Position numbers and translations under genes: made by a program
Shown here: one piece after another, positions 1-64,000 of the stretch
How positions within the stretch are numbered: position 1 is the stretch's first letter
Layout of the letters: each line of letters opens with the position of its first letter
The notes under the pieces: model-generated
Seen by the model: only the letters and a program-made list of their open reading frames with translations
What the model was told of the DNA's origin: nothing
Databases searched by the model: none
From: a virus
Direction: 5' to 3' (one strand)
Length of the DNA: 64,000 nt
Virus record (IMG/VR): IMGVR_UViG_3300042904_000405
Location: 1-64,000 of that record

Positions 1-1
1 G

Positions 2-646
2 ACCATGGCGACCGACCTGCAGAAGGTCTTCGACGACGCCGCCGTGGCGCTGTGGGACTCGGTCTCCAACCCGACGACGGCCCAGCAGCGGATGATCCGC
101 AATCAGTTCACGGGGTATGGCCTCGGCTTCCAGAGCTTGAACACTGGCGCGATCCTCGGCTCGCAGAACGCGGCTGGGTTCCTCGACATCGCCGAGCGCA
201 TCTCGGACTTCATCCGCACGCAGCTCGCCGCCGGCGACGACGTGCGCGCCGTCACCAGCCAGGCTCGCGGGTACGTCGATCAGCTCCGGGCAGTGTCCGC
301 CCAGTACGGCGCCAGCAGCGCCGAGGTGGAGCACCTCCTCGCCTCCCTCGGCCTCACCGACTCCGCCATGGCCCAGCTCGTCGCCGAGGTGGATGCGCTG
401 CGCGCCGAGGCGAGCCGCACCGTGCCGGCGAGCGACCCGGAGGCAGCCAAGGCCGCCGAGGAAGAGGCCAAGCGACGCGACGAGGAGGCGAAGAAGCGCG
501 AGGAGCAGACGCAGGCGCTCATGCTCGAGCTGCTCCGCATCGCCGTCGCGAAGCCCACCAGCGTTGAGGTGTCCATCCCGTACGGCGACCCGGAGGCCGT
601 CGCTCTCGCCACCATGAACCGAATCGCCGACAGCCTCAGCGTCTGA
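2..646 (+). CDS. Tape measure protein, C-terminal end (partial, probable)
   Basis: The reading frame is open to the left edge; the first ATG is at 5, so the true start is probably outside the window. Residues ~95-175 are strongly helical, with an Ala/Glu/Lys-rich coiled-coil stretch, and the end has a PYGDPEAVALATMNRIA-type tail common at the C terminus of actinophage tape measure proteins. The next genes are distal tail and tail hub proteins, which is the usual position of the tape measure. It would set tail length inside the tail tube. It could instead be a short separate tail protein beginning at ATG 5. Confidence 0.55.
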   Translation, partial: TMATDLQKVFDDAAVALWDSVSNPTTAQQRMIRNQFTGYGLGFQSLNTGAILGSQNAAGFLDIAERISDFIRTQLAAGDDVRAVTSQARGYVDQLRAVSAQYGASSAEVEHLLASLGLTDSAMAQLVAEVDALRAEASRTVPASDPEAAKAAEEEAKRRDEEAKKREEQTQALMLELLRIAVAKPTSVEVSIPYGDPEAVALATMNRIADSLSV

Positions 647-664
647 CCATAGGATCGTGGCCCA

Positions 665-3397
665 GTGACCTATCACCATCAGTGGCTCTACCTGCGCGAC
701 GAGACCGACGCGCACGAGGTGTTCAACGGGGCCCGGACGGCGGCATACCTGAAGAACCCAGCGCTCAACAACCTCGGCTGCGCCAAGATCTCCAACGTCC
801 TCGACTTCGGCGGGTGCGAGGCCTACGCCTACGACCCGCCGTGCGACGACGACTCCTACGAGGTGCTGGGGTACAGCGACGGGTATGTCGACTTCCCCGG
901 CATTGCGGGCAACTACCTGTCCACCCCGGACGCAGCCCTCTGGGACATCCTGGGCGACGTCACCTTCATCGCTCGGATCGCACCGGACAACTGGGCGACG
1001 GGAGGGCTCCAGACGATCGTCGCGAAGAGATCCGGCGCGACGCAGCACTCGTACCGGTTCTTCGTGAACTTCGATGGCACCCTCCTGCTCAACACGACCC
1101 CGACCGGCCTCGATGCGGCGACCATAACGGCGACCTCAACTGCGCCCGTGGCGGCCGCGCCCGGCGAGTGGATGTGGGTCGCAGTGAGTCTCGACGTGGC
1201 AGATGGGGCCAACCGGACGACGAAGTTCTGGGTGTCTGCCGACGCCCCCGAACCGTCGTGGACGCAGCTGGGGGCGACCATCTCGATTGCTGGCAACACG
1301 ACGATCTTCAACTCAACGTCCCCGGTTGAGGTGGGCTCCAACAATGCCGGCCTGAACAACCTGTTCGCCGGCAAGATCAGCCACGTTTACGTCCGAGCGG
1401 GGATCACGGCGTCGCACGTCAAGCCCGCCCCCCTGACAGACATCATCTCGTATGGGGGATTCGTTCCCGCTGACCTTCCACTCAACTCGGTGAGCACCTT
1501 TTTCGCGTCGTCCTTTGTGGTCTTCACCATCAACCGCGCTGGAGCGGATCAAACGAGGTCGGCGCCACCCCTCGGCGGAGGTCTCTCCCCCGCCCGCGCG
1601 AACCACGTCAACTTCCCGCGGTTTCAGACGAACACGAACGTCTTGACGGTCGCCGACGCGGCGAGCTTCTCCGCCCCGTCTCAACTGGACATTCGCGTGG
1701 CCCTCACGATCTCCCCTCTGAGTCCCGTGAACCGCATCCTGCTGGGCCACTTCGACTTGGCGGGCGTGAGCCTCTCCTGGCGACTCCAGACCAGCTCGTT
1801 CAATCGCTTGGTCCTGCTCACCAGCACGAACGGCTCCACGTCCGTCAACGCCCTCTCGAGTGTCCCCGTTACGACGGACGAGGATCTCTTCCTGCTGAGA
1901 GTGACCTGGCGGTCCAGCGACGGGAGGGTGCAGTACTTCCGCAAGGACACCACCCCCGACACCATCGACGCCGACAAGGCATCGAACACCGGATGGACGC
2001 AGCTCGGAGTCAATGCCACCGCCGCAGTGGGGACGCTCTTCAACTCCACCTCTCCCCTCACGATCGGCAACCTCTCCCTCACCGGTGCGTCCAGTCCATG
2101 GAATGGCGACATCTACGCCTTGTCGGTGGCGACCACCATCGACGGGGCGCCCGTCGTGGACATCAAGACCGATAACTGGCCCCGGGTGAACGACATGGCG
2201 TCGTTCCCGATTGCCGCCGGAGGTCCGGTGGCCGTGACCCGGGCCACGTCCGGGGCGGCTCTCGACTTCGTCTTCGCGGAGCTGGATGATTGGGATGTCG
2301 GCGAGTACTCCGACCCCATGTTCGACCCGGCCCCGTGGTACAGCGAGAACATCCCCGAGTCCGGCGACGTCATGGGCTTCTTCATTGAGGAGTGGACCGG
2401 CCTCGACAACCGCCACACGAAGCGCACCGCCACCAGGACAGGCCGACCGGGGGGAGGCGGCCAGCTCGGCAAGCTGGACTCGTCGGAGCGGGTGATGAAG
2501 CTCAACGTGCTCGTACTCGGCCTCAGCGAGCGCGCGCTCGACCATGCGTTCAACTGGCTCGCCGGCCGACTCGGCAACGCATGCGCCACGTGCGCCACCA
2601 GCTCTCTCCTGCTCCGTCGGTTCTGCCCGGACTCCGAAGAGGAGAACCTCTGGAGCGGCGTGGCCGAGCTGCGCGAGGTCGGCCTCATCGAAGACCTCTC
2701 ATGGGAGGACGAGCCGGTGAAGAACGGTGGGTGCTTCATCCGGCGGCTCTCGTTCACCATCGCCGCCGGCGACCCGTGCATGTACTCGGCGTCCTCGGCC
2801 GCCCCCGGCCTCGTCGACACTGGGGTCATGGCCACCTGCCTGACTTCCCTGCCGATCGGCCCCGACAAGGTGGACTGCCGACCGATGTGTAGCGACATGC
2901 CGGACACATGCCGCAACGTCTTCACGTTCGAGGTCGGCGAGGCAACAGGTGTTGTCGCCCCGATCGTCACGCTCACCAACGACAACTCCGCCCCCGTCGT
3001 CCCGCTCCGCCTCATCTGCTACGCCGACCCCAACGAGGACGGAGTCGTTCCGAATCCTTGCGGTCTGCCGATCCTTGGCGAGATCTACACGCAGGTGATC
3101 CCGCCGTGGACCGAGCTGGTCTGGGACGTCGCGGCACGCAAGGTGCTCTACAGCGACAACAGCACCGTGGGTCTCGAGGGCGGCTTCCGCCTGATGGACG
3201 CCGTCGACCCGCCGTTCCAGCGCTTCTTTGCGTTGCCCTGCGGGACGTCGCACATCGTCATTGAGCCAGCCACGACGTGCTTGACCCGGGACGCGCCGAA
3301 CCTGCGCTACACCTACGGCGGCTACATCTTCGACGACTCAACGCTCCACTTCCCGACGATGTCGTTGCGGTTGCAAGAGCGCTCTGGCTGCGCCTGA
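665..3397 (+). CDS. Distal tail-like minor tail protein with two LamG-like insertions
   Basis: Length 910 aa, GTG start. The N terminus (~1-70) and the C-terminal half (~560-910, with ERVMKLNVLVLG-like and Cys-containing segments) look like an actinophage distal tail (Dit) type minor tail protein. Two regions (~75-250 and ~320-510) each resemble a LamG/concanavalin jelly-roll: both start near FPxF/FPGI with an alanine-phenylalanine loop and end in a NSTSPxxxG segment followed by a G-K/D-I strand. Such domains usually bind carbohydrate, so this protein may contact the cell surface as well as build the tail tip. It overlaps the next start (ATGA at 3395-3399). TAGGAT at 650-655 could be either part of the ribosome site or a -10 element. 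Confidence 0.7.
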   Translation: MTYHHQWLYLRDETDAHEVFNGARTAAYLKNPALNNLGCAKISNVLDFGGCEAYAYDPPCDDDSYEVLGYSDGYVDFPGIAGNYLSTPDAALWDILGDVTFIARIAPDNWATGGLQTIVAKRSGATQHSYRFFVNFDGTLLLNTTPTGLDAATITATSTAPVAAAPGEWMWVAVSLDVADGANRTTKFWVSADAPEPSWTQLGATISIAGNTTIFNSTSPVEVGSNNAGLNNLFAGKISHVYVRAGITASHVKPAPLTDIISYGGFVPADLPLNSVSTFFASSFVVFTINRAGADQTRSAPPLGGGLSPARANHVNFPRFQTNTNVLTVADAASFSAPSQLDIRVALTISPLSPVNRILLGHFDLAGVSLSWRLQTSSFNRLVLLTSTNGSTSVNALSSVPVTTDEDLFLLRVTWRSSDGRVQYFRKDTTPDTIDADKASNTGWTQLGVNATAAVGTLFNSTSPLTIGNLSLTGASSPWNGDIYALSVATTIDGAPVVDIKTDNWPRVNDMASFPIAAGGPVAVTRATSGAALDFVFAELDDWDVGEYSDPMFDPAPWYSENIPESGDVMGFFIEEWTGLDNRHTKRTATRTGRPGGGGQLGKLDSSERVMKLNVLVLGLSERALDHAFNWLAGRLGNACATCATSSLLLRRFCPDSEEENLWSGVAELREVGLIEDLSWEDEPVKNGGCFIRRLSFTIAAGDPCMYSASSAAPGLVDTGVMATCLTSLPIGPDKVDCRPMCSDMPDTCRNVFTFEVGEATGVVAPIVTLTNDNSAPVVPLRLICYADPNEDGVVPNPCGLPILGEIYTQVIPPWTELVWDVAARKVLYSDNSTVGLEGGFRLMDAVDPPFQRFFALPCGTSHIVIEPATTCLTRDAPNLRYTYGGYIFDDSTLHFPTMSLRLQERSGCA

Positions 3398-5340
3398 TGG
3401 CACGCCCCCGCATCACCGCCGTCTCGGAGATGGTCTTCTCCGACGCGTCATCCAGCTCCGCCCTCGACGTCCCCCTGCCCTTCCACCAGAAGGACGACGT
3501 CATCGTCCTGGCTGCGCAGATCTTCCCGTCCCCCCTGGGGCCCGTGTACCCAGCGGCGCCCGCTGGGTGGCAGGCCACCACTGCAAGTTTGTACAGCGGC
3601 AGGGACTACTTCATGAACTCCGCCGCGGTCGTCATCTGGTGGTGGCGGCGCGCCACGGACAGCGCGACGCCGACCCCCCGGATCGTCCCGGGCACCCCTG
3701 CTGGGTTCGCCGACCTCGAGCACAACATGGGCGCCTTCGCCTTCGTGGTTCGCGACTGCGTCACGTTCGGTGACCCCTTTGAGAGCAGGACGCGCTCAGG
3801 CGGCACCCAGACCGACAACACTCCGACGTCGCCTACGGCATCCACCAATCCCGACTCGCTCATGATCGTGCTGGCCACCGCAACGAGCAGTGGACTCACA
3901 ACCATCGGATCGCCGGGGCAGGGGTTCTCCTTCGTCGCTCGCAAGGTCAGCTTCTACAACGCTGGCTCCACGGGGATCATCTTCACCCGACCGGTGGAGG
4001 CGGAGACGGTCGGGGCATCGTTCCTCGGGTTCGACTACAACGACAGCAACCCGTCCACCTTCTACAACGTCTTCACGTTCGTCGCCATCCCCACGGCGAG
4101 CGTTGGCGTCGGCATCATCCCAGCCACGGCGGTGCCGATCCGCGGCATGGCGCGCGGCTCCAAGAACCGGCCGGTCCTGGGGTGCGCCAGCGAGTACGAG
4201 GCGATCATCACCGGCAATGACTACGAGACTCGGATCGATGCGGTCCGGTGGTCCAACATCACATGGGAGCGTGTGCTCGACGAGATCTCCACCGCCAGCG
4301 TCGTCGTTCCCGACGAGTGGGGTGGCGTGGCGTGCTGCGCCAAGTACGGCGGCCTCAAGCCGTGGCGCTACGGCATGACGATCGAGCGCGACGGGATGCC
4401 TGTGTGGAAGGGGCCGGTCACATCGGTGGCGCGCAGCGACGGGCGGATCACGATCAGTTGCAGCGACACGTTCTCCCGGTTCCGCAAGCGCCTCGCCACC
4501 AGGACGGAGTCGCTGCGCTTCGTCTCCAACGATGTGGGGCAGATGTTCGCCTACATCCTCAACGTCTCAGCGCGAGTGCCCACGGACGCCTTCGTCTTCA
4601 ACGTGCCGCAGCCCGCCGTCGGCGTGGCGATCACCCGCAACGTGGTGGCCCGAGAGTTCAACTACGCCTGGGACGTCGTAGAGGATCTCCTCGACTCATC
4701 GATCGATGCCTACGTGCTCGCCGGCGTGCCGGTCGTCTTCCAGCCGAACGTCGGTTGGCTCTTCATCGGCCCTCTCAACGAGCAGTACTACCTCAACACC
4801 GAGCAGGCCGCGGCCGTCACGTCGGGCGGCGACACCGTCTACGGGATGTTCACCCAGGAAGCCTTCACCGAGATCCCGCAGTGGACGATCAACGGCATGG
4901 CGCAGGCCAACACCGGATGGGCGCCCGGCGCCGACTCCGGCCAGGGGGGCTTCCGTAAGTTCTGGACCGCGCAGATCGACGATGACCTTCCCTATGACAG
5001 CGTGCTCGACATCGTGGAGACCGCCGAGCTGTACCGGGCCGGCGAAGGCGAAGTGGAGCCGGACGACTCGGCGTTCCAGCGGCGGGTCGACTCTCTTGTT
5101 GCCCTGCGCGCCATCGCTCCAGCGGTGATTGACTCGGTGAGCCTGTCCGCCGAGGCGCCGGTCAACGTGGAGAACCTGCGACCCGGATCGATCTGGACGA
5201 TGGACGTGTTCGACGCATGCTGGGGGCAGTTGCTTGCTGCGGGACGCGTGAAGCGGGTGCGTGGCAGTGTGCAGGCGGGCGAGGACGAGAAGATCGCTGT
5301 GACACTCCAGCCGCTGGGCTACACGGAAGGCGCTCTCTGA
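3397..5340 (+). CDS. Tail hub / tail-associated minor tail protein
   Basis: Length 647 aa, started at the ATG that overlaps the previous TGA (ATGA). An upstream in-frame start at 3277 would overlap the previous gene by 120 bp and is not needed. The first ~250 residues are a beta-rich, Ser/Thr-rich domain containing WWWRR. From ~265 onward it resembles the baseplate hub protein that follows Dit in actinophages: a strand-rich segment with IERDGMPVWKGPVTSVARSD, then ISCSDTFSRFRKRL. The end (~630-647) has the KRVRGSVQAGEDEKIAVTLQ type found in this family. It probably forms the tail tip ring that the fibre proteins join. No peptidase motif was seen. Confidence 0.65.
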   Translation: MARPRITAVSEMVFSDASSSSALDVPLPFHQKDDVIVLAAQIFPSPLGPVYPAAPAGWQATTASLYSGRDYFMNSAAVVIWWWRRATDSATPTPRIVPGTPAGFADLEHNMGAFAFVVRDCVTFGDPFESRTRSGGTQTDNTPTSPTASTNPDSLMIVLATATSSGLTTIGSPGQGFSFVARKVSFYNAGSTGIIFTRPVEAETVGASFLGFDYNDSNPSTFYNVFTFVAIPTASVGVGIIPATAVPIRGMARGSKNRPVLGCASEYEAIITGNDYETRIDAVRWSNITWERVLDEISTASVVVPDEWGGVACCAKYGGLKPWRYGMTIERDGMPVWKGPVTSVARSDGRITISCSDTFSRFRKRLATRTESLRFVSNDVGQMFAYILNVSARVPTDAFVFNVPQPAVGVAITRNVVAREFNYAWDVVEDLLDSSIDAYVLAGVPVVFQPNVGWLFIGPLNEQYYLNTEQAAAVTSGGDTVYGMFTQEAFTEIPQWTINGMAQANTGWAPGADSGQGGFRKFWTAQIDDDLPYDSVLDIVETAELYRAGEGEVEPDDSAFQRRVDSLVALRAIAPAVIDSVSLSAEAPVNVENLRPGSIWTMDVFDACWGQLLAAGRVKRVRGSVQAGEDEKIAVTLQPLGYTEGAL

Positions 5341-5864
5341 TGGGTGACCGGAACCTGACCGAGCCGACGATGGCCATGCAGCAGATGCTGACCGGGCTGC
5401 GCGACGGGCAGGCCCGCACGCGCAACCGGCAACGGTGGCAGGGAGCGATCCAGCCGTCGGCCCCCGGCTCTGGCTCGAGCATTACGGACGGCAACGACGT
5501 GGCGCTGGCGAGCCTCGTGCTCGACCCGGGCTCGTGGTTCCTCATGGTGAGGATCGGCGTCGAGATCTCGTCGGGCCCCGGCACCGCGACGTTCATCGGG
5601 TCTGAGCGCATGACGGCCCTGCTGCGAACGTACCTGCCGGACTCCAGCTCCCTGCTTGAAGTGGTCGACCAGGAGACACTGTCACCGTCCGTCGTGGCGG
5701 ACACGTCCTCGGGCGGCTTCTACGCGGGATCCCTCACGCTGTTCGGCCCGATCTCCTACGACGACCAGGTGGAGGTGCGGGCCGGGGGCCGGATCATCGG
5801 ACCCGACGACGCTGGCCGCTTCGTCTCGTGGCACTCAACCAAGATCATGGCCTTGCCGTTCTGA
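5340..5864 (+). CDS. Minor tail / virion-associated protein
   Basis: Length 174 aa; the start overlaps the previous stop (TGATG). The N terminus (~1-35) is polar and helical with QMLTGLRDGQARTRNRQRW, followed by a beta-rich domain with regularly spaced hydrophobic strands and a typical SLTLFGPISYDDQVEVRAGG segment. The size, position after the hub gene and N-terminal helix suit an accessory tail-tip protein. No enzyme motif is visible and the family is not recognised with certainty. Confidence 0.5.
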   Translation: MGDRNLTEPTMAMQQMLTGLRDGQARTRNRQRWQGAIQPSAPGSGSSITDGNDVALASLVLDPGSWFLMVRIGVEISSGPGTATFIGSERMTALLRTYLPDSSSLLEVVDQETLSPSVVADTSSGGFYAGSLTLFGPISYDDQVEVRAGGRIIGPDDAGRFVSWHSTKIMALPF

Positions 5865-5876
5865 CAGGATGTACCC

Positions 5877-6500
5877 GTGAGTCTCTGCCCCCCGTCGCGA
5901 TGCGGCTGCACGATCACGTCGTCATCGTTGAGTGTCCAGGCCAAGGCTGGCGGCGTCGGCTACAACCTCGAGACCTACGACGGCATCGCCACCGAGATCC
6001 CGGACACGCGCCCCGAGTCCGGCGAGCGGTTCGACGGGATGCGCGTGTTCACCACCGACACGCGCAGCGTGTGGATGTGGAACGCGCCGTCGGGCAAGTG
6101 GCGCCTGAGGTCCAAGCCAGTCACCAGCTTCACCCCCACGACGACCTTCACGCTGGGTGCTGCGACGATCGCCACCAAGTACTGGGTCTCGGATGAGACG
6201 GTCCACTACCAGGGCCGGCTGCTCTGGGGAGCCGGAATGATCTGGGGGATGAACGGCAACGAGATCGACCTCCCCATTCCCGCTTACCCCAACATCCCCC
6301 GCATGGCAGGTGTCGCTAGCTTCTACAACCCGCCGGCAGGCGACGTGTACCCGGCGATCACCGACATCGCCCCCGGTTGGGACACCTTCACCACGTACGC
6401 CCCCGCGCCGGCCGACTTCGCCATCTCCAACACGAACCCCTTCACCTGGGTGGCTGGCGCCGAGATGTGGTGGACCTTCGCCTACCCGCAGGCCCCCTAG
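5877..6500 (+). CDS. Tail-tip/fibre protein, copy A of a paralogous pair
   Basis: Length 207 aa, GTG start with AGGATG before it. It begins MSLCPPSRCGC and the next gene begins MSLCPSSRCGC, so the two are paralogues with the same three N-terminal cysteines. Both then share a strand with F/YTP, an LGA-TxA-YW turn, and TVHYxGRxxxGAG, and both end in a W-rich W(T)-FxYP segment. This copy has an extra MWNAPSGKWRLR strand of the type found in phage fibre and collar domains. A role in host contact at the tail tip is inferred from position. Confidence 0.5.
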   Translation: MSLCPPSRCGCTITSSSLSVQAKAGGVGYNLETYDGIATEIPDTRPESGERFDGMRVFTTDTRSVWMWNAPSGKWRLRSKPVTSFTPTTTFTLGAATIATKYWVSDETVHYQGRLLWGAGMIWGMNGNEIDLPIPAYPNIPRMAGVASFYNPPAGDVYPAITDIAPGWDTFTTYAPAPADFAISNTNPFTWVAGAEMWWTFAYPQAP

Positions 6501-6511
6501 GAAGGAACGCG

Positions 6512-7165
6512 ATGTCTCTCTGTCCCTCCTCTCGCTGCGGGTGCTCGTTCGATTCGGACACGCTGGAGATCAGCCGCGCCGCCAGCGGGCTCGTCACCAT
6601 CGAGATGCCGGACGCCTACGCCGACGCCTATCCCGTCTTCGTGTTCCTCAACGAGGCCGAGCGCGACGCCGAGTTGCCCAGCCCCGAGGAGGGGATGGAG
6701 GCGCGCATGCGGGCGACCGACGTCAAGTACCGCTACACGGGGAGCGCTTGGCGGATCATCTATCAGCCGATCACGGCGTACACGCCAACGTTCTCCGGCG
6801 TGGTCTCGGCGCTGGGCGCGGTCACGGTGGCGGCGCGCTACTGGCGCGAGGGCGACACCGTCCACTACACGGGCAGGTTTGCCCTCGGGGCGGGGACCAC
6901 GTTCACGGCTGGGCTGAACCTCTTCCGACTGACGTTGCCCGTCATGCAGGAGGGCGGGAACACCTACCCCGTGTGCGGGTCCGGGCGCATGTACGACGCG
7001 AGCACGAACACCAACGCCAGCGCTTCCTGCTCGTTGTTCGTCGCCGGAGAGGCGGTGATCTTCCGCGACGGCGACTTCCAGTTCGGCGACATCAGCGCCA
7101 CGTCGCCCTGGACCTGGGGAACGGGCGACGAGCTTCAGTGGACCCTCTCCTACCCGGCCCTATAG
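6512..7165 (+). CDS. Tail-tip/fibre protein, copy B of a paralogous pair
   Basis: Length 217 aa, ATG start with a good GAAGGA site at 6501-6506. It is a paralogue of the gene just upstream: the same CPSSRCGC N terminus, a matching VKYRYTGSAWRIIYQP strand where copy A has MWNAPSGKWRLR, and DTVHYTGRFALGAGT. It ends WTLSYPAL. The conserved N-terminal cysteines suggest metal binding or disulphide pinning to the tail. It is the last gene of the tail-tip block. Confidence 0.5.
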   Translation: MSLCPSSRCGCSFDSDTLEISRAASGLVTIEMPDAYADAYPVFVFLNEAERDAELPSPEEGMEARMRATDVKYRYTGSAWRIIYQPITAYTPTFSGVVSALGAVTVAARYWREGDTVHYTGRFALGAGTTFTAGLNLFRLTLPVMQEGGNTYPVCGSGRMYDASTNTNASASCSLFVAGEAVIFRDGDFQFGDISATSPWTWGTGDELQWTLSYPAL

Positions 7166-7251
7166 CAGGCGGGACGCTGTAGGACCCTCCTGGGACGCTC
7201 CTGATACATGCTTGCGTCATGGGAGAAGACCGACAGAGCGCGGCCGAAGGG

Positions 7252-7257
7252 TACTGT
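7252..7257 (+). promoter_or_regulatory. -10 element TACTGT, leaderless start
   Basis: TACTGT lies 7 nt before the ATG at 7265. With normal actinobacterial geometry transcription would begin at or next to the start codon. It belongs to a recurrent set in this phage (see findings). Confidence 0.5.
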
Positions 7258-7264
7258 GACATCT

Positions 7265-7726
7265 ATGCCATCCTTGCGTCCCGCTACGACTTCGACGGGA
7301 CCGTCGACGACGCGCCGCGAGCGGTTGCTGACGTCGTTGAGCCGCCGCGGCGGGGCGATGGGCTGGATCGCATCGACGCACGGCGTGATCATCCTGATGA
7401 CCCTGATCATGCTCGGCATGACGATCGTCATCCTCCTCGACTACCACAGCAACGAGCTGCCTGGGAAGTGGTGGCACGTCGCTGCTTCGTCAACCGCAGT
7501 CGGGTGTGGAGTCTGGGCCATGAGGGCCGGATCAACCCCGACGATCCGATACTGGTGCGGGATCTTCTGGGTCGCCTTCGGGGTGTTGCGGTCCCTCTCC
7601 TGGTTGCTGGCTGGGTCGCTGTCGGGTGCGCTCTCCTGGCTACCATGCGTACTACTGGGTCTGGTGGTATTCGCGAGGCGTGGCTCAGCTCCTTACGTCA
7701 GGGCGGAACATGAACCTCCGACATAA
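7265..7726 (+). CDS. Multi-pass membrane protein in lysis region
   Basis: Length 153 aa from the ATG placed 7 nt after TACTGT. An earlier ATG at 7208 has no ribosome site. The first ~30 residues are Arg/Thr/Ser-rich and cytoplasmic-looking. They are followed by about four hydrophobic segments: ~35-57 with VIILMTLIMLGMTIVILL, ~67-80, ~90-110 and ~112-130. It sits just upstream of two other membrane proteins and the endolysin, so a holin or antiholin role is plausible but unproven. Confidence 0.55.
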   Translation: MPSLRPATTSTGPSTTRRERLLTSLSRRGGAMGWIASTHGVIILMTLIMLGMTIVILLDYHSNELPGKWWHVAASSTAVGCGVWAMRAGSTPTIRYWCGIFWVAFGVLRSLSWLLAGSLSGALSWLPCVLLGLVVFARRGSAPYVRAEHEPPT

Positions 7727-8081
7727 GAAGGACCCGTGGAAGAACATCACCACAGCGGTGTGCCTGATGATCATGGTCGCGTTCGCGATCGCAAAGATCA
7801 CAGCGGACATCGATCCTGGGCCATACTGGACGGCGTTGCTGGGCGGCGCCCTTGGGATCGGCGTCGTGGCGGGCAACACCAGACAGGATGGCCGTCGTGA
7901 CTCAGAACGAGATCGACCAGATCGAGATCGAGCGCAGGACGTGGTGGACGAAGGGCAGAGTGCCCGCCGCCCCGGTGATGCTGGCGATAGCGATCGTCGC
8001 CGCAGCTTTCGGCTACGCCTTCTGGCAGCAATCAGTGGACCGACACGAAGCGCGCGTTGCCAACTGCGAAGTGCAGGCTGA
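7710..8081 (+). CDS. Holin-like two-pass membrane protein with Arg-rich tail
   Basis: Length 123 aa. Two hydrophobic segments (~15-33, TAVCLMIMVAFAIAKI; ~40-57, YWTALLGGALGIGVVAG) are followed by a very charged, Arg/Asp-rich tail, the general plan of many class II holins. The last ~60 residues are translated from DNA that also encodes the next membrane protein in another frame (overlap 7897-8081), so the true end is uncertain; a frameshift or a real long overlap are both possible. It overlaps the previous gene by 17 bp. Confidence 0.5.
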   Translation: MNLRHKKDPWKNITTAVCLMIMVAFAIAKITADIDPGPYWTALLGGALGIGVVAGNTRQDGRRDSERDRPDRDRAQDVVDEGQSARRPGDAGDSDRRRSFRLRLLAAISGPTRSARCQLRSAG

Positions 8082-8286
8082 GTTCAGGACGTTCTTCACT
8101 GACTACCTCGCGGATCAGATCGGCACGCCGGTTGAGCAGATCGGCGGCTTCGATCAGCTGTCGCCGCCAGCCAGAGACTTCGCCCTCCAGCTCGCCCCGA
8201 TCGTCGAGGCCGACCGCCTCGAGGACAAGGCAGCGCTCGCCGAGTACATCGCCAAGTTCCCCATCCCGACCTGCCGCGGCCTGTAG
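7897..8286 (+). CDS. Single-pass membrane protein in lysis region
   Basis: Length 129 aa from GTG 7897, which has AGGA 8 nt upstream; ATG 7888 is an alternative with no spaced ribosome site. After ~25 polar residues there is one clear membrane segment (~27-44, VMLAIAIVAAAFGYAFW). A helical, acidic outer domain of ~80 residues follows, with two cysteines (near 58 and 126). The topology would suit a spanin-like or signal-anchor protein acting near the envelope. It directly precedes the endolysin gene. The family is not recognised. Confidence 0.5.
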   Translation: MTQNEIDQIEIERRTWWTKGRVPAAPVMLAIAIVAAAFGYAFWQQSVDRHEARVANCEVQAEFRTFFTDYLADQIGTPVEQIGGFDQLSPPARDFALQLAPIVEADRLEDKAALAEYIAKFPIPTCRGL

Positions 8287-8290
8287 CGCA

Positions 8291-8296
8291 TAGCAT
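8291..8296 (+). promoter_or_regulatory. -10 element TAGCAT before endolysin
   Basis: CATAGCAT (8289-8296) ends 7 nt before the GTG at 8304 and there is no Shine-Dalgarno sequence. This suggests a leaderless endolysin mRNA. Confidence 0.55.
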
Positions 8297-8303
8297 CAGA
8301 CCC

Positions 8304-9140
8304 GTGACCACGACTCGATACCTGACGGCCGCCCAGTGGGGGATGACGTGGTCTCGCCCACCCCAGCCCGAGACCCAGTGGGATCCCGAGACCTACGTGC
8401 ACCATGTCGGCGGCGGAGCGTGGATGGACGGCAGCGCCGAGATGGTGTTCCGCAACCTGAACACGTACGCCCAGAAGACGAAGGGCTACTCGGCCCTCGA
8501 CTACGACGTGCTCGTCCACTACAACCGTCAGACCGACGTCCTCACGATCGCCGAGGGCCGCGGCAAGTACATGAGCGCCGCCACGAAAGACCGCAACGAA
8601 CAGGGCGAAGCCGTCTGCATCTGCGGCAACTACGACCTGCGCGAGCCGCTGGCGATCGAGGTTGAAGGCGTGGCGCTCGGTGTCGTCTACGGCATCAAGA
8701 ACGGCTGGATCCTGCCGACCGCCAAGATCCTCGGCCATCGCGACAACCCGGCCCACCCGAACGCCACCAGCTGCCCCGGCGCCAACATGTACTCCAAGCT
8801 CCCGGTCGTCCGCGCTCGGGTCATCACCCTACTCAACCCGCCCGCCGCACCGATCGGCCCCCTGCCCGTAGGAGACGACGTGAAGTTCTGTGTACACCAG
8901 CCCGTTGAGGGCGACCCGAACGCGCTGTTCATCTACGACCACACCAGCGCCGTCCAGATCGCCTGGCCGGGTCACGAGCTGAAGCTGATCGCCCAGCTGT
9001 GGGACCTCGAGGACCAGGGCGTCGCCTTCAACTCTCCCCGCGGCAAGCCAGGCCAGGCGGACCGGATGGTGCCGGTGCCGTTCACCCTCAACGAGTGGCA
9101 GCAGGGCACGTTCGAGAACGCCCGCAAGGCGAGCAGCTAG
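8304..9140 (+). CDS. Endolysin, N-acetylmuramoyl-L-alanine amidase
   Basis: Length 278 aa. The N-terminal ~165 residues form an amidase_2/PGRP-type zinc amidase. The first metal site is at YVHHVGGG (His33/His34), with the family tyrosine region at ALDYDVLVHYN (~64-74), and the second site is in ILGHRDNPAHPNATSCPG (His145 and Cys157). It should cut the amide bond between MurNAc and the stem peptide. The C-terminal ~100 residues are a separate domain with no recognised family; cell-wall binding is inferred. No signal peptide is seen, so release probably depends on neighbouring holin-like proteins. GTG start 7 nt after TAGCAT. Confidence 0.9.
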   Translation: MTTTRYLTAAQWGMTWSRPPQPETQWDPETYVHHVGGGAWMDGSAEMVFRNLNTYAQKTKGYSALDYDVLVHYNRQTDVLTIAEGRGKYMSAATKDRNEQGEAVCICGNYDLREPLAIEVEGVALGVVYGIKNGWILPTAKILGHRDNPAHPNATSCPGANMYSKLPVVRARVITLLNPPAAPIGPLPVGDDVKFCVHQPVEGDPNALFIYDHTSAVQIAWPGHELKLIAQLWDLEDQGVAFNSPRGKPGQADRMVPVPFTLNEWQQGTFENARKASS

Positions 9141-9169
9141 ACGAATCCGCCTCAGCGGTAGTACGACTG

Positions 9170-9571
9170 GTGGCCGTGGAGAACTTCCTTCCGACTGCCG
9201 CGTTGGCCGCCACCGTGCTCGCCATCGTCAACCTGTTGCGCTACGCCCGGGGCCGGGACTGGAACGGCGTCCTCACGCAGCTGACCGTCTGGGGCTCAGG
9301 CGTCGCCGGCGTTTCCATCTTCGCGCAGTCAGCGTGGGGCGAAGCGATCAGCCTCGGCGGCGCCCTCCCCCTGTCGAAGCTCGGCTGGGCGTCGCTGGTC
9401 ATCGTTGGTCTCCAGGTCGGCTCGGCCGCCACGGTGGTCAACGAGTTCCGTGGCGCCATCGACCGCTCGACGACCACGGCGAAGCCCCGTCTGCTGACCG
9501 GCAACACGGTGCGCCTGGTCGACTCCAACGAGCGGGTCGTCGTCGATCCGCCGCCGCCCGTCGACCAGTGA
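9170..9571 (+). CDS. Membrane protein, holin candidate
   Basis: Length 133 aa, GTG start (GTG 9176 is an alternative). Three hydrophobic segments are visible: ~6-22 (PTAALAATVLAIVNLL), ~36-58 (LTVWGSGVAGVSIFAQ) and ~68-88 (LGWASLVIVGLQVGSAATV). A charged tail ends PPPPVDQ. Position immediately after the amidase and the hydrophobic-then-charged plan fit a holin better than the other membrane proteins nearby, but lysis regions of actinophages often carry several such genes. Confidence 0.55.
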   Translation: MAVENFLPTAALAATVLAIVNLLRYARGRDWNGVLTQLTVWGSGVAGVSIFAQSAWGEAISLGGALPLSKLGWASLVIVGLQVGSAATVVNEFRGAIDRSTTTAKPRLLTGNTVRLVDSNERVVVDPPPPVDQ

Positions 9572-9600
9572 TCCTCTGACCCCTCTGAAAGGACTGACCG

Positions 9601-9975
9601 ATGGGCAAGGCAACGCCTGATGCCGTTCTGGACACCATGTTGACGGACATCGCCACGTCGACCGTCCTTCACGTCACCTCCGCCGAGCCGGCGAACTTCG
9701 CTGGCATCGCCGCCGTCTCCCTCGCCGACGTCACCATGACGGCCGGCTCGGGCAACGGCGACTACACGATCGCCAACGGCGACGTCTCCGGCCGCAAGCT
9801 CTCCGTGCTTGCCCAGAACGCCGTGCCCGTCGACGCTTCCGGCACAGCGACGCACATCGTGCTCGCCACCGGCTCGGTGCTCAAGTACGTCACCACCTGC
9901 ACGTCGCAGGCCTTGACGTCCGGCAACACGGTCAACGTCCCTGCATGGGACATCGAGATCGCCGACCCGACGTAA
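9601..9975 (+). CDS. Virion structural protein, small beta-rich
   Basis: Length 124 aa, ATG with AAAGGA upstream. A short N-terminal helix (~1-20) is followed by a beta-rich domain containing DYTIANGDVSGRKLSV and a run ending in VNVPAWDIEIADPT. This pattern is common in small conserved phage virion proteins found next to tail or fibre genes, and no catalytic motif is present. Role inferred from family look and position only. Confidence 0.5.
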   Translation: MGKATPDAVLDTMLTDIATSTVLHVTSAEPANFAGIAAVSLADVTMTAGSGNGDYTIANGDVSGRKLSVLAQNAVPVDASGTATHIVLATGSVLKYVTTCTSQALTSGNTVNVPAWDIEIADPT

Positions 9976-9985
9976 GGTGTCGGGC

Positions 9986-10120
9986 ATGAGCCCCACCGAA
10001 GAGCCTTGCGACGAACCGGTCGAGGAGACCGAGGATCACAGCGAGGTCGAAGCTCCCGTGACCCTCGAGGTGCACTCCACCCGCCACACAGGCGTGAGCG
10101 CGTTCGGCGGCCGCAAGTGA
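9986..10120 (+). CDS. Small acidic protein
   Basis: Length 44 aa. TAAGGT (9973-9978) lies 7 nt before the ATG, so it may be leaderless, although the same bases could act as a weak ribosome site. The product is Glu-rich in the first half and ends in GVSAFGGRK. The stop overlaps the start of the next gene (GTGA). Similar short acidic proteins occur in mycobacteriophage tail/lysis regions. Function unknown. Confidence 0.5.
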   Translation: MSPTEEPCDEPVEETEDHSEVEAPVTLEVHSTRHTGVSAFGGRK

Positions 10121-10428
10121 AGCGCCGCCTCCTCTTCCTCGCGCCGCTGGCTGCGGTGCTGCTCGCCTGCAGCCCGGTTGAGATTGTGACCTACCAGTGG
10201 AAGCAGGGCAACACCACGTTCGTGCAGACTCGGGCCAAGTCAGGCCCGAGTGACAATGCGGGCTCCTCGTTCCGCAGTGCAGTGGTCTGCGACGGTGAGC
10301 CGTTCTGGCGCCGAGGGAACGATGTCAGTGTCGACACCGCTACGCCTGACGCGGGCGGCTTCTTCTACTCCACCACCGCCTGCTATGACAACCGGGTCCC
10401 TGTCGGCATCACCGTAGAGAGGTGGTGA
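10117..10428 (+). CDS. Lipoprotein of lysis region
   Basis: Length 103 aa, GTG start overlapping the previous stop. It begins MKRRLLFLAPLAAVLLACS, a typical lipoprotein signal with lipobox LLAC (Cys18). The mature part (~85 aa) is beta-rich with two cysteines, one in VVCDGEPFW and one in TACYDNRVP, that may pair. It should be anchored to the outer face of the host membrane. It could modify the envelope late in infection or block superinfection; neither is shown by sequence. Confidence 0.6.
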   Translation: MKRRLLFLAPLAAVLLACSPVEIVTYQWKQGNTTFVQTRAKSGPSDNAGSSFRSAVVCDGEPFWRRGNDVSVDTATPDAGGFFYSTTACYDNRVPVGITVERW

Positions 10429-10430
10429 GC

Positions 10431-11693
10431 GTGAAGCGCTCCCTCGTCGCGATCGGCGCGGCCTTCGTCGCCGGCGCCGTCGCATTGTCCGGTGTGTTCA
10501 TCGCCCAGGCGGGCGAGGAGGAACCCAGCCACTACCGCGTCGAACCGTCGGACACCTGGCAGTCGATCGCCGCATCACACGGCCTCACCGCCGACGACCT
10601 GCAGCTGGCCAACAACATCGCCGCGTCCACGTCGAACACGGGTCATCCCCGCACCGGCTGGGTGCTCCACATCCCGGAGGTGGCGCCATCGACGACCACG
10701 ACGACCACGACGTTGCCGCCGACCACCACGACGACACCGTCCACTACGACGACTGTCCCTGTCACAACCGCCCCGCCCCCGACGACTACGACGACTGCAC
10801 CTGCGACCACATCGTCGACGAGCACCTCGCTCCCGCCGGAGCCGAGCGGCGACTTCCTCGCGGACTTCGCCTCGGCGGCTGACTTCTACGGCCGCTTCCA
10901 GCTCGACGTCCACTTCCGCGACGACGCCAACGTCGACTACGGCCGGGTCTTCGGTGGCGACCACGACATGGCCTGCGGCGCACCGACGACACAGCGCGAC
11001 GTCCACATCCACTCATCGATCGACGGGGCCAACGTCAACCTGGCGAACTCCGAGCTGTTCTGGTGGTGTGCCCCCGGCGGCGACGCCGCCAAGGGCCACG
11101 TGATGACCGGCATGGCCGACGTCGATGGCTACACCATCCTGTCGTTCTCTCCGAACCAGACGTTCAGCAACGTGGGTCGCGTCTGCTGGGACGTCAACGC
11201 CACCGACCTCGGCGGTCGCAAGTGGGTCCAGGCCCTCGTGATCCCCGAGGCTGCCTATCAGGCGAACAGCTGGCGCCTCGACTACATCTCGCCGACGACG
11301 TCCGCCGTCGATCAGACCGCCCTCCCGCTGCCCGCGGGCTCATTCATGTTCCAGCTCTGGGACCACAAGATCCGCACGGCCGTCGACAACACCGAGCGTG
11401 AGACCGATTGGTTCCAGTGGTCGACAACCGACAAGGCTGCCCGCTACCGGCACTGCATGGTCGACAACGACAACGGCACGGTGACGGTGTCCCGCCAGGT
11501 CGGCGTCGTCAACCAGGACGCCCCCGCCGATCCGACAGATCCGACGCGCGGCGTCCGCTCGGTCACGGTCCCAGGCTCCTTCCCGGCTAACGCCCGCGTG
11601 ATCTTCCAGGACGACAACTACACGCCCGAGAAGGACGGCCCGATCGCCGGCTTCACCTGGCACTGGGACAACATCCTCGTCGACGTGGACTGA
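10431..11693 (+). CDS. Secreted LysM protein with Thr-rich linker and beta-sandwich domain
   Basis: Length 420 aa from GTG 10431; GTGs at 10422 and 10425 are alternatives. Order: N-terminal membrane or signal segment (~3-27); LysM domain (~35-83, YRVEPSDTWQSIAASHGL ... GWVLHIPE) that binds peptidoglycan or chitin-like glycans; Thr/Pro linker (~87-140) of repeated TTTTT blocks; C-terminal ~280-residue beta-rich domain with many Trp and His, ending FTWHWDNILVDVD, which resembles concanavalin-like carbohydrate proteins. Linkers of this kind are frequent in secreted proteins of Acidimicrobiia. It probably acts at the cell wall; whether it is part of the virion or secreted by the infected cell is open. 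Confidence 0.65.
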   Translation: MKRSLVAIGAAFVAGAVALSGVFIAQAGEEEPSHYRVEPSDTWQSIAASHGLTADDLQLANNIAASTSNTGHPRTGWVLHIPEVAPSTTTTTTTLPPTTTTTPSTTTTVPVTTAPPPTTTTTAPATTSSTSTSLPPEPSGDFLADFASAADFYGRFQLDVHFRDDANVDYGRVFGGDHDMACGAPTTQRDVHIHSSIDGANVNLANSELFWWCAPGGDAAKGHVMTGMADVDGYTILSFSPNQTFSNVGRVCWDVNATDLGGRKWVQALVIPEAAYQANSWRLDYISPTTSAVDQTALPLPAGSFMFQLWDHKIRTAVDNTERETDWFQWSTTDKAARYRHCMVDNDNGTVTVSRQVGVVNQDAPADPTDPTRGVRSVTVPGSFPANARVIFQDDNYTPEKDGPIAGFTWHWDNILVDVD

Positions 11694-11705
11694 CCCGAGG
11701 CCCGC

Positions 11706-12524
11706 ATGGCAGCCCCCGTCTACCGGTCAGCGGTAGTCACGTCGACGTTCAACGGGTCGGTCAGCTTCGTCGTCGACATGCCAGCGGGTGCCGCGGTCGG
11801 GGACTTCATCGCGGCGCTCGTCTACTGCCCTGATGGGTTCTACGGCTCCGCTGCCGATCTGACCCCGCCGGGCGGCGGATGGGTGACCGTCGCCGAGGTG
11901 CTGATCGGGAACGCGCCGATCGCAGGGATCTATTACCTGATCCCCAGCGGCGCGCCGTCCGCGACGTACACGTGGACCAAGAACGACGGCTCCAACGCCA
12001 CCGCTGTCGTCGTGGCAGTGGAAGCTGGGACGTTCGACGCGACGAATCCGCTCGGCTCCTCACCTGCGTCTGGCACTGACTATTCGATCGCGCATGACGG
12101 CACGGCAGGCACAACGGTCGATGTCCCGACGATCACCCCAGCCGTTGACGAATGCCTAGGGATCGCCCTCGCGTCAGCGGTCGAATCCAGCTACACGTGG
12201 ACGCCGCCGTCGGGATTCACGGAACGCGCCGACTCGCATGACGGCACGTCGTACGTCAGCAGCTCGGCCGCTACGGCTGCGCTGACGACGTCAGCAACGG
12301 GCGCCCTGTCCTTCACCGCGAACGCTTCCGTCGGTGCGAACAAGGGCGTGGGGGCGATTGTCGCTCTGCGCCCGGAGCCCCCACCCCCGTCGGAGACCCT
12401 GCGCCCCGACGCAGATGTCGCCCGCGTCGGCTGGGTCAACGAGTCAGCGGGCACAACTAACCTCTGGCAGTCGATCGACGAGACGACGACGAACGACTCC
12501 GATTACGTGACGGTGACGATCTGA
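11706..12524 (+). CDS. Fibre protein with truncated C-terminal domain
   Basis: Length 272 aa. The N-terminal ~220 residues are a beta-rich domain of the type met in actinophage fibres (strands alternating with PPGGGW, GVGAIVALRP). The last ~45 residues (DADVARVGW ... LWQSIDETTTNDSDY) match the first half of a common phage fibre domain. The second half of that domain (YEFALANP ... HTVRVRAWAS) appears ~220 residues into the next gene. The gene thus looks split by insertion of another N-terminal module. Stop and next ATG are 1 nt apart. Confidence 0.55.
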   Translation: MAAPVYRSAVVTSTFNGSVSFVVDMPAGAAVGDFIAALVYCPDGFYGSAADLTPPGGGWVTVAEVLIGNAPIAGIYYLIPSGAPSATYTWTKNDGSNATAVVVAVEAGTFDATNPLGSSPASGTDYSIAHDGTAGTTVDVPTITPAVDECLGIALASAVESSYTWTPPSGFTERADSHDGTSYVSSSAATAALTTSATGALSFTANASVGANKGVGAIVALRPEPPPPSETLRPDADVARVGWVNESAGTTNLWQSIDETTTNDSDYVTVTI

Positions 12525-12525
12525 C

Positions 12526-14658
12526 ATGGCCTTCCCAGTAGTCCAGGCCGTCACCGAGTCCGTCGTCGCCACTGCTGCGACCAGTCACCCCGTGACGCTG
12601 CCAGCCAGCATCGCGAGTAGCGACCTCGTTCTCATCCTCATGGACATCGGGTCGACGGCGGCGACCCTGAACGCACTCACCGACTGGTCCGAGGTGCTCG
12701 ACGAGAACGTCGCGAACGGCCTCAAGATCCTCCTCTACACCGGCGCCGGCGTCCCGTCGAACCCGACGTTCACATCCTCTGCGGCCACCCGCTCGGTGTC
12801 GCTCGCCTACCGGATCTCTGGTGCGGACAAGTCGATCACTCCACAGATCGGCACGACCGCCACAGGGACTTCCCTCACGCCGGATCCGCCGTCGGTGACG
12901 CCGACCGGTGGCATCACGAAGGACTACCTGTTCATCGCGTTCTTCGGGCAGGCGCTCGAAGAGGCGGACGATGACACGTGGGCGAACACACCGCCCACGA
13001 ACTACACGCCGTCACCGCCACGCCAGAAGACGGCGGGCACTGCGGGCACGAACCTCGGCGGGCTGATCGCGTCCGCCGAGCGGCAGCTGGCGACTGGCTC
13101 CGCTGAGAACCCTGGCACATTCGCCGTCGATGTGTCAGCGGCGTGGCGCGCCCAGACGATCATCGTCCACCCACAGGCGACCACGTCTGGCGCCTACGAG
13201 TTCGCCTTGGCGAACCCGGTCACCACGCCACCCAACGATGACGACCACACGGTCAGGGTGCGGGCATGGGCGTCCGCTGGCTCCGGTCTCCTCAAGGTTC
13301 GGCTCCTGCAGGGCGCGACCGAGATCGATGCTTGGACCGAGACGCTGACCGGGTCCGCGGCCAACTACAACCACGCGGTCGCTCCAGCGGCAGCGGCCAA
13401 CATCTCGAACTACAACGACCTTCGGCTCGAGCTGGTTGCCACAACGTTCACCAGCGCCACCGTTCGGGTGTCGCAGGTCTCCTTCTCAGTACCCGAGGGA
13501 GCGGCTGGCGGCGACCTCGTCGTCCAGGACGCGCTGCACGGCCACGCCGCTGACAATGCCGCGCTCACCCAGGTCCACACCCTCGCCGTCCAGGACGCGA
13601 CGCACGGGCATACGGCCGACAACGTTGTCCTCGTCCAGAACTCTTCGCTGGTCGTCGCCGACGCTCTGCATGGGCACACGGCCGACAACGTGGTCCTCAC
13701 TCAAGGTCATGTGCTCACCGTCGCCGAAGCGAGGAACACGCACACCGCCGACAACGTCGCCCTGACGCAGGTCCACTCACTGGTCGTTGCGGACGCCACG
13801 CACGGGCACACCGCCGACAACGTCGCTCTGACGCAGACCCACGTCCTGGCCGTCCAGGATGCGCTTCACGGTCACGCCGCCGACAACGTCGTGCTCGCCG
13901 CCGGCGGGGCCCTCGTCGTTCAGGAAGCGACGCACGGCCACACAGCGGACAACGTTGCGCTGACCCAGGTCCACGTCCTGTCGGTCCAGGATGCGGCTCA
14001 CGGCCACACCGCTGACAACGCGGCCATCACCAAGAACTCCTCACTCGTCGTCCAGGACGCGCTGCACGGCCACGCGGCCGACAACGTCGTACTCACCCAA
14101 GGCCACGTCCTCACCGTCTCCGAGACGCTTCACAGCCACACCGCCGACAGCGTCACTCTCACCCAGGTCCACGTTCTCTCCGTCGCCGACGCGCTCCACG
14201 GGCACGCCGCGGACAACGTCACCGTCACCACGGTCAATGCGCTCGTCGTGCAGGAGACGCTCCACGCCCACTCGGCTGACACCGTCACCGTCACGCAGCT
14301 GCACGTCCTCGTCGTCGACGACGCTCTCCACGGCCACACCGCCGACACGGTGCCGCGCGGCGACCTTGAGGCGATCATCACCTGCGCCATCGATGGCCCA
14401 GCGACGAAGGCGATCCTGCTCTCCGGCCCCGCCATCATGGTGGTCGCGCTGAAGGGCCCAGCCGTCGCACGTCGGATCACCGGGCCGGCGATTGAGGTAC
14501 TCTCCCTGAATGGCCCAGCAATCGAAGCTGTGTCCGTGCGGGGCCCAGCGGTGAGCCGGGTCGTGGACGGTCCCGACATCGAGGCTGCGCCCTCCGTCGA
14601 TGCGGGACCCGACACGTCCCGCGAGCTGATCGGGCCCGCGATGTGCCCAGGAGGATGA
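12526..14658 (+). CDS. Long fibre protein with 13 HGH repeats and GPA repeats
   Basis: Length 710 aa. Residues ~1-215 are a beta-rich module similar in plan to the preceding gene. Residues ~220-325 are the second half of a phage fibre domain (YEFALANPVTTPP onward). Residues ~331-609 hold 13 copies of a 22-residue repeat of form LxVxDALHGHxADNVxLTQxH. The end (~620-710) has about nine ~10-residue units starting GPA. The HxH motifs recall the iron-binding HxH sites in the T4 long fibre tip, so a metal-stabilised trimeric shaft is a reasonable inference. It probably makes a host-contact fibre. Confidence 0.65.
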   Translation: MAFPVVQAVTESVVATAATSHPVTLPASIASSDLVLILMDIGSTAATLNALTDWSEVLDENVANGLKILLYTGAGVPSNPTFTSSAATRSVSLAYRISGADKSITPQIGTTATGTSLTPDPPSVTPTGGITKDYLFIAFFGQALEEADDDTWANTPPTNYTPSPPRQKTAGTAGTNLGGLIASAERQLATGSAENPGTFAVDVSAAWRAQTIIVHPQATTSGAYEFALANPVTTPPNDDDHTVRVRAWASAGSGLLKVRLLQGATEIDAWTETLTGSAANYNHAVAPAAAANISNYNDLRLELVATTFTSATVRVSQVSFSVPEGAAGGDLVVQDALHGHAADNAALTQVHTLAVQDATHGHTADNVVLVQNSSLVVADALHGHTADNVVLTQGHVLTVAEARNTHTADNVALTQVHSLVVADATHGHTADNVALTQTHVLAVQDALHGHAADNVVLAAGGALVVQEATHGHTADNVALTQVHVLSVQDAAHGHTADNAAITKNSSLVVQDALHGHAADNVVLTQGHVLTVSETLHSHTADSVTLTQVHVLSVADALHGHAADNVTVTTVNALVVQETLHAHSADTVTVTQLHVLVVDDALHGHTADTVPRGDLEAIITCAIDGPATKAILLSGPAIMVVALKGPAVARRITGPAIEVLSLNGPAIEAVSVRGPAVSRVVDGPDIEAAPSVDAGPDTSRELIGPAMCPGG
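13516..14352 (+). repeat. 13 tandem 66-bp coding repeats (22 aa, HGH motif)
   Basis: The period is exactly 66 bp from 13516 to the start of the thirteenth copy at 14308. Core residues are DALHGHTADNV. The copies differ at many wobble positions, so the repeat is old or selected at protein level. Confidence 0.9.
14391..14656 (+). repeat. GPA-type ~30-bp degenerate coding repeats
   Basis: About nine units of 9-12 residues each beginning GPA or GPD (GPATKAILLS, GPAIMVVALK, GPAVARRIT and so on). They form the C-terminal part of the long fibre protein and suggest a repetitive beta structure. Confidence 0.7.
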
Positions 14659-14659
14659 C

Positions 14660-14995
14660 ATGCAGATCGACCGGGACAGCACCGAGTACCTGTTCATCGG
14701 AGTGACGGGCGATGTGCCATCCGTCGGCGCCGAGGTTGCGTTCGTCGCGCCGGCCGCCCGCCCGCTCGAGGCCGACTGGGATGACGCCATCCTCGTCACC
14801 AGTAGCGGCCATGCCCTCTGGGATGACGCCCTCGCGTCCGGCGTCTCCGGGGACTACTACCTCGCCCGCCTCGTCGGCCCCTTCAGCTCCAACGACGTCG
14901 TCCTCACAGCGGGTGACTACCAGTGCTGGGTCCGCCTGACCGACACGGTGGAACGCCCCATCCGCGTGGCGCCCGCCGCCGTTGAGGTCGAATGA
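14660..14995 (+). CDS. Small beta-rich virion protein
   Basis: Length 111 aa with a strong AGGAGG-type site just upstream. It begins MQIDRDSTEYLFIGVTGD and has Ig-like strand spacing with WDDA, YYLARLVGPF and YQCWVRLTDTVERP. Proteins of this type (short, one beta sandwich, ending in a valine-rich strand) commonly sit next to actinophage fibre genes. It overlaps the next start by 4 bp. Structural role inferred. Confidence 0.5.
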   Translation: MQIDRDSTEYLFIGVTGDVPSVGAEVAFVAPAARPLEADWDDAILVTSSGHALWDDALASGVSGDYYLARLVGPFSSNDVVLTAGDYQCWVRLTDTVERPIRVAPAAVEVE

Positions 14996-15216
14996 TGCGC
15001 AAGGTCATCGTGCCCTGGGACCACGACGCCGAGGATCTCAGCGCCTTCCACATGGCCATCAGCCGCCGGCAGCCCGCCGACGACGAGTGGGTCCCCGCCC
15101 TGCGCGACACCATCGGTGGCCGCCGGGTGCTCTGGGCTCGCTTCGACTCGGCGCCCGCAACTGCCGACGTGTGGGTCCGTCATCGCGGCCAGGTGACGCA
15201 GGTCAGGGCCGTCTAG
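14992..15216 (+). CDS. Small protein of fibre operon
   Basis: Length 74 aa; the start overlaps the previous stop. It begins MMRKVIVPWDHDAED and is basic and Trp-rich towards the end (VLWARFDSA ... VWVRHRGQVTQVRAV). No recognised domain. The tight coupling on both sides supports a real gene of the fibre operon. Confidence 0.5.
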   Translation: MMRKVIVPWDHDAEDLSAFHMAISRRQPADDEWVPALRDTIGGRRVLWARFDSAPATADVWVRHRGQVTQVRAV

Positions 15217-15218
15217 CT

Positions 15219-15581
15219 GTGCTCCTCTCGGAGTGGCTGCGCGACCGGCTCCAGGGCGAATGGATCCCGACGTCGACTACCTTGGACGACGTGCCCCTGC
15301 TGTCCCAGGCCTACGCCCTCGGCGATCTGCACATCGGCGACCGCATCTATCGCCGAGTCACGGCCCTCGACTTCGACGGCTTCCCCGTGGCGGCGACGGT
15401 GACAGGCAAGCTCACGCTGCCGAACGGGACGATCTCCAACATGACGGTCACGGCCGAAGCGACTGGCATCTACCGTGTCGCCTTCCCGATCTTCACGCTG
15501 CGCGGATATCACACCTGGCGAATCACCGCCACAGGGGCCGTCGCTGCCGTGGAGGAGGGCAGAGTCCGAGTGAACCCCTAG
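15219..15581 (+). CDS. Minor virion protein, Ig-like
   Basis: Length 120 aa, GTG start 2 nt after the previous stop. A short N-terminal helix (LLSEWLRDRLQGEW) leads to a beta-sandwich with GTISNMTVTAEATGIYRVAF and YHTWRITATGAVAAVEEGRVRV, an invasin/Ig-like strand pattern found in phage fibre appendages. It ends the fibre block. Confidence 0.5.
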   Translation: MLLSEWLRDRLQGEWIPTSTTLDDVPLLSQAYALGDLHIGDRIYRRVTALDFDGFPVAATVTGKLTLPNGTISNMTVTAEATGIYRVAFPIFTLRGYHTWRITATGAVAAVEEGRVRVNP

Positions 15582-15623
15582 CTCGCCGCACGCGGCCGTC
15601 TCACGGTCGTATACGAGACTCTG

Positions 15624-15654
15624 TTGACGGGGGCGGCATCCGTGTGCGTACCAT
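15624..15654 (+). promoter_or_regulatory. Promoter TTGACG-N19-TACCAT
   Basis: TTGACG (15624-15629) and TACCAT (15649-15654) are separated by 19 bp. The -10 ends 7 nt before ATG 15662, predicting a leaderless transcript. It is one of the few cases here with a clear -35. Confidence 0.6.
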
Positions 15655-15661
15655 GGATGCT

Positions 15662-15820
15662 ATGGACCGCCTCGTGATCGTCCCGGCAGCCTCGGTGGCT
15701 GACCTGTGTGACATCGTCGACCGCGTCCTGCCTCAGCTCGACGAGCGCGAGGCCGACCAGCTCCGAGGCGTCACCGCTTCGATGCTGTCGGTCGCCGTCT
15801 TCGAGCCGGCGCCTGCGTGA
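15662..15820 (+). CDS. Small helical protein
   Basis: Length 52 aa; ATG 15662 is 7 nt after TACCAT, while ATG 15653 would overlap the -10 element. The product is amphipathic and helical (DLCDIVDRVLPQLDEREADQL) and ends FEPAPA. It has its own promoter and faces the convergent caspase operon. Function unknown. Confidence 0.55.
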   Translation: MDRLVIVPAASVADLCDIVDRVLPQLDEREADQLRGVTASMLSVAVFEPAPA

Positions 15821-15908
15821 AATGACACGCCCGGCGCTCGGGAATAGTGAGCCCGACACACGGCCGAGATCGTCGCCCTGATTGGAGCGGGACGGCGGCA
15901 GGCGCTGG

Positions 15909-16673
15909 CTAGAGCTTCCAGTACCGCTGGTGCAGCCGCGCCGTCAGGTGCGGGGTCTGCGGGAAGCTCGCCGTCGGCAGGCCCGAGCGGATCGCCCTGA
16001 ACCACCGGATCATCGTGTCGCCGGGCGAGTAGGCATCGATGGCTACCCGGGTGAAGGCGCCGTTGGCCCGATCCCCGAACCACGCGTCGTAGCTGTACTC
16101 GCGGTCCGAGCACCCGGAGATGAGCGTCGCCGGCACCCTCGACGCCTTCGGCTGCACCCAGCCGCGCGACATCGTGACGAGCGGGTCGCTGCCGATCAGC
16201 TCAATCGGCGACATGAACCGGGCGCGGATCGGTGGCAGGGATCCACCGAACCCCAGCCCAGCGACCCGAGACACCGAGCCCGAGTGGCAGCTGTCCGACA
16301 GGAACGTGCGCCGCACGCCAGTGGCGGCCGAGTCGAACGCTGTCGCCAGCTCGTCGTCGGTGATGTACCGACGGGTGTAGTCGGACGGGCACAGCACCTC
16401 GTCGAACCCGTCGATCTCGTCGCCGTTCCGATCCGGGACGAACGACCCGTGCCCCGAGTAGGTGAACACGAACCGGTCACCCCAGCGCATCCCGTCCAGG
16501 CCGTCGCGCAGGGCGGTGAGGATCGCATCCCCGCTCGGCTCGATTGAGATCGTCGGCTCGTAGCCCAGCTCGGCGAACATGGCCGCCCAGTCGTAGGCGT
16601 CATTGACGCAGCCGGCCAGCTCGGCCGACGTCCCCGGATAGTTCAGCCCGACGTGCAGTGAGCGCTTCAGCAT
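15909..16673 (-). CDS. Caspase-like cysteine peptidase (family C14, metacaspase type)
   Basis: Length 254 aa, with GAGGAGG upstream. It begins with the typical HVGLNYPGTSAELAGCVNDA strand-loop. The catalytic dyad is present: His75 in TYSGHG and Cys129 in LSDSCHSG. Acidic residues that bind the P1 Arg/Lys in metacaspases are plausible in DRNGDEIDGFDEVL and near SGCSDREYSYD (~200). The whole fold is there with no extra domains. Family knowledge predicts Arg/Lys-specific proteolysis in the cytoplasm. The start is 1 nt after the stop of a membrane protein gene, so the two are co-expressed. A phage-encoded active C14 enzyme is unusual. Confidence 0.88.
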   Translation of the reverse strand: MLKRSLHVGLNYPGTSAELAGCVNDAYDWAAMFAELGYEPTISIEPSGDAILTALRDGLDGMRWGDRFVFTYSGHGSFVPDRNGDEIDGFDEVLCPSDYTRRYITDDELATAFDSAATGVRRTFLSDSCHSGSVSRVAGLGFGGSLPPIRARFMSPIELIGSDPLVTMSRGWVQPKASRVPATLISGCSDREYSYDAWFGDRANGAFTRVAIDAYSPGDTMIRWFRAIRSGLPTASFPQTPHLTARLHQRYWKL

Positions 16674-16674
16674 C

Positions 16675-16905
16675 TCATTCCTCCTCGGCCTCCTCGGCCT
16701 GTTCCTCGATCATCTCTCGCTTCGCCCCCTGTGCCTCGTTCTTCGCCCCCTTCACGTTGGCCCACGCCGACATGAAGAAGATGACCGGGACACTGTTCGA
16801 CAGCGGGTCATGGACTACCCCGATGACCCCGATCAGCACCCAGAAGCGCGACTCCCAGGTCTGGGTGACCACCGTTGAGGCGGCACTGCGCCACCAGCGC
16901 CGCAA
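16675..16905 (-). CDS. Membrane protein with acidic coiled coil, partner of caspase gene
   Basis: Length up to 76 aa from TTG 16905; GTG 16872 would give 65 aa, and neither has a clear ribosome site. A hydrophobic stretch (~21-50, FWVLIGVIGVV ... SVPVIFFMSAW) is followed by a charged helix ending EEQAEEAEEE. It is probably an inner-membrane anchor. It lies 1 nt upstream of the caspase gene, so a functional link (membrane recruitment, regulation or substrate) is a reasonable guess. Confidence 0.55.
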   Translation of the reverse strand: MRRWWRSAASTVVTQTWESRFWVLIGVIGVVHDPLSNSVPVIFFMSAWANVKGAKNEAQGAKREMIEEQAEEAEEE

Positions 16906-16941
16906 CCTCGAGATGCGTTCAGGCTCCGCGACGATGCGCCA

Positions 16942-16947
16942 TAGTAT
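16942..16947. promoter_or_regulatory. Near-palindromic divergent -10 element (TAGTAT/TACTAT) at 16942-16947
   Basis: CCATAGTATGG reads as TAGTAT on the plus strand, 8 nt before ATG 16956, and as its near mirror TACTAT on the minus strand, upstream of the membrane protein/caspase pair. One site could serve both directions. Confidence 0.45.
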
Positions 16948-16955
16948 GGCCCACC

Positions 16956-17285
16956 ATGGGATGCAACTGCGGCCAGCGCCAGGACTCCGCCCTCGCGGGC
17001 ACCACTCTGCGCCAGAGCTTCGCCACGTCGAACTCCGCCGGCCTCTACGACCTCGCCAGGTCGCCGGGCTGCAAGGAGCCGTACCACGGTTCCTTCCCGA
17101 CGGCCGTGATCTACGTCGTCGCCCTCGGCACCGAGGACGAGCAGCTGTTCACCCGCGGGCAGCGCAATGACGCCACCCGTCGGGCCCGCACCGGCCGCGC
17201 GTCCGACGGCAGTCGGCTCACCCTCGACTCCATCGCCGCGAGCAACCTCTGCCACGACGCCGTCGTGGAGTTACTCGGCAGCTGA
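16956..17285 (+). CDS. Hypothetical protein with N-terminal cysteines
   Basis: Length 109 aa. It begins MGCNCGQRQDSALAG and contains AVIYVVALGTEDEQLF, then an Arg-rich stretch and a Cys-His pair near the end (NLCHDAVVELL). The two N-terminal cysteines could bind metal. It is divergent from the caspase pair. The family is not recognised. Confidence 0.6.
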   Translation: MGCNCGQRQDSALAGTTLRQSFATSNSAGLYDLARSPGCKEPYHGSFPTAVIYVVALGTEDEQLFTRGQRNDATRRARTGRASDGSRLTLDSIAASNLCHDAVVELLGS

Positions 17286-17304
17286 GGTGGGGTAGGGGTT
17301 CACC

Positions 17305-17448
17305 ATGCACCTACTGCTGTGGATTCTCGCCGTGGTCCTCGTCGTGGTCGGGATCGTGAACCTGGTGAGGGGGGCGATCCTCGTGGGGATCATCTGCATC
17401 ATCCTCGGCCTGCTCGTCGGGCCGGGAGGCGTCAGCCTCTTCACCTAG
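17305..17448 (+). CDS. GPGG-type small membrane protein
   Basis: Length 47 aa. Almost entirely hydrophobic: two short membrane segments (LLWILAVVLVVVGIVNLV and AILVGIICIILGLLV) and the motif GPGG at 40-43, ending VSLFT. I recognise this as resembling the GPGG-motif small membrane proteins of actinobacteria, so it may have been taken from a host. Function unknown. Confidence 0.7.
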   Translation: MHLLLWILAVVLVVVGIVNLVRGAILVGIICIILGLLVGPGGVSLFT

Positions 17449-17467
17449 GGGCGGTTGTCGGGTTATA

Positions 17468-17495
17468 TGCGTCCTAAGTCGCTCATAGGGACGCA
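17468..17495. terminator. Bidirectional hairpin between convergent genes
   Basis: TGCGTCC (17468-17474) pairs with GGACGCA (17489-17495) over a 14-nt loop. It lies between the plus-strand small membrane gene and the stop of the minus-strand gene at 17524. No T tract is present. Confidence 0.45.
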
Positions 17496-17523
17496 GCCCT
17501 GAGAATCCTCGCGGTGACTGTCG

Positions 17524-17736
17524 TCATACGCGCTGGTGAAGCAGCTCGTTCAACAGGTGATGCCCGTTGAACCCGTCGAGTAGACGGAGCACCTGCTCGT
17601 CCGTCAGGTTCTTCCAGCTGGAGACGTCGCGCCGCAGGAAGAACTCAGCGAAGTCCATCCGCTCCTCCCGCGTCATCTTCAGCCCCTGGGCTTGAGCCAT
17701 CAGCGCGATGAACTGCGGGGAACGAGTGTTCGCCAT
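17524..17736 (-). CDS. Small helical protein, divergent to WhiB
   Basis: Length 70 aa from ATG 17736, which has GAGAGGAG upstream; an in-frame start at 17760 would lose that site. Helical throughout: MTREERMDFAEFFLRRDV, then DEQVLRLLDGFNGHHLL. This arrangement is seen in small actinophage and actinobacterial proteins of unknown role. It shares a 46-bp divergent control region with the whiB-like gene. Confidence 0.6.
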   Translation of the reverse strand: MANTRSPQFIALMAQAQGLKMTREERMDFAEFFLRRDVSSWKNLTDEQVLRLLDGFNGHHLLNELLHQRV

Positions 17737-17782
17737 ATCACACACTCCTCTCGAGATCAAGACCTACACTCGGCTCCCAGCC

Positions 17783-18193
17783 ATGGGTCGCCATCAGTCC
17801 TTCGCCAGCGGATCCGAGATCCCCAAGTCGATGCGCGCCGCCCGGGGGGCTGACGTCTCGTGGAAGGAGGAGGCCCGCTGCCGGTCCAACCACCGGCCCG
17901 AGGGGCTTCCGCACTTCGCCTGGACCGTCGACCCCAAGGACAAGGGCGCCCTTCTGCTCGGCCGCGAAGCCAAGGCGTGGATCGAGATGGCGCTGCTCAT
18001 CTGCCAGGCGTGTCCCGCCCAGTACGGCTGCGCCCGATTCGCCCTCAAGGTCGGCGAGGAGTGGGGCACCTGGGCGATGCACACCAACGATCTCAAGCAG
18101 CTCCATCGCCACCCCCGCAAGGATCTGATCATCGACGCTGCCGAAGACGCTGGCATCCCGGTGCAGGTCGCCGTCCGCCGGGCGCTGGGTTGA
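17783..18193 (+). CDS. WhiB-family Fe-S transcription factor
   Basis: Length 136 aa. Four cysteines in WhiB spacing: Cys33 (WKEEARC), then Cys74, Cys77 and Cys83 in ICQACPAQYGC, followed by GEEWGTWA at 91-98, equivalent to the family G(V/I)WGG turn. A basic C-terminal tail (HRHPRKDL, VAVRRALG) suits DNA or sigma-factor contact. Phage WhiB proteins are known to interfere with host WhiB function and superinfection. TACACT (17765-17770) is 12 nt before the ATG and may be its -10 element. Confidence 0.85.
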   Translation: MGRHQSFASGSEIPKSMRAARGADVSWKEEARCRSNHRPEGLPHFAWTVDPKDKGALLLGREAKAWIEMALLICQACPAQYGCARFALKVGEEWGTWAMHTNDLKQLHRHPRKDLIIDAAEDAGIPVQVAVRRALG

Positions 18194-18207
18194 CATGCTA
18201 TGGATGA

Positions 18208-18213
18208 TACTCT
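18208..18213 (+). promoter_or_regulatory. -10 element TACTCT, leaderless start
   Basis: TACTCT ends 6 nt before GTG 18220. A TTGACA at 18190-18195 is only 12 bp upstream, too close for a normal -35, and may instead be part of an operator together with ATGCTATG (18195-18202). Confidence 0.45.
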
Positions 18214-18219
18214 GTCGAC

Positions 18220-18549
18220 GTGAGCCGCTACATCAGGACCATGTGCAAGATCGAGTGGCAAGGGGGCAGCCACCTCGGTGAAGACATCGTAGAGCCGGGG
18301 CACGCCTCCTCCAACGGCGACACCTGGGTGCTCTCCCGCTACCAGATGCGCGACCTCGGCGACGGGCGCTTCGAACCGACCGGCCGCACCGAGCGCATCG
18401 ACCAGCTGACCGAGTGCCAGGTGACCGGCGACGAAGGCACCGAGACCCTCGTGGTCACCGGCCAGTCCACCTTCCTGGAGGGCGCCGGCGTCCCGGAGGA
18501 CGACCGCAGCGTCACCGTGAAGATCACACAGAACCCGAGGCACCGATGA
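18220..18549 (+). CDS. Hypothetical protein upstream of terminase
   Basis: Length 109 aa, GTG start, no ribosome site. Mixed beta/polar protein (CKIEWQGGSHLGEDIVEPG, ECQVTGDEGTETLVVTG). The end overlaps the next start (ATGA). No motif recognised. Confidence 0.6.
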   Translation: MSRYIRTMCKIEWQGGSHLGEDIVEPGHASSNGDTWVLSRYQMRDLGDGRFEPTGRTERIDQLTECQVTGDEGTETLVVTGQSTFLEGAGVPEDDRSVTVKITQNPRHR

Positions 18550-18896
18550 GCTGGCTGACCTTCGTCATCCTGATCGGCGTCGTCTGGCGCGTCACCCGCT
18601 TCATCGTGGCCGACGACCTGATCGCCGGCACCCGCAAGAAGGTGACAGACTGGTTGGAGTTGCGCCCTGCGCCGAGCCACGCGGAGTACACCAAGGGGTT
18701 CAGCAGGGACCTCATCGCCTACAAGGGCTGGACCCTGATCACCTGCCCCTGGTGCGTATCGATCTACGTGTCGGCTGGGACGCTGGTCCTCACCCGCATC
18801 TTTGTGCTGGACTCCATCCCGATGCCGGTGTGGACGTGGCTGGCTCTCGCCGCCTTCTCCCTGGTGCCGTACAACTACCTGGACGGCGAAGACTAG
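18546..18896 (+). CDS. Membrane protein (DUF1360-like)
   Basis: Length 116 aa. A hydrophobic N-terminal segment (WLTFVILIGVVWRVTRFIVADD), a hydrophilic middle, then LITCPWCVSIYVSAGTLVL and a last membrane segment (WTWLALAAFSLVPYNYL). The CPWC followed by a membrane segment resembles DUF1360-type proteins of actinobacteria and their phages. Function unknown. Confidence 0.65.
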   Translation: MSWLTFVILIGVVWRVTRFIVADDLIAGTRKKVTDWLELRPAPSHAEYTKGFSRDLIAYKGWTLITCPWCVSIYVSAGTLVLTRIFVLDSIPMPVWTWLALAAFSLVPYNYLDGED

Positions 18897-18897
18897 G

Positions 18898-18903
18898 TAG
18901 CAT
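18898..18903 (+). promoter_or_regulatory. -10 element TAGCAT before terminase small subunit
   Basis: TAGCAT is 6 nt before ATG 18910 and begins 2 nt after the TAG stop of the previous gene. Leaderless terminase transcript predicted. Confidence 0.55.
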
Positions 18904-18909
18904 CCGCTC

Positions 18910-19341
18910 ATGCCGAGTGCGGTCGCCGACATCGAAGAGGTGGAGACCTTCTTCGACCTGGTGCGCAGCGGCGCCGCCGAGATGGTCGCCGCCTACTCGG
19001 TGGGCTGGACCCCGCTGAAGCTGCGCAAGCTGAAGAAGGACACCGACTTCCTCGACCTGCTCGCCGACGCGCAGGAGCACTTCCTCGACCAGGTGGAGAC
19101 CACCGTCGGACAGCGAGCCCTGGCTGGCAACCGCTGGGCCGTGGAGATGGTGCTCTACAACCGCCGCCCCGACCGCTGGCGCCCGCCGGCACACAAGATC
19201 GCCATCGAGCAGCACACCACCGTCAAGCACGAGGTGGTGCAGGCCACCGTCGAAGCAGCCAAGGAGCTGCTCCTGACCAGCGGCACCGTGGCGGCGCTGC
19301 AGCAGCGGCAGGCGATCGAAGCGCATGTCCGCGACGACTGA
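18910..19341 (+). CDS. terS: Terminase small subunit (probable)
   Basis: Length 143 aa, overlapping the large subunit by 17 bp. Helical protein with a helix-turn-helix-like N-terminal part (GAAEMVAAYSVGWTPLKLRKLKKD) that would recognise the packaging site, a central helix (ALAGNRWAVEMVLYNRRPDRW), and a C-terminal oligomerisation or TerL-binding part. Position directly before the terminase large subunit is the main support. Leaderless start. Confidence 0.7.
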   Translation: MPSAVADIEEVETFFDLVRSGAAEMVAAYSVGWTPLKLRKLKKDTDFLDLLADAQEHFLDQVETTVGQRALAGNRWAVEMVLYNRRPDRWRPPAHKIAIEQHTTVKHEVVQATVEAAKELLLTSGTVAALQQRQAIEAHVRDD

Positions 19342-20848
19342 GTCGCTCGAGCACCTCGAGCGCATCGCCCTTCCCTCCAGCATCGGCCGGTCGCTAGCCC
19401 CTCGGCTGTGGGGAGCGGGCACCGAGTACCGCGTCGACCCGTGGCTTGCCATGGCCGAGCAGGCTGTCGTGCCAGCGTTCCTGGACAAGACCCAGGAGTC
19501 GTTCATCATGCTGAACGTCCCGCCCCAGGTCGGCAAGTCGACCTTCGGCGGCGAGCTGCTCCCGTTCTGGGTGCTCGGCATGTTCCCCGAGACGCGCATC
19601 ATCGTCATCACCTACTCGGACGACTTCAGCAAGGGCCGCGGCGCCACTGTCCGCAACATGATGGAAGCCTTCGGGCCTGAGCTGTTCGGCGTCGACGTCG
19701 ACCCCGACTTTCGCTCCGCCGGCGACTGGCGCATCAAGGGGCACCGCGGCGGGATGCTCTCGGTCGGCATCGGCTCGCAGATCACTGGCCGTTCCGGCGA
19801 CCTGATCATCATCGACGACGTCATCAAGAACGCCGAGGAGGCGGCGAGCCCGACCGCCAAGCGCAAGCACCTCGCAGAGTACGACGGCACGATCCGCACC
19901 CGCCTCCAGCCGGGCGGCATGATCCTCATCACCGCCACGCGCTGGGCCGAGGACGACCTGTCCGGCGAACTGCAGACCCGTCAGAAGGACCCCACGTACT
20001 TCGGTGATCGCTGGGAGGTGTACTCCTTCCCGGCCATCGCCGAGCCCGAGGACGAGGACGACGAGGAGTGGGTCGACCCCCTCGGCCGCGCCGAAGACGC
20101 CGAGCTGCAGTGCCGCTTCCCCGAGGGCCACTTCCACCGCGTCCGCCGCTCGATCGACGCCTTCACCTTCAGCTGCCTCTTTCAGCAGCGCCCATCCGTC
20201 CGCAAGGGGGGCATGTTCCCCAAGGCGAACTGGCGCTACTACGACCCCGACGACCGCCCGTACATGGATCAGTTCATGCGGGTGTGGGACCTCGCCGCCA
20301 CCGAGAACGGCGGCGACTACACCGTCGGGTCGAAGGTGGGCAAGACGCGCGACGGCGAGTGGTACGTGCTGGACGTCGTCCGCAAACGGCTCAACGCCAA
20401 CGACGTGCGCGAGCTGGTCTGGGCGACCGCGGTCGGCGACGGCTTCCTCACCAAGATCCGCTTGGAGGAATCACGGGACGGCGCCGGCAAGAGCGTCGTT
20501 GAGTTCTACAAGGCGGATCCGCGCTTCGCTGGGTACGACATCAAGGGCACACGCGCCGAAGGCCAGAAGGAGAGCCGGGCCACGCCCTACTCCGCACTCC
20601 AGAACGGCGGCCACTTCCACCTGCCCGACGGCGCTCCGTGGGTGAAGGACTTCGTCGACGAGCATCGACAGATGATGGGCGACGGGCGCAAGCCGCGGCA
20701 CGACGACCAGATCGACACGGTCGCCTACGCCGTGCTCGAGATGGCCGACTCCGGCCCTGTCACCATCCTCGACCCGCACGACTACACCGACCAGTTCACC
20801 GAGAAGGCCATGAACGACATCTGGCGCCGCATGGGCGTCATGCGGTGA
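19325..20848 (+). CDS. terL: Terminase large subunit
   Basis: Length 507 aa. The ATPase domain has Walker A PPQVGKS at 66-72 and Walker B LIIIDD at ~160-165, followed by ATRWAEDDL (motif III region). The nuclease domain begins RVWDLAAT (Asp322), with DYTVGSKVGK, and ends HDDQIDTVAYAV (~465-478), the usual last acidic cluster. It packages DNA into the prohead and cuts the concatemer. Full length and intact. The 3-prime end overlaps the minus-strand operon end by 11 bp. Confidence 0.95.
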   Translation: MSATTESLEHLERIALPSSIGRSLAPRLWGAGTEYRVDPWLAMAEQAVVPAFLDKTQESFIMLNVPPQVGKSTFGGELLPFWVLGMFPETRIIVITYSDDFSKGRGATVRNMMEAFGPELFGVDVDPDFRSAGDWRIKGHRGGMLSVGIGSQITGRSGDLIIIDDVIKNAEEAASPTAKRKHLAEYDGTIRTRLQPGGMILITATRWAEDDLSGELQTRQKDPTYFGDRWEVYSFPAIAEPEDEDDEEWVDPLGRAEDAELQCRFPEGHFHRVRRSIDAFTFSCLFQQRPSVRKGGMFPKANWRYYDPDDRPYMDQFMRVWDLAATENGGDYTVGSKVGKTRDGEWYVLDVVRKRLNANDVRELVWATAVGDGFLTKIRLEESRDGAGKSVVEFYKADPRFAGYDIKGTRAEGQKESRATPYSALQNGGHFHLPDGAPWVKDFVDEHRQMMGDGRKPRHDDQIDTVAYAVLEMADSGPVTILDPHDYTDQFTEKAMNDIWRRMGVMR

Positions 20849-21341
20849 CGAAGGCCTCGTGCTCGGCTGGCTGGAGGAGCCGGTCAGGATGATCGAACGT
20901 CACCACGCCAGACCAGACAGTGACCCGCACGCCCCCGACGGTCCGCCAGTGTGGCACCATCAGGTATGGCGCCCACTGCGTCGGGTAGGGAGAGATGGCC
21001 CCGTCAGGATCGGTGGGCCACGCCAGGAAGACGGCGTCGTCCTCGCCGGGTAGGGCAGAGTTTGCCCTGAAGGCAGGGTGAGCCTCGAGCCGGGCGAGCG
21101 CCCTGCTGATGCGGATGACCGCTCGATGCAGCGAGCCCGAGGCCCGGCCCTTCCGCTGTCCGTAGGCGTTGAAGGCCTGCGCGCTCAGGTCATCCAGCAG
21201 CAGACGCCAACCGATCGGCGGCATCGGCACGTCGATCATCACCCGGCCAACAGGCTCTCCCCTGTCCAGCCACGCCTTCGCCGCCGAGGTGGCGTGCGCA
21301 TAGCATGCCTTGAGCTGGGAGTCAGTGAGGCGAACGATCAT
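20838..21341 (-). CDS. Hypothetical protein, end of minus operon
   Basis: Length 167 aa from the ATG overlapping the previous stop (ATGA). An N-terminal helix (MIVRLTDSQLKACYAHATSA) is followed by a mixed domain with MPPIGWRLLLDDLSAQAFNAYG and, near the end, TVWSGVVTFDHPDRLL. Related-looking proteins occur in actinophage early regions. No function assigned. It is the last gene of the ~17-kb minus-strand operon. Confidence 0.65.
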   Translation of the reverse strand: MIVRLTDSQLKACYAHATSAAKAWLDRGEPVGRVMIDVPMPPIGWRLLLDDLSAQAFNAYGQRKGRASGSLHRAVIRISRALARLEAHPAFRANSALPGEDDAVFLAWPTDPDGAISPYPTQWAPYLMVPHWRTVGGVRVTVWSGVVTFDHPDRLLQPAEHEAFVTA

Positions 21342-21493
21342 GGGGAATCGGACGGCGGTTCGGTAGCGCAGCTCGGGTTGGGACACTGGCGCTGTTCGCC
21401 GTACGGCCAGTCCATCGTCTGATCGACCACGACCCAGCCGACACCTCCACACTCGGGGCAGTTGAACGGCGGTTCGGTAGGGCTACTCGTCAT
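21338..21493 (-). CDS. EPPFN-tag zinc-ribbon protein
   Basis: Length 51 aa: MTSSPTEPPFN, then CPECGG and CPNPSC (a four-cysteine zinc ribbon), then TEPPSDSP at the C terminus. Both tags are translations of the GAACCGCCGTYC element (sites at 21464-21475 and 21350-21361). It overlaps the next gene by 4 bp. Confidence 0.6.
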   Translation of the reverse strand: MTSSPTEPPFNCPECGGVGWVVVDQTMDWPYGEQRQCPNPSCATEPPSDSP

Positions 21494-21690
21494 CGCTGGC
21501 ACCTGCCTGTTTCGTTGCATCGGCGCTCGCCGCAACGTTCGTCGAGGAAGTCCGCCAGGGGGCAGCCGTGTTCGTGGCGGTCGCCGGGTCGCACATCGGC
21601 GGTGCATGTGGCGCATCGGTAGTGGCCGGTGAGTTTCCGCCACCAGCCCCACGCGCTATCGGACGGCGGTTCGATGCCCGGCTCAGGCAT
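21490..21690 (-). CDS. EPPSD-tag cysteine-rich protein
   Basis: Length 66 aa. It starts MPEPGIEPPSDSAWGWWRKL, then RCATC and HEHGC, with further cysteines near the end, suggesting a zinc-binding fold. The tag is encoded by the element at 21661-21672, 18 bp inside the gene. Neighbours overlap at both ends. Confidence 0.6.
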   Translation of the reverse strand: MPEPGIEPPSDSAWGWWRKLTGHYRCATCTADVRPGDRHEHGCPLADFLDERCGERRCNETGRCQR

Positions 21691-21973
21691 CGCTCACCAT
21701 CCATTGCAGGTTCCAGACACGGTCTGTCGATGGGTCGTGATGGTCGCGAGAGCCGTCGTGGAAGTGGCGAGCGGGTAGATCGCAGGTGTAGTGCACCGCA
21801 CCTGACGTGATCCGCGCCGGGCAGACCGGCCACGTATTGCACGGACATCCCGGAGCGGGATCGAGCAGCGGGCCACCGCCGCATTCCGGGCAGGTGGACT
21901 CGGACTGGACGTGATGCGCCGCCATGTCCGGACATTGCCCGACCGGCACCCCGTGCGAGCAATCGATAGTCAT
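21683..21973 (-). CDS. Cysteine-rich zinc-binding protein
   Basis: Length 96 aa from ATG 21973. It contains DCSHG, STCPECGGG, CPCNTWPVCPAR and HYTCDLPARHFHDG, enough Cys/His for two zinc sites. The HYTCDLPARHFH segment resembles a motif seen in other actinophage small proteins. No tag. It overlaps both neighbours. Confidence 0.6.
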   Translation of the reverse strand: MTIDCSHGVPVGQCPDMAAHHVQSESTCPECGGGPLLDPAPGCPCNTWPVCPARITSGAVHYTCDLPARHFHDGSRDHHDPSTDRVWNLQWMVSDA

Positions 21974-22212
21974 TCCCCGCCCTCTTCCTCGTCGGTCCCC
22001 GATCCGTTGCAGGCGGCGCAGACGCTGACAGTGAGACCCATGCGATCCCAGCAGCGGCCGAGCCCGAGGCAGTCCTGACACGGCACGGTGGCGGAGTTGA
22101 ACGGCGGTTCGGTAGCCCGTTCCCGCATCGCCTTGCGCTTGCACTCACACCCGCCCTGGAACAGGCAGTCAGGGTGGCGCTCGCACCTATTGAACGGCGG
22201 TTCGGTAGCCAT
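21970..22212 (-). CDS. Double EPPFN-tag DnaJ-type zinc finger protein
   Basis: Length 80 aa. It begins MATEPPFNRCERHPDC and carries a second copy, ATEPPFN, at 33-39 (elements at 22192-22203 and 22099-22110). The second unit has CQDCLGLG and CAACNGSG, the CxxCxGxG motif of DnaJ zinc fingers. It looks like two tagged mini-proteins joined; MRERATEPPFN could also be a second start. Confidence 0.6.
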   Translation of the reverse strand: MATEPPFNRCERHPDCLFQGGCECKRKAMRERATEPPFNSATVPCQDCLGLGRCWDRMGLTVSVCAACNGSGTDEEEGGE

Positions 22213-22346
22213 CACAGGAGCGCCAGTCCGACCATTGTCCACCACAGTGCGAGCATGATGAAGCCCGCCAGGCAGACGGCTACGAGTAATCCGAGCGCGG
22301 CTTCGTCGTCGCTATCGGACGGCGGTTCGGCAGAGGGGTCAGGCAT
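22212..22346 (-). CDS. EPPSD-tag small membrane protein
   Basis: Length 44 aa. It begins MPDPSAEPPSDSDDEAA, followed by a single membrane segment (LGLLVAVCLAGFIMLALWW) to the end. It shows that the shared N-terminal tag is joined to unrelated bodies, here membrane rather than zinc-binding. Start and stop overlap the neighbours (TGATG). Confidence 0.6.
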   Translation of the reverse strand: MPDPSAEPPSDSDDEAALGLLVAVCLAGFIMLALWWTMVGLALL

Positions 22347-22633
22347 CACAGACCATCCAGCCTCATGCGAGGGTCGAGCCGGCGCGGGGGCTGATTCCGC
22401 TTGAGGTAGCCGTGGAGTCGCTCGTCGAATGCCTCGTCCTCCTCAACCATGTTGAAGATGGCATCGCAGAGCTGCCATGCCTCCTCTCGGTTCTGCTCGG
22501 CGAGCTGCTCAAGGCTGAGCCCGCGCTCGCCCAGAGCCTGGAGAACGAGGGCGATCTCTGGGTCGCTGGCCCGTTCGTTGACCCAAGCGATCATCTCGCC
22601 GAGCGCGTTGCGCTCCTCGTCGATCTCGCTCAC
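22346..22633 (-). CDS. Helical acidic protein
   Basis: Length 95 aa, GTG start overlapping the stop of the LexA-like gene (GTGA). Strongly helical and acidic (IDEERNALGEMIAWVNERA, FNMVEEDEAFDERLHGYL). It is the immediate downstream partner of the LexA-domain protein; no DNA-binding motif of its own. Confidence 0.6.
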   Translation of the reverse strand: MSEIDEERNALGEMIAWVNERASDPEIALVLQALGERGLSLEQLAEQNREEAWQLCDAIFNMVEEDEAFDERLHGYLKRNQPPRRLDPRMRLDGL

Positions 22634-22878
22634 ATCGTCTCCGTCCGCGGCGTGATCACAGCCTCTCCGACACGGATCGTCCTCGACTTCTCCCGGGCGC
22701 CGGTCAGCAGACCCAGGCGGATCATCTGCTGGAGCATCGCTTGGATCGAGCCGGGGCTCTTCATGCCGATGCCCTCGGCGATCTCGCGCACCGACGGCGA
22801 GTAGCCGTGCGCGTCGATGAACGACTGCACGAACCGTTGGATCTCCGCGGCCTGCCGCGGGACGTAGTTGTCCTTCAT
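22630..22878 (-). CDS. LexA DNA-binding-domain-only protein
   Basis: Length 82 aa. It matches the LexA N-terminal winged-helix domain along almost its whole length: a helix AAEIQRFVQSFIDAHGYSP (~10-28), SVREIAEGIGMK (29-40), then SPGSIQAMLQQMIRLGLL (41-58), corresponding to the LexA SVREI ... recognition helix, and a wing with SRTIRV. The Ala-Gly cleavage site and the Ser/Lys protease domain of LexA are absent, so it cannot self-cleave. Known Gram-positive LexA binds GAACNNNNGTTC, and many such sites occur in this phage, so these are its likely targets (inference). Confidence 0.82.
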   Translation of the reverse strand: MKDNYVPRQAAEIQRFVQSFIDAHGYSPSVREIAEGIGMKSPGSIQAMLQQMIRLGLLTGAREKSRTIRVGEAVITPRTETM

Positions 22879-23114
22879 TGGTTCAGCTCTCCTTGGATGT
22901 TGGGATTGAGTTGATCACGGCGCTTCCGGTAGAAGCGTCCTTCCACCGTCACGCGGCCGGCCGAGCCGACGCCCATGGTCGGACTGTCGGTCACCCCGGC
23001 CCATTCCCAGCGCACCGTGCCCGCTTCCACCTGGAAGGCGTGCTGCGAGCCGTCAGGCATGGCGACGAGCACGATGACCTCGGTGGCGTCCGTGAACTCC
23101 TGGCCGATGCTCAT
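22875..23114 (-). CDS. Hypothetical beta-rich protein
   Basis: Length 79 aa from ATG 23114. Beta-rich (TEVIVLVAMPDGSQHAFQV, RVTVEGRFYRKRRDQL). Basic end. It overlaps the LexA-like start (ATGA). No family recognised. Confidence 0.55.
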   Translation of the reverse strand: MSIGQEFTDATEVIVLVAMPDGSQHAFQVEAGTVRWEWAGVTDSPTMGVGSAGRVTVEGRFYRKRRDQLNPNIQGELNQ

Positions 23115-23374
23115 GTCTCGCGCTGCTCCATGCGCTCCAGCGCCTTGTGCGTCGACCAGCCGATGTGGCCACAGGAGCACCGATACTCGCGCGAGAGATC
23201 GGATACGCGGCCCGAGCTGCGCCGGCGCGACGGGTTCACCTTCGTCCTCCCGGTCAGCGTGACGCTGTGTTGGTTGCGCTCTCGCCTTGTCCGCTCGACG
23301 TCGGTGTACCAGATCTTCCTGGCCTGCGAACAGTGGAACCAGATCGGGTTGCCAGTCCCCGCTGAGCGGCTCAC
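23111..23374 (-). CDS. Zinc-ribbon protein
   Basis: Length 87 aa, GTG start overlapping the previous stop. Arg-rich centre and a C-terminal ribbon-like YRCSCGHIGWSTHKALER, with another Cys in WFHCSQ. It resembles small actinophage nucleic-acid-associated proteins. Function unknown. Confidence 0.55.
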   Translation of the reverse strand: MSRSAGTGNPIWFHCSQARKIWYTDVERTRRERNQHSVTLTGRTKVNPSRRRSSGRVSDLSREYRCSCGHIGWSTHKALERMEQRET

Positions 23375-23580
23375 AGCACCGACTCGTATCGTGCGTGCCG
23401 CGTCTCGACGACGTGGCGGTCCTCGGCGGCGATCGTGGTGAAGATCTCGCCGCACGTGCAGCAGCGGGTGTCCGAGCACTCAGCCGCCGGGGCGTGCCTC
23501 CCCGTCGTCTTCTTGCGCTTCGTCGCCTTCACGTCGATGCCCAGCTTGCGCGCCTGGTCGGGGGTGAGGTGGACACTCAT
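23371..23580 (-). CDS. C2H2 zinc-finger-like protein
   Basis: Length 69 aa. Cys-Cys then His-His arrangement: CCTCGEIFTTIAAEDRHVVETRH gives C-x2-C-x12-H-x5-H, a bacterial/phage C2H2 finger. A basic stretch (KATKRKKTTGRH) precedes it, suggesting nucleic acid binding. Confidence 0.6.
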   Translation of the reverse strand: MSVHLTPDQARKLGIDVKATKRKKTTGRHAPAAECSDTRCCTCGEIFTTIAAEDRHVVETRHARYESVL

Positions 23581-23918
23581 GCCGGCTCCTGCATCCCCAG
23601 GTTCTGGGCTTCGGCAGCCCACCAGAACACGTCCTCGGTGGGCTCGATCTCGGCGAGGAGATCAAATGCCGCCTTGCACCCACCCCAGTGGATGACGCCG
23701 CTCAGGTACCGCACGCGGGCGATCATCCGCTGTCCAGCCGCATCGGCGACGCCGGCGAACCTGCCCTCCGGGTCGCGGAGGCGCTGGGCGAACAGCAACA
23801 CGGCCTGCTGCAACGTGAGGTCGAACGCGCGGTCCGTGCAGTGGTATCCGCCGAACGGGTCGACGATCCCACTTATGAAGTTGAACGGCCCCTCGGGCTT
23901 GATCTCCCAGTCGTTCAC
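23577..23918 (-). CDS. Hypothetical protein
   Basis: Length 113 aa, GTG start coupled to the previous stop. Contains GGYHCTDRAFDLTLQQAVLLFAQRL and a conserved-looking VIHWGGCKAAFDLLAEIE. Mixed helix. The family is not recognised. Confidence 0.55.
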   Translation of the reverse strand: MNDWEIKPEGPFNFISGIVDPFGGYHCTDRAFDLTLQQAVLLFAQRLRDPEGRFAGVADAAGQRMIARVRYLSGVIHWGGCKAAFDLLAEIEPTEDVFWWAAEAQNLGMQEPA

Positions 23919-24418
23919 GCGTCGTCCTCCGGTGCGCTCAGGTCGGTCACCACGATCTCGGTGCCCGTACGTTCCCACTTGGCGATCATCTTGTAGTCGA
24001 CGTAGCCCAGCTCCTTCAGCAACTCCGCCTTCGGCTTCGTCGCTGGCGCCACGAAGGCCTCGTGCATCAGCCGGATCGCCTCGGCGACGGCCTCCTCGGT
24101 CGATCGCTGCTCTCCGGTGGCCTTGTCGAGCCCGATCGCCCGCACCCTGATGGCACTCTCCAATTCGTCATGACGGAATCGCCACTTGCCGGTGGGCTTC
24201 ACGGCGTACAGGTTGGTGCCGAGCTGACGGGCCGAGCCCTCGAGCTGAGCCTTGGCCGTCGTCGTCAGCATCGACTCGGCGCGCCGGGTCTCCGACTGCA
24301 GCGTCGTCAACGCCTCCCTCATGGCGAGCGCCTCGTCTACATCCATCTCGTCGCACTGGTTCAACAGCTCGGACACGACGTCGATCGCCGCCAGGATGTC
24401 GCCCATTGAGACGGTCAT
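23915..24418 (-). CDS. Helical protein, possibly nucleic-acid associated
   Basis: Length 167 aa. Long helices with acidic/basic pattern (DEALAMREALTTLQSETRRAES), a YAVKPTGKWRFRHDEL middle, and a final KELGYVDYKMIAKWERTGTE. No enzyme motif; the KxxGYxDYKxxAKW end may form a small wing-like fold. The operon position suggests an early function. Confidence 0.55.
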   Translation of the reverse strand: MTVSMGDILAAIDVVSELLNQCDEMDVDEALAMREALTTLQSETRRAESMLTTTAKAQLEGSARQLGTNLYAVKPTGKWRFRHDELESAIRVRAIGLDKATGEQRSTEEAVAEAIRLMHEAFVAPATKPKAELLKELGYVDYKMIAKWERTGTEIVVTDLSAPEDDA

Positions 24419-24585
24419 GGCCGCTCGTTCCAGTAGCGGTAGCGCTGGAGCACTTCGAGCGGTGGATGGGCGTCGGCGTAGACAGTGCCGTCGAAGATCT
24501 CCTCGGCCTCCTGCGGCGAGCGGCATCCCTCAACCGCATTGATGATCTCGTCGGTCTTCTTGCTGCGCATGTAGTACGTGGCCAT
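24415..24585 (-). CDS. Small protein
   Basis: Length 56 aa. Begins MATYYMRSKKTDEIIN; contains GCRSPQEAEEIFDG and ends LQRYRYWNERP. Coupled on both sides (ATGA, TGATG). Function unknown. Confidence 0.55.
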   Translation of the reverse strand: MATYYMRSKKTDEIINAVEGCRSPQEAEEIFDGTVYADAHPPLEVLQRYRYWNERP

Positions 24586-24773
24586 CACCACACCTTCGAC
24601 TTCATGCCCTGGACCTCAGCCCTCGACGGCGAGTACGGGCGCTCCACCCGACGGCCCTCCTTCTTCGCCTCGGTCGCCTTGTCCCGGCGCTTCTGCTGGA
24701 TCTCGCGGGCGAGCCAGCCGGCGTCGCGGAGGCCCGCTGCGTCGTACGTCCACTTGAACCTCTTGATCTTCAT
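24585..24773 (-). CDS. Small basic protein
   Basis: Length 62 aa, very basic (MKIKRFKWTYDAAGL ... KRRDKATEAKKEGRRVERP). Likely nucleic acid binding or unstructured. Stop overlaps the next start. Confidence 0.5.
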   Translation of the reverse strand: MKIKRFKWTYDAAGLRDAGWLAREIQQKRRDKATEAKKEGRRVERPYSPSRAEVQGMKSKVW

Positions 24774-25069
24774 CAGTCCAACTCTCCTACTGAAACGTTG
24801 ATGCGGGGTGGGGCCGGCTCGTAGCACCACAGGAACGGCCCGCCGGCGGCCGAGTAGCCGGAGTTGTCGTAGCCCGACAGGCAGCGGAACGTGCGCTCCG
24901 TCTCGGGATCGGTGATCGTGATCCAGCCCCCGCCGACGGTCGCCCTGACCCCGACCTGTGGTCCGGGGGGTTCGTCGACCGGTGGCGATTCGTCGACGTA
25001 GTAGGCGCCACCATCGTCGCCGCCGCATGCGGCGAGCAGCGCCACCGGTAGCAGCAGGGGCCGCTTCAC
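24773..25069 (-). CDS. Lipoprotein
   Basis: Length 98 aa, GTG start. MKRPLLLPVALLAACGGDD is a lipoprotein signal (lipobox LAAC, Cys15). The mature part has a Pro-rich linker (ESPPVDEPPGPQ) and a small domain with two cysteines (FRCLSGYDNSGYS ... FLWCYEPAPP). Anchored outside the host membrane; role unknown. Confidence 0.6.
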   Translation of the reverse strand: MKRPLLLPVALLAACGGDDGGAYYVDESPPVDEPPGPQVGVRATVGGGWITITDPETERTFRCLSGYDNSGYSAAGGPFLWCYEPAPPRINVSVGELD

Positions 25070-25347
25070 TGCTGCGCCTCCAGCATCCGCCGCCTGCGCT
25101 CGGCGAGGTACCTCTCCACCTCGATCACAGACCGATGGATCGGCCCGGTCGACGGCGCTGTGAACTCCGGGATGCGGATGTAGCGCTCGCCGTCCCACTC
25201 CAGCCGCTCGCCGACCGGCTCTGGCCGCTGCGTCTCGGTCTTCGCCCAGTGCGCACGCAGCCGGGCCGCGTCCTCCTCCCGTGCCCGCATCAGCTCGGTC
25301 TGGCTGAAGCCGCCGTCCTCTTGGATGTTGCGTTGCTCAATGCCCAT
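25066..25347 (-). CDS. Hypothetical helical protein
   Basis: Length 93 aa from ATG 25347. Charged helices (REEDAARLRAHWAKTETQR, VIEVERYLAERRRRMLEAQQ) and a short WDGERYIRIPEF strand. Coupled by GTGA to the lipoprotein gene. Confidence 0.55.
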   Translation of the reverse strand: MGIEQRNIQEDGGFSQTELMRAREEDAARLRAHWAKTETQRPEPVGERLEWDGERYIRIPEFTAPSTGPIHRSVIEVERYLAERRRRMLEAQQ

Positions 25348-26042
25348 CAGTCGAACCAGTCGTCCTTTGCGTGTCGTGCGATGTACATGGCCTTCTCCCA
25401 ATCGTCGTCGTGGATGTCGTCCATCCCCGCCCATCCGTGCTTCGTCAGCAGCGTCTTCGCCTTCAGCTCGTCCTCGGGGGAGAGCTGCTCCAGCAAGCCT
25501 CGCAGCACGACCGGCTTGTTCGGATTCGGCGCCGGCGCCTCAGCACGGGTCGGGGTCCGTGCTGGGCGCTCGGCGCCTGACCCGCGTGAGCGCTGGGGGG
25601 GCGCCTCTGCGCGGGCGGTCTTGGATGGCAGTCGTTCGAAGCCCGCCATGATCCTGACCTTCATCTTGGCCGACACGTCGTCGACCGCCTTGAAGATGAG
25701 CATGCGATCACCTGGCTGCATCCCGATGAGCCGGGTCGCCATCGCTGCGCCCGCTGGCTCGTCGGTGCGGTGGGTGCGCACGGTCTCGACCTCGCCACCG
25801 CCGCCATGATCCGCGATGAAGCTGACGATGTAGCGCTGCGACCTCTCTTCAAAGTCCTTGCCTTGGTAGGTGGCGAAGATCGGCGCGCCCTCGAGCACCT
25901 CCTTCGCCACCCTCATCGCCTCGCCCTCTGGACGGAGGAATCCAGCCACCACCGGCAGCGCCATGTGGACTCGGGTCTCCCATTCGTCGTCGAACCGGCC
26001 GGCGGCCTGGATGGCGAGCATCACTGCCCGCTCAGCGCTCAC
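25347..26042 (-). CDS. Hypothetical protein with possible OB-like core
   Basis: Length 231 aa, GTG start. The N-terminal half is beta/helical (AGFLRPEGEAMRVAKEVL, ERSQRYIVSFIADHGGGGEVETVRT, GDRMLIFKAVDDVSAKMKVRIMAG), which could be a single-strand binding-like barrel. A Pro/Ala-rich linker (~145-180) and a C-terminal helical part (LSPEDELKAKTLLTKHGWAGMDDIHDDDWEKA) follow. Possible role in DNA transactions; evidence is weak. Confidence 0.55.
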   Translation of the reverse strand: MSAERAVMLAIQAAGRFDDEWETRVHMALPVVAGFLRPEGEAMRVAKEVLEGAPIFATYQGKDFEERSQRYIVSFIADHGGGGEVETVRTHRTDEPAGAAMATRLIGMQPGDRMLIFKAVDDVSAKMKVRIMAGFERLPSKTARAEAPPQRSRGSGAERPARTPTRAEAPAPNPNKPVVLRGLLEQLSPEDELKAKTLLTKHGWAGMDDIHDDDWEKAMYIARHAKDDWFD

Positions 26043-26202
26043 GGACCACCAACGTCAGCGAGTAGCCGCCGTCGTTGAACGACAAGCCGTACTGCAGGCC
26101 GGTGATGTCGAAGCTCCGGCCCTCGCCGTCCTCAACGCGTAGGGACACGTCCTGGTCGGCAGCGTCCTCTCGCAGCGCCTGCACTAGATCTCGCACCTTC
26201 AC
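26032..26202 (-). CDS. Small beta-rich protein
   Basis: Length 56 aa, GTG start. MKVRDLVQALREDAADQDVS, then GRSFDITGLQYGLSF and a final LTLVVRER strand. Coupled to the upstream gene by GTGA and overlaps the downstream gene by 11 bp. Function unknown. Confidence 0.5.
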   Translation of the reverse strand: MKVRDLVQALREDAADQDVSLRVEDGEGRSFDITGLQYGLSFNDGGYSLTLVVRER

Positions 26203-26612
26203 AACAGTCCTCCTTGCTTGATGTCCTCTGTCGCCTTCGCCCGCGAGATCTCGCACGCGGCCTTGAACTTGCCGTCGTTGCCCCAGTCGCACTCCCACTC
26301 GTAGTACAGCGGGCCGGCTTCGAAGGAGTCGGGCTCCCATGCGGACTGTGCCTCGTGGAGGCCGTCGAGTTCCTGGATCAGCTCGGTCAGGGCGGCGACC
26401 TCGGCAGGCGTGCAGAGGGCCCTGCGCTGCGGCGCTGCGAACGTGCGGAAGAACTTCTGCGCCGCCCGCTTGCACTCGGTGTCGGTGTCCTTGACGATCA
26501 CCTTGTTCCACGCGGGCGTCGTCTGCCCGAGATTCCCCCAGGCGCCGCCCGTCCTGATGTAGTACTTGTACTTGCCGACCTTCTTCGGCCGGCCGATCTT
26601 CTTATCGCCCAC
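26199..26612 (-). CDS. Hypothetical protein with basic N terminus
   Basis: Length 137 aa, GTG start with GAGGAAG upstream. MGDKKIGRPKKVGKYKYYIR is a basic DNA-binding-like N terminus. The rest is mixed, with VIVKDTDTECKRAAQKFFRTF and YYEWECDWGNDGKFKAACEI. No family recognised. Confidence 0.55.
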   Translation of the reverse strand: MGDKKIGRPKKVGKYKYYIRTGGAWGNLGQTTPAWNKVIVKDTDTECKRAAQKFFRTFAAPQRRALCTPAEVAALTELIQELDGLHEAQSAWEPDSFEAGPLYYEWECDWGNDGKFKAACEISRAKATEDIKQGGLL

Positions 26613-26624
26613 TCGCTTCCTCCA

Positions 26625-26771
26625 TCAGTCCGACCTCCGGTGCTGCCAGCAGCGGTCGGAGCCCATCTCGGCGCGCCGCTTGCATTGGCGGCGCCACCAG
26701 ACTTTGCCTCGGCCGGGGCCCTCCTTGAGTCGGGGCCCTTCGAGAATCCAGGTGCACTGGTTCAGCGGCAT
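26625..26771 (-). CDS. Small Cys/Arg-rich protein
   Basis: Length 48 aa: MPLNQCTWILEGPRLKEGPG, then WWRRQCKRRAEMGSDRCWQH. Three cysteines and a final His could bind zinc. The start overlaps the upstream stop (TGATG). Confidence 0.5.
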   Translation of the reverse strand: MPLNQCTWILEGPRLKEGPGRGKVWWRRQCKRRAEMGSDRCWQHRRSD

Positions 26772-26938
26772 CACTGTTCCTCACGGGAGGCGCCGATGGC
26801 GTCGGCGACGTCCGACATCAGCTCTTGGGTGTCGAGCCCGTCGCCCTCGGAGCCCCACTCTTCCCACCAGCGCACGCACTCAGCGTCGCTCAGGCCGCGG
26901 AAGACGATGAACCCGTTGCGGTTGATCACGTTCGGCAT
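26771..26938 (-). CDS. Small acidic protein
   Basis: Length 55 aa, acidic: FIVFRGLSDAECVRWWEEW, then GLDTQELMSDVADAIG. Coupled at both ends. Function unknown. Confidence 0.5.
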   Translation of the reverse strand: MPNVINRNGFIVFRGLSDAECVRWWEEWGSEGDGLDTQELMSDVADAIGASREEQ

Positions 26939-27132
26939 CAGTCCACCATCCTCGTGAGGGCCCGATTGAGGGCGTTGCGCAAGTCCTTGACCTTGCGCTT
27001 CGAGAGCTTCCCAGCGCCCTCGTCGGGCAGAGAAGACAGGAACAGCACGTCGAGATGGTCAGGGTCGAGGCCGACCCAGACCTGCCCTTCGGTGATCTCG
27101 TCATCCCAGATGGTCTCGTTGACTACCCACAT
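26938..27132 (-). CDS. Small protein
   Basis: Length 64 aa: MWVVNETIWDDEITEGQVWV, a LDVLFLSSLP strand and a basic helix (KLSKRKVKDLRNALNRALTR). Coupled to the upstream regulator gene by overlap. Confidence 0.5.
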   Translation of the reverse strand: MWVVNETIWDDEITEGQVWVGLDPDHLDVLFLSSLPDEGAGKLSKRKVKDLRNALNRALTRMVD

Positions 27133-27608
27133 CACCAGCTCCACCTCTCCACATGTCGGGCCGCCTCGATGGCGGCGTCGGTTGGCTTCCACACCGTGGC
27201 CTGCTGGCCGTAGCGCGTCGCCCGGGTCTTGCCCGAGTCTTCGATCCAGCCCTGGTCCCGCAGGTCGGTGACCCGCGGCGACACTGACTGGTGCGATCGG
27301 CTGAGCCGCTGCTCGATGGCGTCCGTCGTGAGCCCGATCGATCCCTGCTGGTAGGCGAGGAGGATCTGAGCGAACACCCGACCCACCACCCGGTGGGCGC
27401 TCTTGCTCATGTACTGCGCCGCCGCCTCCGAGGTGGCGAGCGGCAGTGAGATCGTGCGGGTTGCGGTGGCTGGCTCCAGGTCGAGCGCCTTCAGCCTCGT
27501 CACGGCAGCTTCGAGCTTGGCGACTCGACTCCAGAAGCCGAACACCGTCGGCTCTAGGAGTACGGCTGCTTCGATGACGGCGCGTTCCGCTGTCCGTCTC
27601 TTCGTCAT
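27132..27608 (-). CDS. Winged-helix DNA-binding protein
   Basis: Length 158 aa. The C-terminal half reads as a winged helix: a helix (HRVVGRVFAQILLAYQQG), LTTDAIEQRL, recognition helix SHQSVSPRVTDLRDQGWI (~103-120), then a wing (GKTRATRYGQQATVW). It resembles phage-encoded helix-turn-helix regulators. It is preceded by its own promoter signal and a small palindrome (GAGCG-GTA-CGCTC), so it probably starts a transcript and may regulate itself. Confidence 0.7.
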   Translation of the reverse strand: MTKRRTAERAVIEAAVLLEPTVFGFWSRVAKLEAAVTRLKALDLEPATATRTISLPLATSEAAAQYMSKSAHRVVGRVFAQILLAYQQGSIGLTTDAIEQRLSRSHQSVSPRVTDLRDQGWIEDSGKTRATRYGQQATVWKPTDAAIEAARHVERWSW

Positions 27609-27620
27609 TGGCGTCCTTCC

Positions 27621-27646
27621 ATGCTATGCGAGCGTACCGCTCGGAT
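27621..27646 (-). promoter_or_regulatory. Minus-strand promoter TAGCAT with palindromic operator
   Basis: ATGCTA at 27621-27626 is TAGCAT on the minus strand, 12 nt before the start at 27608, with GGAAGGA in between. The inverted repeat GAGCG/CGCTC (27629-27641 region) lies just upstream. This gives the downstream third of the minus operon its own promoter. Confidence 0.5.
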
Positions 27647-27656
27647 GTTCGGTTGT

Positions 27657-28250
27657 CTAGGGCACTTCGATCACGAGGAGCACCGAGTGGTAGCCCCAGA
27701 TGTTGAGCTGCTTCTTGCCCGAAGGCTGCGACCGCATGGCGTGGATGTACAGCTTTCCAGCCACCCGGCCACCGGCCTTGCGCACCGCCTCCGTCACGAA
27801 GCCCGACTGATCGCGGAACTTCGACGCCACGTTTGAGTCCTGGCACTTCACCAGGACCAGCCGGCGCGAGATCTCCATCGCCTCGAGCGCTCCGCCGATC
27901 AACGTCTCGTCGACCGAGTCAGCGCTGCTGTAGTCGCCCAAGCCGTACTGCGCGTCCGACTCCAGCCGGCTCGTCCCTCGGTAGGCATAGGGCGGGTCCC
28001 AGCACACGACGCTGTACGCACCCGGCGCGAACGCCCGATCGAACACGTTGTGGTGGTAGTCCGCCGCCACTGCCTCGTCGTCGTCGTTCGTGACGAGCAC
28101 GTCAGGGCGCCAGCGCGTCCAGAACCCTGCGTTCGGCCCGACCGTCAAGTCAAGGATGGAGTCCTCCTTGCGGAGGATCCCCAGCTCGGCGAGGTCGGCG
28201 ATGGCGGCACCGTTCGTCACGCGGTGCGTGTCGTTGGCCAGGATGGTCAT
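27657..28250 (-). CDS. DNA N6-adenine/N4-cytosine methyltransferase
   Basis: Length 197 aa from ATG 28250. Motif I-like SILDLTVGPNAGFW (31-44) binds AdoMet; the catalytic motif IV is CWDPPYAY, with DPPY at 85-88; later VLVKCQDSN. Single compact domain with no target recognition extension, so sequence specificity cannot be predicted. It may protect phage DNA from restriction. No cognate nuclease adjacent. Confidence 0.8.
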   Translation of the reverse strand: MTILANDTHRVTNGAAIADLAELGILRKEDSILDLTVGPNAGFWTRWRPDVLVTNDDDEAVAADYHHNVFDRAFAPGAYSVVCWDPPYAYRGTSRLESDAQYGLGDYSSADSVDETLIGGALEAMEISRRLVLVKCQDSNVASKFRDQSGFVTEAVRKAGGRVAGKLYIHAMRSQPSGKKQLNIWGYHSVLLVIEVP

Positions 28251-28537
28251 GTCGTTCCTCTCGTCGCCCAGATGGACGTCGTCTCGCCCAGTGTCACGCC
28301 GTCGTGAGCTGCCAGCTCCTGATCGACGTACGCCCGCAGGTCGACGGCGATGTCGCCGTCGCCCCACGAGACGCGGGCGATCAGCGCGGCGCTGTCACCC
28401 GGCGCCCGCACCACGATGTCGATGCCCGAGTACTCGCTCACGCTGACGTCGTCGTCCGCATCCAGCTCGCACACGATGCGGCTGCGCGCCTCCTGCTCGC
28501 CTTCGATCTCCTCAATGGCGTCGTCGAGTGCACTCAT
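28247..28537 (-). CDS. Hypothetical acidic protein
   Basis: Length 96 aa between the two methyltransferase genes. Acidic N terminus (MSALDDAIEEIEGEQEARSR) and beta strands (GIDIVVRAPGDSAALIARVSWGDGD). No motif. Coupled by 4-bp overlaps to both. Confidence 0.55.
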   Translation of the reverse strand: MSALDDAIEEIEGEQEARSRIVCELDADDDVSVSEYSGIDIVVRAPGDSAALIARVSWGDGDIAVDLRAYVDQELAAHDGVTLGETTSIWATRGTT

Positions 28538-29250
28538 GCGGCTCCTTCCAGGTACGCCAACAGCTGGCGTCCGATGTGTTCGGTGTAGCGCGGTGGGATC
28601 GACTCGCACAGCTCGTCGTTGGTCATCCAGTCGATGCCCATCGCCTGCTGACGGATCGGCCCCTCGCCGGCGTACTGCAGGTGCCCATGCACCCCGACGA
28701 CCGAGGCGAGCCGCCCCTCCTTGCGGTTCTTGCTCGCCAGCGACTGGAACCGCGGCGTCTGCCAGCCGTGGTCGCACGGCGGCGCTGTCAGCGGCCAGTT
28801 CGTCTCGAAGTACCGGTGGCGGCGGATGTCCATGCCGAAGCTGGATCCGCACAACCGCACCGGGTCGACCATGTGTCGGCGAGCGCCCTCAACGTTCTCG
28901 ATGACGTAGGGCAGCCCGCTCGCCTGCAGGGCCTCACGCGTCGCAGCCAGCAGCCACGCCGTCCCCTTCGCGCCCCGCGCCTTGCGGTCGGTGCCGGTCG
29001 ACGTTGAGAAGTCATGACACGGCGGGGACGCATGGATGGCGCTGTAGAACGCCCGCCCCCACATTCCGACGGCGTCGGCCTGGATGTAGCTGTCGAGGTA
29101 CTCCAGAGCGTCGGCCTGGACGAACCCGCAGCCGGGCGGGTAGTTCGGCTGCGGCGCTACATCCACGCCGACGACCGAGAAGCCCGCCTTGTGGTAGCCC
29201 GCCGACGCCCCGCCTGCTCCGCAGAACAGATCGAGGATGACCGGCCTCAC
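28534..29250 (-). CDS. DNA cytosine-5 methyltransferase
   Basis: Length 238 aa from the GTG that overlaps the upstream stop and has GGAGG before it. Motif I DLFCGAGG (7-14), motif IV SPPCHDFS with catalytic Cys78, motif VI ENV (118-120), and a C-terminal MGIDWMTNDEL/IPPRYTEHIG (motif IX/X). Short target-recognition region, so it is a small Dcm-type enzyme, complete. Second phage methyltransferase in the operon. Confidence 0.85.
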   Translation of the reverse strand: MRPVILDLFCGAGGASAGYHKAGFSVVGVDVAPQPNYPPGCGFVQADALEYLDSYIQADAVGMWGRAFYSAIHASPPCHDFSTSTGTDRKARGAKGTAWLLAATREALQASGLPYVIENVEGARRHMVDPVRLCGSSFGMDIRRHRYFETNWPLTAPPCDHGWQTPRFQSLASKNRKEGRLASVVGVHGHLQYAGEGPIRQQAMGIDWMTNDELCESIPPRYTEHIGRQLLAYLEGAA

Positions 29251-29531
29251 ACGGCCTCCACGCACTGTGGCTTCAGGTACATCGGGTTGCCGAAGCGTGG
29301 CTGCGGGATGTCCAGCTTGACGGCCACCCTGTCGCCCTTGGCCGAGTACACCGTCACGCCGGTGGCGCCGTCGAGCACCTTCGGCCGGATGTTCGTCAGC
29401 CGCACCCGCGTGCCCACCGGCAGCGACGCGTTCCTGGCGTTCAGCGCCCGGGTGACCAGATCCTTCAGCTCGCCGAGCTGCTTGGCGTCGGCCTCGCGGC
29501 TGATGAACTGGTCGACCTCTTCGTACGTCAT
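29247..29531 (-). CDS. Small beta-barrel-like protein
   Basis: Length 94 aa. Helical start (MTYEEVDQFISREADAKQL) then a KOW/SH3-like strand set: VGTRVRLTNIRPKVLDGATG ... KGDRVAVKLD. Such folds often bind RNA or ribosomal components; function not assigned. Confidence 0.55.
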   Translation of the reverse strand: MTYEEVDQFISREADAKQLGELKDLVTRALNARNASLPVGTRVRLTNIRPKVLDGATGVTVYSAKGDRVAVKLDIPQPRFGNPMYLKPQCVEAV

Positions 29532-29902
29532 GATTCCCCTTTCAGGTTGTGCTGGGTCGCCCAGCAGTTGGTGCGGGGCTTGTTGACCTCGCCCTCGCAG
29601 ATGCATTGGTCGATGGGGATCGTCTCCACCTTCGGCTCCTCATCAGGCAGCCCTTTGACGCAGGGGAAGACCTTGAACGTGTCGAGGTAGTTCTCCCACT
29701 TGCCGTAGTGAGGGTCGCCCTCGTTGTCGGCGATGATGTCGGACCACGTCGTCTCAACGAGCTGCCGCAGGCTGGCGTACTCCTCGTCGAGCGACTCGGG
29801 GTTGCCCCGGTACGGCCGCCGGCGCAGATCGGCACAGCCGGCGCGATGGACGTGCCACTCGCCGCCCATTCCGATGTTCGGCCCGGTGACGTTGAGGATC
29901 AT
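29528..29902 (-). CDS. Hypothetical protein
   Basis: Length 124 aa. Conserved-looking start MILNVTGPNIGMGGEWHVHRAGCAD, a W/Y-rich centre, and two cysteines in QCICEGEVNKPRTNCW. This plan (GxWHxHxxxCxDxxR) occurs in several actinophage early proteins. Function unknown. Confidence 0.6.
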   Translation of the reverse strand: MILNVTGPNIGMGGEWHVHRAGCADLRRRPYRGNPESLDEEYASLRQLVETTWSDIIADNEGDPHYGKWENYLDTFKVFPCVKGLPDEEPKVETIPIDQCICEGEVNKPRTNCWATQHNLKGES

Positions 29903-30168
29903 GCGTCGTGTCCTTCCTCTCTCAGGCAGTTGCCCTGTTGGTCGATCTCGTAGCCGCACTCCCCGCAGCCGTAGGCCTCGCCGCATCGACCGCACGTCGG
30001 CGACACCGTGTCGCCCTGCATGATCAGCTCCAGGTCGCTCTCGGTCCACGGCTCGTGCTTGGTCCAGAACTGGCATCCGTTGCACCAGAACGTGCGCAGC
30101 ACCTGCGTGCCGTCCTGGAACACCTGGAGGTCGAACATCGCCTCCAGCCGTCGTGCTCGCTCGGGCAT
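29899..30168 (-). CDS. Zinc-ribbon protein
   Basis: Length 89 aa from ATG 30168. CNGCQFW, CGRCGEAYGCGECGYE and a last Cys give several CxxC pairs, typical of one or two zinc ribbons. Coupled to the lipoprotein gene by TGATG. Confidence 0.6.
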   Translation of the reverse strand: MPERARRLEAMFDLQVFQDGTQVLRTFWCNGCQFWTKHEPWTESDLELIMQGDTVSPTCGRCGEAYGCGECGYEIDQQGNCLREEGHDA

Positions 30169-30470
30169 CAGCACTCCCTCATCAGCTCTCGGAGGCGCGC
30201 GTCGCCGGCCGAGGAGAGCTGCTTGCCGTAGCCCTCCTCGTACTTCTCCACGCCGAACTGTTCGATCGCGGGGGTCAGGCCGCCGAGCTTGGCGATCTCG
30301 TCGCAGACCTGACCGCGGAACTGCGGCCAGACCATGTCGAGGGCGAGGACGTCTTCGTCCGCGGCTGCGACCGTGGTCGGCGGCAGCGTCCGGTAGACGA
30401 TCTGCGGCTCACTCTTCTGGCAGGCGACCAGGCCCAGCAGCGCGATCGGGATGATGAGCAGTCGCTTCAT
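30168..30470 (-). CDS. Lipoprotein
   Basis: Length 100 aa. Signal MKRLLIIPIALLGLVACQ with lipobox LVAC (Cys17). The mature part is helical, with one internal Cys (GQVCDEIAKLGGL) and a terminal Cys. Probably membrane-anchored on the outer face during early infection. Confidence 0.6.
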   Translation of the reverse strand: MKRLLIIPIALLGLVACQKSEPQIVYRTLPPTTVAAADEDVLALDMVWPQFRGQVCDEIAKLGGLTPAIEQFGVEKYEEGYGKQLSSAGDARLRELMREC

Positions 30471-30583
30471 GATCTGTCAGCCTCCAGCTTGTGTTCGACC
30501 CACTCGGTGTAGCCGAGCACGGTGTCACCGTTGGCGACCTCGTACTGCCAGTCGGCGAGCGTGTAGTCGTCGTGTTCCGTCAT
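30467..30583 (-). CDS. Very small acidic protein
   Basis: Length 38 aa with GAGGAA upstream: MTEHDDYTLADWQYEVANGD, ending EHKLEADRS. Coupled at both ends. Confidence 0.45.
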   Translation of the reverse strand: MTEHDDYTLADWQYEVANGDTVLGYTEWVEHKLEADRS

Positions 30584-30822
30584 CTGTTCCTCCACAGGTG
30601 GTCGATGTCTCGCATGTGCTCCTCGTACTCCTGCTCCTCGGTGTAGGGCTCGATGTCGGGGATCGTGTACTCGGCGCGGCCTCGGACGTGCAGCTCCTCG
30701 GTGCCAGCGCAGAACGCCGAGTGCGTCCCGATCGACACCCAGTCGTACTCGTTGGTCAGGTCGTTCCACCGCACGTCGAGGTGGTGCTTGCACGTCAGGC
30801 AGATGATCGGGTGGTGCGCCAC
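30580..30822 (-). CDS. Small protein with N-terminal zinc-knuckle
   Basis: Length 80 aa, GTG start. MAHHPIICLTCKHHLDVRW has CxxCxHH; the rest contains GTHSAFCAGTEEL and an acidic helix (EPYTEEQEYEEHMRDIDHL). Likely metal-binding. Confidence 0.55.
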   Translation of the reverse strand: MAHHPIICLTCKHHLDVRWNDLTNEYDWVSIGTHSAFCAGTEELHVRGRAEYTIPDIEPYTEEQEYEEHMRDIDHLWRNR

Positions 30823-30831
30823 GGTTCCTCC

Positions 30832-31410
30832 TCAGCAGCTGGCGTAGCCCATGAACGCCCACTGGCCGTCGCCGGCCGGGACGCACACGGCGCTGCCCCA
30901 CTTGTCGTCGAACACCTCGGCCATCTGGCGGAAGTTCGGGATCTGACGCAGCTGCGTGATCGCCTTCTTCGCATCGATCTCCCACTGGAGGGGCGGCGTG
31001 ATCTTCGGCTTCTTCCACTTCAGCGCCCTCGTGATGACGGCGTTGTTCGTGTCGTACTGCGGGCGCCGCGGTTCGAACGGCTCCGCTGGCGGCGTGTCGT
31101 CGACCGGCACCCGGCAGGTCACCGTCTCGGTCACCTTCATCGTGACCGTGCGGGTGTAGGTCGCCGTCTTGTGCAGCGGCTCCGGTGGGCGATCATCCAG
31201 CACCTCGTAGCTCGATGCGCTGAGGGCGTTGAACAGCTCCTCGGCTGTCATGCCTTTCGGCAGCTGGTAGCACACGAAGCCCGCCTTCTCGGCGATCGTC
31301 CCCGTGTAGCCACCGTGGCCGAACTCGTGCGCCGCCTCCCGGTAGGCGTTGTCGAACGCCTCCGAGGCGGTCTTGCCCTTGCCGATGCTGAAGAACGTTG
31401 TTGCTCCCAT
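30832..31410 (-). CDS. Hypothetical conserved early protein
   Basis: Length 192 aa; GGAGG before the ATG. Begins MGATTFFSIGKGKTASEAFD, a motif seen in other actinophages, with HEFGHGGYTGTIAEKAGF; a RTVTMKVTETVTCRV beta hairpin and a helical C-terminal part. HEFGH resembles a zincin motif but lies in a repeated GYTG-type context, so peptidase activity is doubtful. Confidence 0.6.
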   Translation of the reverse strand: MGATTFFSIGKGKTASEAFDNAYREAAHEFGHGGYTGTIAEKAGFVCYQLPKGMTAEELFNALSASSYEVLDDRPPEPLHKTATYTRTVTMKVTETVTCRVPVDDTPPAEPFEPRRPQYDTNNAVITRALKWKKPKITPPLQWEIDAKKAITQLRQIPNFRQMAEVFDDKWGSAVCVPAGDGQWAFMGYASC

Positions 31411-31411
31411 G

Positions 31412-31684
31412 TCATCCTCCTGTTGTGACAGCTGACAGCTCGATCACCCAGTAGCCCCAGGGGAAGCGCTGCTCCTCCGCCCACCCGTCGGCCACCTCGG
31501 GATCGTCGAACGGACCGATGTGGTTGAAGCCATCGACCGGCGTGCCGGTGATGACGATGTGCTGGGCAGCGCCCGGGGCGCGCGTCAGTTGGATCACCTC
31601 GTCGTTCAGACGGATGACGGCCTGTCGCCAGGTCTCGTCGTCGCCCGTGTTGGGGATCGGCGTGTCGCCGCAGTCGTGGTCCAT
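31412..31684 (-). CDS. Hypothetical protein
   Basis: Length 90 aa. Begins MDHDCGDTPIPNTGDDETWR, then HIVITGTPVDGFNHIGPFDD and GYWVIELSAVTTGG. Looks like a small conserved actinophage protein related to the neighbouring GP88 gene region. Function unknown. Confidence 0.55.
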   Translation of the reverse strand: MDHDCGDTPIPNTGDDETWRQAVIRLNDEVIQLTRAPGAAQHIVITGTPVDGFNHIGPFDDPEVADGWAEEQRFPWGYWVIELSAVTTGG

Positions 31685-32571
31685 CACGTTCCTCCTGTTG
31701 TCACTACGAACCCGCTCTTGCCGATGAGCTGGCGGGCCCGACCCTTTGCGCTCAGGTCTCCGATGACGCCCTCCTGGAACATCCACTCGTCGGTGAGGTC
31801 GGCGTCGACGACGTTGGCCCAGTAGACGTTGCCGCCGAGCCAGATCGGCTCCGGCTTCTGTCCCTTGCGACGAGACGTGACGACAGCGACTGAACCGCCG
31901 CGCTCCACGAAGTCGAAGACGGCGTGCTGATCGCTGTTCTCGTTCCAGCTGTACGCCAGGCGGTAGGTCGCGCCGACCCAGCCGTCGGTGTCGAGGACGA
32001 ACGGGTCCTTCGTGTACCCGTAGCTGAGCACCCGCGTCCCGAGCGTGTCGCCGTTGGTGAGCGACGGCAGGATCAGATCCCACCGGACGTCGCTATTGAC
32101 GTTGGGCCGGAACAGGATGTTCGTCTTCCAGTGCCGGGTCCAGGCGGCTTCCAGCTCCCAGCCCAGCAGGAAGGCGAACGCCCGCGGCTGCTCGCAGAGG
32201 AAGTCCACCTTCGCCCGGCGCGCCTCCTTGACCGCTTCGAAGGAGCCGTTCCCGTTGTCGAGGACGCACACCTTCTGACAGTCGCCGGCATGCGGGCAGG
32301 CGTTGACGATCAGGCCACGCTTGACCCGTGTCGTCGTGTGCTGAAGCGTGAGCCCGTAGCTCGGCACCTTGCCCTTCAGCAGCTTGTCGTTGTCGGCCGG
32401 CCAGGTGAGCAGTCGCAGGGCGGGACCGGTGAAGCCTCGCTTCTCCCGGTACGCCTGGTACAGCTTCATCGCCAGGCCTCGTTCGTGCCTGCTGGCATGC
32501 GAGGCTCCCCGGACGAAGTACTCGTCCATGGCCGCCGCGTGCGGCAGCAGGTGGTCAGTCAGCGTCTTCAT
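31684..32571 (-). CDS. GP88-like phage protein
   Basis: Length 295 aa. The segment GLTLQHTTTRVKRGLIVNAC ... HAGDCQKVCVLDNGNG (~72-107) with four close cysteines, followed by an alpha/beta domain (NILFRPNVNSDVRWDLILP), matches the gene product 88 family of actinophages as I remember it. The cysteine cluster may bind a metal or Fe-S centre. Biochemical role unknown. Start overlaps the upstream gene by 17 bp. Confidence 0.7.
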   Translation of the reverse strand: MKTLTDHLLPHAAAMDEYFVRGASHASRHERGLAMKLYQAYREKRGFTGPALRLLTWPADNDKLLKGKVPSYGLTLQHTTTRVKRGLIVNACPHAGDCQKVCVLDNGNGSFEAVKEARRAKVDFLCEQPRAFAFLLGWELEAAWTRHWKTNILFRPNVNSDVRWDLILPSLTNGDTLGTRVLSYGYTKDPFVLDTDGWVGATYRLAYSWNENSDQHAVFDFVERGGSVAVVTSRRKGQKPEPIWLGGNVYWANVVDADLTDEWMFQEGVIGDLSAKGRARQLIGKSGFVVTTGGT

Positions 32572-33145
32572 CTTCCTCCTTCGGCGGGTCGGCGGGTAGA
32601 TGTGAGATGTCGCAGGCGCCCAGGTCGAACGGCCGCAGCAGCGCCGACACCTCGTCGATCAGCTGCCAGGCGCTGGCGGGGTGCTTGTCGGCGAGCGCCT
32701 TGAACTCCTGCCACCCGATCACGGGCCCGCCGTTGGTGGCGGCACGCTCAACGACCTCGCCGTTCTCGGAGCCGTCGTAGAACAGCTCGTAGCCGTCATT
32801 CTCGTATTTGGCGTCGGTCTGGGCGTGGAACGGGATGCGGTGCTCCACGAGCCAGTCGAGGAAGTTGTCCGCATCGCTGTCGCCGGTCCAGCCGTAGTTC
32901 AGCTCGCCGGCCCAGTCGAGCGTGAGGAACTCGTCGCCCTCCCACTGGGCGACGTTCATCGCCTCGAACCACTCGAACTCAGGCAGGCGCACCGTGCGCT
33001 CGAGGTACTCCTCGCCGCCGTAGATCGGCATGGAGTAGCCGCCGCGCCCTTCGGTCCAGTCCGAGATGTGACGCCGGATGATCGGCTCGCCCTCCCAGTC
33101 GACGGGCACCTTGATGGTGATCGACGACCCTGTCATCTCGCTCAT
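32555..33145 (-). CDS. Hypothetical protein
   Basis: Length 196 aa from ATG 33145. Trp-rich and acidic (FEWFEAMNVAQWEGDEFLTLDW, GDSDADNFLDWLVEHRIPF). No family recognised; ends in an acidic tail (PPKEEDEDAD). Confidence 0.55.
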   Translation of the reverse strand: MSEMTGSSITIKVPVDWEGEPIIRRHISDWTEGRGGYSMPIYGGEEYLERTVRLPEFEWFEAMNVAQWEGDEFLTLDWAGELNYGWTGDSDADNFLDWLVEHRIPFHAQTDAKYENDGYELFYDGSENGEVVERAATNGGPVIGWQEFKALADKHPASAWQLIDEVSALLRPFDLGACDISHLPADPPKEEDEDAD

Positions 33146-33156
33146 GTGTCTCCTCC

Positions 33157-33468
33157 TCAGAGATCGGGATGCCAACGCCAGCCGCATGCCGTGGCGGCGT
33201 CACTGGCGTAGCGGGCGGCGTCGGACCATGCGGTCTCGCCGTAGAACGTCTTCGATCGCAGCTTGCCGGGCACGTTCTGGAGGATCACCTTGTAGGCGCC
33301 GTCCTTCCAGACGTGCTCCGACCGCTTCTCCAGCAGGTCGGCGACCTTGATCTCGATGAGAGCCGGCTGCACGTCGTCACCCCGGTCGACCAGACCGTGG
33401 CGATGGGCCGCGTAGCGCCACTCGCCGTGGACGATGTAGCGGTCCTTGTTGAGTCGTGTCGTGGTCAT
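33157..33468 (-). CDS. Hypothetical protein
   Basis: Length 103 aa. MTTTRLNKDRYIVHGEWRYA, then IEIKVADLLEKRSEHVWKDG and a Trp/His-rich end (CGWRWHPDL). Unknown. Coupled to the downstream-starting gene by overlap. Confidence 0.55.
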   Translation of the reverse strand: MTTTRLNKDRYIVHGEWRYAAHRHGLVDRGDDVQPALIEIKVADLLEKRSEHVWKDGAYKVILQNVPGKLRSKTFYGETAWSDAARYASDAATACGWRWHPDL

Positions 33469-34061
33469 CACCAGCTCGATTGGTAGAGGAACTCCACGCC
33501 GCCACGCATGGCGACAGTGGCTCGGACGATGCGGTCGATCTCGTCGATCGTGGTGGACAGGTCTTGCGCCCACCACTCGTCGATCTCGTAGCCACCGAAG
33601 AAGAAGCCCTGCCGGGGCTCCATGATCTCGGCTGCCTTCGTGAGGTCGCCGGCGTGGTAGGCGGCGAGCGCGTCCTTGCACTGGGCGCTCAGCTGCGCCA
33701 GCTGCTCAGGGTGCACCTCGGCCTCCTGGCACTCGTCCACGCCCTCCTGGCAGTGGTCGACGAACCAGGCGTGGATGGCGTTGGCCTTGCGCCAGTACGC
33801 CGCGCACAGCTTGACCGTGCTGCGGTCCTTGCTGATCTCGGCGTGGTTGGACTCGTCGCCGACGAGCGGTCGCAGCCCGGCGAGGTCGATGACCGCCTCG
33901 CACATGGCCTTCTCCTCGTCCGGGCTGTGCGACCAGCGGGACAGGTAGGCCTCGTCGTCATCGTCGTAGAACTCCACGTCGGCGGTCGCCTCGGTGAGCT
34001 TCTGCCGCACCGCCTCGTCAGCGATCCGACGACGTGCGTACAGGTACATGTCCAATCCCAT
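33468..34061 (-). CDS. Conserved phage protein, MGLDMYL family
   Basis: Length 197 aa with GAGAGGAG upstream. Begins MGLDMYLYARRRIADE, contains YWRKANAIHAWFVDHCQEGVD and GFFFGGYEIDEWWAQDL. This MGLDMYL ... W(R)KANxIHxWF pattern is widespread in phages and bacteria, without a known activity. Gene complete. Confidence 0.7.
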   Translation of the reverse strand: MGLDMYLYARRRIADEAVRQKLTEATADVEFYDDDDEAYLSRWSHSPDEEKAMCEAVIDLAGLRPLVGDESNHAEISKDRSTVKLCAAYWRKANAIHAWFVDHCQEGVDECQEAEVHPEQLAQLSAQCKDALAAYHAGDLTKAAEIMEPRQGFFFGGYEIDEWWAQDLSTTIDEIDRIVRATVAMRGGVEFLYQSSW

Positions 34062-34106
34062 GGGGATCTCCTCTCTCGTGGGCGTCTCAGCCCTGTATAC
34101 GGACGA

Positions 34107-34379
34107 TCAGAACCGTCCCTGGTTGGTGTAGGCCCCGAGCCCTTCCAACGACGTGACGGCGAGCGTCCCGTCGGAGAGCTTGCAGAGGACGGTGTCGGCG
34201 TAGTTGAGCGTGAAGCCGGGCAGGTCGTGCTCCAGGTGCTCCAGGTCGCCCAGGCTGTTGATGTAGCCGACCGTGCCGAGCAGCTGCACCGAGCTGACCG
34301 CGAACGGCCAGGGGTGGAACTCCACCGCCTCCACCACGACTGGCTTCGGCGCTGGCTGGGTGACGTCGAGAATGCGCAT
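34107..34379 (-). CDS. Hypothetical protein
   Basis: Length 90 aa from ATG 34379. MRILDVTQPAPKPVVVEAVE, then a beta-rich body (VQLLGTVGYINSLGDLEHLE). Unknown. 45-bp gap to the next gene. Confidence 0.55.
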   Translation of the reverse strand: MRILDVTQPAPKPVVVEAVEFHPWPFAVSSVQLLGTVGYINSLGDLEHLEHDLPGFTLNYADTVLCKLSDGTLAVTSLEGLGAYTNQGRF

Positions 34380-34555
34380 CACCGGTACGTCCATTTCCCG
34401 ACGGTGTTGCCGTTGCTGTCGAGGCACTTGCCGCCGGCCTCGCCGCAGGCAGCGCGGTCGGCGACCCGGTCCATGATCCGCTTCAGTTCGTCGCGCTCTT
34501 CGATCACGTCGACGAACGCGGCGTTGTCTGTGTCGATCTCGACCTTGAGTCGCAT
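34379..34555 (-). CDS. Small protein with two cysteines
   Basis: Length 58 aa: MRLKVEIDTDNAAFVDVIEE, a helix (RDELKRIMDRVADRA), then ACGEAGGKCLDSNGNTVGKW. Helix plus Cys loop typical of small actinophage proteins. Coupled by TGATG. Confidence 0.5.
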   Translation of the reverse strand: MRLKVEIDTDNAAFVDVIEERDELKRIMDRVADRAACGEAGGKCLDSNGNTVGKWTYR

Positions 34556-34794
34556 CACGTCACCTTGAACCCGAGCGTGGTGCGCTGGAGCGTCCCGTAG
34601 AACTTCCGCGACGTGTACGGGTCCGGGCCGACGAAGTTGACCTTCGTGCCCGGCTTCAGGTCGAGGGCGTACGCCAGGGCCTCGTGGCCGAAGCGGGTCG
34701 TCTCAACCTCGACGCTCTCGGGCGTCGTGTTGAGCGCTTCCTTGACCGCCTTCTTGCTGGCGGGGCGCTTGCCGTTGATGTAGATGCCGTCCAT
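34555..34794 (-). CDS. Small protein
   Basis: Length 79 aa. MDGIYINGKRPASKKAVKEA, then ETTRFGHEALAYALDL and GPDPYTSRKFYGTLQRTTLG. It resembles short conserved actinophage proteins. Function unknown. Confidence 0.55.
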   Translation of the reverse strand: MDGIYINGKRPASKKAVKEALNTTPESVEVETTRFGHEALAYALDLKPGTKVNFVGPDPYTSRKFYGTLQRTTLGFKVT

Positions 34795-34795
34795 G

Positions 34796-35014
34796 TCATT
34801 CCTCCTGTTGGTTGGTGCAGAACGGGTAGCCGGGCTCGCACGAGCACTCGGTGGCGCACTCGTCGGTCTCGGTGCCGTCGTCGCGCATGGCGACGTCCAT
34901 CAGCCGCAGCCCGCAGGCGCCGAACAGGCGCCCAACGTGGCGGTACCAGCCCGACCCCGTGCGCTCCACGGCCTCGCCGCAGTCCGGGCAGGTCAGCTTG
35001 TAGGCGGTCCTCAT
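34796..35014 (-). CDS. Zinc-ribbon protein
   Basis: Length 72 aa. CPDCGEAVERTGSGWYRH is a CxxC half-ribbon; a second set (ACGL, ECATECSCEPGYPFC) ends the protein. Likely two metal sites. Confidence 0.6.
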   Translation of the reverse strand: MRTAYKLTCPDCGEAVERTGSGWYRHVGRLFGACGLRLMDVAMRDDGTETDECATECSCEPGYPFCTNQQEE

Positions 35015-35400
35015 GCTCCCATCCTCCGTTCCATGGCTTCCATGGCGTCGCACTCCCACATCTCCTTGAGCCAGGCTCGGATGGCGGGCCGCGCTTCGGC
35101 TTCGTCGGTCAGTTCGTCCACGACGTTGGCGCCGCCACACATGTCGCATGTGCGGTCGTAGTGGCCGGCGAGGTAGTCGTCCTGGAAGTCTTCGCCCTGC
35201 TCGGCCCACTCGCTCTGCGTGTAGGCGCCGAGGTAGGCGGAGGACTTGCCGCGTCCCCTGCACTGCGGGCAGACGATGCGGCGGAGATCGGTGTTCGGGT
35301 TGAGCAGCACCTCGTGGTTGAGGCGCTCGCACTCCTCGTTCCAGCAGTCGTCACAAGTGACGCACCACTCGGCCATGGCGATGATGTCAGCGGGGCTCAT
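35011..35400 (-). CDS. DnaJ-type zinc-finger-like protein
   Basis: Length 129 aa. Cysteine pairs CVTCDDC, CPQCRGRG and CDMCGG follow the CxxCxGxG style of DnaJ zinc fingers, separated by acidic helices. Possibly a chaperone-like or nucleic-acid adaptor; unproven. Confidence 0.6.
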   Translation of the reverse strand: MSPADIIAMAEWCVTCDDCWNEECERLNHEVLLNPNTDLRRIVCPQCRGRGKSSAYLGAYTQSEWAEQGEDFQDDYLAGHYDRTCDMCGGANVVDELTDEAEARPAIRAWLKEMWECDAMEAMERRMGA

Positions 35401-35768
35401 GCCTCCTGCCTTTCGATCCACTGACGGGCGGCCTCTTTGGCGATGCAGCCGAGGTCGGACGGTGACATCCAGGTCCCCAGCTCTTTGGAGATCCAGTTGC
35501 ACGGGAAGCTGCTGTGCGGGCTGAACCACTCAATCTCGGAGCCGCGCCGGCGGAACCCGCACAGAGCGTCCCACTGCTGTAGCGGGATGTCGTTGAGATG
35601 CGGGTCCGTCGATGCGAGCAGGCGGGCGGCGCCGACGGAGCGCACCACATGGCTGATCGTCTGGTCGTTGACGAACTGGGCGTAGTACTCCCGGTGGACG
35701 GCCATCGTGTCGCCGCCAGCGCGGAAGACCTCGCCGCTGCGTTCCATGTACTGGGCTCGGGTGATCAT
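35397..35768 (-). CDS. Hypothetical protein
   Basis: Length 123 aa from ATG 35768. MITRAQYMERSGEVFRAGGD, HREYYAQFVNDQTISHVVRSVG, LNDIPLQQWDALCGF and a closing AARQWIERQEA. Resembles conserved actinophage hypothetical proteins. Function unknown. Confidence 0.6.
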   Translation of the reverse strand: MITRAQYMERSGEVFRAGGDTMAVHREYYAQFVNDQTISHVVRSVGAARLLASTDPHLNDIPLQQWDALCGFRRRGSEIEWFSPHSSFPCNWISKELGTWMSPSDLGCIAKEAARQWIERQEA

Positions 35769-36097
35769 TGCGGCTCCCCTCGGGCGATGGAGCCATCGTT
35801 GAGTTCGACGATGGTCAGGTCGTCGACGGCCTCGTCCCAGCGGCCGGTGACGTTCCACTGGACCCAGACCCAGCCGTCAAGCGGGTGGGGCTCGTCCAGG
35901 ACGTAGCCGTGCTGTGGGCTCTCGCCCTGGCTGCGGACGAGGATGTCAGCGGCGATCGGTTGCCTGCACCGGGCGAACCAGTTCCCCATGAACGGGATGG
36001 CCACGTGGTGCGGCGCGTCGCCGTGGCACTCGGCGCAGTACTCGTGCTCGAACTGCTCCTGGAGCCAGGTGGCTCCGGGGATGTTGAGGTTGCTCAT
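35765..36097 (-). CDS. Hypothetical protein with Cys/His cluster
   Basis: Length 110 aa. EYCAECHGDAPHHV may bind metal; then a Trp-rich strand region (GWVWVQWNVTGRWDEAVDDL). Unknown. Confidence 0.55.
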   Translation of the reverse strand: MSNLNIPGATWLQEQFEHEYCAECHGDAPHHVAIPFMGNWFARCRQPIAADILVRSQGESPQHGYVLDEPHPLDGWVWVQWNVTGRWDEAVDDLTIVELNDGSIARGEPQ

Positions 36098-36294
36098 CCC
36101 TCACCCCAGTTCTGCGAGACGTCCCGCGGGCCGACACGCTGAGTGCCGCCGCACCGGGGACCGAAGTCGACGTGGAGCCACTTGCGGCCCACCTTGACGA
36201 TGCGGCCGTAGTCGATCACCCCGAACTTGCCGGGGTTGAACGCCTGGACGTTGTCGCCGACCTTGAAGTCGGCGATGGTGAAGCTGTCGATCAT
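36094..36294 (-). CDS. Small beta-barrel-like protein
   Basis: Length 66 aa. VGDNVQAFNPGKFGVIDYGR and IVKVGRKWLHVDFG suggest a small SH3-like barrel. Coupled to both neighbours. Confidence 0.55.
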   Translation of the reverse strand: MIDSFTIADFKVGDNVQAFNPGKFGVIDYGRIVKVGRKWLHVDFGPRCGGTQRVGPRDVSQNWGEG

Positions 36295-36890
36295 GATCCC
36301 TCCGGGGTGAACTGGCGCCACCACCGCGGGATGGTGGCGTAGCCGTCGGTGTCGGACTCGGCGTCGCGGTGCTCGTTCTCGTCCAGGTGGACCCGGCGGT
36401 CGAGCATGTCCCGCAGGAGCACGGCGCCGGCGATGGCCTCGCCGTATCGGTCGCTGTCGAAGATGTTGCCGTACAGCTCGGCCAGCTCCTGGTAGTGGAC
36501 CGGCCAATCCGGTCGGAAGAAGAGCGGCGGCATGGCGAGTACGCGGTGCAAGGCCTCTACGACGGCGACTGGGAGTGCGTCACCACTGGCCCAGTCGCCG
36601 ATCAGGTCCGGCAGTTCGAGGAGCGTCGCGCCCCGATCGCTGATCCGGTACATGGGGTTGGTATCGGCTCGTTCGGCGTCGACGGCGACTTTCATGACCG
36701 CCTTGTCGTGCCCGAGGCGGTCGGACAGGTCGTTCACGACCGCCCAGCCGGCGATGCAGCACGCCGTGCCGCAGACGTCCAGGTGGAGCGACTCGGAGTC
36801 GTAGCCCGGATCGACGAACGAGGCCATCTCGAATCGTTCGGGCTGGCGGAGGATCTGGGTGATGATCCGCTCGGTGTTGGCGACGTGCAT
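36291..36890 (-). CDS. Hypothetical protein
   Basis: Length 199 aa from ATG 36890. Contains LHLDVCGTACCIAGWAVVNDL, typical of a conserved phage/bacterial family with a CGTxxCxAGW motif, then LELPDLIGDWASGDALPVAVVE. The CGTxCCIAGW motif is recurrent in actinophage early genes. Function unknown. Confidence 0.6.
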   Translation of the reverse strand: MHVANTERIITQILRQPERFEMASFVDPGYDSESLHLDVCGTACCIAGWAVVNDLSDRLGHDKAVMKVAVDAERADTNPMYRISDRGATLLELPDLIGDWASGDALPVAVVEALHRVLAMPPLFFRPDWPVHYQELAELYGNIFDSDRYGEAIAGAVLLRDMLDRRVHLDENEHRDAESDTDGYATIPRWWRQFTPEGS

Positions 36891-36891
36891 G

Positions 36892-37050
36892 TCAGTGGAC
36901 CTCCCTGTCCCTGTACCAGTCGGACGGCTCGTTGAGCGTCGGCGCGCGACGGATCTCAACGGCCATCCAGACGATGAAGACGAGGACCGCCACGCCGCAC
37001 AGGATCGCCACCGTGGCGGCGATCCAGTGCCAGGACGTGTAGGCGATCAC
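36892..37050 (-). CDS. Single-pass membrane protein
   Basis: Length 52 aa, GTG start. One membrane segment (WIAATVAILCGVAVLVFIVW) and a charged tail with NEPSDWYRDREVH. Coupled to the upstream gene by GTGA. Confidence 0.55.
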   Translation of the reverse strand: MIAYTSWHWIAATVAILCGVAVLVFIVWMAVEIRRAPTLNEPSDWYRDREVH

Positions 37051-37349
37051 GCGTCGACGTCGACGGGCTTCGGCGCCTTCTCGGGGGTCGCCTCAAGCGG
37101 ATCGCCGGTGACGGCCTCGTGGAGGTCGGACAGGCGCTGCTGCTCGACGCGGGCGTCGAGGATGCTGCGGACGCGGTAGGCGTCGTAGGTGTTGCCGGTC
37201 TCGGCGACGCGGGCCTCATCCTCGGCCGCGGCCTCGGCGAGGTTCTTCTCCGCCTGCCACTGCTTGTCGAGGTGGGCGTCGGAGATCACCTTCGCGACGT
37301 CGTTGATCTGCTTCAGGGTCAGGTCGACCGGGAACTTGCGGGTTGCCAT
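37047..37349 (-). CDS. Helical charged protein with strong ribosome site
   Basis: Length 100 aa, with AGGAGG upstream. Helical coiled coil (QWQAEKNLAEAAAEDEARVAE) and a Pro-rich end (TPEKAPKPVDVDA). First gene after a long hairpin in the operon. Unknown. Confidence 0.6.
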   Translation of the reverse strand: MATRKFPVDLTLKQINDVAKVISDAHLDKQWQAEKNLAEAAAEDEARVAETGNTYDAYRVRSILDARVEQQRLSDLHEAVTGDPLEATPEKAPKPVDVDA

Positions 37350-37386
37350 GACTGTGCCTCCTAGGCGTCAGGTTTCCGTCGGGTAA

Positions 37387-37437
37387 CGGAACAGGCCCAC
37401 CCGCCCGGAGGGAGGCGTGGCGGGTAGGCCTGTTCCG
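37387..37437 (-). terminator. Long hairpin between genes of minus operon
   Basis: CGGAACAGGCC (37387-37397) pairs with GGCCTGTTCCG (37427-37437), and inside it ACCCGCC pairs with GGCGGGT, leaving a ~13-nt loop. This gives ~18 bp of stem. No T run follows, so it may be an attenuator, processing site or actinobacterial-type terminator. Confidence 0.6.
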
Positions 37438-37474
37438 CCACCCCACTGGGGGATGGCGAGGGGGGTGGGGGGGG

Positions 37475-37978
37475 TCAGGGCATGGTGAGGGCCTCCTCGA
37501 GGAGCGCGCGGTCGCCGGGGCCGAACCAGCCCGGACGATCGGTCCAGAAGCCGCATTCCGACAGGACGCCGGGCTGCGAGCAGTCGGAGTGGACGGACCC
37601 GTTCCAGGTCGGCCACTCCATGACGATGTGGGCGATCTCGTGCTGCCACACGAACACCTCACGGGAGTGGGGGTCGGTGGGGTCGTAGAAGATGATCTTC
37701 GACCCCACGATCCCGGACGCCGCCACATGGTCGGTGCAGTCCCAGGAGGAGCACACCGGGGTCAGGGCGACGAAGGTGATGTCGGGGGCCGGCCCATTGC
37801 GAAGCAGCTCGTATCCGGCCATCTCGTTCCACGGCGCGAACACCGCGGCGTCGTCGACCCCCGGGATGTCCCCCACCACGTAGGTCGTACGCGGTGGGGG
37901 GCCCGGGGGGGATGGGGGGATCTGCTGGAGGGCGCACCCGGCCAGCGGCAGGGCGGCGAGAGCGGCGAGGCGCTTCAC
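37475..37978 (-). CDS. Secreted lipoprotein with zincin motif HEIAH
   Basis: Length 167 aa, GTG start overlapping the previous stop. Signal MKRLAALAALPLAGC (lipobox LAGC, Cys15), Pro-rich linker, then a domain with VWQHEIAHIVMEW (HEIAH 113-117): two zinc-ligand His plus the catalytic Glu; His130 is a possible third ligand. Several cysteines (CSSWDC, SDCSQPG, SECGFW) suggest disulphides. Probably an extracytoplasmic metallopeptidase expressed early. Confidence 0.65.
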   Translation of the reverse strand: MKRLAALAALPLAGCALQQIPPSPPGPPPRTTYVVGDIPGVDDAAVFAPWNEMAGYELLRNGPAPDITFVALTPVCSSWDCTDHVAASGIVGSKIIFYDPTDPHSREVFVWQHEIAHIVMEWPTWNGSVHSDCSQPGVLSECGFWTDRPGWFGPGDRALLEEALTMP

Positions 37979-38109
37979 GCGGGCCGCTCCAGGAGGAGGG
38001 GGCCCGCGGCGAGCCAGTAGACGTCGGGGTCGTCCCACCACAGCTCCGGGTCGTCGGTGACGTGGTAGGTCCCGGCGAACCGGGGGAGCAGGTCATCCCG
38101 CTCTTGCAT
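37975..38109 (-). CDS. Small acidic protein, first gene of minus operon
   Basis: Length 44 aa with GGAGG upstream: MQERDDLLPRFAGTYHVTDD, WWDDPDVYWLAAGPLLLERPA. Coupled by GTGA to the lipoprotein. It is the promoter-proximal gene of the ~17-kb operon. Confidence 0.5.
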   Translation of the reverse strand: MQERDDLLPRFAGTYHVTDDPELWWDDPDVYWLAAGPLLLERPA

Positions 38110-38176
38110 CAGGAGCCTCCGTTCCTGTCCCGAGACAGCCCCCGGAGAGCACGCCCTAGAGCGTCCCTCCGTTCAC

Positions 38177-38220
38177 TGCCTCTCACAATGTCATCGACCG
38201 TAGACCGGTCGATTCGTCAC
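38177..38220 (+). repeat. 44-bp imperfect direct repeat, left copy
   Basis: Matches the copy at 38612-38655 in 33 of 44 positions by hand alignment. Conserved blocks are TGCCTCTCAC, ATGT, AGACCGGTC and GTCAC. It contains the palindrome GACCGGTC. Confidence 0.65.
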
Positions 38221-38371
38221 ACCCCCCTGGGGTGGGGGGAGGGGGCCGGGCCGGCGGGTAGGGCTGTTTCTAGCCCCCGGCGGGCCGGGCGTATGTCGAT
38301 TTCCTGCCCCCCCTAGGGGGGAGGGGGGTGGGGGGTGGCCCCCCCTGGGAGCCCCCCGCACACTCGCCGGC

Positions 38372-38533
38372 GAACCCCTGTTCGGGAACGTCTGTTCGAC
38401 GAACCCCTGTTCGGGTACACGCGTTCGGGTACGGGTGTTCGACGATCGAGTGTTCGGTCGCCGGGCAAACCCATGTTCGTACGATCGAGTGTTCGATCGC
38501 CGGGGGATCAAGCGTTCGTACGATCGTTCGTTC
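38372..38533. repeat. Array of ten GAACNNNNGTTC-like boxes
   Basis: Box starts: 38372, 38386, 38401, 38415, 38429, 38444, 38467, 38483, 38506, 38522. The first three are exact GAACNNNNGTTC; the others keep the right half (T/C)GTTCG and vary the left half (GTAC, GATC, AAAC). Spacing is 14-16 bp, with two gaps of 23 bp. This is the Gram-positive SOS-box pattern arranged like iterons. Confidence 0.75.
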
Positions 38534-38542
38534 GATTAGCAA

Positions 38543-38609
38543 GCGATGCCCCATCGCTCCATCGCTCCGTGCGATCGCTCGCACGCTCCGATGCTCCGAT
38601 GCCCCATCG
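38543..38609. repeat. Two short palindromes
   Basis: GCGATGCCCCATCGC at 38543-38557 and CGATGCCCCATCG at 38597-38609. Between them are further CGCTCC/GATCGC direct repeats. Confidence 0.55.
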
Positions 38610-38611
38610 CT

Positions 38612-38655
38612 TGCCTCTCACTATGTGGACGCGGGCAGACCGGTCTATCTGTCAC
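38612..38655 (+). repeat. 44-bp imperfect direct repeat, right copy
   Basis: Second copy of the element at 38177-38220, same length and orientation. It lies ~70 bp before the start of the plus gene at 38728. Confidence 0.65.
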
Positions 38656-38727
38656 GGGGACCGTACGGTTGTGCTAGCTTCCCCGTTGGGCGCACCACGC
38701 GTCCCACTCACAACGGAGGGTACGAAC

Positions 38728-39900
38728 ATGACGAACGAACATTGGCAAGCCATCGATGACGACACATGGCAGGAAGCGCACGGGGAAGCTGTCGACCAGC
38801 TCGCACCCCTGGCCATGTGGGCGCACTTGGCAGGGATGGTCCACGGGGATGTGTCCGCGGAGCGTGCCTATCACGCGGGGATGAAGACAGGGCAGGAAGC
38901 GCCACGCGGCATGGCACCCGCGCCAGACCCCTACGAAGGGGTCCGGCACGACGTCCATAGCAAGCGTTCCAACAGTGGGCGCACCGCTAAGCGCGTCACC
39001 CGCGCGGGACGGACCTACGTCATCGGCGCGGACCCTTTCCGCGAGCACGGGGACCCCGTCCGTATCGACGGAATCACACTCACGGCGATCGCCGACGCAT
39101 GGCACGCGATCCACGGGGGAGAGCATGAGTGCACGTGCGATGACCTCACGGAAGATCGACCGATCTACCGGAAGGGACGCATGGTCATCCGCAACGGGGA
39201 ACCCGTGACGCGCACGGTCGCTCTGCGCGCTTGCCACTGCGACCCCTTCCCCCGTCTCGCGGGGACCGACTTGCGAGCGTTCGCGGAGGTCACCCCGGAG
39301 ATTCGTGATACGTCCTACGTGACACCTAGTGCGACGCATCGCACATCGCTCGCGGGTGGTCTCGTGAACGATCGGGAGACGGTCGCACGGACCATCCGCG
39401 GACGTCGCGGCGATGGCACTCCCTACGTCATGACGGAACACGGGGAGTACGGGGATGCAATCACCGATCGGAGCGTGCCGACGATCGACACTGCCTCTCA
39501 CGTGACACGGACTCGCCTCTCCATGCGCCCGCGGAAGAGTGACCCTACGGAGTCCACGGTCGACGGAGTAACAGCACTGCTCGCACCCGCGGCAGACCGC
39601 GAGCACGTATGGCACGGGCACCGTTTGGTCCCCCGTGCGGGCGCGGTCAAGTCGGGCAGTGACACCCGCAAGCGTCGCAACGCTGCCACCCGCGCCGCGG
39701 CCCCATGGTCCCCGTTCGTCCCTGCCATCGCCGCGGCCATCGGAGGGACCGACCCCGTAGTGGTGAACGGAGTAACAGTGCGACTCACGATCCCCGGAGA
39801 CACGGGCAGATTCCGCGCCCACTTGACCTACTGCGACGGATCAACCGCGACCATCCAAGCCCGCACGGCCGACCGCGTCGCACGGGCAGTCGACGCATGA
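38728..39900 (+). CDS. Hypothetical protein of unusual codon use
   Basis: Length 390 aa, ATG with GGAGGG upstream. Hydrophilic; contains HECTCDDLTEDRPIYRKG and LRACHCDPFPRL (possible metal-binding CxC pairs), several VTRT/TVARTIRG strands, and an Arg/Ala-rich late section (DTRKRRNAATRAAAPW). Wobble positions use G and A (GCG, GGG, GGA, GCA, ACG) far more than the C-rich neighbours, so it was probably acquired separately. It sits next to the box array and could act on it (replication or partition), but no known domain is seen. Confidence 0.6.
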   Translation: MTNEHWQAIDDDTWQEAHGEAVDQLAPLAMWAHLAGMVHGDVSAERAYHAGMKTGQEAPRGMAPAPDPYEGVRHDVHSKRSNSGRTAKRVTRAGRTYVIGADPFREHGDPVRIDGITLTAIADAWHAIHGGEHECTCDDLTEDRPIYRKGRMVIRNGEPVTRTVALRACHCDPFPRLAGTDLRAFAEVTPEIRDTSYVTPSATHRTSLAGGLVNDRETVARTIRGRRGDGTPYVMTEHGEYGDAITDRSVPTIDTASHVTRTRLSMRPRKSDPTESTVDGVTALLAPAADREHVWHGHRLVPRAGAVKSGSDTRKRRNAATRAAAPWSPFVPAIAAAIGGTDPVVVNGVTVRLTIPGDTGRFRAHLTYCDGSTATIQARTADRVARAVDA

Positions 39901-39921
39901 CGTAGACCACGCGCCGCTGTA

Positions 39922-39958
39922 CCCCGCGCCCGATCGACTTTCTGTCACGGGCGCGGGG
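39922..39958 (+). terminator. GC-rich hairpin after the 38728 gene
   Basis: CCCCGCGCCCG (39922-39932) and CGGGCGCGGGG (39948-39958) form a perfect 11-bp stem with a 15-nt loop, 22 bp after the stop codon. No T tract. Confidence 0.65.
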
Positions 39959-40057
39959 TCGCGTCACGGTCCTGCTCGATGCCAACTCGGACCGAATCGA
40001 GATCGAGCCGGCCACCAGGGGGCGCGCGTCATCCCATCTGCCCTGCGTACTGCCACA

Positions 40058-40063
40058 TAGCAT
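40058..40063 (+). promoter_or_regulatory. Orphan -10 element TAGCAT
   Basis: CATAGCAT sits in a 390-bp gap with no gene within ~220 bp downstream and no supported reading frame there. It may drive a small RNA or a long leader (40065-40277). Confidence 0.35.
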
Positions 40064-40277
40064 GTGTCCTACCTGGTCCTTCGTGTACCTGCAGGGTCCT
40101 GGCTACCGTGTCGCCCCAGGGCCGTGCGGAGCGAAGAAAGCCCAGGGTCTCTGCTCCCCTCGAGAGCTTCTTCTTGGGGGCGGGGTGGGCCGGGAAGGGC
40201 CGTGGGGAGGGGAGGGGTGCAATGCGAGGGAGGGGGTTGGTTAGGGAGAAAAGAAGGATGGTTTGGTGAGAATGTGG

Positions 40278-40283
40278 TACTTT
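40278..40283 (+). promoter_or_regulatory. -10 element TACTTT, leaderless start
   Basis: TACTTT ends 7 nt before ATG 40291; no ribosome site is present. Confidence 0.5.
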
Positions 40284-40290
40284 GGTCTAC

Positions 40291-40482
40291 ATGAATGAAC
40301 CACAGGAGAAGAAGGCTTGGGGGAGGCCGGTGAAGGATCCTTCGGGGCCGGCGAGGAACATGGGGATCTCCCTGGCGCCGAGGCATCAGGAGATCCTCAT
40401 CCGGGAGGCGGAAGCTCGGGGGATCAGTCGGTCGGAGCTGGTGGCGAGGCTCCTCGATCGGCTCGTGGGGGTGAAGAAGTGA
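40291..40482 (+). CDS. Ribbon-helix-helix DNA-binding protein
   Basis: Length 63 aa. Basic N terminus with a GRPVKDPSGP AT-hook-like piece, then NMGISLAPRHQEILIREAEA and GISRSELVARLLDRLVG: strand, helix, turn, helix of the RHH (CopG/Arc) fold. Probably a transcription regulator. GTGA overlap with the next gene. Confidence 0.7.
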   Translation: MNEPQEKKAWGRPVKDPSGPARNMGISLAPRHQEILIREAEARGISRSELVARLLDRLVGVKK

Positions 40483-40676
40483 GCGGCGTGGCGTACATGG
40501 CACGGAACCGGGAGACGGCGGACAAGGTGACGGAGATCCTCGAGCTGCCAGAGGGCAGGTGGGTCGACGTCAGGGTCGAGCTGGAGACCGACGAGCCGGC
40601 GGTGGCCGTCGTCAGGCTGCTGCTCTCCTCCGCTCAGCTCCACGCCCTCGTCGACGCCTGCACGGAGGTGGTGTGA
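40479..40676 (+). CDS. Small protein
   Basis: Length 65 aa, GTG start. MSGVAYMARNRETADKVTEI then strands WVDVRVELETDEPAVAVVRL and a final helix. Co-transcribed with the RHH protein; possibly its partner. Confidence 0.55.
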   Translation: MSGVAYMARNRETADKVTEILELPEGRWVDVRVELETDEPAVAVVRLLLSSAQLHALVDACTEVV

Positions 40677-40921
40677 TGGATGACTACATCGTCGTGACGA
40701 CCCCCGTGCCGAACCCGGACTACGACCCGAACGCCACCTGGCCGTCAGTGAACCTGCAGGAGGAGGTGTTGGCCTTCCAGATCTGTGTGCTCACAGGCGC
40801 AGGGTGGTACACGCCTCTCGCCATGGAACCTCTCCCGTACAGCCAGCTCGGCCTCGCCCTCCACATCGTCAAGGCGCTCAACGCCTACGCCGAACCGACC
40901 ACCGAGGAGGAGGGGTCATGA
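40676..40921 (+). CDS. Hypothetical protein
   Basis: Length 81 aa. MDDYIVVTTPVPNPDYDPNA, then a helix with FQICVLTGAGWYTPL. Small acidic protein, unknown. TGATG and ATGA coupling. Confidence 0.55.
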   Translation: MDDYIVVTTPVPNPDYDPNATWPSVNLQEEVLAFQICVLTGAGWYTPLAMEPLPYSQLGLALHIVKALNAYAEPTTEEEGS

Positions 40922-41175
40922 GGGTCATCCTGGCGGTGACCTCCCTCGTGATCATCTTCGTGACCTCGAGGGACGACTGGTTCTGGCAGGGACTCGCGGC
41001 GATCGCCGCCGCGGTGCTGGCCTTCACGGCTGACTCCCCTGTCGACGCAGGGATCTGGGGGATCGTGGCGGGGCTCGGGGCCTGCGACGCCCTGCTCGCG
41101 CTGGAAGGGCACCGGCTCAGGCGGGTGCGACGGATGCGGCACCTGCGGACCGGGCTGGAGCGCCGGGGGCGGTAG
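40918..41175 (+). CDS. Membrane protein
   Basis: Length 85 aa. Three short hydrophobic stretches (VILAVTSLVIIFV; GLAAIAAAVLAFTA; GIWGIVAGLGACDALLAL) and a strongly basic tail (HRLRRVRRMRHLRTGLERRGR). Inner-membrane protein with cytoplasmic tail likely. Confidence 0.6.
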   Translation: MRVILAVTSLVIIFVTSRDDWFWQGLAAIAAAVLAFTADSPVDAGIWGIVAGLGACDALLALEGHRLRRVRRMRHLRTGLERRGR

Positions 41176-41219
41176 GCATTGCGCAGCTGACTCTCGTGGC
41201 GTACGATGAGGGTCGGACA

Positions 41220-41225
41220 TAGCAT
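41220..41225 (+). promoter_or_regulatory. -10 element TAGCAT with short leader
   Basis: CATAGCAT lies 15 nt before ATG 41241, with AAAGG in between. It drives the 41241-43007 group. Confidence 0.5.
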
Positions 41226-41240
41226 ACGAAAGGCCACTCC

Positions 41241-41432
41241 ATGGACGAAGAGATCTACAACGAGGCGACGGCGGAGTTCTACTGCGCAATCGCCCTCCAG
41301 ACGGGCAGGTGCGCCGAGCTGCTCAACGGGCTCGCCAACGGCGGGGCGGTGACGCTCGACGTGAGCACCACCCCGCCGGGCTTCGCCTTCATCTCGGCCG
41401 AGCAGGTCGCACAGCTGGCGGAGGGTCTGTGA
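41241..41432 (+). CDS. Small protein
   Basis: Length 63 aa. Helical start (MDEEIYNEATAEFYCAIALQ) with two cysteines, then a VTLDVSTTPPGFAFISAEQV strand pair. Unknown. Confidence 0.55.
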   Translation: MDEEIYNEATAEFYCAIALQTGRCAELLNGLANGGAVTLDVSTTPPGFAFISAEQVAQLAEGL

Positions 41433-41806
41433 TGGCCCTCGAAGAACTGCAGAGGCTGTTCCCGATCGGGACGCGGTGGATGATGACGGCGAACGACCGG
41501 ACACGTGAAGCCACGGTCGTCGGCTACGAGGCGGATCCGGTCGACGGCTGGGTGTGGGTCGTGGTCCGCAGCGCCGAAAACCTCGGGGCCTTCCACTATG
41601 AGTCGAACGTCTGGGACAGGATCGCCGAACCGACACCGTGCCCAATCGTCGAGGCCGAGAGGTTCCGCATCGTGGAGGATCCCGAGGCGAGTCCGTACCG
41701 GACGCTGTCGCGGGGCCTCAACGGGACCCCGATCACCCTCCACCCGGCCGACGCCAACCTCGCCTCGCTCGGCTCGTGGGCGCCGTACACGTGGGAGAAC
41801 CGGTGA
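41432..41806 (+). CDS. Hypothetical protein
   Basis: Length 124 aa. Contains LQRLFPIGTRWMMTANDRTR and a beta-rich core (EATVVGYEADPVDGWVWVVV). Possibly an SH3-like fold. Start overlaps the previous stop. Confidence 0.55.
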   Translation: MALEELQRLFPIGTRWMMTANDRTREATVVGYEADPVDGWVWVVVRSAENLGAFHYESNVWDRIAEPTPCPIVEAERFRIVEDPEASPYRTLSRGLNGTPITLHPADANLASLGSWAPYTWENR

Positions 41807-41892
41807 TCTGGTACCTCATCCGCTGGCTGGTCTCCCTGGCGTTCCGCCGGATCGGGTTCATCGACGACGTCGACGTGGAGGTGACGCGGTGA
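41803..41892 (+). CDS. Micro-protein MIWYLIRWL
   Basis: Length 29 aa, GTG start overlapping the previous stop and GTGA with the next. Amphipathic hydrophobic N terminus (MIWYLIRWLVSLAFRR) and acidic tail. The next frame encodes a related MIW-IRWL peptide, so this pair looks duplicated. Likely membrane-associated. Confidence 0.45.
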   Translation: MIWYLIRWLVSLAFRRIGFIDDVDVEVTR

Positions 41893-41939
41893 TCTGGAGG
41901 GTCATCAGGTGGCTCAAGCGAAACCTGGCGACGTGGTGA
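41889..41939 (+). CDS. Micro-protein MIWRVIRWL
   Basis: Length 16 aa: MIWRVIRWLKRNLATW. Same N-terminal pattern as the preceding 29-aa frame, and again coupled by GTGA overlaps on both sides. Small cationic amphipathic peptide; may also serve only as a coupling leader. Confidence 0.35.
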   Translation: MIWRVIRWLKRNLATW

Positions 41940-42457
41940 CGCGCCCCTACCGGGTGCTGTTCTGCGGCAGCCGCAACTGGTCGGCCCCTGAGCCGATCCG
42001 CATCAAGCTGGAGGGGATCCTGGAGAAGCATCCCAACGTTGAGCTGGTCCACGGCGCTGGCCGCGGCGCCGACATGATCGCCGGCGCGGTCGCTGAGTCC
42101 CTCGGCGTGCCGGTCCACGCCTTCCCAGCCGACTGGGACGGAGAAGGGCTCGGCGCGGGGCCGTTGCGCAACCAGCGCATGCTCGACTTCGGCGTCGACG
42201 CCATCTACGCCTTCAAGGAGGGCTTCATCCGCACGATGGACAGAGGCGGGACCGAGGACATGGTCAGACGGGGCTTGGAGGCCGGGGTGCCGGCTCAGAT
42301 CATCGACACGGTCACCGTCACGACGGGGACGATCATCCACCAGGCCATCGGGCGCAACAGCGAGGGCATGACGACGAGCTGTGGCCTCGAGCGCCAGCAC
42401 TACTCGACGTGCTCGGGCTTCGCCTCCATGGTGACGTGCGAGGAGTGCCTGACATGA
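41936..42457 (+). CDS. SLOG-family nucleotide-binding protein with Cys-rich tail
   Basis: Length 173 aa from the GTG that overlaps the previous stop; GTG 41909 with GGAGGG is an alternative. A Rossmann-like SLOG (YspA/DUF2493) core: VLFCGSRNW (7-15), LVHGAGRGADMIAGAVAESL (38-57), then GPLRNQRMLDF. Members bind nucleotides or ADP-ribose-type ligands. The C-terminal ~45 residues have three or four Cys (SCGLERQHYSTCSGFASMV, CEECLT) and look like an added zinc-binding tail. Confidence 0.7.
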   Translation: MTRPYRVLFCGSRNWSAPEPIRIKLEGILEKHPNVELVHGAGRGADMIAGAVAESLGVPVHAFPADWDGEGLGAGPLRNQRMLDFGVDAIYAFKEGFIRTMDRGGTEDMVRRGLEAGVPAQIIDTVTVTTGTIIHQAIGRNSEGMTTSCGLERQHYSTCSGFASMVTCEECLT

Positions 42458-42678
42458 GCGCCGAGGAACGAGCCGCCGATGTGATCCGCAGCGCCGACGG
42501 CAACCCCGACGTCTACAGGCACGCCGCTCGGGCTCTCGCTGACGCCGAGCTGCTCGTCACCGACGAGATCCAAGCGGTGCTCGATGCGTTCGTCGCTCTT
42601 CGCAGTGATGGGTCGACTCTCGCCTACCACCGGGCTGGCAGGGCTCTGGACGCCTACCTCGCATCGAGGCCGTCGTGA
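42454..42678 (+). CDS. Small helical protein
   Basis: Length 74 aa, helical repeats (EERAADVIRSADGNPDVYRH, AARALADAELLVTDEIQAVL). No motif. Coupled at both ends. Confidence 0.55.
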   Translation: MSAEERAADVIRSADGNPDVYRHAARALADAELLVTDEIQAVLDAFVALRSDGSTLAYHRAGRALDAYLASRPS

Positions 42679-43007
42679 CCGAACGTCGCCAGAAGTACAC
42701 CATCGGGCCCGGCCCGTGGTGCGGGACCTCCGGCGGGTACGGCAACCACCACTGCCGGTGCGATGCCTGCCGGGCCGCCAACGCCGCCATGGCCAAGGAC
42801 TGGCGGGATCGCAACGCCGAGCGCTCCCGGGCGGTGAAGGCGCGGTGGAGGCGCAAGATGGGCATGGCCGAGCGTCCGCCGGTCGTCCGCAACCCGGACT
42901 GCCCGCTCGGCTACGGCAGCCGCACCGGCTACACACGCCACGGCTGTCGCTGCGATCTGTGCCGCGAGGGCAACAACCGCTACCACCGAGAGCGTCGCCG
43001 GAAGTGA
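42675..43007 (+). CDS. Tandem CRCDxCR zinc-binding protein
   Basis: Length 110 aa, GTG start. Two copies of an actinobacterial/actinophage motif: GYGNHHCRCDACRAAN (~22-37) and GYTRHGCRCDLCREGN (~83-99), each followed by an Arg-rich helix (RDRNAERSRAVKARWRR; NRYHRERRRK). Probably a nucleic acid-binding protein with two zinc sites. Confidence 0.65.
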   Translation: MTERRQKYTIGPGPWCGTSGGYGNHHCRCDACRAANAAMAKDWRDRNAERSRAVKARWRRKMGMAERPPVVRNPDCPLGYGSRTGYTRHGCRCDLCREGNNRYHRERRRK

Positions 43008-43058
43008 CCGCGGGACGCGCGATGCACGCGAGGGGATGCCGCCGGTACGACCACCGTC

Positions 43059-43064
43059 TACCGT
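43059..43064 (+). promoter_or_regulatory. -10 element TACCGT, leaderless start
   Basis: TACCGT ends 6 nt before ATG 43071. TTG 43065 would lie inside the spacer. Confidence 0.5.
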
Positions 43065-43070
43065 TTGGGC

Positions 43071-43685
43071 ATGAAACGACTCCCAATCCTGGCGGTGGCG
43101 CTCCTCGCGCTCGGCACGCTCACGGCGTGCGTCCCGATCCCTGGTCTGTCGAACAACGGCTTCACGAAGGCCCGCTGGCCGAACCGCACGTCGGTCAATA
43201 TGGCGAACCCGTCGAACGTCAACGGCTACAACATGGTCGAGTCGGTCAACGAGTGGAACTTCACCGCTGGGTGGCGCATGATCGACGTGTACCCGCAGAA
43301 TGACGCCTACGGCAACGCCAACGCTGACATCAGGTTCTCGCCGATGTCGCCCATCATCGACGGGCGAGGCGGCCGCCACGCCATGTGGGTGCAGGAGTTC
43401 CTGAACGCTGACCGCAGCGTCCACCACTGCGTCATCCACTACGACCCCGAGTTCCTGGCCCAGGTCCCGGAGATGCGCCATCCCGACGTGATCTCTCACG
43501 AGGTCGGCCACTGTCTCGGCTGGTACACGACCGGCGACATCAACGGGCTCTGCGATCCTGGCTACCAGGGCGTCATGTCGTACTGCCGCTTCAACAGCTA
43601 CCAACCGTGGTGGGAGAACCACCCAGCCCCGTGGTGGGGCGCTGACGACCAGACGATGCTGGCCAACGCTGGATACCGGTGGTGA
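43071..43685 (+). CDS. Secreted metzincin-like metallopeptidase lipoprotein
   Basis: Length 204 aa. Signal MKRLPILAVALLALGTLTAC with lipobox LTAC (Cys20). The catalytic site is HEVGHCLGW (143-151), and a metzincin-type Met-turn GVMSY lies at 167-171. The usual third ligand His/Asp two positions after the Gly is Thr here, though Asp156 is near, so activity needs checking. Trp-rich C terminus. Would act outside the cell membrane, perhaps on envelope proteins. Leaderless transcript. Confidence 0.72.
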   Translation: MKRLPILAVALLALGTLTACVPIPGLSNNGFTKARWPNRTSVNMANPSNVNGYNMVESVNEWNFTAGWRMIDVYPQNDAYGNANADIRFSPMSPIIDGRGGRHAMWVQEFLNADRSVHHCVIHYDPEFLAQVPEMRHPDVISHEVGHCLGWYTTGDINGLCDPGYQGVMSYCRFNSYQPWWENHPAPWWGADDQTMLANAGYRW

Positions 43686-44014
43686 GCGAAGGCTCCCAGA
43701 TCGTTGTTCGCCTCCCGGACGTGGAGACGGGCCAGCTCGAGGAGCTGTGCGAGCACTTCGGGCTGACCCGCTCCCAGATGGTGCGCCGGATGATCCACCT
43801 GGCGCACTCAAAGCTCCCGTCGCGGTCTGACCCCGCCGAGCTGAAGGGTCCGTCGAAGCTCGCCAAGCAGCTGGAGGAGCGAGCCGCTGTGAGGATCCGC
43901 AACCGGCGCTCGGGCCTGCAGAAGGTGGAGCCGGCGGCCTGTGAGCGCCACCAGTGGACGGCGCTCGGCGACGGTCTCGACCAGTGTCAGGTCTGTTTGG
44001 CCATGAAGGGCTGA
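43682..44014 (+). CDS. RHH DNA-binding protein with C-terminal zinc knuckle
   Basis: Length 110 aa, GTG start overlapping the previous stop. The N-terminal RHH domain has a strand IVVRLPD, a helix ETGQLEELCEHFG and LTRSQMVRRMIHLAHS. The C-terminal end CERHQW ... LDQCQVC has a C/H/C/C set likely to bind zinc. Transcription regulator candidate. Confidence 0.65.
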   Translation: MSEGSQIVVRLPDVETGQLEELCEHFGLTRSQMVRRMIHLAHSKLPSRSDPAELKGPSKLAKQLEERAAVRIRNRRSGLQKVEPAACERHQWTALGDGLDQCQVCLAMKG

Positions 44015-44016
44015 GG

Positions 44017-44022
44017 TACCAT
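44017..44022 (+). promoter_or_regulatory. -10 element TACCAT, leaderless start
   Basis: TACCAT ends 6 nt before ATG 44029. Confidence 0.5.
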
Positions 44023-44028
44023 CCGGCC

Positions 44029-44211
44029 ATGGCAACCCCGACCAACATCGTCATCGTCATGGAGCCCGGCGAGCTGCACTTCGCCGTGGTGAACCGCGAC
44101 AACTACGAGACGCTCCTCCACTCGGAGGACTACGACTCGATCTCCAACCGCAACCGGGCGGCCCGCGACCTCAAGAAGCTCACCGGCTGGCCCACCGTCG
44201 ACCACACCTGA
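44029..44211 (+). CDS. Small protein
   Basis: Length 60 aa. MATPTNIVIVMEPGELHFAV, then SEDYDSISNRNRAARDLKKL. Single mixed domain, unknown. Last gene of the plus block, followed by terminator-like DNA. Confidence 0.55.
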   Translation: MATPTNIVIVMEPGELHFAVVNRDNYETLLHSEDYDSISNRNRAARDLKKLTGWPTVDHT

Positions 44212-44316
44212 CCCCCACTCGCCCCCCCGGAGTGCCGACAGGACTCGCGAGGGGGAGGCCAGCTACACCGGGACAGAGGTTACGAGGCCCGGCGTGGGGG
44301 CGTGTCTGGCCTTACG
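44212..44316. terminator. Convergent terminator region
   Basis: Between converging genes ending at 44211 (+) and 44317 (-). One hairpin pairs CCCCC-TCGC with GCGAGGGGG (about 44212-44256); a second pairs GGCCAG with CTGGCC (about 44256-44311). Probably stops both transcripts. Confidence 0.5.
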
Positions 44317-44457
44317 TCAGTTGAGCGCTGCAGAGAGGAAGGCCGGGCGCTGGCTGGACGGGTGCACCTGCATCGACAGATTGCGCGCCTCGTCCTCGCC
44401 GAGCACGACGATCGTGGGCATCTGATCGAGCAGTGCTTCCCAGTCGATCTCATCCAT
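44317..44457 (-). CDS. Small acidic protein
   Basis: Length 46 aa with GGAGGG upstream: MDEIDWEALLDQMPTIVVLG, then DEARNLSMQVHPSS. Coupled to the upstream gene by an 8-bp overlap. Unknown. Confidence 0.5.
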   Translation of the reverse strand: MDEIDWEALLDQMPTIVVLGEDEARNLSMQVHPSSQRPAFLSAALN

Positions 44458-44590
44458 TGCGCCCTCCTTGGCAGAAGTGAAGGAAGCCGAGCCAGCGCTT
44501 CAAGCGGATCAGCTTGTCGCACCGCGGGCACCGGAACCAGTCACCGGAGACGGCTTCGATTCGGCCCTCGGGTTCGTCTGCGGCGTTCAA
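44450..44590 (-). CDS. Zinc-ribbon-like protein
   Basis: Length 46 aa, TTG start overlapping the previous stop (TTGA) with AAGGAT upstream. FRCPRCDKLIRLKRWLGFLHFC has CxxC and a later His/Cys. Small metal-binding protein. Confidence 0.5.
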   Translation of the reverse strand: MNAADEPEGRIEAVSGDWFRCPRCDKLIRLKRWLGFLHFCQGGRNG

Positions 44591-44760
44591 GACAACAGAT
44601 CCTTCAGCTTCGTGATCTCGTCGTAGGCCTTCTTGACCTTGCCGCCGTGACGTTCGACGAGCTGGTTCCAGTCGACGAAGACGGACAGCGGCGAGGCCGA
44701 GATCTCGCCGATCTCGGTCAGCCCTTCGAACTGGGTGTTGATGTCGTCTTCGTTGCTCAC
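44587..44760 (-). CDS. Small protein
   Basis: Length 57 aa, GTG start. MSNEDDINTQFEGLTEIGEI, then a basic helix (ERHGGKVKKAYDEITKLKDL). Coupled at both ends. Confidence 0.5.
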   Translation of the reverse strand: MSNEDDINTQFEGLTEIGEISASPLSVFVDWNQLVERHGGKVKKAYDEITKLKDLLS

Positions 44761-45371
44761 TTCGTCTCCGGGAGTCCGCCGCTAGGAGCGGCTGTCGTTG
44801 GGGTCGTGTCCGCGGGCCACGCCACCGTTGAACGGGGAGGCTCCACGGAGCAGTTGACGCAGCCTCGGGGCACGAGGGGGGCGGTCGTCGAAGAGACGTC
44901 GGTACCACGAGGGACGGTTGTCCCAGGCGAAGTCGATGAAGTCGAGGAGGGCGTCGGCTGCGTCGTCGAGGTCTCGGGCACGGTCACCTGGGTCACCGGC
45001 GTGCAGTCCTGACACACGGTCGTCGATGTCGTGGAGTCTGGCACGGTCGTCGTGGTCCCGTCAGGCGGGTCGCACTCGCCGAGCGTGTCCTGCTCGTGGC
45101 CGGCCTGGGTGGTGCCGTTCTCGTTGAAGTGACCCCCGTTGCCGTAGACGGCCTGCGGCGGCAGGTGCAGCGTGACGTAGTTCGCCGGGTCGTCGGCCCG
45201 GCCAGCGACGTGACAGATCGTGATCTTGTCGTTGTTCCCAGCGGCAGGCACGGCCCCACCCGTCGGAGCGAAGAGCCAGATGGCCGCGGCACCCCCGACG
45301 GCGAGGACGCCTGCGATGAGTGGGGCGGCGTGGGCCCGCTTGAGGGGCCTCTGGTTCTCTTGGATGTCCAC
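44757..45371 (-). CDS. Secreted protein with ITICH domain and Thr-rich tail
   Basis: Length 204 aa from GTG 45371. After an N-terminal membrane or signal segment (~15-38, APLIAGVLAVGGAAAIWLF) comes a ~60-residue domain: KITICHVAG, YVTLHLPPQAVYG, GGHFNENGTTQAGHEQD. I recognise this as a domain common in secreted actinobacterial proteins. A Thr/Ser/Pro-rich tail with CQDC and CVNC pairs follows and ends LPETK. LPETK looks like a sortase motif but has no hydrophobic anchor after it. Probably surface-exposed in the host; promoter shared with a SOS-box-like operator. Confidence 0.65.
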   Translation of the reverse strand: MDIQENQRPLKRAHAAPLIAGVLAVGGAAAIWLFAPTGGAVPAAGNNDKITICHVAGRADDPANYVTLHLPPQAVYGNGGHFNENGTTQAGHEQDTLGECDPPDGTTTTVPDSTTSTTVCQDCTPVTQVTVPETSTTQPTPSSTSSTSPGTTVPRGTDVSSTTAPLVPRGCVNCSVEPPRSTVAWPADTTPTTAAPSGGLPETK

Positions 45372-45377
45372 TCGGCG

Positions 45378-45383
45378 ATCGTA
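45378..45383 (-). promoter_or_regulatory. Minus-strand -10 element TACGAT, leaderless start
   Basis: TACGAT on the minus strand ends 6 nt before GTG 45371. Confidence 0.5.
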
Positions 45384-45408
45384 TACGACGCCGCCTAGCA
45401 TGTCCAGC

Positions 45409-45420
45409 GAACGAGCGTTC
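45409..45420. promoter_or_regulatory. SOS-box-type operator GAACGAGCGTTC
   Basis: Exact GAACNNNNGTTC with extended arms GCGAAC/GTTCGC, lying between two divergent leaderless promoters (-10 elements at 45378-45383 minus and 45453-45458 plus). This is the position expected of a real repressor site. Confidence 0.65.
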
Positions 45421-45452
45421 GCCGGCGGTGGACAAAGCTGCTATGCCACCTC

Positions 45453-45458
45453 TACGGT
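45453..45458 (+). promoter_or_regulatory. -10 element TACGGT, leaderless start
   Basis: TACGGT ends 7 nt before ATG 45466; TGGACA (45429-45434) is 18 bp upstream and may be the -35. Confidence 0.55.
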
Positions 45459-45465
45459 GGCTGCT

Positions 45466-45627
45466 ATGAGCGAGGCCAGCGAGAACTCCCGCCCGGGCAA
45501 GGAGGGCAAGATCCAGTCCTTCTACGTGCGCCACGAGATCCTGGCCAAGCTCGGCGCCCTAGCCAAGGAGCGCGGCGTCAGCCGCAACCGCATGCTGACT
45601 GTGCTCGTCGAGGAAGCCGATCAGTAG
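45466..45627 (+). CDS. Ribbon-helix-helix DNA-binding protein
   Basis: Length 53 aa. Strand KIQSFYVRHEILAKLGALAK followed by GVSRNRMLTVLVEE: the RHH (CopG-like) fold, complete. Leaderless, next to the SOS-box-like operator; may be the regulator of the divergent secreted protein gene. Converges on the Rpf-like gene with a 7-bp overlap. Confidence 0.65.
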   Translation: MSEASENSRPGKEGKIQSFYVRHEILAKLGALAKERGVSRNRMLTVLVEEADQ

Positions 45628-45959
45628 CACTGCCACCCTTGGTCGACCTTGGCGAGCGAGCCGTCGACGTAGTCCTCGGACACGGCGATCTGCTCGGCCT
45701 TGGTCGCCTGCCACGGCTGGTCGGCGTAACGCTCACCGCCGAGGCGGTCCCAGTAGTAGTGGTTCCACATCAGGCCGCCGGAGAACGTGCCGTGGCTGTT
45801 CGTGACGGGCCGGTGGGACCAGTTGCCACCTGACTCACATTCGGCGATCGCATTCCAGTCGACGGTCCATGTCTGTGACCGCTGTGGCTGGCACTGGCCG
45901 GCGCAATCGGTGAGCAGAGCCACCGGCAAGGCTGCGATCGCGAAGAGACGAGTGTTCAT
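45621..45959 (-). CDS. Rpf-like secreted muralytic transglycosylase
   Basis: Length 112 aa, GGAGG upstream. Signal sequence (MNTRLFAIAALPVALLTDC). The mature domain matches the resuscitation-promoting factor fold: DWNAIAECESGGNW (catalytic Glu42), then GLMWNHYYWDRLGG and QATKAEQIAVSEDYVD ... QGWQ. Expected to cleave the glycan strand as a lysozyme-like enzyme outside the membrane. Such domains are usually inside tape measure proteins of actinophages; a stand-alone secreted copy on the minus strand is unusual. Confidence 0.8.
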   Translation of the reverse strand: MNTRLFAIAALPVALLTDCAGQCQPQRSQTWTVDWNAIAECESGGNWSHRPVTNSHGTFSGGLMWNHYYWDRLGGERYADQPWQATKAEQIAVSEDYVDGSLAKVDQGWQCY

Positions 45960-46004
45960 TGGTTGGTTCCTCCATGGTTGCCGCCCGGCTTCGGATGCGA
46001 CTGT

Positions 46005-46199
46005 CTAGCAGCCAGCGCCCTTCTTCCAGAACGCGGCCTTCACCGTCGGGTAGGTGCCGTTGAGGCTCATCTCGTAGGACTGCTCCATGTAGCACGTCCG
46101 CCTGACGGCATCCCGGGGGTGGCAGTACGGCACGCCGCCGATCGACGCCTCTTGCTCGGGCATCACCCGGCCGCAGCGCCCACAGATGCGCTCAACCAC
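46005..46199 (-). CDS. Zinc-ribbon protein
   Basis: Length 64 aa, GTG start. ICGRCGRVMPEQEASIGGVP, then YCHPRDAVRRTCYMEQ, and a final Cys. Typical CxxC ribbon. Confidence 0.55.
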   Translation of the reverse strand: MVERICGRCGRVMPEQEASIGGVPYCHPRDAVRRTCYMEQSYEMSLNGTYPTVKAAFWKKGAGC

Positions 46200-46359
46200 C
46201 GTTCACCCGCTCACGGATCATCTCGACGACGCGGGGCTCGCTGAACAGCCAGACGAACACCTCGGCCCACTGCTGCTTCGGGAACGTGGCCCGCAGCTGC
46301 TCGAGCTTCAGGTGAAGGTCCGGGTCGGCGCGGAAGGTGACGACGGGGCGCTCAGCCAT
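46192..46359 (-). CDS. Small RHH-like protein
   Basis: Length 55 aa. VVTFRADPDLHLKLEQLRAT then a helix with FVWLFSEPRVVEMIRERV: RHH-like strand and two helices. Overlaps the next gene by 8 bp. Possibly a repressor or antitoxin-like protein without partner. Confidence 0.5.
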   Translation of the reverse strand: MAERPVVTFRADPDLHLKLEQLRATFPKQQWAEVFVWLFSEPRVVEMIRERVNGG

Positions 46360-46555
46360 CTTCGTCCCAGTCGTATGGCTTCCAGTTGTCCGCTGACTCC
46401 GGCCGCCACTCGATCTCTTCGCGCCGCCACTCCTTGTACAGCATGTCGCCGGACCGCATGCGGGTGACCGCCTCACGGCCATCGCTGGTCTCACACCACA
46501 GCGAGCCGTCGGGGGCGAGCACCCGGAACCAGCGTCCGCGTTTCCAGTCAGGCAC
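46352..46555 (-). CDS. Small Trp-rich protein, paralogue of next upstream gene
   Basis: Length 67 aa, GTG start. WFRVLAPDGSLWCETSDGRE parallels FYVVDRDGRLWWGANDPETA in the gene upstream, so the two are paralogues: W/F-x-V, a DGRLW turn, then a helix and a strand. Function unknown. Confidence 0.55.
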   Translation of the reverse strand: MPDWKRGRWFRVLAPDGSLWCETSDGREAVTRMRSGDMLYKEWRREEIEWRPESADNWKPYDWDEDG

Positions 46556-46733
46556 CGGTCACCACCTTCCATGTTCCGTCCGGGCTGACCCGCACGATGG
46601 TGTAGCTCTGAGCGAACAGCGATGTGCGCGCCGTCTCGGGGTCGTTCGCTCCCCACCACAAGCGGCCGTCGCGATCAACCACGTAGAACATGTCGGCGAC
46701 CTGTTTCGGCGGTTCGGTAGCGGGGTCAGGCAT
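46548..46733 (-). CDS. EPP-tag small protein
   Basis: Length 61 aa. MPDPATEPPKQVADMFYVVD carries the tag in degraded form (TTTCGGCGGTTC at 46704-46715), then DGRLWWGANDPETARTSL. Paralogue of the following gene. Confidence 0.55.
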   Translation of the reverse strand: MPDPATEPPKQVADMFYVVDRDGRLWWGANDPETARTSLFAQSYTIVRVSPDGTWKVVTGA

Positions 46734-47001
46734 TGGCGATCGCCGCCCTCAGAGCGTGGACGAGTGACGAACCCTCGCCCGTGCTCACTACGCCGCGCTT
46801 GTCCCCAATCACCACCGCGGTTCCGTGAGTCGTGATGGCGTGCGGTATCCGCACCGTCGCTCCGCTGCCGAGCACGACGTCGAGTAGATCGTCAGTTGTG
46901 AGCAGGTCGGCACAGTCTGGACAGAGCGCGAACCTCAGAGGGATGAGGTCCGAGCAGCGGCAGGGGCTATCGGACGGCGGTTCGTTAGCTGGTGCTGGCA
47001 T
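46726..47001 (-). CDS. EPPSD-tag protein with zinc knuckle
   Basis: Length 91 aa. MPAPANEPPSDSPCRCSDLI, CPDCADLL, then TVRIPHAITTHGTAVVIGDK and a helix. Tag encoded at 46972-46983. The CxC/CxxC set suggests zinc. Confidence 0.6.
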   Translation of the reverse strand: MPAPANEPPSDSPCRCSDLIPLRFALCPDCADLLTTDDLLDVVLGSGATVRIPHAITTHGTAVVIGDKRGVVSTGEGSSLVHALRAAIANA

Positions 47002-47212
47002 AGCCGTCCATCCATCGCTCGGCGATTCGGTAGCAAGGGTCCAGACAGAAGTGCCAGACCTGTACGTCATCGGCGCACCATCCCATGTCGGCCAATGGTC
47101 GGCGCGTGCCGCAGATGGCGCAGATGAACGGCGGTTCGATGGCAGGCGCAGGCGGCGGACTGCTCGGCCACGGCGGGCACTTGCTCACGTCGGTCCGCGG
47201 GTTGCTAGCCAT
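46985..47212 (-). CDS. EPPF-tag zinc-ribbon protein
   Basis: Length 75 aa from ATG 47212. Pro-rich leader PPWPSSPPPAPAIEPPFICA with the tag at ~26-30 (element at 47125-47136), then CAICGTRRPLADMGWC and FCLDPCYRIAERW. Overlaps the next gene by 17 bp. Confidence 0.55.
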   Translation of the reverse strand: MASNPRTDVSKCPPWPSSPPPAPAIEPPFICAICGTRRPLADMGWCADDVQVWHFCLDPCYRIAERWMDGYASTS

Positions 47213-47369
47213 CGGCCGATTCTTCGCACGGGCGACAGATGCCGTCAATCAGTTGCTCCCGCGACTCGCAACGCTCACAGACACCGCTGCGGCCCTCGCG
47301 GAAGTAGCGACGAGTGTTTGGTGGGAGGTGGGCGAGGGGGTCGCTATTGAACGGCGGTTCGTTAGTCAC
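47205..47369 (-). CDS. EPPFN-tag zinc-ribbon protein
   Basis: Length 54 aa, GTG start immediately followed by the tag: MTNEPPFNSDPLAHLPPNTR, then VCERCESREQLIDGICRPCE (two CxxC pairs). Element at 47349-47360. Confidence 0.6.
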   Translation of the reverse strand: MTNEPPFNSDPLAHLPPNTRRYFREGRSGVCERCESREQLIDGICRPCEESADG

Positions 47370-47568
47370 GGTCGGCCTCCAGCCATCGCCCGATGGCTGG
47401 GAGTCCGACTCGGACGACGGGCTCATCGGTGTCGAGCACGGCTCGCGCCTCGTCGCTGATGGACGGCGGTTCAGACGCCTGATCGCACGGCCACGGTTCG
47501 CCGCACGTCGCACATCGGACGATGGTCGCCGGGCGATGGCGATTGAACGGCGGTTCATCAGCGGGCAC
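47362..47568 (-). CDS. Double EPP-tag protein
   Basis: Length 68 aa, GTG start. MPADEPPFNRHRPATIVRCATCGEPWPC then a second tag ASEPPSISDEARAVLD. Elements at 47545-47556 and 47461-47472. As in the 21970 gene, two tagged units appear joined; overlaps both neighbours. Confidence 0.55.
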   Translation of the reverse strand: MPADEPPFNRHRPATIVRCATCGEPWPCDQASEPPSISDEARAVLDTDEPVVRVGLPAIGRWLEADRD

Positions 47569-47803
47569 GTTGGGCCTCCAGCGTCATCTCAAAGAGCGCC
47601 CGGCGGCTCTGATCAAGGGCGTCGTGCTTGGTCCAGAAGCGACGGTGGAGGATCTCGGGTTCGGGGTTCCCGTGGGTCCACACACAGACGCACGAGGTCC
47701 AGGGCTTCCACTTCCACCAGCTGTGGTGGAGCAGGAAGTCGACCCAGCCGTCGGCGATCTCGTATCGGCCTATCAGCTCGTCGCGCTCTTCGAATCCCCG
47801 CAT
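47558..47803 (-). CDS. Hypothetical Trp-rich protein
   Basis: Length 81 aa. MRGFEERDELIGRYEIADGW, HHSWWKWKPWTSCVCVWTHG, WTKHDALDQSRRALFEMTLE. First gene of the second minus cluster; leaderless start from TAGCAT. Unknown. Confidence 0.6.
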   Translation of the reverse strand: MRGFEERDELIGRYEIADGWVDFLLHHSWWKWKPWTSCVCVWTHGNPEPEILHRRFWTKHDALDQSRRALFEMTLEAQRAR

Positions 47804-47809
47804 GCCGAC

Positions 47810-47815
47810 ATGCTA
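47810..47815 (-). promoter_or_regulatory. Minus-strand -10 element TAGCAT, leaderless start
   Basis: CATAGCAT on the minus strand ends 6 nt before the ATG at 47803. Confidence 0.55.
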
Positions 47816-47852
47816 TGCACAGATCAGCTGCGTATACAAGCCCGGAACGCCA

Positions 47853-47884
47853 ACGGCCGGCCCCGTCGTCGGAGGGCCGGCCGT
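47853..47884. terminator. GC-rich hairpin in divergent intergenic region
   Basis: ACGGCCGGCCC (47853-47863) pairs perfectly with GGGCCGGCCGT (47874-47884), loop 10 nt. It lies in the 47816-48059 gap between divergent genes, so it is more likely a protein-binding or RNA element than a simple terminator. Nothing else is clear in that gap. Confidence 0.5.
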
Positions 47885-48059
47885 CAGGCGGGTGGACATC
47901 GCTCCCGTTTGGCTACTGGCACAGTAACGGCCAGAGCCCCCGCCGCACAAGACCAGCGGGCGAGCATGTCTTGCGCAGCGAGGGCTCAGATGGCACGATG
48001 ACGGACGCCAATCACGTCGGGGCTCAGCGTACCCGACGCCAGAAGCGAAGGGAAGAGCC

Positions 48060-48452
48060 ATGTACCCGTTCAAGATCTACGAGTGCGCCTACTGCGGCGA
48101 TGAGGCCACCGAGAACGATCACGTCACGCCCCGCTCGCGCGGCGGCAGACTGACCGTCCCATCTTGCGCCCCTTGCAACCGGTCCAAGTCCCGCAAGGAC
48201 GCCGACGAATGGCTGGCGCATCAGCTGATCCGCGACGCCCGCTGCGATATCGGTGACGATGCGAGCCGCCGTCTGGTGGAGATGTTGCTCCGCCTCCCGG
48301 CCCTCGTCGACGCTGGGATCATCGACATGGGCTGCGTCGGCGTCGAGCTGGCGTCGGCGCGAGAGGAGGCGCTCCAGCTGGCGCTCAACCTCGAGCTGGC
48401 GCTGACGACCCTCAACGCTGCCGTTGAGAATGCTCGGGCGCTGGCCTCATGA
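48060..48452 (+). CDS. HNH endonuclease
   Basis: Length 130 aa with GAAGGGAAGAG upstream. The HNH core is complete: CAYCGDEATENDHVTPRSRGG, then PSCAPCNRSKS, i.e. CxxC, DHV, N-containing loop, CxxCN. A helical C-terminal half (REEALQLALNLELALTTL) is extra. Small phage HNH proteins may be homing enzymes or packaging helpers. First gene of the replication/structural block. Confidence 0.75.
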   Translation: MYPFKIYECAYCGDEATENDHVTPRSRGGRLTVPSCAPCNRSKSRKDADEWLAHQLIRDARCDIGDDASRRLVEMLLRLPALVDAGIIDMGCVGVELASAREEALQLALNLELALTTLNAAVENARALAS

Positions 48453-49150
48453 GGATCCGCACCGCCCAGATCGCGATCACCCCGATCTGGGTGATCAAGC
48501 ACCCCGACGTCTACGGCAACGCCACACGCATGGCGGTGTACGCCGGCCTGCAGGTTGTCGCCTTCGAAGCGGGCGACACCGAGTGGCGCTCCGACCGCGA
48601 GTTGGCTGTCAGCGTGTCCGAGGTCGTCGGCATCGGAGACGAGGCGTGCCGGAAGCATCTCGCCGCGCTGAAGGCCATCGGGGCGATCGCCAAGACCGTC
48701 GATGGCGACATCTACCTCGCCCAGGATGACCCCGAACTGGGTATCGGCGTGGGTATCCAGGAACCCAAAGTTGGGTCTGGTGGTACCCAAACCGACGAAC
48801 GCACTACCACTACAGAGATAGAGAAGAGAGAGAGACGCGCGTCTGGGTACGACGGGACCCCTGGATTCAACGAGTTCTGGTCGCTCTACCCGAGAGGCGA
48901 GGGCAAGCCGGCCGCCCACGACGCCTTCAAGGCAGCGGCCAAGAAGGACGAGGTGGGAGTGATCCTGGCGGGCCTTGAAGTCTGGGTCGACTACTGGCAC
49001 CGTCGCGGCGAGCCTCAGTTCATCCCGTACGCCCAGAAGTGGCTGAAGGGAGAGAACTGGAACGCCTGCCCGCCCCCGGTGCGCTCTCAGGCTCCGAAGC
49101 TGTCATCGGGTGGCTCAGCGATCGCTCGACGCATGGAGAGGACGTCATGA
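48449..49150 (+). CDS. Replication initiator-like protein
   Basis: Length 233 aa. N-terminal winged helix (~20-92): GNATRMAVYAGLQVVAFEAG, DRELAVSVSEVVGIGDEACRK, HLAALKAIGAIAKTV. A Thr/charged linker, then a C-terminal domain with FNEFWSLYPRGEGKPAAHDA and FIPYAQKWLKGENWNACPPP, as in phage replisome organiser or initiation proteins. It probably binds the origin and recruits host replication. No polymerase or helicase is encoded in the window. Confidence 0.7.
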   Translation: MRIRTAQIAITPIWVIKHPDVYGNATRMAVYAGLQVVAFEAGDTEWRSDRELAVSVSEVVGIGDEACRKHLAALKAIGAIAKTVDGDIYLAQDDPELGIGVGIQEPKVGSGGTQTDERTTTTEIEKRERRASGYDGTPGFNEFWSLYPRGEGKPAAHDAFKAAAKKDEVGVILAGLEVWVDYWHRRGEPQFIPYAQKWLKGENWNACPPPVRSQAPKLSSGGSAIARRMERTS

Positions 49151-49770
49151 CCGAGGAAGAGGCCCTGAAGGTGCTCACGCCGCTGGCGGTGGCGTTCCCA
49201 TTCGGGGATGACCAGGTCGAGCTGTGGGTGGAGAAGCTCCGATCGCTGTCGAATGCGTTCATCGCGATGAAGACGACGAACTCACTCATCGACGAGCACG
49301 AGGGATTGCGCGCCCCGGCGTGGGCAGTGTTCAAGAAGCAGTACGACCGGTTCCATGCGCGGTGGGAGGAGGAGGAATCCGAGCGCCGCCTGGCCCTGGA
49401 GGCGCCGCAGGGGCGTCTCGCCGGGATGATCTCACCCAAGGAGGGCCGTCAGATCGCCGCCGCGGCCTACGCCAAGCAGTACAAGCGCAAGCCGCCGGCG
49501 AACATCTTCGACCTGCCGGACCCCGAGTTCGTCCCGAGGGCCACATCGGAGGAAGTCGAGACCGCCCTGCAGGTGATCCGCGGGGGCTATGACCACGACG
49601 GGATGACGTTCAGCAAGTACACCGACGTGCTCAAGGCCTTCGACGGCCACCAGCTCACGGCGCGCGCCGCCGTCAAGACACTGGAGGACTCCCGGCAGCT
49701 CGTCCATCGGCCCGATGGCACGCTGATCCTGCTGCGGGTGCGTACGATCGCGGGGGATGAGCGCAGTTGA
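49147..49770 (+). CDS. Possible helicase loader-like protein
   Basis: Length 207 aa, ATGA-coupled to the initiator-like gene. Helical N-terminal part (LTPLAVAFPFGDDQVELWVE, SNAFIAMKTTNSLIDEHE) resembling phage helicase-loader N domains, then a charged helix and a C-terminal winged-helix-like section (FSKYTDVLKAFDGHQLTARA ... LILLRVRTI). Assignment rests mostly on position. Confidence 0.45.
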   Translation: MTEEEALKVLTPLAVAFPFGDDQVELWVEKLRSLSNAFIAMKTTNSLIDEHEGLRAPAWAVFKKQYDRFHARWEEEESERRLALEAPQGRLAGMISPKEGRQIAAAAYAKQYKRKPPANIFDLPDPEFVPRATSEEVETALQVIRGGYDHDGMTFSKYTDVLKAFDGHQLTARAAVKTLEDSRQLVHRPDGTLILLRVRTIAGDERS

Positions 49771-50260
49771 GGTCGTCGGCTACCGGATCTGCGCCTCTGG
49801 GGTGTGTGATCGGCTCGTTCTGGAACATGTTGCGGTCCGATCGGGCGGATACTGCCCCGATTGCTGCTCCCGAGGGGTCGCAGAGGCCGCCAAGACCGTC
49901 CTCGTCGCCCTCGAGGGGGGTCGATACCCCGTCAAGTCCGCCAAGCCCGCCCAGACAGCCCGGAATCGGCGTCAGTACCTCCGTCGGAAGGCGGATCCGC
50001 GTCGAATCGAGGCGCGCAAAGCGCAGGAGAAGGCGAAACGGGCTGCGATGAGGCGGTTGCGGGCGTTCTGCCCCGAGTTGTACGACCTACTGCTCGCCGA
50101 TGAGCGAATGAAGCGGGGATTGGACCCGTTCCCCCTCGAAACGGCCGTTCTGCCGGGATCAGGGGTCGACGGCTGGGAGACGATGGACGCCACGGCGTTC
50201 TACCATGCGCTGGCGCGTCAGGAGCAGCAAACCGATGGCCCTTCCGAACCCACGCCGTAG
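49757..50260 (+). CDS. Hypothetical protein with zinc ribbon and basic helix
   Basis: Length 167 aa. N-terminal YRICASGVCDRLVLEHV and YCPDCCSRG give a zinc ribbon; a basic coiled helix (RRKADPRRIEARKAQEKAKR) follows. Overlaps the portal gene start by 26 bp. Could bind nucleic acid near the packaging or head genes. Confidence 0.55.
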   Translation: MSAVEVVGYRICASGVCDRLVLEHVAVRSGGYCPDCCSRGVAEAAKTVLVALEGGRYPVKSAKPAQTARNRRQYLRRKADPRRIEARKAQEKAKRAAMRRLRAFCPELYDLLLADERMKRGLDPFPLETAVLPGSGVDGWETMDATAFYHALARQEQQTDGPSEPTP

Positions 50261-51791
50261 CACGGCGACTCTCACACGCCCAACCGGGCAAGAGTCGACG
50301 TACGCGGCGCGTGAGATCAGGATCTCCGACCCGAACGAGGCCAGGTACCTCCACACGCTCGTTTCGGCCACGAAGAACCACTTCGGCTCGTCGCACAACC
50401 CGTGGGACTGGTTCGAGAAGCTCGGCGAGGTCCACTACGCCGTTGCTCGCGCTGCTCGCATCGCCGGCTACACCGAGCTGTTCGCCGAGTACGAGCAGAA
50501 GCCCGGGGTCTGGGTCCGTCGGGACACCGGACGCGAGGCGGCCATCGTCGACGGGATCTACTCGCCGTTCGGCGGCGTGCGAGGCCTGATCTCGCGCTAC
50601 TTCACGCTGATGAAGGTTCCCGCCGACTCTCACCTGATCCGGGTCAAGAACGGCGGCGTCTACGACGGCTACCACTTCATGTCGGTCGATGAGATCGATC
50701 AGGCGAGCCTGGACGAGGGAGCACGCAGGACGGGGGGCGCGACCGAGTTCAGGTGGCGCACCCTGCCGATCTCCGACGAGGGCAACACCAGCCTGCGCAC
50801 CGTCGCCGCCGAGGACTACCTCGGCCGGGTGTGGGCCCCGTCTGACCGCTGGGTCGACCTCCCGGACTCCCCGCTGTTCGCCCTCGACACCGAATGCGAA
50901 GTCCTGCACCTGTCGACGCTCTCGCTCCGGGCGAAGCTGGCCTCCCGCTTCGCTTCGGCGGGGATCCTGTTCATCCCGCAGTCGATGCGCTCGGCGGCGT
51001 GGGCGCACCCCGACAACGGGGTCAACGAAGGCGTCTCCGACGCGGCCAGGATCGACGACGTCCTCGACTCGCTGATCAAGAGCATGACTCGCAACCAGCT
51101 CGACTACGAGTCGGCGAAGTTCTGGCTGCCGCTGTTGGTCTCCGGCCCCGACGACGTCGGCGAGAAGATCAAGCACATCCTCATCGACAGCGAGGTGTTC
51201 GAGACCGATCTCTCGCTGCGCCGGGAGATGATCGATCGCATCTTCACCGGCCTCGACATCCAGGCCAACGCGACGAAGGGCGTCGGCGAGGAATCGTCCC
51301 GCTTCAACGCCTGGTCGGTATCCGACGACGAGCTGCGCCTCGTGGCCAAGCCCGACGTCGAAGCTGCGTGCTGGGCGTTCACCCGCCTCATCCTGCACAA
51401 GCAGCTCAAGGAGGCTGGCGTCGACGACGCGCAGATCGTGAAGTGGCGCGTCGGGTTCGACATGAACCGCGCCGCATCGAAGACGAACCAGCAGGACGAC
51501 GCCCGCCAGATCGAGGACCGCGGCGGCCTGAAGCTGGCGACGCTGCGCTCGGTCAGTGGCTTCGACGAAGACGATGCGCCCGAGGAGCAGGAGCAGATCC
51601 GCTGGATGGGCCGCCAGACGCGCAACCCGTACCTCGGCCTGTTCACCGGCAAGAAGATCAGCGAGATCGACTGGGACATGGTCCTGAAGTTCTCAGGCAA
51701 GAGCGGCCCGACCGGCAAGGCGGGCGACGACCCCACGAAGGGTCCGGGAGTCGGTAACCCGGGCAGCCCAGACACCCCACCGGAGGACTGA
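50235..51791 (+). CDS. Portal protein
   Basis: Length 518 aa from ATG 50235 (AGGAG upstream); an earlier in-frame start at 50205 is less likely. Actinophage portal features: basic N terminus, a central stem region with GWDRWV-type Trp turns (APSDRWVDLPDSPLF), LDYESAKFWLPLLVSGPDDV, then a long helical wing/crown ending FTGKKISEIDWDMVLKFSGKS and a disordered Pro/Gly tail. It forms the dodecameric DNA entry ring at one capsid vertex. Followed by protease and capsid genes, the standard order. Confidence 0.75.
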   Translation: MALPNPRRSTATLTRPTGQESTYAAREIRISDPNEARYLHTLVSATKNHFGSSHNPWDWFEKLGEVHYAVARAARIAGYTELFAEYEQKPGVWVRRDTGREAAIVDGIYSPFGGVRGLISRYFTLMKVPADSHLIRVKNGGVYDGYHFMSVDEIDQASLDEGARRTGGATEFRWRTLPISDEGNTSLRTVAAEDYLGRVWAPSDRWVDLPDSPLFALDTECEVLHLSTLSLRAKLASRFASAGILFIPQSMRSAAWAHPDNGVNEGVSDAARIDDVLDSLIKSMTRNQLDYESAKFWLPLLVSGPDDVGEKIKHILIDSEVFETDLSLRREMIDRIFTGLDIQANATKGVGEESSRFNAWSVSDDELRLVAKPDVEAACWAFTRLILHKQLKEAGVDDAQIVKWRVGFDMNRAASKTNQQDDARQIEDRGGLKLATLRSVSGFDEDDAPEEQEQIRWMGRQTRNPYLGLFTGKKISEIDWDMVLKFSGKSGPTGKAGDDPTKGPGVGNPGSPDTPPED

Positions 51792-53242
51792 TGATCACCA
51801 CCTACGGCGCACGCGTCATGGACAAGCCCAAGGGCATGCTGCGCGCCTTCAAGATCAACGACCTGGTGCGGCTCGACGAAGAGACCGGCGACGGTCGTCT
51901 ACTGCGCTCGAGCGGCGCCGGCGTGCGCCACCTGCCGCGGACGGTGTTCGGCGGCTTCTTCGAAGGCGAGGCACACGGTCGGAACGTCATCATCGGCCGG
52001 CTCGACGCCGTGGAGTTCGACCCGGACAACAACACGGCCACGGGGTGGGGCTGGCTCATCGACGACGAGAACGGCCGCCAGGCGGCGCGCTACATCGACG
52101 CCAAGGCGATGACCGGCAACTCGATCCACATGGCTGAGATCGAAGTGACGATCGAGTGGAAGTCCGACGACCCCAACGACCCCGACTTCATGGAGTACAC
52201 GGTCGTCTTCGAGAAGTGGTCCGTCGCCTCCACCACGATGCTCGGCATCCCTGCGTTCAAGGACTCCCAGTTTGAGCTGGAGCCCGAGGTGCTCGCCTCG
52301 CTCTATGAGTCCGACAACCCCCTGGAGATCGACGGCGGCTTCACGGTCACGTATGACCTGAAGTTCGACGTCCCCCAGCGCGAAGAGATCACGGCATCCG
52401 GCGAGCCCCGCCCGCCGTGGGAGTACTTCCACCGCGCCGAGGACAGCAAGCCGACCCCGATCACCGTCGGCGAGATGGACGGCGACGGCTGGGTCCCGGT
52501 CTACGGCAACCTGGCCCGTTGGAACGTCTGCCACGACGGCATCGATGCCCGATGTGTCATCGCCCCGTACGACCCGACCGAGTACTCCAGCTTCAACTGC
52601 TCCAGCGTGCTGACGAGTCGCGGCAACGTCCCGACCGGTCCGATCTTCTTCCAGGGCGGCCACCCCGACAAGCCGCTCGGCCACGGTGACGTGGCGAAGG
52701 CCTACGGCGGGATCGAGAACGCCTGGGCCGACGTGCGCGTCACGCACGGCGTCCACGGCCCGTGGATCTCCGGCGTCGTGCGCCCCGGCGTCACCAGCGC
52801 CAGTGTCTACGCGGCCCGCGCCTCGCGGATCTCCGGCCACTGGATGGGCGACGGTCGGCTGAAGGCGATCGTCTCCTGCAACGTGCCGGGCTACGACGTG
52901 CCCGGATCCAAGGTCTACACCGACGGCAACGGCGCTGTGCTCGAGGTCGTCGCCTCGTTCGTGCCGGACTGCCAGACGGAAGCGCCCGACGCGCCGGCCT
53001 TGAACACCAACTCGTACAACATGAACATCGATCCGCTGCTGACGTTCGACTTCATGACCCCCGAGGCCCGCTCTGACTTCGCCCGCCGCCTCGTGATGAT
53101 GAACAACGGGACGTTCGCTCAGACGCCGGTCGACAACACGCCCGTCGTCCAGGACGTGCTGGGCAAGCTGGAGGCCGTCGACGACCTCCTTCTGGATCTG
53201 GAGCTGGAAGCCGAAGAGGACGCCGACCGCGGTCTCGTTTGA
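51791..53242 (+). CDS. Capsid maturation protease
   Basis: Length 483 aa; stop and start overlap with the portal gene (TGATG). The N-terminal ~220 residues are beta-rich. Around 270-400 the protein has the actinophage protease pattern VCHDG, AWADVRVTHGVHGPWISGVV, ARASRISGHWMGDGRLKAIV, with His and Ser in the typical order. The acidic C-terminal tail (LEAVDDLLLDLELEAEEDAD) may scaffold. It would process the capsid protein N-terminal region during maturation. Confidence 0.65.
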   Translation: MITTYGARVMDKPKGMLRAFKINDLVRLDEETGDGRLLRSSGAGVRHLPRTVFGGFFEGEAHGRNVIIGRLDAVEFDPDNNTATGWGWLIDDENGRQAARYIDAKAMTGNSIHMAEIEVTIEWKSDDPNDPDFMEYTVVFEKWSVASTTMLGIPAFKDSQFELEPEVLASLYESDNPLEIDGGFTVTYDLKFDVPQREEITASGEPRPPWEYFHRAEDSKPTPITVGEMDGDGWVPVYGNLARWNVCHDGIDARCVIAPYDPTEYSSFNCSSVLTSRGNVPTGPIFFQGGHPDKPLGHGDVAKAYGGIENAWADVRVTHGVHGPWISGVVRPGVTSASVYAARASRISGHWMGDGRLKAIVSCNVPGYDVPGSKVYTDGNGAVLEVVASFVPDCQTEAPDAPALNTNSYNMNIDPLLTFDFMTPEARSDFARRLVMMNNGTFAQTPVDNTPVVQDVLGKLEAVDDLLLDLELEAEEDADRGLV

Positions 53243-53308
53243 CCAAAGCGGGATGCTGCCAGCAGCATGGCCTGCAGCATTCATCCAGAGCGTCCAGGAG
53301 GGCCTCGT

Positions 53309-54952
53309 ATGTTCCAGCTCCCCGAGGATCTGACGAGCCTCGATCGTGCGGCGCTCAGCGCGCTGCTCGCCACCCTGCGCTCGGACTTCCGCACCGAACT
53401 CTCCCGCAAGCGCGGCGAGGACGAGGGTGCGCTCGACCGCAGCGCGTTGCAGGCCGAGTACACCGAGGCCCGCGAGACCGTGCTCTCAATGATCGCCACC
53501 TTCGACGAGGTCGATCCGGCCGATGCGCCCGAGCCGCCCGCGGTCCCCGCGGACGACGAGGTCGTCGATCCCCCAGCCGCCCCCGAGGAAGAGGAAGTCG
53601 ATCCCCCGGTTGAGCCGGAGCCCGACGACGAGGCAGCCGTCTCCACGAAGCCGGTCGTCACCACGACGGGCCTCGCCACCACGCCCACCAACGTCGCCGA
53701 GCGCCGCTCGGAGGCTGAGGTCTTCAAGGCGCTGGCGACGGTCGCCGGCAAGAAGCAGGGCGAGCGGTTCTCCAGCTGGGCCGAGGCAGGCGCCGCCCTC
53801 ATGGCGATGGCCGCCGACACCCGTGGTTCGGGCATGAAGCACTACGTCGGCTCGGCCGCCGCGCAGATCCCGGACATCATGAAGCTCGACGAGGGCAAGG
53901 GCGGGATGGCCCGCATCGGCGACAACCTCAAGCTCATGGAGCAGGACGAGGTCACCGCCGCCCTCTGTGCCCCGCTGCCGACGGTCTACGGCCTCGCCTG
54001 CGACAACGTGACCCGGCGTCCGGTCAAGGGCTCGCTGCGCACCTACCAGGCGCCCCGTGGCGGCGTGCAGATCATGTCCTCGCCGACGCTCGAGGACATC
54101 AAGACCGGCTTCGGCATCTGGGACCGCGACGACGACGCGAACCCGGCCGCCACCAAGGAAGCCTGCCAGACCATCAAGTGCAACACGCCGTCGAGCTACT
54201 ACATGTACGCGGTCTACCGCTGCATGACGGTGAAGAACATGCTCGCCGCGACGTACCCGGAGCTGGTCGAAGCGTGGCTGAACCGCCTGCAGGCCCGCTG
54301 GGCCCGCATGGCAGAGGTGCAGCTGCTGGAGGCGATGGCCGTCGACACGACCGTCGTTGAGGCTCACACGCTCGGCTACAACGCCAGCACGAGCATCATC
54401 ACGAACCTCCTCAACTACCTGGCCCTGTACCAGGAGCTGCAGCGCTGGGACGTGCCGTCGTTCGAGGCGTGGATCCCGCGCTGGGCGCTGTACGCCATCA
54501 AGGCCGACATGATGCGGCGCCGCCGCACCGACGGCTCCTTCGCTGGGGTCCCGTCCGACGCTCAGGTCAACGCCCTGTTCACCTCGGTCGGCGTCACGCC
54601 GCACTGGTTCATCGACACGCCGTCGTGGGCGACGCCGATCCCGAAGTTCCAGGTGACGGGCCGCCTCGGCCAGTTCACCCGCAACCTCGAGATCCTCATC
54701 GCCCCGACCAACAAGTTCGCCGTCATCGACCGCGGCGAGCTGAACTTCGGCGTCAACAACGTGATGCGCGACAACACGTCGCTCTCGAAGAACGAGTACA
54801 CGCTCTTCTACGAGAACTACGAGGGCATCGTGAACACGACGTCGTGCCCGGCGCACGTCCTCGAGTTCAACAACCTCTGCTTCAACGGCCAGCAGATCGC
54901 CGACGTCGTCCTCAACTGCGAGGGCTACGACGAGGTCGGCGCCGCCTCCTGA
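53309..54952 (+). CDS. Major capsid protein with N-terminal scaffold-like domain
   Basis: Length 547 aa from ATG 53309, with AGGAGG at the right distance; the earlier in-frame start lacks it. Residues ~1-65 are helical, followed by a Pro/Glu-rich linker (~70-125) as in fused scaffold (delta) domains. From ~135 the HK97-like body contains PLPTVYGLACDNVTRRPVKG, YQAPRGGVQIMSSPTLED and LLNYLALYQELQRWDVPSFE. Six or more cysteines in the body are notable. Terminator-like hairpin follows, consistent with high expression. Confidence 0.8.
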   Translation: MFQLPEDLTSLDRAALSALLATLRSDFRTELSRKRGEDEGALDRSALQAEYTEARETVLSMIATFDEVDPADAPEPPAVPADDEVVDPPAAPEEEEVDPPVEPEPDDEAAVSTKPVVTTTGLATTPTNVAERRSEAEVFKALATVAGKKQGERFSSWAEAGAALMAMAADTRGSGMKHYVGSAAAQIPDIMKLDEGKGGMARIGDNLKLMEQDEVTAALCAPLPTVYGLACDNVTRRPVKGSLRTYQAPRGGVQIMSSPTLEDIKTGFGIWDRDDDANPAATKEACQTIKCNTPSSYYMYAVYRCMTVKNMLAATYPELVEAWLNRLQARWARMAEVQLLEAMAVDTTVVEAHTLGYNASTSIITNLLNYLALYQELQRWDVPSFEAWIPRWALYAIKADMMRRRRTDGSFAGVPSDAQVNALFTSVGVTPHWFIDTPSWATPIPKFQVTGRLGQFTRNLEILIAPTNKFAVIDRGELNFGVNNVMRDNTSLSKNEYTLFYENYEGIVNTTSCPAHVLEFNNLCFNGQQIADVVLNCEGYDEVGAAS

Positions 54953-54980
54953 CCAGGAGCAACCCGAACACCCCGTGAGA

Positions 54981-55010
54981 GAGGGCCCGGTCCGAGAGGG
55001 CCGGGCCCTC
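54981..55010 (+). terminator. Hairpin after major capsid gene
   Basis: GAGGGCCCGG (54981-54990) pairs with CCGGGCCCTC (55001-55010) over a 10-nt loop, 28 bp after the capsid stop. Confidence 0.7.
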
Positions 55011-55029
55011 GCTGTGAGAGGATGACCGC

Positions 55030-55890
55030 ATGCCTGTGCTCGCCCCCCAGATCCAGTCCCTCCCGATCCCGGAGCCCCTCCCGATCGGACAGGCGGTCGA
55101 CCTGTACTCCATGCTGCCGCTGGAATGGGTGCAGGGGCCGGATTCGAACTCGGACCGCTGGCTCGCCGGCGTCACGTTCGTGCCGCGCGGTATCTCCACC
55201 TCGGTCAACCTGACGCCGCTCGAGGACCCGTGCATCACTCTGGAGAACAGCTTCGGCACGGTGCAGGGCTTCGAAGCCCCCGCCACGTTCCTGCCGTTCC
55301 GGGTCGAGAACGCCATCACGTGCTCGGCGCTGGGTGGCTTCACGCAGAACGAGCTGGAGCAGTGGATCCTGGACGAGACCCGCTCGGTGGAGTCCTTCGA
55401 TCTCGCCAAGCAGGTGTGGGGCCTCGGCGGCCCGAACCTCGACCTGCGTGACCAGGCGGACGTGATCACCACGGGTGACGTCACGCCGCTGGGTGCGCTG
55501 TCCGCTGTCGTCGGCGGCCTCGATCGTCGCCTCAAGGGGCGCCGCGGCCTGATCCACATGTCGACGGCGATGCTGGTGCGTGTGGTGGCAGCCGGGGCGG
55601 TCACCTTCCGCAACGGCCAGTACGAGACCGCTGGCGGCCACCGGATCGTCGCCGACGCCGGCTACGACGGGTCGGCCCCCGCTGGGCAGATCCTGGGGCA
55701 GTCCTGGATCTACGGCTCCGGGCCGGTCTACTACCGCATGTCGCCGCCCGAGGCGCCGGGCCTGTGGTGGGAGTCGTTCAAGCGCTCGCACAACGACTTC
55801 GTCGCCCAGGTCGTGCGCTACGGGCTCTTTGCCTTCGATCCAGCCTTCGTCGTCGGCGCCAGGTCTGACGTCGCCACCAGCATCGCCTGA
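55030..55890 (+). CDS. Capsid-associated structural protein
   Basis: Length 286 aa with GAGAGGATG upstream. Pro-rich start (PQIQSLPIPEPLPIGQAVDL), then LPLEWVQGPDSNSDRW and later RGLIHMSTAMLVRVVAAGAV, GGHRIVADAGYDGSAP, and a final LFAFDPAFVVGARSDV. Its plan resembles HK97-like head proteins that follow the capsid gene in some actinophages (minor capsid or decoration). No enzyme motif. Confidence 0.6.
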   Translation: MPVLAPQIQSLPIPEPLPIGQAVDLYSMLPLEWVQGPDSNSDRWLAGVTFVPRGISTSVNLTPLEDPCITLENSFGTVQGFEAPATFLPFRVENAITCSALGGFTQNELEQWILDETRSVESFDLAKQVWGLGGPNLDLRDQADVITTGDVTPLGALSAVVGGLDRRLKGRRGLIHMSTAMLVRVVAAGAVTFRNGQYETAGGHRIVADAGYDGSAPAGQILGQSWIYGSGPVYYRMSPPEAPGLWWESFKRSHNDFVAQVVRYGLFAFDPAFVVGARSDVATSIA

Positions 55891-55920
55891 TCGCTCCTTG
55901 CCGCCGGCGAGCTGAAGACA

Positions 55921-55926
55921 TAGCAT
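55921..55926 (+). promoter_or_regulatory. -10 element TAGCAT before glycosyl cassette
   Basis: CATAGCAT ends 6 nt before GTG 55933; no ribosome site. It gives the sugar-modification cassette its own transcript inside the structural block. Confidence 0.55.
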
Positions 55927-55932
55927 GCCCCC

Positions 55933-56925
55933 GTGGCATCCATCGCGTACATCGGCAACTTCGGCCCGCCCCACTCCACGGAGAACGACGTCCTCCGCAC
56001 TCTGACGGACATGGGCCACGACGTGACGCGGTACCAGGAGAACGAGATCGGCGAGTGGGAGAGGCTTGTTGAGGCCCTGCGCGAAGAGGGCCCACTCCCC
56101 GACCTGATCCTCTGGACGTCGACGCACGACTACGCCGAGAAGGTCGGCCACGAGATCCAGCGGCACATGCAGTGGCTCGCCCGGATCCAGGGTGTGCCGA
56201 CGATGGGCTTCCACCTCGACCGCTGGTGGGGGCTGCAGCGCTGGAAGCGGGTGCTGTCCCAGCCGTTCTTCCGCTGCGACTACGTCCTCACCGCTGACGG
56301 CGGCCACCAGGCCGAGTTCGGGGCGGCGGACGTCAACCACCACTGGTCCCCGCCAGCCATCGCCCCGCACAACTGCGTCCGCGGCGAGTACCGGCCCGAG
56401 TTCGACTTCGACATCGTGTTCGTCGGCTCCTGGCAGGGCGGATACCACGAGGAGTGGCAGCACCGCCCCCAGCTGATTAAGCACCTGCAGCGCAAGTGGG
56501 GCGACCGCGTTGCGTTCTTCCCAGGGGCGCGCCAAGGCGCCATCCGCGGCCAGGGCCTCGCCGATCTCTACGCCTCGGCCAAGGTGGTGGTCGGTGACAG
56601 CTGCCTCGTCCCGAAGTCGGACGGCTCCCCGATGACGCACTACTGCAGCGACCGCGTCTTTGAGACGATCGGGCGCGGCGGCCTGCTACTCCATCCGTTC
56701 GTTCCTGGGGTCCTCGGCACGATGGACACCGACCTCGTTCAGGGCGGTGTCCATGCTCTCGGGTGGGATCTCGGCCACTGGGATCAGCTGGACTCTCTGA
56801 TCACGTACTACCTCGATGAGCCCACCGCAGCGGAGGACATCCGCCGCACCGGCTACCTCCACGTCTGGGCCAACCACACCTATGCCAACCGCTTGGACTG
56901 GGCTCTCGGACTGGTGGGGCTGTAA
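55933..56925 (+). CDS. GT-B glycosyltransferase (CgeB-like)
   Basis: Length 330 aa. Rossmann-type first half (SIAYIGNFGPPHSTENDVLR, GHDVTRYQENEI) and a second half with DIVFVGSWQGGYHEEWQHRP, GLADLYASAKVVVGDSC and VFETIGRGGLLLHPFVPG, the nucleotide-sugar site of GT4/CgeB-type enzymes. First gene of a seven-gene cassette. Acceptor is probably a virion protein or phage-specific glycan (inference). Confidence 0.75.
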   Translation: MASIAYIGNFGPPHSTENDVLRTLTDMGHDVTRYQENEIGEWERLVEALREEGPLPDLILWTSTHDYAEKVGHEIQRHMQWLARIQGVPTMGFHLDRWWGLQRWKRVLSQPFFRCDYVLTADGGHQAEFGAADVNHHWSPPAIAPHNCVRGEYRPEFDFDIVFVGSWQGGYHEEWQHRPQLIKHLQRKWGDRVAFFPGARQGAIRGQGLADLYASAKVVVGDSCLVPKSDGSPMTHYCSDRVFETIGRGGLLLHPFVPGVLGTMDTDLVQGGVHALGWDLGHWDQLDSLITYYLDEPTAAEDIRRTGYLHVWANHTYANRLDWALGLVGL

Positions 56926-57125
56926 TGGGCGCCACCTATGAGTTCGCCAGCTACGACGACCCCGAGACCGACCTTCACGTGTCGCGCGGCAAGCTCGACC
57001 CAGCAGGCACCACCCATCCACCGCAGTGGGGGAAGCCCTACCACCAGGACATGGGGTTCTGGGTGAAGGATTGCCTCCACCCGAACTGCGAACTGTTCAT
57101 CAAGGCAGAGAGGCCCCAGCCATGA
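56925..57125 (+). CDS. Small protein of glycosyl cassette
   Basis: Length 66 aa, TAATG-coupled. MGATYEFASYDDPETDLHVS, then HQDMGFWVKDCLHPNCELF (two Cys, two His). May be a small accessory or acceptor; no family seen. Confidence 0.55.
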   Translation: MGATYEFASYDDPETDLHVSRGKLDPAGTTHPPQWGKPYHQDMGFWVKDCLHPNCELFIKAERPQP

Positions 57126-57838
57126 GACGCGAGAACATCCTCGGCTTCGACATCGTCGTGCCGGACTCGGTAGCCGACTGGGATGCCGTGCGCGGCCCTG
57201 ACTCACCGTGGGAGCGCGAGCGCATCAAGTCGATGCTCAGCATCCTGCGCCGCGGCGACGTCCTCTACGACATCGGCGCCGAGCACGGGTGGATGTCGGT
57301 CATCTTCGGCTTGCACGTCGGCGGCGAGAACATGGTGCTCGTCGAGCCGTCGCAGGACTTCTGGCCGAACATCAAGATGGGCTGGGACGAGAACGGGCTC
57401 CACATGCCGCTCGCCACCGCCCAGGCCTTCGCAGGTGATGCCTCCGAAGGCGACATCTACGTCCGCTCGTGGACCCCGTTCATCGATGGCCCCGAGTGCC
57501 CGGCCATGGCGTACCGTCATCCGAACAACCACGCCGACTCGATCAAGACGGTGTCGATCGATCAGCTGTCCCTCGCCACGGGGAAGCCGCCGAAGGGCAT
57601 CACGATCGACGTCGAAGGCGCCGAGCTGGGCGTCCTGAAGGGCGCCGAGCGCACTCTCGTCGGCGATCGGCCCAACGTGTGGGTCTCAGTCCACGAGGAT
57701 CTGATGATCCGCGACTTCGGCACCACCCCCCAGGAGCTGGTCTCCTACATGGAGGGTCTCAACTTCAGGCTGTACAACCTCGGCTACGACCACGAGCAGC
57801 ACATGTACTTCCAGCCCGCGGAGTGGCGGCCGCGGTGA
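57122..57838 (+). CDS. FkbM-type methyltransferase
   Basis: Length 238 aa. AdoMet site DVLYDIGAEHGWMSVIFG (~46-63) and VLVEPSQDFW; the FkbM hallmark IDVEGAELGVLKGAE at ~160-174. Likely O-methylates a sugar added by the neighbouring transferases. Overlaps both neighbours by 4 bp. Confidence 0.78.
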   Translation: MRRENILGFDIVVPDSVADWDAVRGPDSPWERERIKSMLSILRRGDVLYDIGAEHGWMSVIFGLHVGGENMVLVEPSQDFWPNIKMGWDENGLHMPLATAQAFAGDASEGDIYVRSWTPFIDGPECPAMAYRHPNNHADSIKTVSIDQLSLATGKPPKGITIDVEGAELGVLKGAERTLVGDRPNVWVSVHEDLMIRDFGTTPQELVSYMEGLNFRLYNLGYDHEQHMYFQPAEWRPR

Positions 57839-58584
57839 GCCGGCGCAAGGTGAACCTGGCCGAGGCGCATTACTTCCCCGACCTGACGCCGATCCCGACG
57901 CGGCTGCATAAGATCTTCGACCTCGAGTTCCACGACGACATCGCGGTCGACGAGAACTGGACCGTGGGCGACTGCATCCAGAAGCTCGGCGTGTGGGAGC
58001 CGGTCGAGACGGCTGTCCTTTCCTCGGCGTTCGCGGGCAACCCGGAGTCCACCTTCGTCGACATCGGCTGCCACATCGGCTGGTACACGGTGATCGCCCG
58101 GCAGTGGGGCCTCGCCGTGGTTGCGATCGATGCCAACGAGCAGAACCTGAAGCTGCTGGAGAAGCGCCACGACCGGCACATCTACAGGTTCCACGAGTGG
58201 ATCGACAAGGGTTGGGACCCGGACATCATGTGGCCCGAGCCGTGCATCGTGAAGATGGACATCGAAGGCACCGAGCAGCACGCCGTCAACGCCATGTGGG
58301 ACCTGTTCAGCGTCGGCACCGTCACCCACGCCCTGATCGAGTGCAGCCCGGTCTTCAACGACAGCTATCCGAAGCTGCTCGAGCGGCTTATCGGCGTCGG
58401 CTACGAATGCTGGATCCTTCCGCCGAAGCGCGAGGATCCAGCACCGATGGACGACACCAGGCTGTGGCTGGAGACTGAGTGCCTGCCCCTCCAGGCGCTG
58501 GGGCCGGTCACGCGCTCGGACTGGGTCAAGGACCAGCACCAGTTCAACGCCGTCATCTGCAAGGAGGACTCCAAGTGGGGGTGA
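57835..58584 (+). CDS. FkbM-type methyltransferase, second copy
   Basis: Length 249 aa, GTG start. STFVDIGCHIGWYTVIARQW (AdoMet loop), VVAIDANEQNLKLLEK and KMDIEGTEQHAVNAMW, the FkbM family motifs. Different enough from the preceding gene to suggest another sugar position. Coupled by GTGA to both neighbours. Confidence 0.78.
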   Translation: MSRRKVNLAEAHYFPDLTPIPTRLHKIFDLEFHDDIAVDENWTVGDCIQKLGVWEPVETAVLSSAFAGNPESTFVDIGCHIGWYTVIARQWGLAVVAIDANEQNLKLLEKRHDRHIYRFHEWIDKGWDPDIMWPEPCIVKMDIEGTEQHAVNAMWDLFSVGTVTHALIECSPVFNDSYPKLLERLIGVGYECWILPPKREDPAPMDDTRLWLETECLPLQALGPVTRSDWVKDQHQFNAVICKEDSKWG

Positions 58585-60260
58585 CGGTGCCCGTCATCTG
58601 GCTCGCCAAGGAGGGCGTGTGCTCGCGCTGCCGTTGGGACGAATGGATCGTGGAGGATCTCCTCAACGGCGCGCAGAAGCGACCGGCGACGCTCATGTCG
58701 GCTGCGCACGGAACAACGTCGAGCATCGGCCGCGCGGGCAGCCTCCACCCCTGGGTGGTGGTCCTCCCCGGCGGCAACCATGTCGACGACGTCGACTGGG
58801 TGAACAAGCAGCTGAGTGGTATCGCAGAGCTGATCCTCTTCATCACCTCCGACGAGGGTGCTGCCTTCCCGGTGGAGAAGCTCAACCACCCCAACATGAG
58901 GCTGTGGATCCAGACGCCGCGACCCGAGGCGAGCTACCCGGTCGGTACTCAGTTCTTCGGGGTGGGCTCCGCTCGCGCATGGGAGTACGCCATTCCGCAG
59001 CCCAAGGAACACCGCGCGATGCTCGCCGGCCAGCGCACGCACCAGCGGCGCGACGACGCCTTCGCCAACACCGTGCGAGTGCCGAACTCCTTCGTCCGGG
59101 AGTCGAGGGGTTTCCTCACTGGCCTTGATCGTCCCGAGTACCTCGATGCCCTCGCTCGGTCGTGGTGGGCCCCCGCTCCGTCGGGGGCCATCACGCAGGA
59201 CTCGTTCAGGTTCTACGAAGCCCTCGAGCTGGGTACGATCCCGATCCCTGATGGCCTGCGCGCCGACGGGGCTGGGCAGGGGTACTGGGACATGGTGGCC
59301 CCGGGCTTCCCGATCGCGCCGATCACCGACTGGCGAAGGTTGCCTTCTCTCTTGGACTCCGCAGAGCAGCTCCTCACTGCAGCCGAGATTGAGCTGATGA
59401 CTCACGGCTGGTGGCACACCCGCCGCAGGGAGATGGCTCGCACGCTCGCCTCGCAGGTGGGGAACGACGCCCCGCACCCGCTGACGGTGATCGTTCCCAC
59501 GTCGCCGATCAAGTCGCATCCGAGCACGAAGATCATCGAAGAGACGGTGCGTTCGATCCGGGAGCGAACCGACGCGGAGATCCTCATCACCTGCGACATG
59601 CCTCGCAGCGAGCTGTCCCACTACAAGGAGCGCTACACCGACTACCTGCGCGACCTGATGTTGCTCGCCGAGCACGAGTGGTGGAACGTCACGCCGATCG
59701 TGATGAACAAGTTCTGCCACCAAGTTGAGATGCTGCGCCGCACGCTGCCGCACATCGACTCCAAGTACCTCATGTACGTTGAGCACGACACGCCGCTCGT
59801 CGGCGACATCGACTTCGACCAGGTGATCGCGGCGATGAAGGCGAGCGACCTGAACGTCATCCGCTTCTACCACGAGGCGGCCGTGCACCCCGAGCACGAG
59901 CACCTGATGACCGGCGCCGTCCACTCCAACGGCTGGCGCCCGACGATGCAGTGGTCCCAGCGCCCTCACGTGGCGAAGGTGTCGTTCTACGAGAAGTTCA
60001 TCCTGCGGCACTTTGAGACCACGGCGCGTTGCATGATCGAGGACGCCATGTTCGGCATCGTCGAAGGCGCCTGGCTCTCCCAGGGCGCTGACGCATGGGA
60101 GAGCTGGCGCATGGGCCTGTGGCATCCCGCAGGGGACAGCATCCAGCGCTCCACTCACCTCGACGGCCGCGGGCCGGATTCGAAGTACGAGGAACAGTTC
60201 AAGTACCGCTACAGGGGTGACCGCCCACCGGGCGCGCCGGCAGGAGCAAACCAGACATGA
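58581..60260 (+). CDS. Two-domain glycosyltransferase (exostosin-like plus GT-A)
   Basis: Length 559 aa, GTG start. The N-terminal ~300 residues resemble exostosin/GT47: ITQDSFRFYEALELGTIPIP is the donor-binding signature. The C-terminal ~230 residues resemble a GT2-type GT-A domain (PLTVIVPTSPIKSHPSTKII, YLMYVEHDTPLVGD with a DxD-like acidic pair). A bifunctional enzyme that adds two sugars is a fair inference. Confidence 0.7.
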   Translation: MTVPVIWLAKEGVCSRCRWDEWIVEDLLNGAQKRPATLMSAAHGTTSSIGRAGSLHPWVVVLPGGNHVDDVDWVNKQLSGIAELILFITSDEGAAFPVEKLNHPNMRLWIQTPRPEASYPVGTQFFGVGSARAWEYAIPQPKEHRAMLAGQRTHQRRDDAFANTVRVPNSFVRESRGFLTGLDRPEYLDALARSWWAPAPSGAITQDSFRFYEALELGTIPIPDGLRADGAGQGYWDMVAPGFPIAPITDWRRLPSLLDSAEQLLTAAEIELMTHGWWHTRRREMARTLASQVGNDAPHPLTVIVPTSPIKSHPSTKIIEETVRSIRERTDAEILITCDMPRSELSHYKERYTDYLRDLMLLAEHEWWNVTPIVMNKFCHQVEMLRRTLPHIDSKYLMYVEHDTPLVGDIDFDQVIAAMKASDLNVIRFYHEAAVHPEHEHLMTGAVHSNGWRPTMQWSQRPHVAKVSFYEKFILRHFETTARCMIEDAMFGIVEGAWLSQGADAWESWRMGLWHPAGDSIQRSTHLDGRGPDSKYEEQFKYRYRGDRPPGAPAGANQT

Positions 60261-61291
60261 GGGCCGGGATCATCATCCGCTCAACGGCGCGCGGCTTGGC
60301 CACGCAGACCCAGGAGGCGTGGCGGGGCTTCCCGTTTGAGGCCGCCCTGCACATCGTCGACGGCGACCCCGTGTGGCCGGAAGACCTGTGGGAGCCACAC
60401 CGACCGGATGACATCTACCGGGCACACCTCAAGGACGGCGAGCTGCTCCGCTACGAGTACGAGGAGTTCCTCTCCCGGATCGACGTGCTGTTCTCAGTGG
60501 AGACGCTGTACAGCTGGCATTTCGCCCGCGCCGTGGAGAACGCCAACGTCCGGGCCGTCGTCCAGGGCAACTGCGAGCTGTGGGGCCCGTTCCAGCCCGC
60601 CCTCCCGATGACCCAGTGGGTGTGGCCGACTCCCTGGCGTCTCGACGGCGTGCCGGAAGGGCCGACCATCCCGGTGCCGGTGGCGGACGCCTGTCGCGCC
60701 AAGGCGGCCGACATCGATGCCCCCCTCGTCATCGTCCACCCGGCCGGCCACGCTGCCATCGGTGACCGCAACGGGACCGAGCTGCTCCTGCGGGCGGCGT
60801 CGATCCTCAAGACGGAAGTGACCCTGCGCATCATCGGACAGGACGGCAGGGGGTCGATCAACAAGGGCTTCCATCTGCGTGTCCCACCCAACGTGAAGGT
60901 TGAGGTCATCGAGACCGGCGTGAAGGATCGCTGGTCGCTCTACGACGGCGCTCACGCCGTCATCCTCCCGCGTCGCTACGGCGGCCTGAGCTTGCCCGCC
61001 CAGGAGGCGTTGCAGGCCGGCGTCATTCCGATCATGACGGACTGCGAGCCGAACCGCTTCTGGCCGATCATCCCGATCCCCGCCGCCAAGGGCAGGGGCC
61101 AGCGGGTGCGCTACGGCCACATTGAGACATGGGTTGCCGATCCCCGGATGATCGCCCGCCGGATCGATGAACTGAACTACGACCGGCAGACATTGGTGAC
61201 ACAGAGGGAAGCTGCCCGCACGTGGGTCCAGGAGCACACATGGGAGAAGATGGCCCCGATGTACGACGAACTCTTCCTCTCGCAGCTCTGA
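60257..61291 (+). CDS. GT-B glycosyltransferase (GT4-like)
   Basis: Length 344 aa. N-terminal half with VLFSVETLYSWHFARAVENA; C-terminal half with PLVIVHPAGHAAIGDRNGTE, ILKTEVTLRIIGQDGRG and YDGAHAVILPRRYGGLSLPA followed by QEALQAGVIPIM, the classic GT4 nucleotide-sugar motif (ExGGxSLPxxEA). Complete. Confidence 0.78.
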   Translation: MRAGIIIRSTARGLATQTQEAWRGFPFEAALHIVDGDPVWPEDLWEPHRPDDIYRAHLKDGELLRYEYEEFLSRIDVLFSVETLYSWHFARAVENANVRAVVQGNCELWGPFQPALPMTQWVWPTPWRLDGVPEGPTIPVPVADACRAKAADIDAPLVIVHPAGHAAIGDRNGTELLLRAASILKTEVTLRIIGQDGRGSINKGFHLRVPPNVKVEVIETGVKDRWSLYDGAHAVILPRRYGGLSLPAQEALQAGVIPIMTDCEPNRFWPIIPIPAAKGRGQRVRYGHIETWVADPRMIARRIDELNYDRQTLVTQREAARTWVQEHTWEKMAPMYDELFLSQL

Positions 61292-61301
61292 GCCGTCTCA
61301 C

Positions 61302-62255
61302 ATGCGTATACACGCCCTTGCGACCACCCCCCAGTACCGCCGCCACGTCGAAGCGGTCTGGAAGCATCTCGACCCCTCGCTGAAGGGTGACCTGCTCGTC
61401 GGCCGCACCGCCTCAACGAAGCGCTACCCCACCCAGGACGTCGTCATGGTCGGCGGCTACTACGACGTCGCCAACGCTCCGCACCAGCGGATCATCTACG
61501 TGGAGCACGGAGCCGGCCAGGCGTACGGCGGTGACGAGACCTCCCGTGGGCACCTCTGCTACCACGGGTCCAACCACCCAAAGCGCGTCGTCGGCTACAT
61601 CTCGCCGTCCGAGCAGGTCGCCCGCCTCTGGAACCGCCCGGCGTTCGCCGCTGGTGTGCCCGCCCTCGACGACATCCCACGCCGGCCGATCCGCTTCGCC
61701 AGGCACAAGGTCGCGGCGATCACCTTCCACTTTGACGCTCGAGGAGCGTTCGTCGCCCCGGAGGCTCGCTCCGCCAGGGAGCACTACATCGAGATGCTGC
61801 ACAGCATGGTCGGCGCCCTGCGCGCCGACGGATGGGAGGTGATCGGTACCTGGCACCCGAAGGACCCCGTCGGGCACAAGATCTGGCGCAACCTGCAGAT
61901 CGAGTCGACTGCGGACCCGGCCGAGATCCTGAGCCGCGCTCACCTCGTCATCGCCGACAACACGTCCCTGCTCTACGAGGCGGCCTATCTCGGCATCCCG
62001 TCGATCGTCCTGAACGCCCCGTGGTATCGCAAGGACGTGGAGCATGGACTGCGCTTCTGGGATCACGTCCCCGGCCACCAGGTCGACAGCCCGGAGGAGT
62101 TCATCGCCTTCGACTTCACCTACTGGCTCAACGGGATGAAGAGCAACATCTTGGCCTCGTCCGCCGCCCTCTACGCCTACGGCCCCGACCGCCACGGCCA
62201 CGCCGGCGCGCAGGCTGCCCGCTGGGTGGAGAAGTTCGTGATGGGCGAGGTCTAG
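61302..62255 (+). CDS. GT-B transferase, CDP-glycerol glycerophosphotransferase-like
   Basis: Length 317 aa. GT-B type with MRIHALATTPQYRRHVEAVW, RIIYVEHGAGQAYGGDET (like the HG motif of TagB/TagF enzymes), VIGTWHPKDPVGHKI and LVIADNTSLLYEAAYLGIPS. It probably transfers glycerol phosphate or a sugar. Last gene of the cassette; its stop codon TAG is the first half of the next -10 element. Confidence 0.68.
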   Translation: MRIHALATTPQYRRHVEAVWKHLDPSLKGDLLVGRTASTKRYPTQDVVMVGGYYDVANAPHQRIIYVEHGAGQAYGGDETSRGHLCYHGSNHPKRVVGYISPSEQVARLWNRPAFAAGVPALDDIPRRPIRFARHKVAAITFHFDARGAFVAPEARSAREHYIEMLHSMVGALRADGWEVIGTWHPKDPVGHKIWRNLQIESTADPAEILSRAHLVIADNTSLLYEAAYLGIPSIVLNAPWYRKDVEHGLRFWDHVPGHQVDSPEEFIAFDFTYWLNGMKSNILASSAALYAYGPDRHGHAGAQAARWVEKFVMGEV

Positions 62256-62258
62256 GGT
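62253..62258 (+). promoter_or_regulatory. -10 element TAGGGT, leaderless start
   Basis: TAGGGT overlaps the stop codon of the previous gene and ends 6 nt before ATG 62265. Confidence 0.5.
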
Positions 62259-62264
62259 CTCAAC

Positions 62265-62981
62265 ATGGCCCGCCAGTACGCATGCGAGCAGCTCACGACT
62301 GAAGCACGGGTCGACAGCTACTGCAGCTGCTCGCTCGACGGTCTCGCTGGGACCAACTTCACGATCTCCGACATCATCGACGCCGCCTCGGACTTCGTCT
62401 TCCTGGCGACCGGCGGGCGAGTGCGCGGGCGATGCGAGTCCACGGTGCGTCCGTGCGCCGACCGGTCGTGCATGTGCGGCCACCCGTCCGACGCCTGCGG
62501 CTGCTGTCGCCTCGATGCCATTGCGCTCCCCGGCGACATGGTCGACGTGATCAGCGTCCAGATCGATGGCACGACGCTCGACCCCTCCGAGTACGGCTTC
62601 ATCGATGGAGCGGGCCTCGTGCGCGTCGGCGAGCACTCAACGACATGGCCGGGCTGCCAGTACCTCAGCCGCCCCGACGGTCAGGAGGGCACGTTCTCCA
62701 TCACCTACGAGCACGGCCTGCTTCCGTTCGTGGGCGTCATGGCCGCCACCGAGATCGCCTGCGAGCTGCTGACAGCCCTCACTGGCAAGACCTCCCGCCT
62801 CGACCCCCGAGTGATCACCGCCGTCATGGATGGCGTCACCGTCGAACTCGACCCCACCGTCCTTGGCATGTTCGACTGGACCAGCCGCCTCGCCGCTCAG
62901 TACCCAGCCCTCGGCCCCCGACCAATCGTGTGGTCCCCGGAAGTCGACGACGGCTGGGCTCTGCACACCACGTCGTTCTGA
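62265..62981 (+). CDS. Head-to-tail adaptor protein
   Basis: Length 238 aa. Helical first part (FTISDIIDAASDFVFLATGG), an unusual Cys-rich insert (RCESTVRPCADRSCMCGHPS, CGCCRLDAI), then VISVQIDGTTLDPSEYGF and a helix (MAATEIACELLTALTG). This is the order of HK97 gp6-like adaptors in actinophages. It joins the portal to the tail. The Cys-rich insert may bind metal. Confidence 0.65.
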   Translation: MARQYACEQLTTEARVDSYCSCSLDGLAGTNFTISDIIDAASDFVFLATGGRVRGRCESTVRPCADRSCMCGHPSDACGCCRLDAIALPGDMVDVISVQIDGTTLDPSEYGFIDGAGLVRVGEHSTTWPGCQYLSRPDGQEGTFSITYEHGLLPFVGVMAATEIACELLTALTGKTSRLDPRVITAVMDGVTVELDPTVLGMFDWTSRLAAQYPALGPRPIVWSPEVDDGWALHTTSF

Positions 62982-62985
62982 GCCG

Positions 62986-63387
62986 TTGAAACGATCCGGC
63001 CCGCCGCAGCGCAAGACCCCACTGGCGCGCACGTCGAAGATCAAGCAGGGGAAGTCACTCTCACGTGAGTGGCCCGAGGCGACACGCCCGGGGTGGCAGC
63101 CGCATGTAGGCAAGCGCACCCCGTCGGCACGCAAGGGTTCCAAGTCCAAGGTCCCCGAATCGGTCAAGATGGCAGTTGCCGCGCGCTCAGGGGGCAAGTG
63201 CGAGGCGGCTGCCGCGGCGTCCTGCCGGCGCCGCGGCAGCCAGCTCCACCACCGGCTGATGCGGTCCCAGGGTGGCAAGCACACGGTGGAGAATCTCCTC
63301 GACGTCTGCGCCACCTGCCACGCCCACATCCACGCCCACCCCGAGCAGGCCTACGAGAGGGGATGGCTGCTTCGGCGTCCCGTTTGA
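62986..63387 (+). CDS. HNH endonuclease
   Basis: Length 133 aa, TTG start (no ATG/GTG nearby in frame). Basic N terminus, then ARSGGKCEAAAAASCRRRGS, QLHHRLMRSQGG, NLLDVCATCHAHIHAHPEQA: HNH with CxxC/CxxCH zinc set. It interrupts the head-tail connector genes, a typical spot for homing-type or packaging HNH enzymes. Confidence 0.75.
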   Translation: MKRSGPPQRKTPLARTSKIKQGKSLSREWPEATRPGWQPHVGKRTPSARKGSKSKVPESVKMAVAARSGGKCEAAAAASCRRRGSQLHHRLMRSQGGKHTVENLLDVCATCHAHIHAHPEQAYERGWLLRRPV

Positions 63388-63450
63388 CGAAACCGCTGGT
63401 CCCGCGGAACGCTGTCGGGGTACTCGTGTTCCTCGAAAGGACTCAGCGCT

Positions 63451-64000
63451 ATGGCATCGAACCTCGCTGGTAACGGCGTCTGCATCGGTGCGCACGATGC
63501 ATGCCTCATCCGTGCGGCCAAGCTCGACCCGGACTGCTCGCCGAAGGGCGGCGCCGACAGCGGCATCATCACGGCTGGCATCGTCACGATGACCGCCTCG
63601 CCGGACATCGAAGAGGGCCAGCTCTACGAGCCCAAGACGGGCTGCGGCACCGTGGGCTTCACGGTGGAGAAGCCCTCCCGCACGAAGCGCGTGAACCTCA
63701 CCGGCGAGCTGCTCTTCCACGACGAGGAGCTGATGGAGGTGCTGTTCGGCGGGAAGCTCATCCTCGGTGGTGCGCTCTCCGACTTCAACACCGACGTCAT
63801 CGGCTGGGCCGAGCAGAACATCACCGAGGCCGACCCCTCCCCGATCTACCTCGAGATCATCACCCGCATGTCCGCCCAGGGCGCGGGCGAGTGCTCCGTC
63901 GGTGGCGTCATGCAGCCGTACGCGCAGGGTCACATCTTCGGCAAGGCCCGCCTCACGCTCGGTGACGAGACCTTCGAGAACGACGTGCGCAACCTGACGT
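63451..64000 (+). CDS. Major tail protein (partial, probable)
   Basis: At least 183 codons, open at the right edge; AAAGGA 13 nt upstream. MASNLAGNGVCIGAHDACLI, then GFTVEKPSRTKRVNLTGELL, DEELMEVLFGGKLILGGAL and PIYLEIITRMSAQGAGECSV. Beta-rich with N-terminal Cys residues, like tail tube proteins of actinophages. The rest of the tail genes should lie outside the window. Confidence 0.55.
   Translation, partial: MASNLAGNGVCIGAHDACLIRAAKLDPDCSPKGGADSGIITAGIVTMTASPDIEEGQLYEPKTGCGTVGFTVEKPSRTKRVNLTGELLFHDEELMEVLFGGKLILGGALSDFNTDVIGWAEQNITEADPSPIYLEIITRMSAQGAGECSVGGVMQPYAQGHIFGKARLTLGDETFENDVRNLT

Follow-up and report, generated by a model that had tools for sequence, protein, structure and literature searches.

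What caspase-type proteases do in prokaryotes is a long-standing question, and the locus described here raises it in the form of a caspase homologue carried by a phage. The window, a stretch of 64,000 nucleotides (positions 1 to 64,000 of the IMG/VR virus record IMGVR_UViG_3300042904_000405), comes from a 72,403-bp record with a terminase and an endolysin, which supports the phage origin that had been proposed from the letters alone. This sequence-only reading had also described a complete C14 domain with both catalytic residues beside a membrane partner, for which superinfection exclusion, timed lysis or control of host proteolysis was suggested.

The C14 domain was confirmed. The gene (15909..16673, minus strand, ATG start) encodes a 254-aa protein, of which residues 8-247 match Pfam Peptidase_C14 (PF00656) with E=5.6e-23 and a score of 82.3 bits (cut-off 21.4). 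The catalytic residues His75 (YSGHG, codon 16449..16451, minus strand) and Cys129 (DSCHSG, codon 16287..16289, minus strand) were invariant in an alignment of 39 phage rows and likewise in one of 43 phage and bacterial rows. The p20 domain with this dyad, which defines an orthocaspase (Peptidase C14B), is followed in the same chain by a p10 part, with AlphaFold2 strands at 183-186, 195-199 and 202-205. A metacaspase fold was predicted confidently by AlphaFold2 from the 43-row alignment (pLDDT 90.4, pTM 0.89), and a Foldseek search with the predicted fold returned the bacterial orthocaspase GSU0716 (TM 0.74) and metacaspases. A profile match of the window protein covered the whole length of GSU0716, and the nearest solved structures by sequence were AtMC4 and GSU0716, followed by Yca1 and TbMCA2. 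In the viral structure library BFVD at E<=0.001, the matches were from giant viruses and an ascovirus, and no bacteriophage protein with a matching fold was found there.

In TbMCA2, the S1 residues are Cys92, Asp95, Ser156 and Asp211 (PMC4357240), and their counterparts in the window protein are Cys22, Asp25, Ser73 and Asp127. By this correspondence, an acidic S1 pocket, predicted to accept Arg or Lys, is present. The position of the fourth Ca2+ ligand (TbMCA2 Asp220) is held by Arg136, where Arg or Lys was found in 42 of the 43 rows, and calcium control may therefore differ; Asp106/Asp107 and nearby acids are retained in the window protein, which does not have the four-Asp, TbMCA2-like site. 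The four-Asp Ca2+ site is typical of orthocaspases of the C14B type and is not obligatory in every member. The p20-p10 linker is variable except for the motif [RK]-F-[LMI]-x-P, with the basic residue (Arg152, codon 16218..16220, minus strand) kept as Arg or Lys in 42/43 rows and a looser form of the motif present in 66/89 proteins of a wider relative set. The conservation of Arg152 would fit self-cleavage by an Arg/Lys protease, making it a candidate autocleavage or pseudosubstrate site.

Judged from its sequence, the window gene is a standalone orthocaspase, a cysteine protease of the C14B type in which the His/Cys dyad is intact, and its product is very probably a working enzyme. The pseudo-enzyme reading was rejected at this level because the dyad is intact and invariant. 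The earlier impression of an intact C14 peptidase in a phage was supported by the predicted fold and S1 pocket, as well as by the selection seen on its relatives. The protein belongs to a known protease family, as a phage variant whose genomic setting is unexpected, and is not a new kind of enzyme.

Relatives were collected by scanning viral contigs, which gave 7, 53, 77 and 47 matches in overlapping sets, and some of the large caspase-bearing contigs may come from giant viruses that infect eukaryotes. There were also 26 bacterial or archaeal relatives, in addition to plasmid relatives. When 50,697 phage records were searched with four different caspase queries, the sole match was LR745208, a 485-kb uncultured huge phage, and no caspase from a cultured phage was found among these records. 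PHROGs contains no family named caspase, and two of its families without function matched some of the phage caspases weakly. In the phylogeny with bacterial orthocaspases, which the sequence-only reading had proposed as a check, the phage caspases did not form one clade, and the carrier changed between phage and bacterium at least four or five times. As read from this tree, orthocaspases have been repeatedly acquired by phages and exchanged with bacteria. The nearest row to the window caspase was that of the viral locus L017 (88/62), in a weakly supported grouping. In two further loci, L039 and L041, a C-terminal transmembrane helix is predicted in the caspase itself, and some members may therefore be attached to the membrane in cis.

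The genes around the relatives were counted in 98 loci, consisting of the merged scan matches, the window and LR745208, a few of which are partial or have no recognisable dyad. Within two genes of the caspase, a peptidoglycan hydrolase was found in 19 loci, and a hydrolase, holin-family or DUF5675 gene in 30. Peptidoglycan hydrolases made up 19/375 genes at ranks 1-2 compared to 2/786 at ranks 5-12 (p=4e-8), with the search models for these hydrolase counts seeded from near genes and thus biased towards near matches; unselected Pfam and PHROGs scans of the neighbours agreed in direction. Among the best 25 families in the pooled Pfam/PHROGs counts, the distal genes contained one Peptidase_M23. 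The enrichment concerns endolysins and holins and fades within three genes of the caspase. Small transmembrane proteins were also more frequent at rank 1 (22/80) than at ranks 5-10 (40/338, p=7e-4). An endolysin was the immediate neighbour in 7 of the first 42 loci (L012, L017, L023, L024, L027, L041 and L048), and several of the adjacent endolysin genes overlap the caspase by 1-8 nt, including the one in L017 (4 nt). In a second set of loci, the caspase is flanked by amidases, GH25, lysozyme, M15 peptidases, DUF5675 and holin-like proteins. The bacterial relatives had no lysis-gene neighbours and were in ordinary chromosomal contexts.

About two thirds of the 98 loci had no recognised lysis neighbour, and replication, sugar-gene or other non-lysis contexts were seen in L016, L026, L137, L145 and L158. 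The last three, all viral contigs, share a recurring arrangement, in which the caspase has the same order of non-lysis neighbours, among them an MscS-like membrane protein. Elsewhere, a patatin-like phospholipase (PF01734, 9.4e-22 in L015, 6923-7990) is located one or two genes upstream of the caspase in L015 and L037, and is followed by a small spanin-like lipoprotein.

In the window phage itself, the caspase is not beside an endolysin or holin gene, as it is in many relatives. The phage's own endolysin (amidase-like; 8304..9140, plus strand; phrog_1493, E=2.5e-4) is 6.8 kb away on the opposite strand, and the caspase unit lies between tail genes and the terminase. Its strand is opposite to that of the late genes and the same as that of the region at 20.8-38 kb, whose small genes are probably early. 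A promoter and terminator scan around the caspase operon gave no match, no integrase (PF00589) was found in the virus record, and no close relatives of the phage were found via its terminase. A WhiB-like regulator (17708-18193, plus strand; PF02467, 1.6e-6) suggests an actinobacterial host. Two other regions were noted, both on the plus strand: 12526-14658 encodes a 710-aa protein, probably a tail fibre or adhesin, in which a unit of ~20 residues (DALHGHTADNVVLTQ type) is imperfectly repeated about thirteen times, and 55933-62255, in the structural region, holds a run of genes that by eye appear to be sugar-related and glycosyltransferase genes.

The ORF upstream of the caspase (16675..16905, minus strand) stops one nucleotide short of the caspase ATG, and the two genes probably form an operon, with this ORF as the first. 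It encodes a small hydrophobic protein of 76 aa from a TTG start, or 65 aa from an alternative GTG at 16872, with an acidic C-terminal tail. Its last codons (GAG GAG GAA) overlap the Shine-Dalgarno sequence of the caspase (GAGGAGG, 16680..16686, minus strand), and as the tail codons carry this ribosome-binding site, part of the tail acidity may reflect the overlap. The spacing of the membrane partner described earlier was recovered, and its acidic tail was confirmed; however, the protein has little membrane character (the best 19-residue stretch has a Kyte-Doolittle mean of 1.38), and a conserved membrane partner was rejected, as tblastn found no homologue in the viral contigs and phages and the protein has no similarity to the membrane protein of L017. 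There was also no match to it in Pfam, PHROGs or PADLOC.

The best-supported function of the phage orthocaspase, which we put forward tentatively and at a little less than an even chance, is a late role, at lysis or in host takedown. The initial product would be a zymogen, cut by its own activity behind a basic residue of the p20-p10 linker, Arg152 being the candidate. Once activated, the protease would cut host or phage proteins at Arg/Lys sites during late infection, and this could promote or time lysis. Possible targets are the holin or antiholin, the endolysin, and host envelope and nucleoid proteins, and the small upstream hydrophobic protein could be a membrane tether of the caspase or its substrate. 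Of the roles suggested at the outset, lysis gains independent support because relatives recur in the lysis cassettes of unrelated phages, while the window caspase itself is outside such a cassette; for this phage, the link to lysis would follow from homology and not from position.

Given the 6.8 kb between the caspase unit and the endolysin and the minus-strand position of the unit, a serious rival for the window phage is a moron of two genes that would act in superinfection exclusion or anti-defence. The small protein would serve as sensor or anchor, and the protease would cut proteins of an incoming phage or of host defence. We consider this rather unlikely. The isolated two-gene unit, co-oriented with the probably early genes and opposite to the late ones, and the unrelated small protein adjoining the caspase would suit it, as would the weak match to 'caspase' in PADLOC (0.0012) and the precedent of bacterial caspase-like proteases that act against phages, such as Craspase (TPR-CHAT) and the gasdermin-caspase systems (PMC12805718). 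However, the relatives recur with lysis genes and not with defence genes, the small partner is not conserved among them, and no gasdermin or other effector was seen. A defence effector with gasdermin was rejected since no such gene adjoins the protease, the adjacent ORF having no Pfam or PADLOC match.

Similarly improbable, in our view, is a general late protease that would serve host takedown by recycling host proteins, or phage protein processing such as the maturation of structural proteins, without control of lysis. The late-gene position alone would then explain the neighbours, and indeed most relatives are co-oriented with the genes upstream (83/89, the orientation being opposite in only 6/89) and downstream (82/90), and several adjoin structural or replication genes. 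Against this reading, the enrichment centres on endolysins and holins and declines within three genes of the caspase. The repeated exchange between phages and bacteria could also point to a recently captured host gene without function in the phage. This is very improbable, as the window caspase is deeply divergent (48% to its closest relative), its GC content is like that of its surroundings, the gene arrangement is compact and overlapping, and the relatives are under strong purifying selection, with dN/dS of 0.05-0.15 in five informative pairs of phage relatives (several other pairs, identical or truncated, gave no value).

Within the late role, a more specific proposal is that in a previously undescribed set of uncultured phages, lysis has a caspase-type protease among its regulated components, with a holin, antiholin or endolysin as the substrate. 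We regard this as unlikely at present, and if true, the bursting of the cell by the phage would be triggered by a caspase, much as in lytic cell death in eukaryotes. Phage lysis might then include a protease step, one that the cultured phages among those searched lack, and the phage orthocaspases that overlap lysis genes turn the question of what prokaryotic caspases are for into a narrow, testable hypothesis. What is new here is the genomic context, with orthocaspase relatives recurring beside lysis genes; the open-access literature, which excludes most subscription journals, yielded no account of a caspase in a phage lysis cassette.

An earlier hint of metacaspases in phage-related regions comes from a 2012 survey (Asplund-Samuelsson, PMC3501461), which describes phage-related metacaspase operons in Clostridium botulinum in a passage that makes no link to lysis. 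Compared to the gasdermin-caspase and Craspase systems, the protein described here is carried by a phage and no gasdermin, gRAMP or CHAT partner was seen. The metacaspases of giant viruses (Fadolivirus, medusavirus and Clandestinovirus) are viral caspase homologues that match its predicted fold; however, their carriers infect eukaryotes. With the eukaryotic metacaspases (AtMC4, AtMC9, Yca1 and TbMCA2) it shares the p20 and p10 core and the S1 residues, whereas it has a short linker and Arg136 in place of Asp220 of TbMCA2. It also resembles bacterial orthocaspases, the prokaryotic metacaspases such as GSU0716 (PDB 3bij) and MaOC1, which have the same fold, His/Cys dyad and S1 pocket, with bacterial relatives up to 46% identical. 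Those bacterial proteins are found in ordinary chromosomal contexts, whereas the phage protein is phage-encoded, standalone and of a kind that recurs by lysis genes.

Follow-up and report, generated by a model that had tools for sequence, protein, structure and literature searches.

The 64,000 bases analysed here, referred to as the window, are the initial part of a 72,403-base IMG/VR virus record and hold both a short LexA-like protein and a dense cluster of LexA-type boxes. The question raised by this locus is which protein reads these boxes. The initial annotation had described a LexA DNA-binding domain (DBD) encoded alone, with many matching operator sites across the phage genome.

A LexA winged helix encoded without the protease half

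The protein in question lies on the minus strand:

22630..22878, minus strand: stand-alone LexA-type winged-helix DNA-binding protein of 82 aa, ATG start, assigned from Pfam and an AlphaFold model

The Pfam family LexA_DNA_bind matches the 82-aa protein with E=3.4e-12, scoring 46.4 bits where the cut-off is 23.7; its Pfam rows include no peptidase family and the open reading frame stops at 82 aa, in agreement with the proposal that the DNA-binding domain is encoded alone. Compared with a full-length LexA, the protein has the N-terminal winged helix and lacks the C-terminal S24 protease domain, which provides the cleavage site, the Ser/Lys dyad and dimerisation. It is a real LexA winged helix minus the protease half. 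LexA dimerises through the C-terminal domain, and the 82-aa protein is without that domain. The gene sits within a leftward operon and overlaps each of its neighbours by 4 bases.

An AlphaFold model of the protein, built from a six-sequence input (mean pLDDT 74.5), has helices at residues 7-24, 30-36 and 42-54, the third of which (42-54) is the recognition helix. The structure that the model matched best was 3jso, a complex of E. coli LexA with DNA (Z 10.7, rmsd 3.9, 73 aligned), in a tie with DtxR (Z 10.1), and further winged helices were not far below. Because DtxR and other winged helices score nearly as high, the fold alone is insufficient to name the protein. Matches to the domain were also found in PHROGs 3502, 24920 and 362 (E 2.7e-11, 6.3e-9 and 5e-6), which are phage families of 131, 125 and 106 positions with a listed function of unknown or 'transcriptional repressor'.

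Phage LexA homologues that consist of the DNA-binding domain only are already known (GIL01 gp6, Wildcat gp13), and GIL01 is also a known case of a phage with tandem LexA boxes. According to PMC6182141, the host LexA reads the tandem LexA boxes of GIL01 (Betatectivirus), and the DBD-only LexA homologue gp6, whose recognition helix includes lysine K38, binds GaCACAC-GTGTGaC and activates late genes. GIL01 resembles the window phage in having a DBD-only LexA homologue without the protease half together with tandem LexA boxes (gp6 being compared by its published description). It differs in being a Bacillus tectivirus, and the gp6 site is described there as a non-SOS palindrome at which gp6 acts as a late-promoter activator. 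The gp6 palindrome (GNCACANNTGTGNC) at up to one mismatch occurs in the window 2 times against 3.5 expected, which is no excess.

The Mycobacterium phage Cosmo (KP027195) encodes a 77-aa protein, gp13, that is 32% identical to the 82-aa protein over 59 residues (E=6e-14). Cosmo gp13 belongs to a small-gene operon running away from the terminase, with a methyltransferase two genes on, in a layout similar to that of the window; when the window genes were compared with that stretch of Cosmo, the DBD alone matched well and the others barely. No box array was found in Cosmo (1 site against 2 control matches). PMC7474061 reports Wildcat gp13 as a LexA-like protein of 77 aa with a toxicity index of 5 that inhibits growth, causing mild defects in liquid culture and hardly reducing viability, and Msmeg_1285 co-precipitates with it. 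From their number, size and taxonomy, we infer that Wildcat gp13 and Cosmo gp13 are orthologues.

A coding repeat and a box array in the window

The scan of GAACN4GTTC against shuffled sequence that had been proposed as a check returned a clear excess, with 11 exact sites in the window against 0.76 expected and none of the 100 shuffles reaching 11. At up to one mismatch there are 46 sites (21.7 expected), and the form CGAACN4GNNCG occurs 20 times (7.3 expected). The 11 exact sites divide into three in the array at 38372-38533, six that read GAACCGCCGTTC, and two that stand alone (17720 and 45409). When the array and the coding repeat are set aside, the two exact sites left are at chance level (P of two or more = 0.18). 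The sites other than the array are as follows:

21464..21475, minus strand: copy of the coding repeat GAACCGCCG, not an operator; other exact copies at 22099, 22192, 47126, 47349 and 47545
21350, 21661, 22317, 46707, 46972 and 47461, minus strand: variant copies of GAACCGCCG
17720..17731, no strand: lone exact box within the first codons of the called gene 17524-17736 (minus strand); not significant
45409..45420, no strand: lone exact box CGAACGAGCGTTCG between the divergent called genes 44757-45371 (minus strand) and 45466-45627 (plus strand); at chance frequency

The six GAACCGCCGTTC sites near small-gene starts, which had been read as operators, turned out to be codons of the GAACCGCCG repeat. 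The core GAACCGCC occurs 15 times in the record; 12 of these are minus-strand copies held in two small-gene clusters (21350-22328 and 46707-47556), and the other three are single, on the plus strand and elsewhere (one GAACCGCCG at 31892 and two GAACCGCC). Half of the 12 minus-strand copies have no GTTC ending (five end in GTCC and one in GAAA) and are not palindromic; an operator role was rejected for the six GAACCGCCGTTC copies that belong to this set. In nine of the 12, a possible start (ATG, GTG or TTG) precedes the copy by 3-6 codons, and the repeat uses GAA in all 12, GAA making up 16% of the Glu codons in the gene calls. Because the repeat is conserved at the nucleotide level, we take it to be a start-associated element of that level, separate from the boxes. 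The dispersed 14-mers in six relatives included no comparable repeat, and a longer pattern of the coding repeat matched 0 stretches in IMG/VR.

The 'many operator sites' are thus two unrelated things, the coding repeat and a real array: the local array is significant, but the genome-wide set is not. As for the box placed in a divergent promoter at 45409-45420, it is exact and does lie between divergent genes, but its frequency is within chance.

The array lies within a divergent control region:

38110..38728, no strand: divergent intergenic control region with G/C tracts, the array and repeats
38177..38220, no strand: 44-nt repeat, copy 1, with the GACCGGTC palindrome
38372..38533, no strand: the 11-box LexA-type array, 162 bp long, with 3 exact GAACN4GTTC boxes and 8 one-mismatch boxes
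38539..38614, no strand: imperfect inverted repeat of 36 nt (75% complementary), immediately adjoining the array
38612..38655, no strand: 44-nt repeat, copy 2 (75% identical), with GACCGGTC

The region is flanked by a leftward operon (first called gene 37975-38109) and by a rightward ORF from 38728, and the array is bracketed by the two copies of the 44-nt repeat. The rightward ORF is taken from the ORF list and has no Pfam match; it was missed by the simple gene caller used here, which also missed small genes in 21300-22350 and 46750-47550. A promoter scan of the control region recognised no promoter, and no DnaA-like box was found in the array region of the window.

The array had been presented as tandem exact sites; it is real, but just 3 of the 11 boxes are exact and the remaining 8 carry one mismatch. 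The first six boxes are spaced at 14-15 bp (5 of the 10 intervals), followed by intervals of 23, 16, 23, 12 and 4 bp, the last two boxes overlapping. When the record was shuffled 40 times, no 200-bp stretch had more than 3 boxes, against 11 in the 162 bp of the array. When the array is read on the minus strand, CGAAC is present in 11 of 11 boxes and GAAC-N4-GNNC in 10 of 11, and all 8 one-mismatch boxes deviate in the same half (two-sided P 0.008). We dropped this half-site asymmetry as an argument against LexA, since the published Streptomyces consensus likewise has a strong and a weak half: in PMC9380542, the S. venezuelae LexA consensus is tCGAAC-N4-GNNCGa, with one strong half, and the boxes of the window array fit it. 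The recA, lexA and dnaE2 entries of that paper list one to three boxes each, as against 11 in the window array. Judged by its sequence, the array is a true LexA-type (SOS) box array.

Distribution of the domain and the boxes in related phages and in IMG/VR

The clade of relatives was defined with the terminase:

19325..20848, plus strand: terminase large subunit, the basis of the clade

The records G033 and G008 were found by the tandem-box search and afterwards recognised as relatives, with a terminase identity to the window of 52% and 48%, respectively, and a capsid identity of 50% in G033. The terminase alignment added G114 and G115 (51%), G117 (47%) and G116 (39%) among the matches listed; because G033 was absent from those matches, the clade membership is a lower bound and further members may exist. 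A LexA DBD over the cut-off is encoded in G033, G008, G114, G115 and G117, and G116 has a sub-threshold match only (18.7 bits).

At the divergent junction, G033 and G008 each carry an array of four exact boxes 15 bp apart. The array of G115 at this junction has seven exact and two one-mismatch boxes 26-40 bp apart and carries the full TCGAAC-N4-GTTCGA (6 exact 16-mers). In G117 the same junction (L223:1328-1415) has five TCGAC-N-GTCGA dyads with repeat periods of 16, 23 and 39, which are not the SOS box. A search of G116 for boxes and tandem repeats, with the junction itself not located, found no SOS-box array, and G114 stops short of the junction, these records often being fragments. Thus, three of the five relatives examined have an SOS-box array, one has an array of another palindrome, and the most distant one has no SOS-box array. 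The order of leftward operon, G/C tract, array and rightward operon is the same in the window, G008, G033, G115 and G117 (with gene starts of the relatives placed by eye), and the SOS-box array was seen in this common place in four clade members.

Since G033 and G008 were selected by their arrays, the independent tests are G115, G117 and G116 only, and the presence of two perfect four-box arrays in DBD-bearing records was noticed after the fact. We rejected the co-occurrence within the clade as proof of coupling, because ancestry accounts for it. The recognition helix is different in every relative (window SPGSIQAML, G033 SKSSTQPIM, G115 SPASTNANL, G008 SPNTGHALV, G117 SPNTGNSYV) over a GAAC box core that is unchanged in the window, G033, G115 and G008, and the two helices most alike, those of G008 and G117, face different arrays. 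Two DnaA-box-like sites lie close to the array of G008. When other repeated dyads were considered as DBD targets in 7 records, no further candidate common to the records was found.

Of the 80 terminase relatives among the matches listed, 35 (the clade and the longer records) were tested for the DBD and the boxes. None of the 30 more distant ones has a DBD over the cut-off, sub-threshold matches being present in two (G124 and G147), and each has at most three exact sites.

In IMG/VR the pair pattern GAACN4GTTCG-N1-2-GAACN4GTTCG matched 111 stretches in 108 records. A LexA DBD (E 0.001 or better) was found in four of these records; G033 and G008 belong to the clade, and the other two, G006 and G025, are alike. 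Because the other 104 of the 108 tandem-box records have no detectable LexA DBD, something else reads those boxes. A triple pattern gave 16 viral stretches, two of them in DBD records. The search for relatives of the DBD itself gave 174 IMG/VR stretches, of which the best 80 were kept, 70 of them DBD-only in size. Exact boxes were counted in 43 records outside the clade, picked from the 80 for length, 4 of which carry longer proteins. None of the 43 has three exact boxes within 200 bp, their 41 exact sites compare with 55 for a reversed control pattern, and the closest exact pair is 23 bp apart (G150). Outside the clade, the two features hardly ever coincide. The idea of a genome-wide site set read by the 82-aa protein is accordingly not supported, six of the sites being the coding repeat and the boxes being uncoupled from the DBD outside the clade. 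Single-protein IMG/VR searches with the DBD and with the terminase gave nothing informative.

The consensus of 473 exact sites in the tandem-box loci is CGAACRNNYGTTCG. Of the 114 neighbour spacings within 120 bp that the pattern did not select, 33 fall in the peak at 15-17 bp, and pairs spaced at 19-20 bp are fewer (45 stretches) than those at 14-15 bp (111 stretches). Across the genomes of 84,980 bacterial and archaeal species, only three stretches, each in a MAG contig, matched a stringent triple pattern, and arrays this dense are therefore atypical of cellular LexA promoters; the viral (16) and cellular (3) counts are not strictly comparable because the viral pattern was looser. The commonest cluster of neighbouring ORFs at the tandem boxes is WhiB-like (named by reading the sequence), at 11 of the 97 distinct loci; together with the WhiB protein of the window, this is a pointer to actinobacterial hosts.

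Two further features of these loci were noted. DnaA-box-like TTATCCACA lies within 300 bp of the tandem boxes in 17 of the 111 loci, some of which are near-copies, where 0.08 such boxes are expected in each such stretch from the loci's own average; clusters of TTATCCACA beside tandem SOS boxes are found in L088:4300-4385 and in L015, L019, L063, L068, L117 and others. In two different records, a LexA DBD gene is directly followed by a gene for a single-strand-binding-protein-like protein (L120:1408-1719 and L118:1480-1728; named by sequence reading).

No description of dense phage SOS-box arrays, or of LexA titration by them, was found among the open papers listed. Nor did these papers describe either of two features seen here: the retention of a dense SOS-box array where the operons meet in several diverged actinophages, and the occurrence of tandem boxes at 97 distinct IMG/VR loci.

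Candidate readers of the array

Four other genes of the window were considered, two of them as candidate readers:

17831..18193, plus strand: WhiB-family protein (Pfam E 6.7e-7)
27132..27545, minus strand: MarR-like winged-helix protein, below the Pfam cut-off; candidate rival reader
27657..28250, minus strand: DNA methyltransferase-like protein (weak PHROG match, E 1.8e-4)
45466..45627, plus strand: ribbon-helix-helix-like protein of 53 aa (weak, RHH_5 E=0.013, below cut-off); candidate rival reader

The WhiB-family protein, together with relatives of the portal/protease and capsid proteins in Arthrobacter, Gordonia, Mycobacterium and Microbacterium phages (all below 30% identity in the rows listed), suggests that the host, in our reading a high-GC bacterium, is actinobacterial. 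This assignment is uncertain because the best-ranked terminase matches are mixed (Acetobacter, Microcystis and Arthrobacter phages). A phage megablast gave nothing informative. Relatives of the MarR-like protein were found by tblastn in G008, G033, G115 and G117. In G033, G114 and G117, and in G008 from reading the ORF, a relative of the methyltransferase-like gene is the immediate neighbour of the LexA DBD gene; in the window the two genes are 4.8 kb apart.

We favour, with a rough probability of one half, a reading in two layers, in which the host LexA would bind the array and the phage DBD a separate target. As the array's reader, the host's own LexA ranks first, above the phage DBD, at the same even odds. 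We infer that the array would serve as an actinobacterial LexA (SOS) box cluster in the main divergent control region, that the host LexA would occupy it and keep the early promoters down, and that SOS cleavage of the host LexA would free them. The 82-aa protein would be expressed from the leftward operon as a transcription regulator and most likely acts at its own site or sites, in the manner of GIL01 gp6; by that analogy, action elsewhere than on the array is the more likely. Because it has no self-cleaving domain, it should persist when the host LexA is lost. The two-layer reading is favoured because the boxes match the SOS consensus in detail, because nearly all tandem-box records are without the DBD (104 of 108) and no DBD record outside the clade has an array (0 of 43), and because GIL01 provides a precedent. 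Against the host LexA stand the joint presence of DBD and array within the clade, the lack of a recognised promoter, and a density of boxes atypical of cells. The G117 array, which is not the SOS box, also weakens it, unless the LexA of that host differs. Neither a tyrosine or serine integrase nor a ParA-type ATPase was found in any of the 7 records searched (some of them fragments), and a lysogenic state for SOS to release therefore lacks support; the phages may be strictly lytic.

It is somewhat unlikely, in our estimate, that the 82-aa protein itself binds the array as a RecA-independent LexA mimic, competing with or replacing the host LexA. A LexA fold and a LexA-type array do meet within one phage, and they do so in the window, G008, G033 and G115, G116 having neither a DBD over the cut-off nor an SOS-box array, and G117 combines the DBD with an array of altered motif, as a phage-encoded reader predicts. 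However, common ancestry alone explains this clade pattern, and the uncoupling outside the clade (no three exact boxes in 200 bp in the 43 other DBD records; 104 of 108 tandem-box records without the DBD) speaks against such a mimic, as do recognition helices that vary over a constant GAAC core, with similar helices facing different arrays in G008 and G117. The dimerising C-terminal domain is also missing. The gp6 site of GIL01, as described in PMC6182141, is likewise not an SOS box. An extended form, in which integrase-less actinophages would be run by a LexA array at the early-operon junction, with host LexA and an uncleavable phage DBD competing for it and motif and phage reader drifting together as in G117, we regard as unlikely.

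Another phage protein could read the array, either the ribbon-helix-helix protein (45466-45627), the winged-helix protein (27132-27545), or a replication initiator for which the boxes would be origin iterons. The winged helix is present in G008, G033, G115 and G117, all of which bear arrays, the ribbon-helix-helix gene has a lone box upstream, a large inverted repeat stands beside the array, and the altered motif of G117 fits a phage-encoded reader; DnaA-box-like sites near the G008 array and TTATCCACA-type boxes in 17 of 111 loci would suit an initiator. This is nevertheless quite improbable, since the boxes agree with the SOS sequence down to its asymmetry, DnaA-like boxes are absent from the window region, chance suffices to explain the lone box at 45409, and the commonest neighbour cluster accounts for just 11 of 97 distinct loci. 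A decoy function, in which the array would titrate the host LexA as the phage DNA multiplies and so turn on SOS genes to the benefit of the phage, has a very small chance of being right: the boxes are many and tightly packed with no recognised promoter in the window, triple arrays number 16 stretches in viral contigs against 3 in genome contigs (the latter by a stricter pattern), and no integrase was found, but the location between two divergent operons in the array-bearing clade members suggests promoter control.

If the host LexA reads the arrays, many uncultured actinophages would couple their main control region to the DNA-damage response of the host, and a compact DNA signature of this coupling would be recognisable and searchable. 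If the phage LexA fragment also reads them, it would be a natural LexA minus the self-cleaving half, useful to block SOS, and the retention of such fragments by many phages would be explained; the competition with co-drift, if true, would amount to a RecA-proof takeover of the SOS switch. Either way, what the stand-alone phage LexA domains bind is directly testable on a defined 162-bp DNA.

Two other features of the window were noted: the phage encodes a caspase-domain protein at 15909-16673 (Peptidase_C14, E 5.6e-23), and 66-bp tandem repeats (12.6 copies, 13515-14347) lie inside the called gene 12526-14658, perhaps that of a tail or fibre protein.
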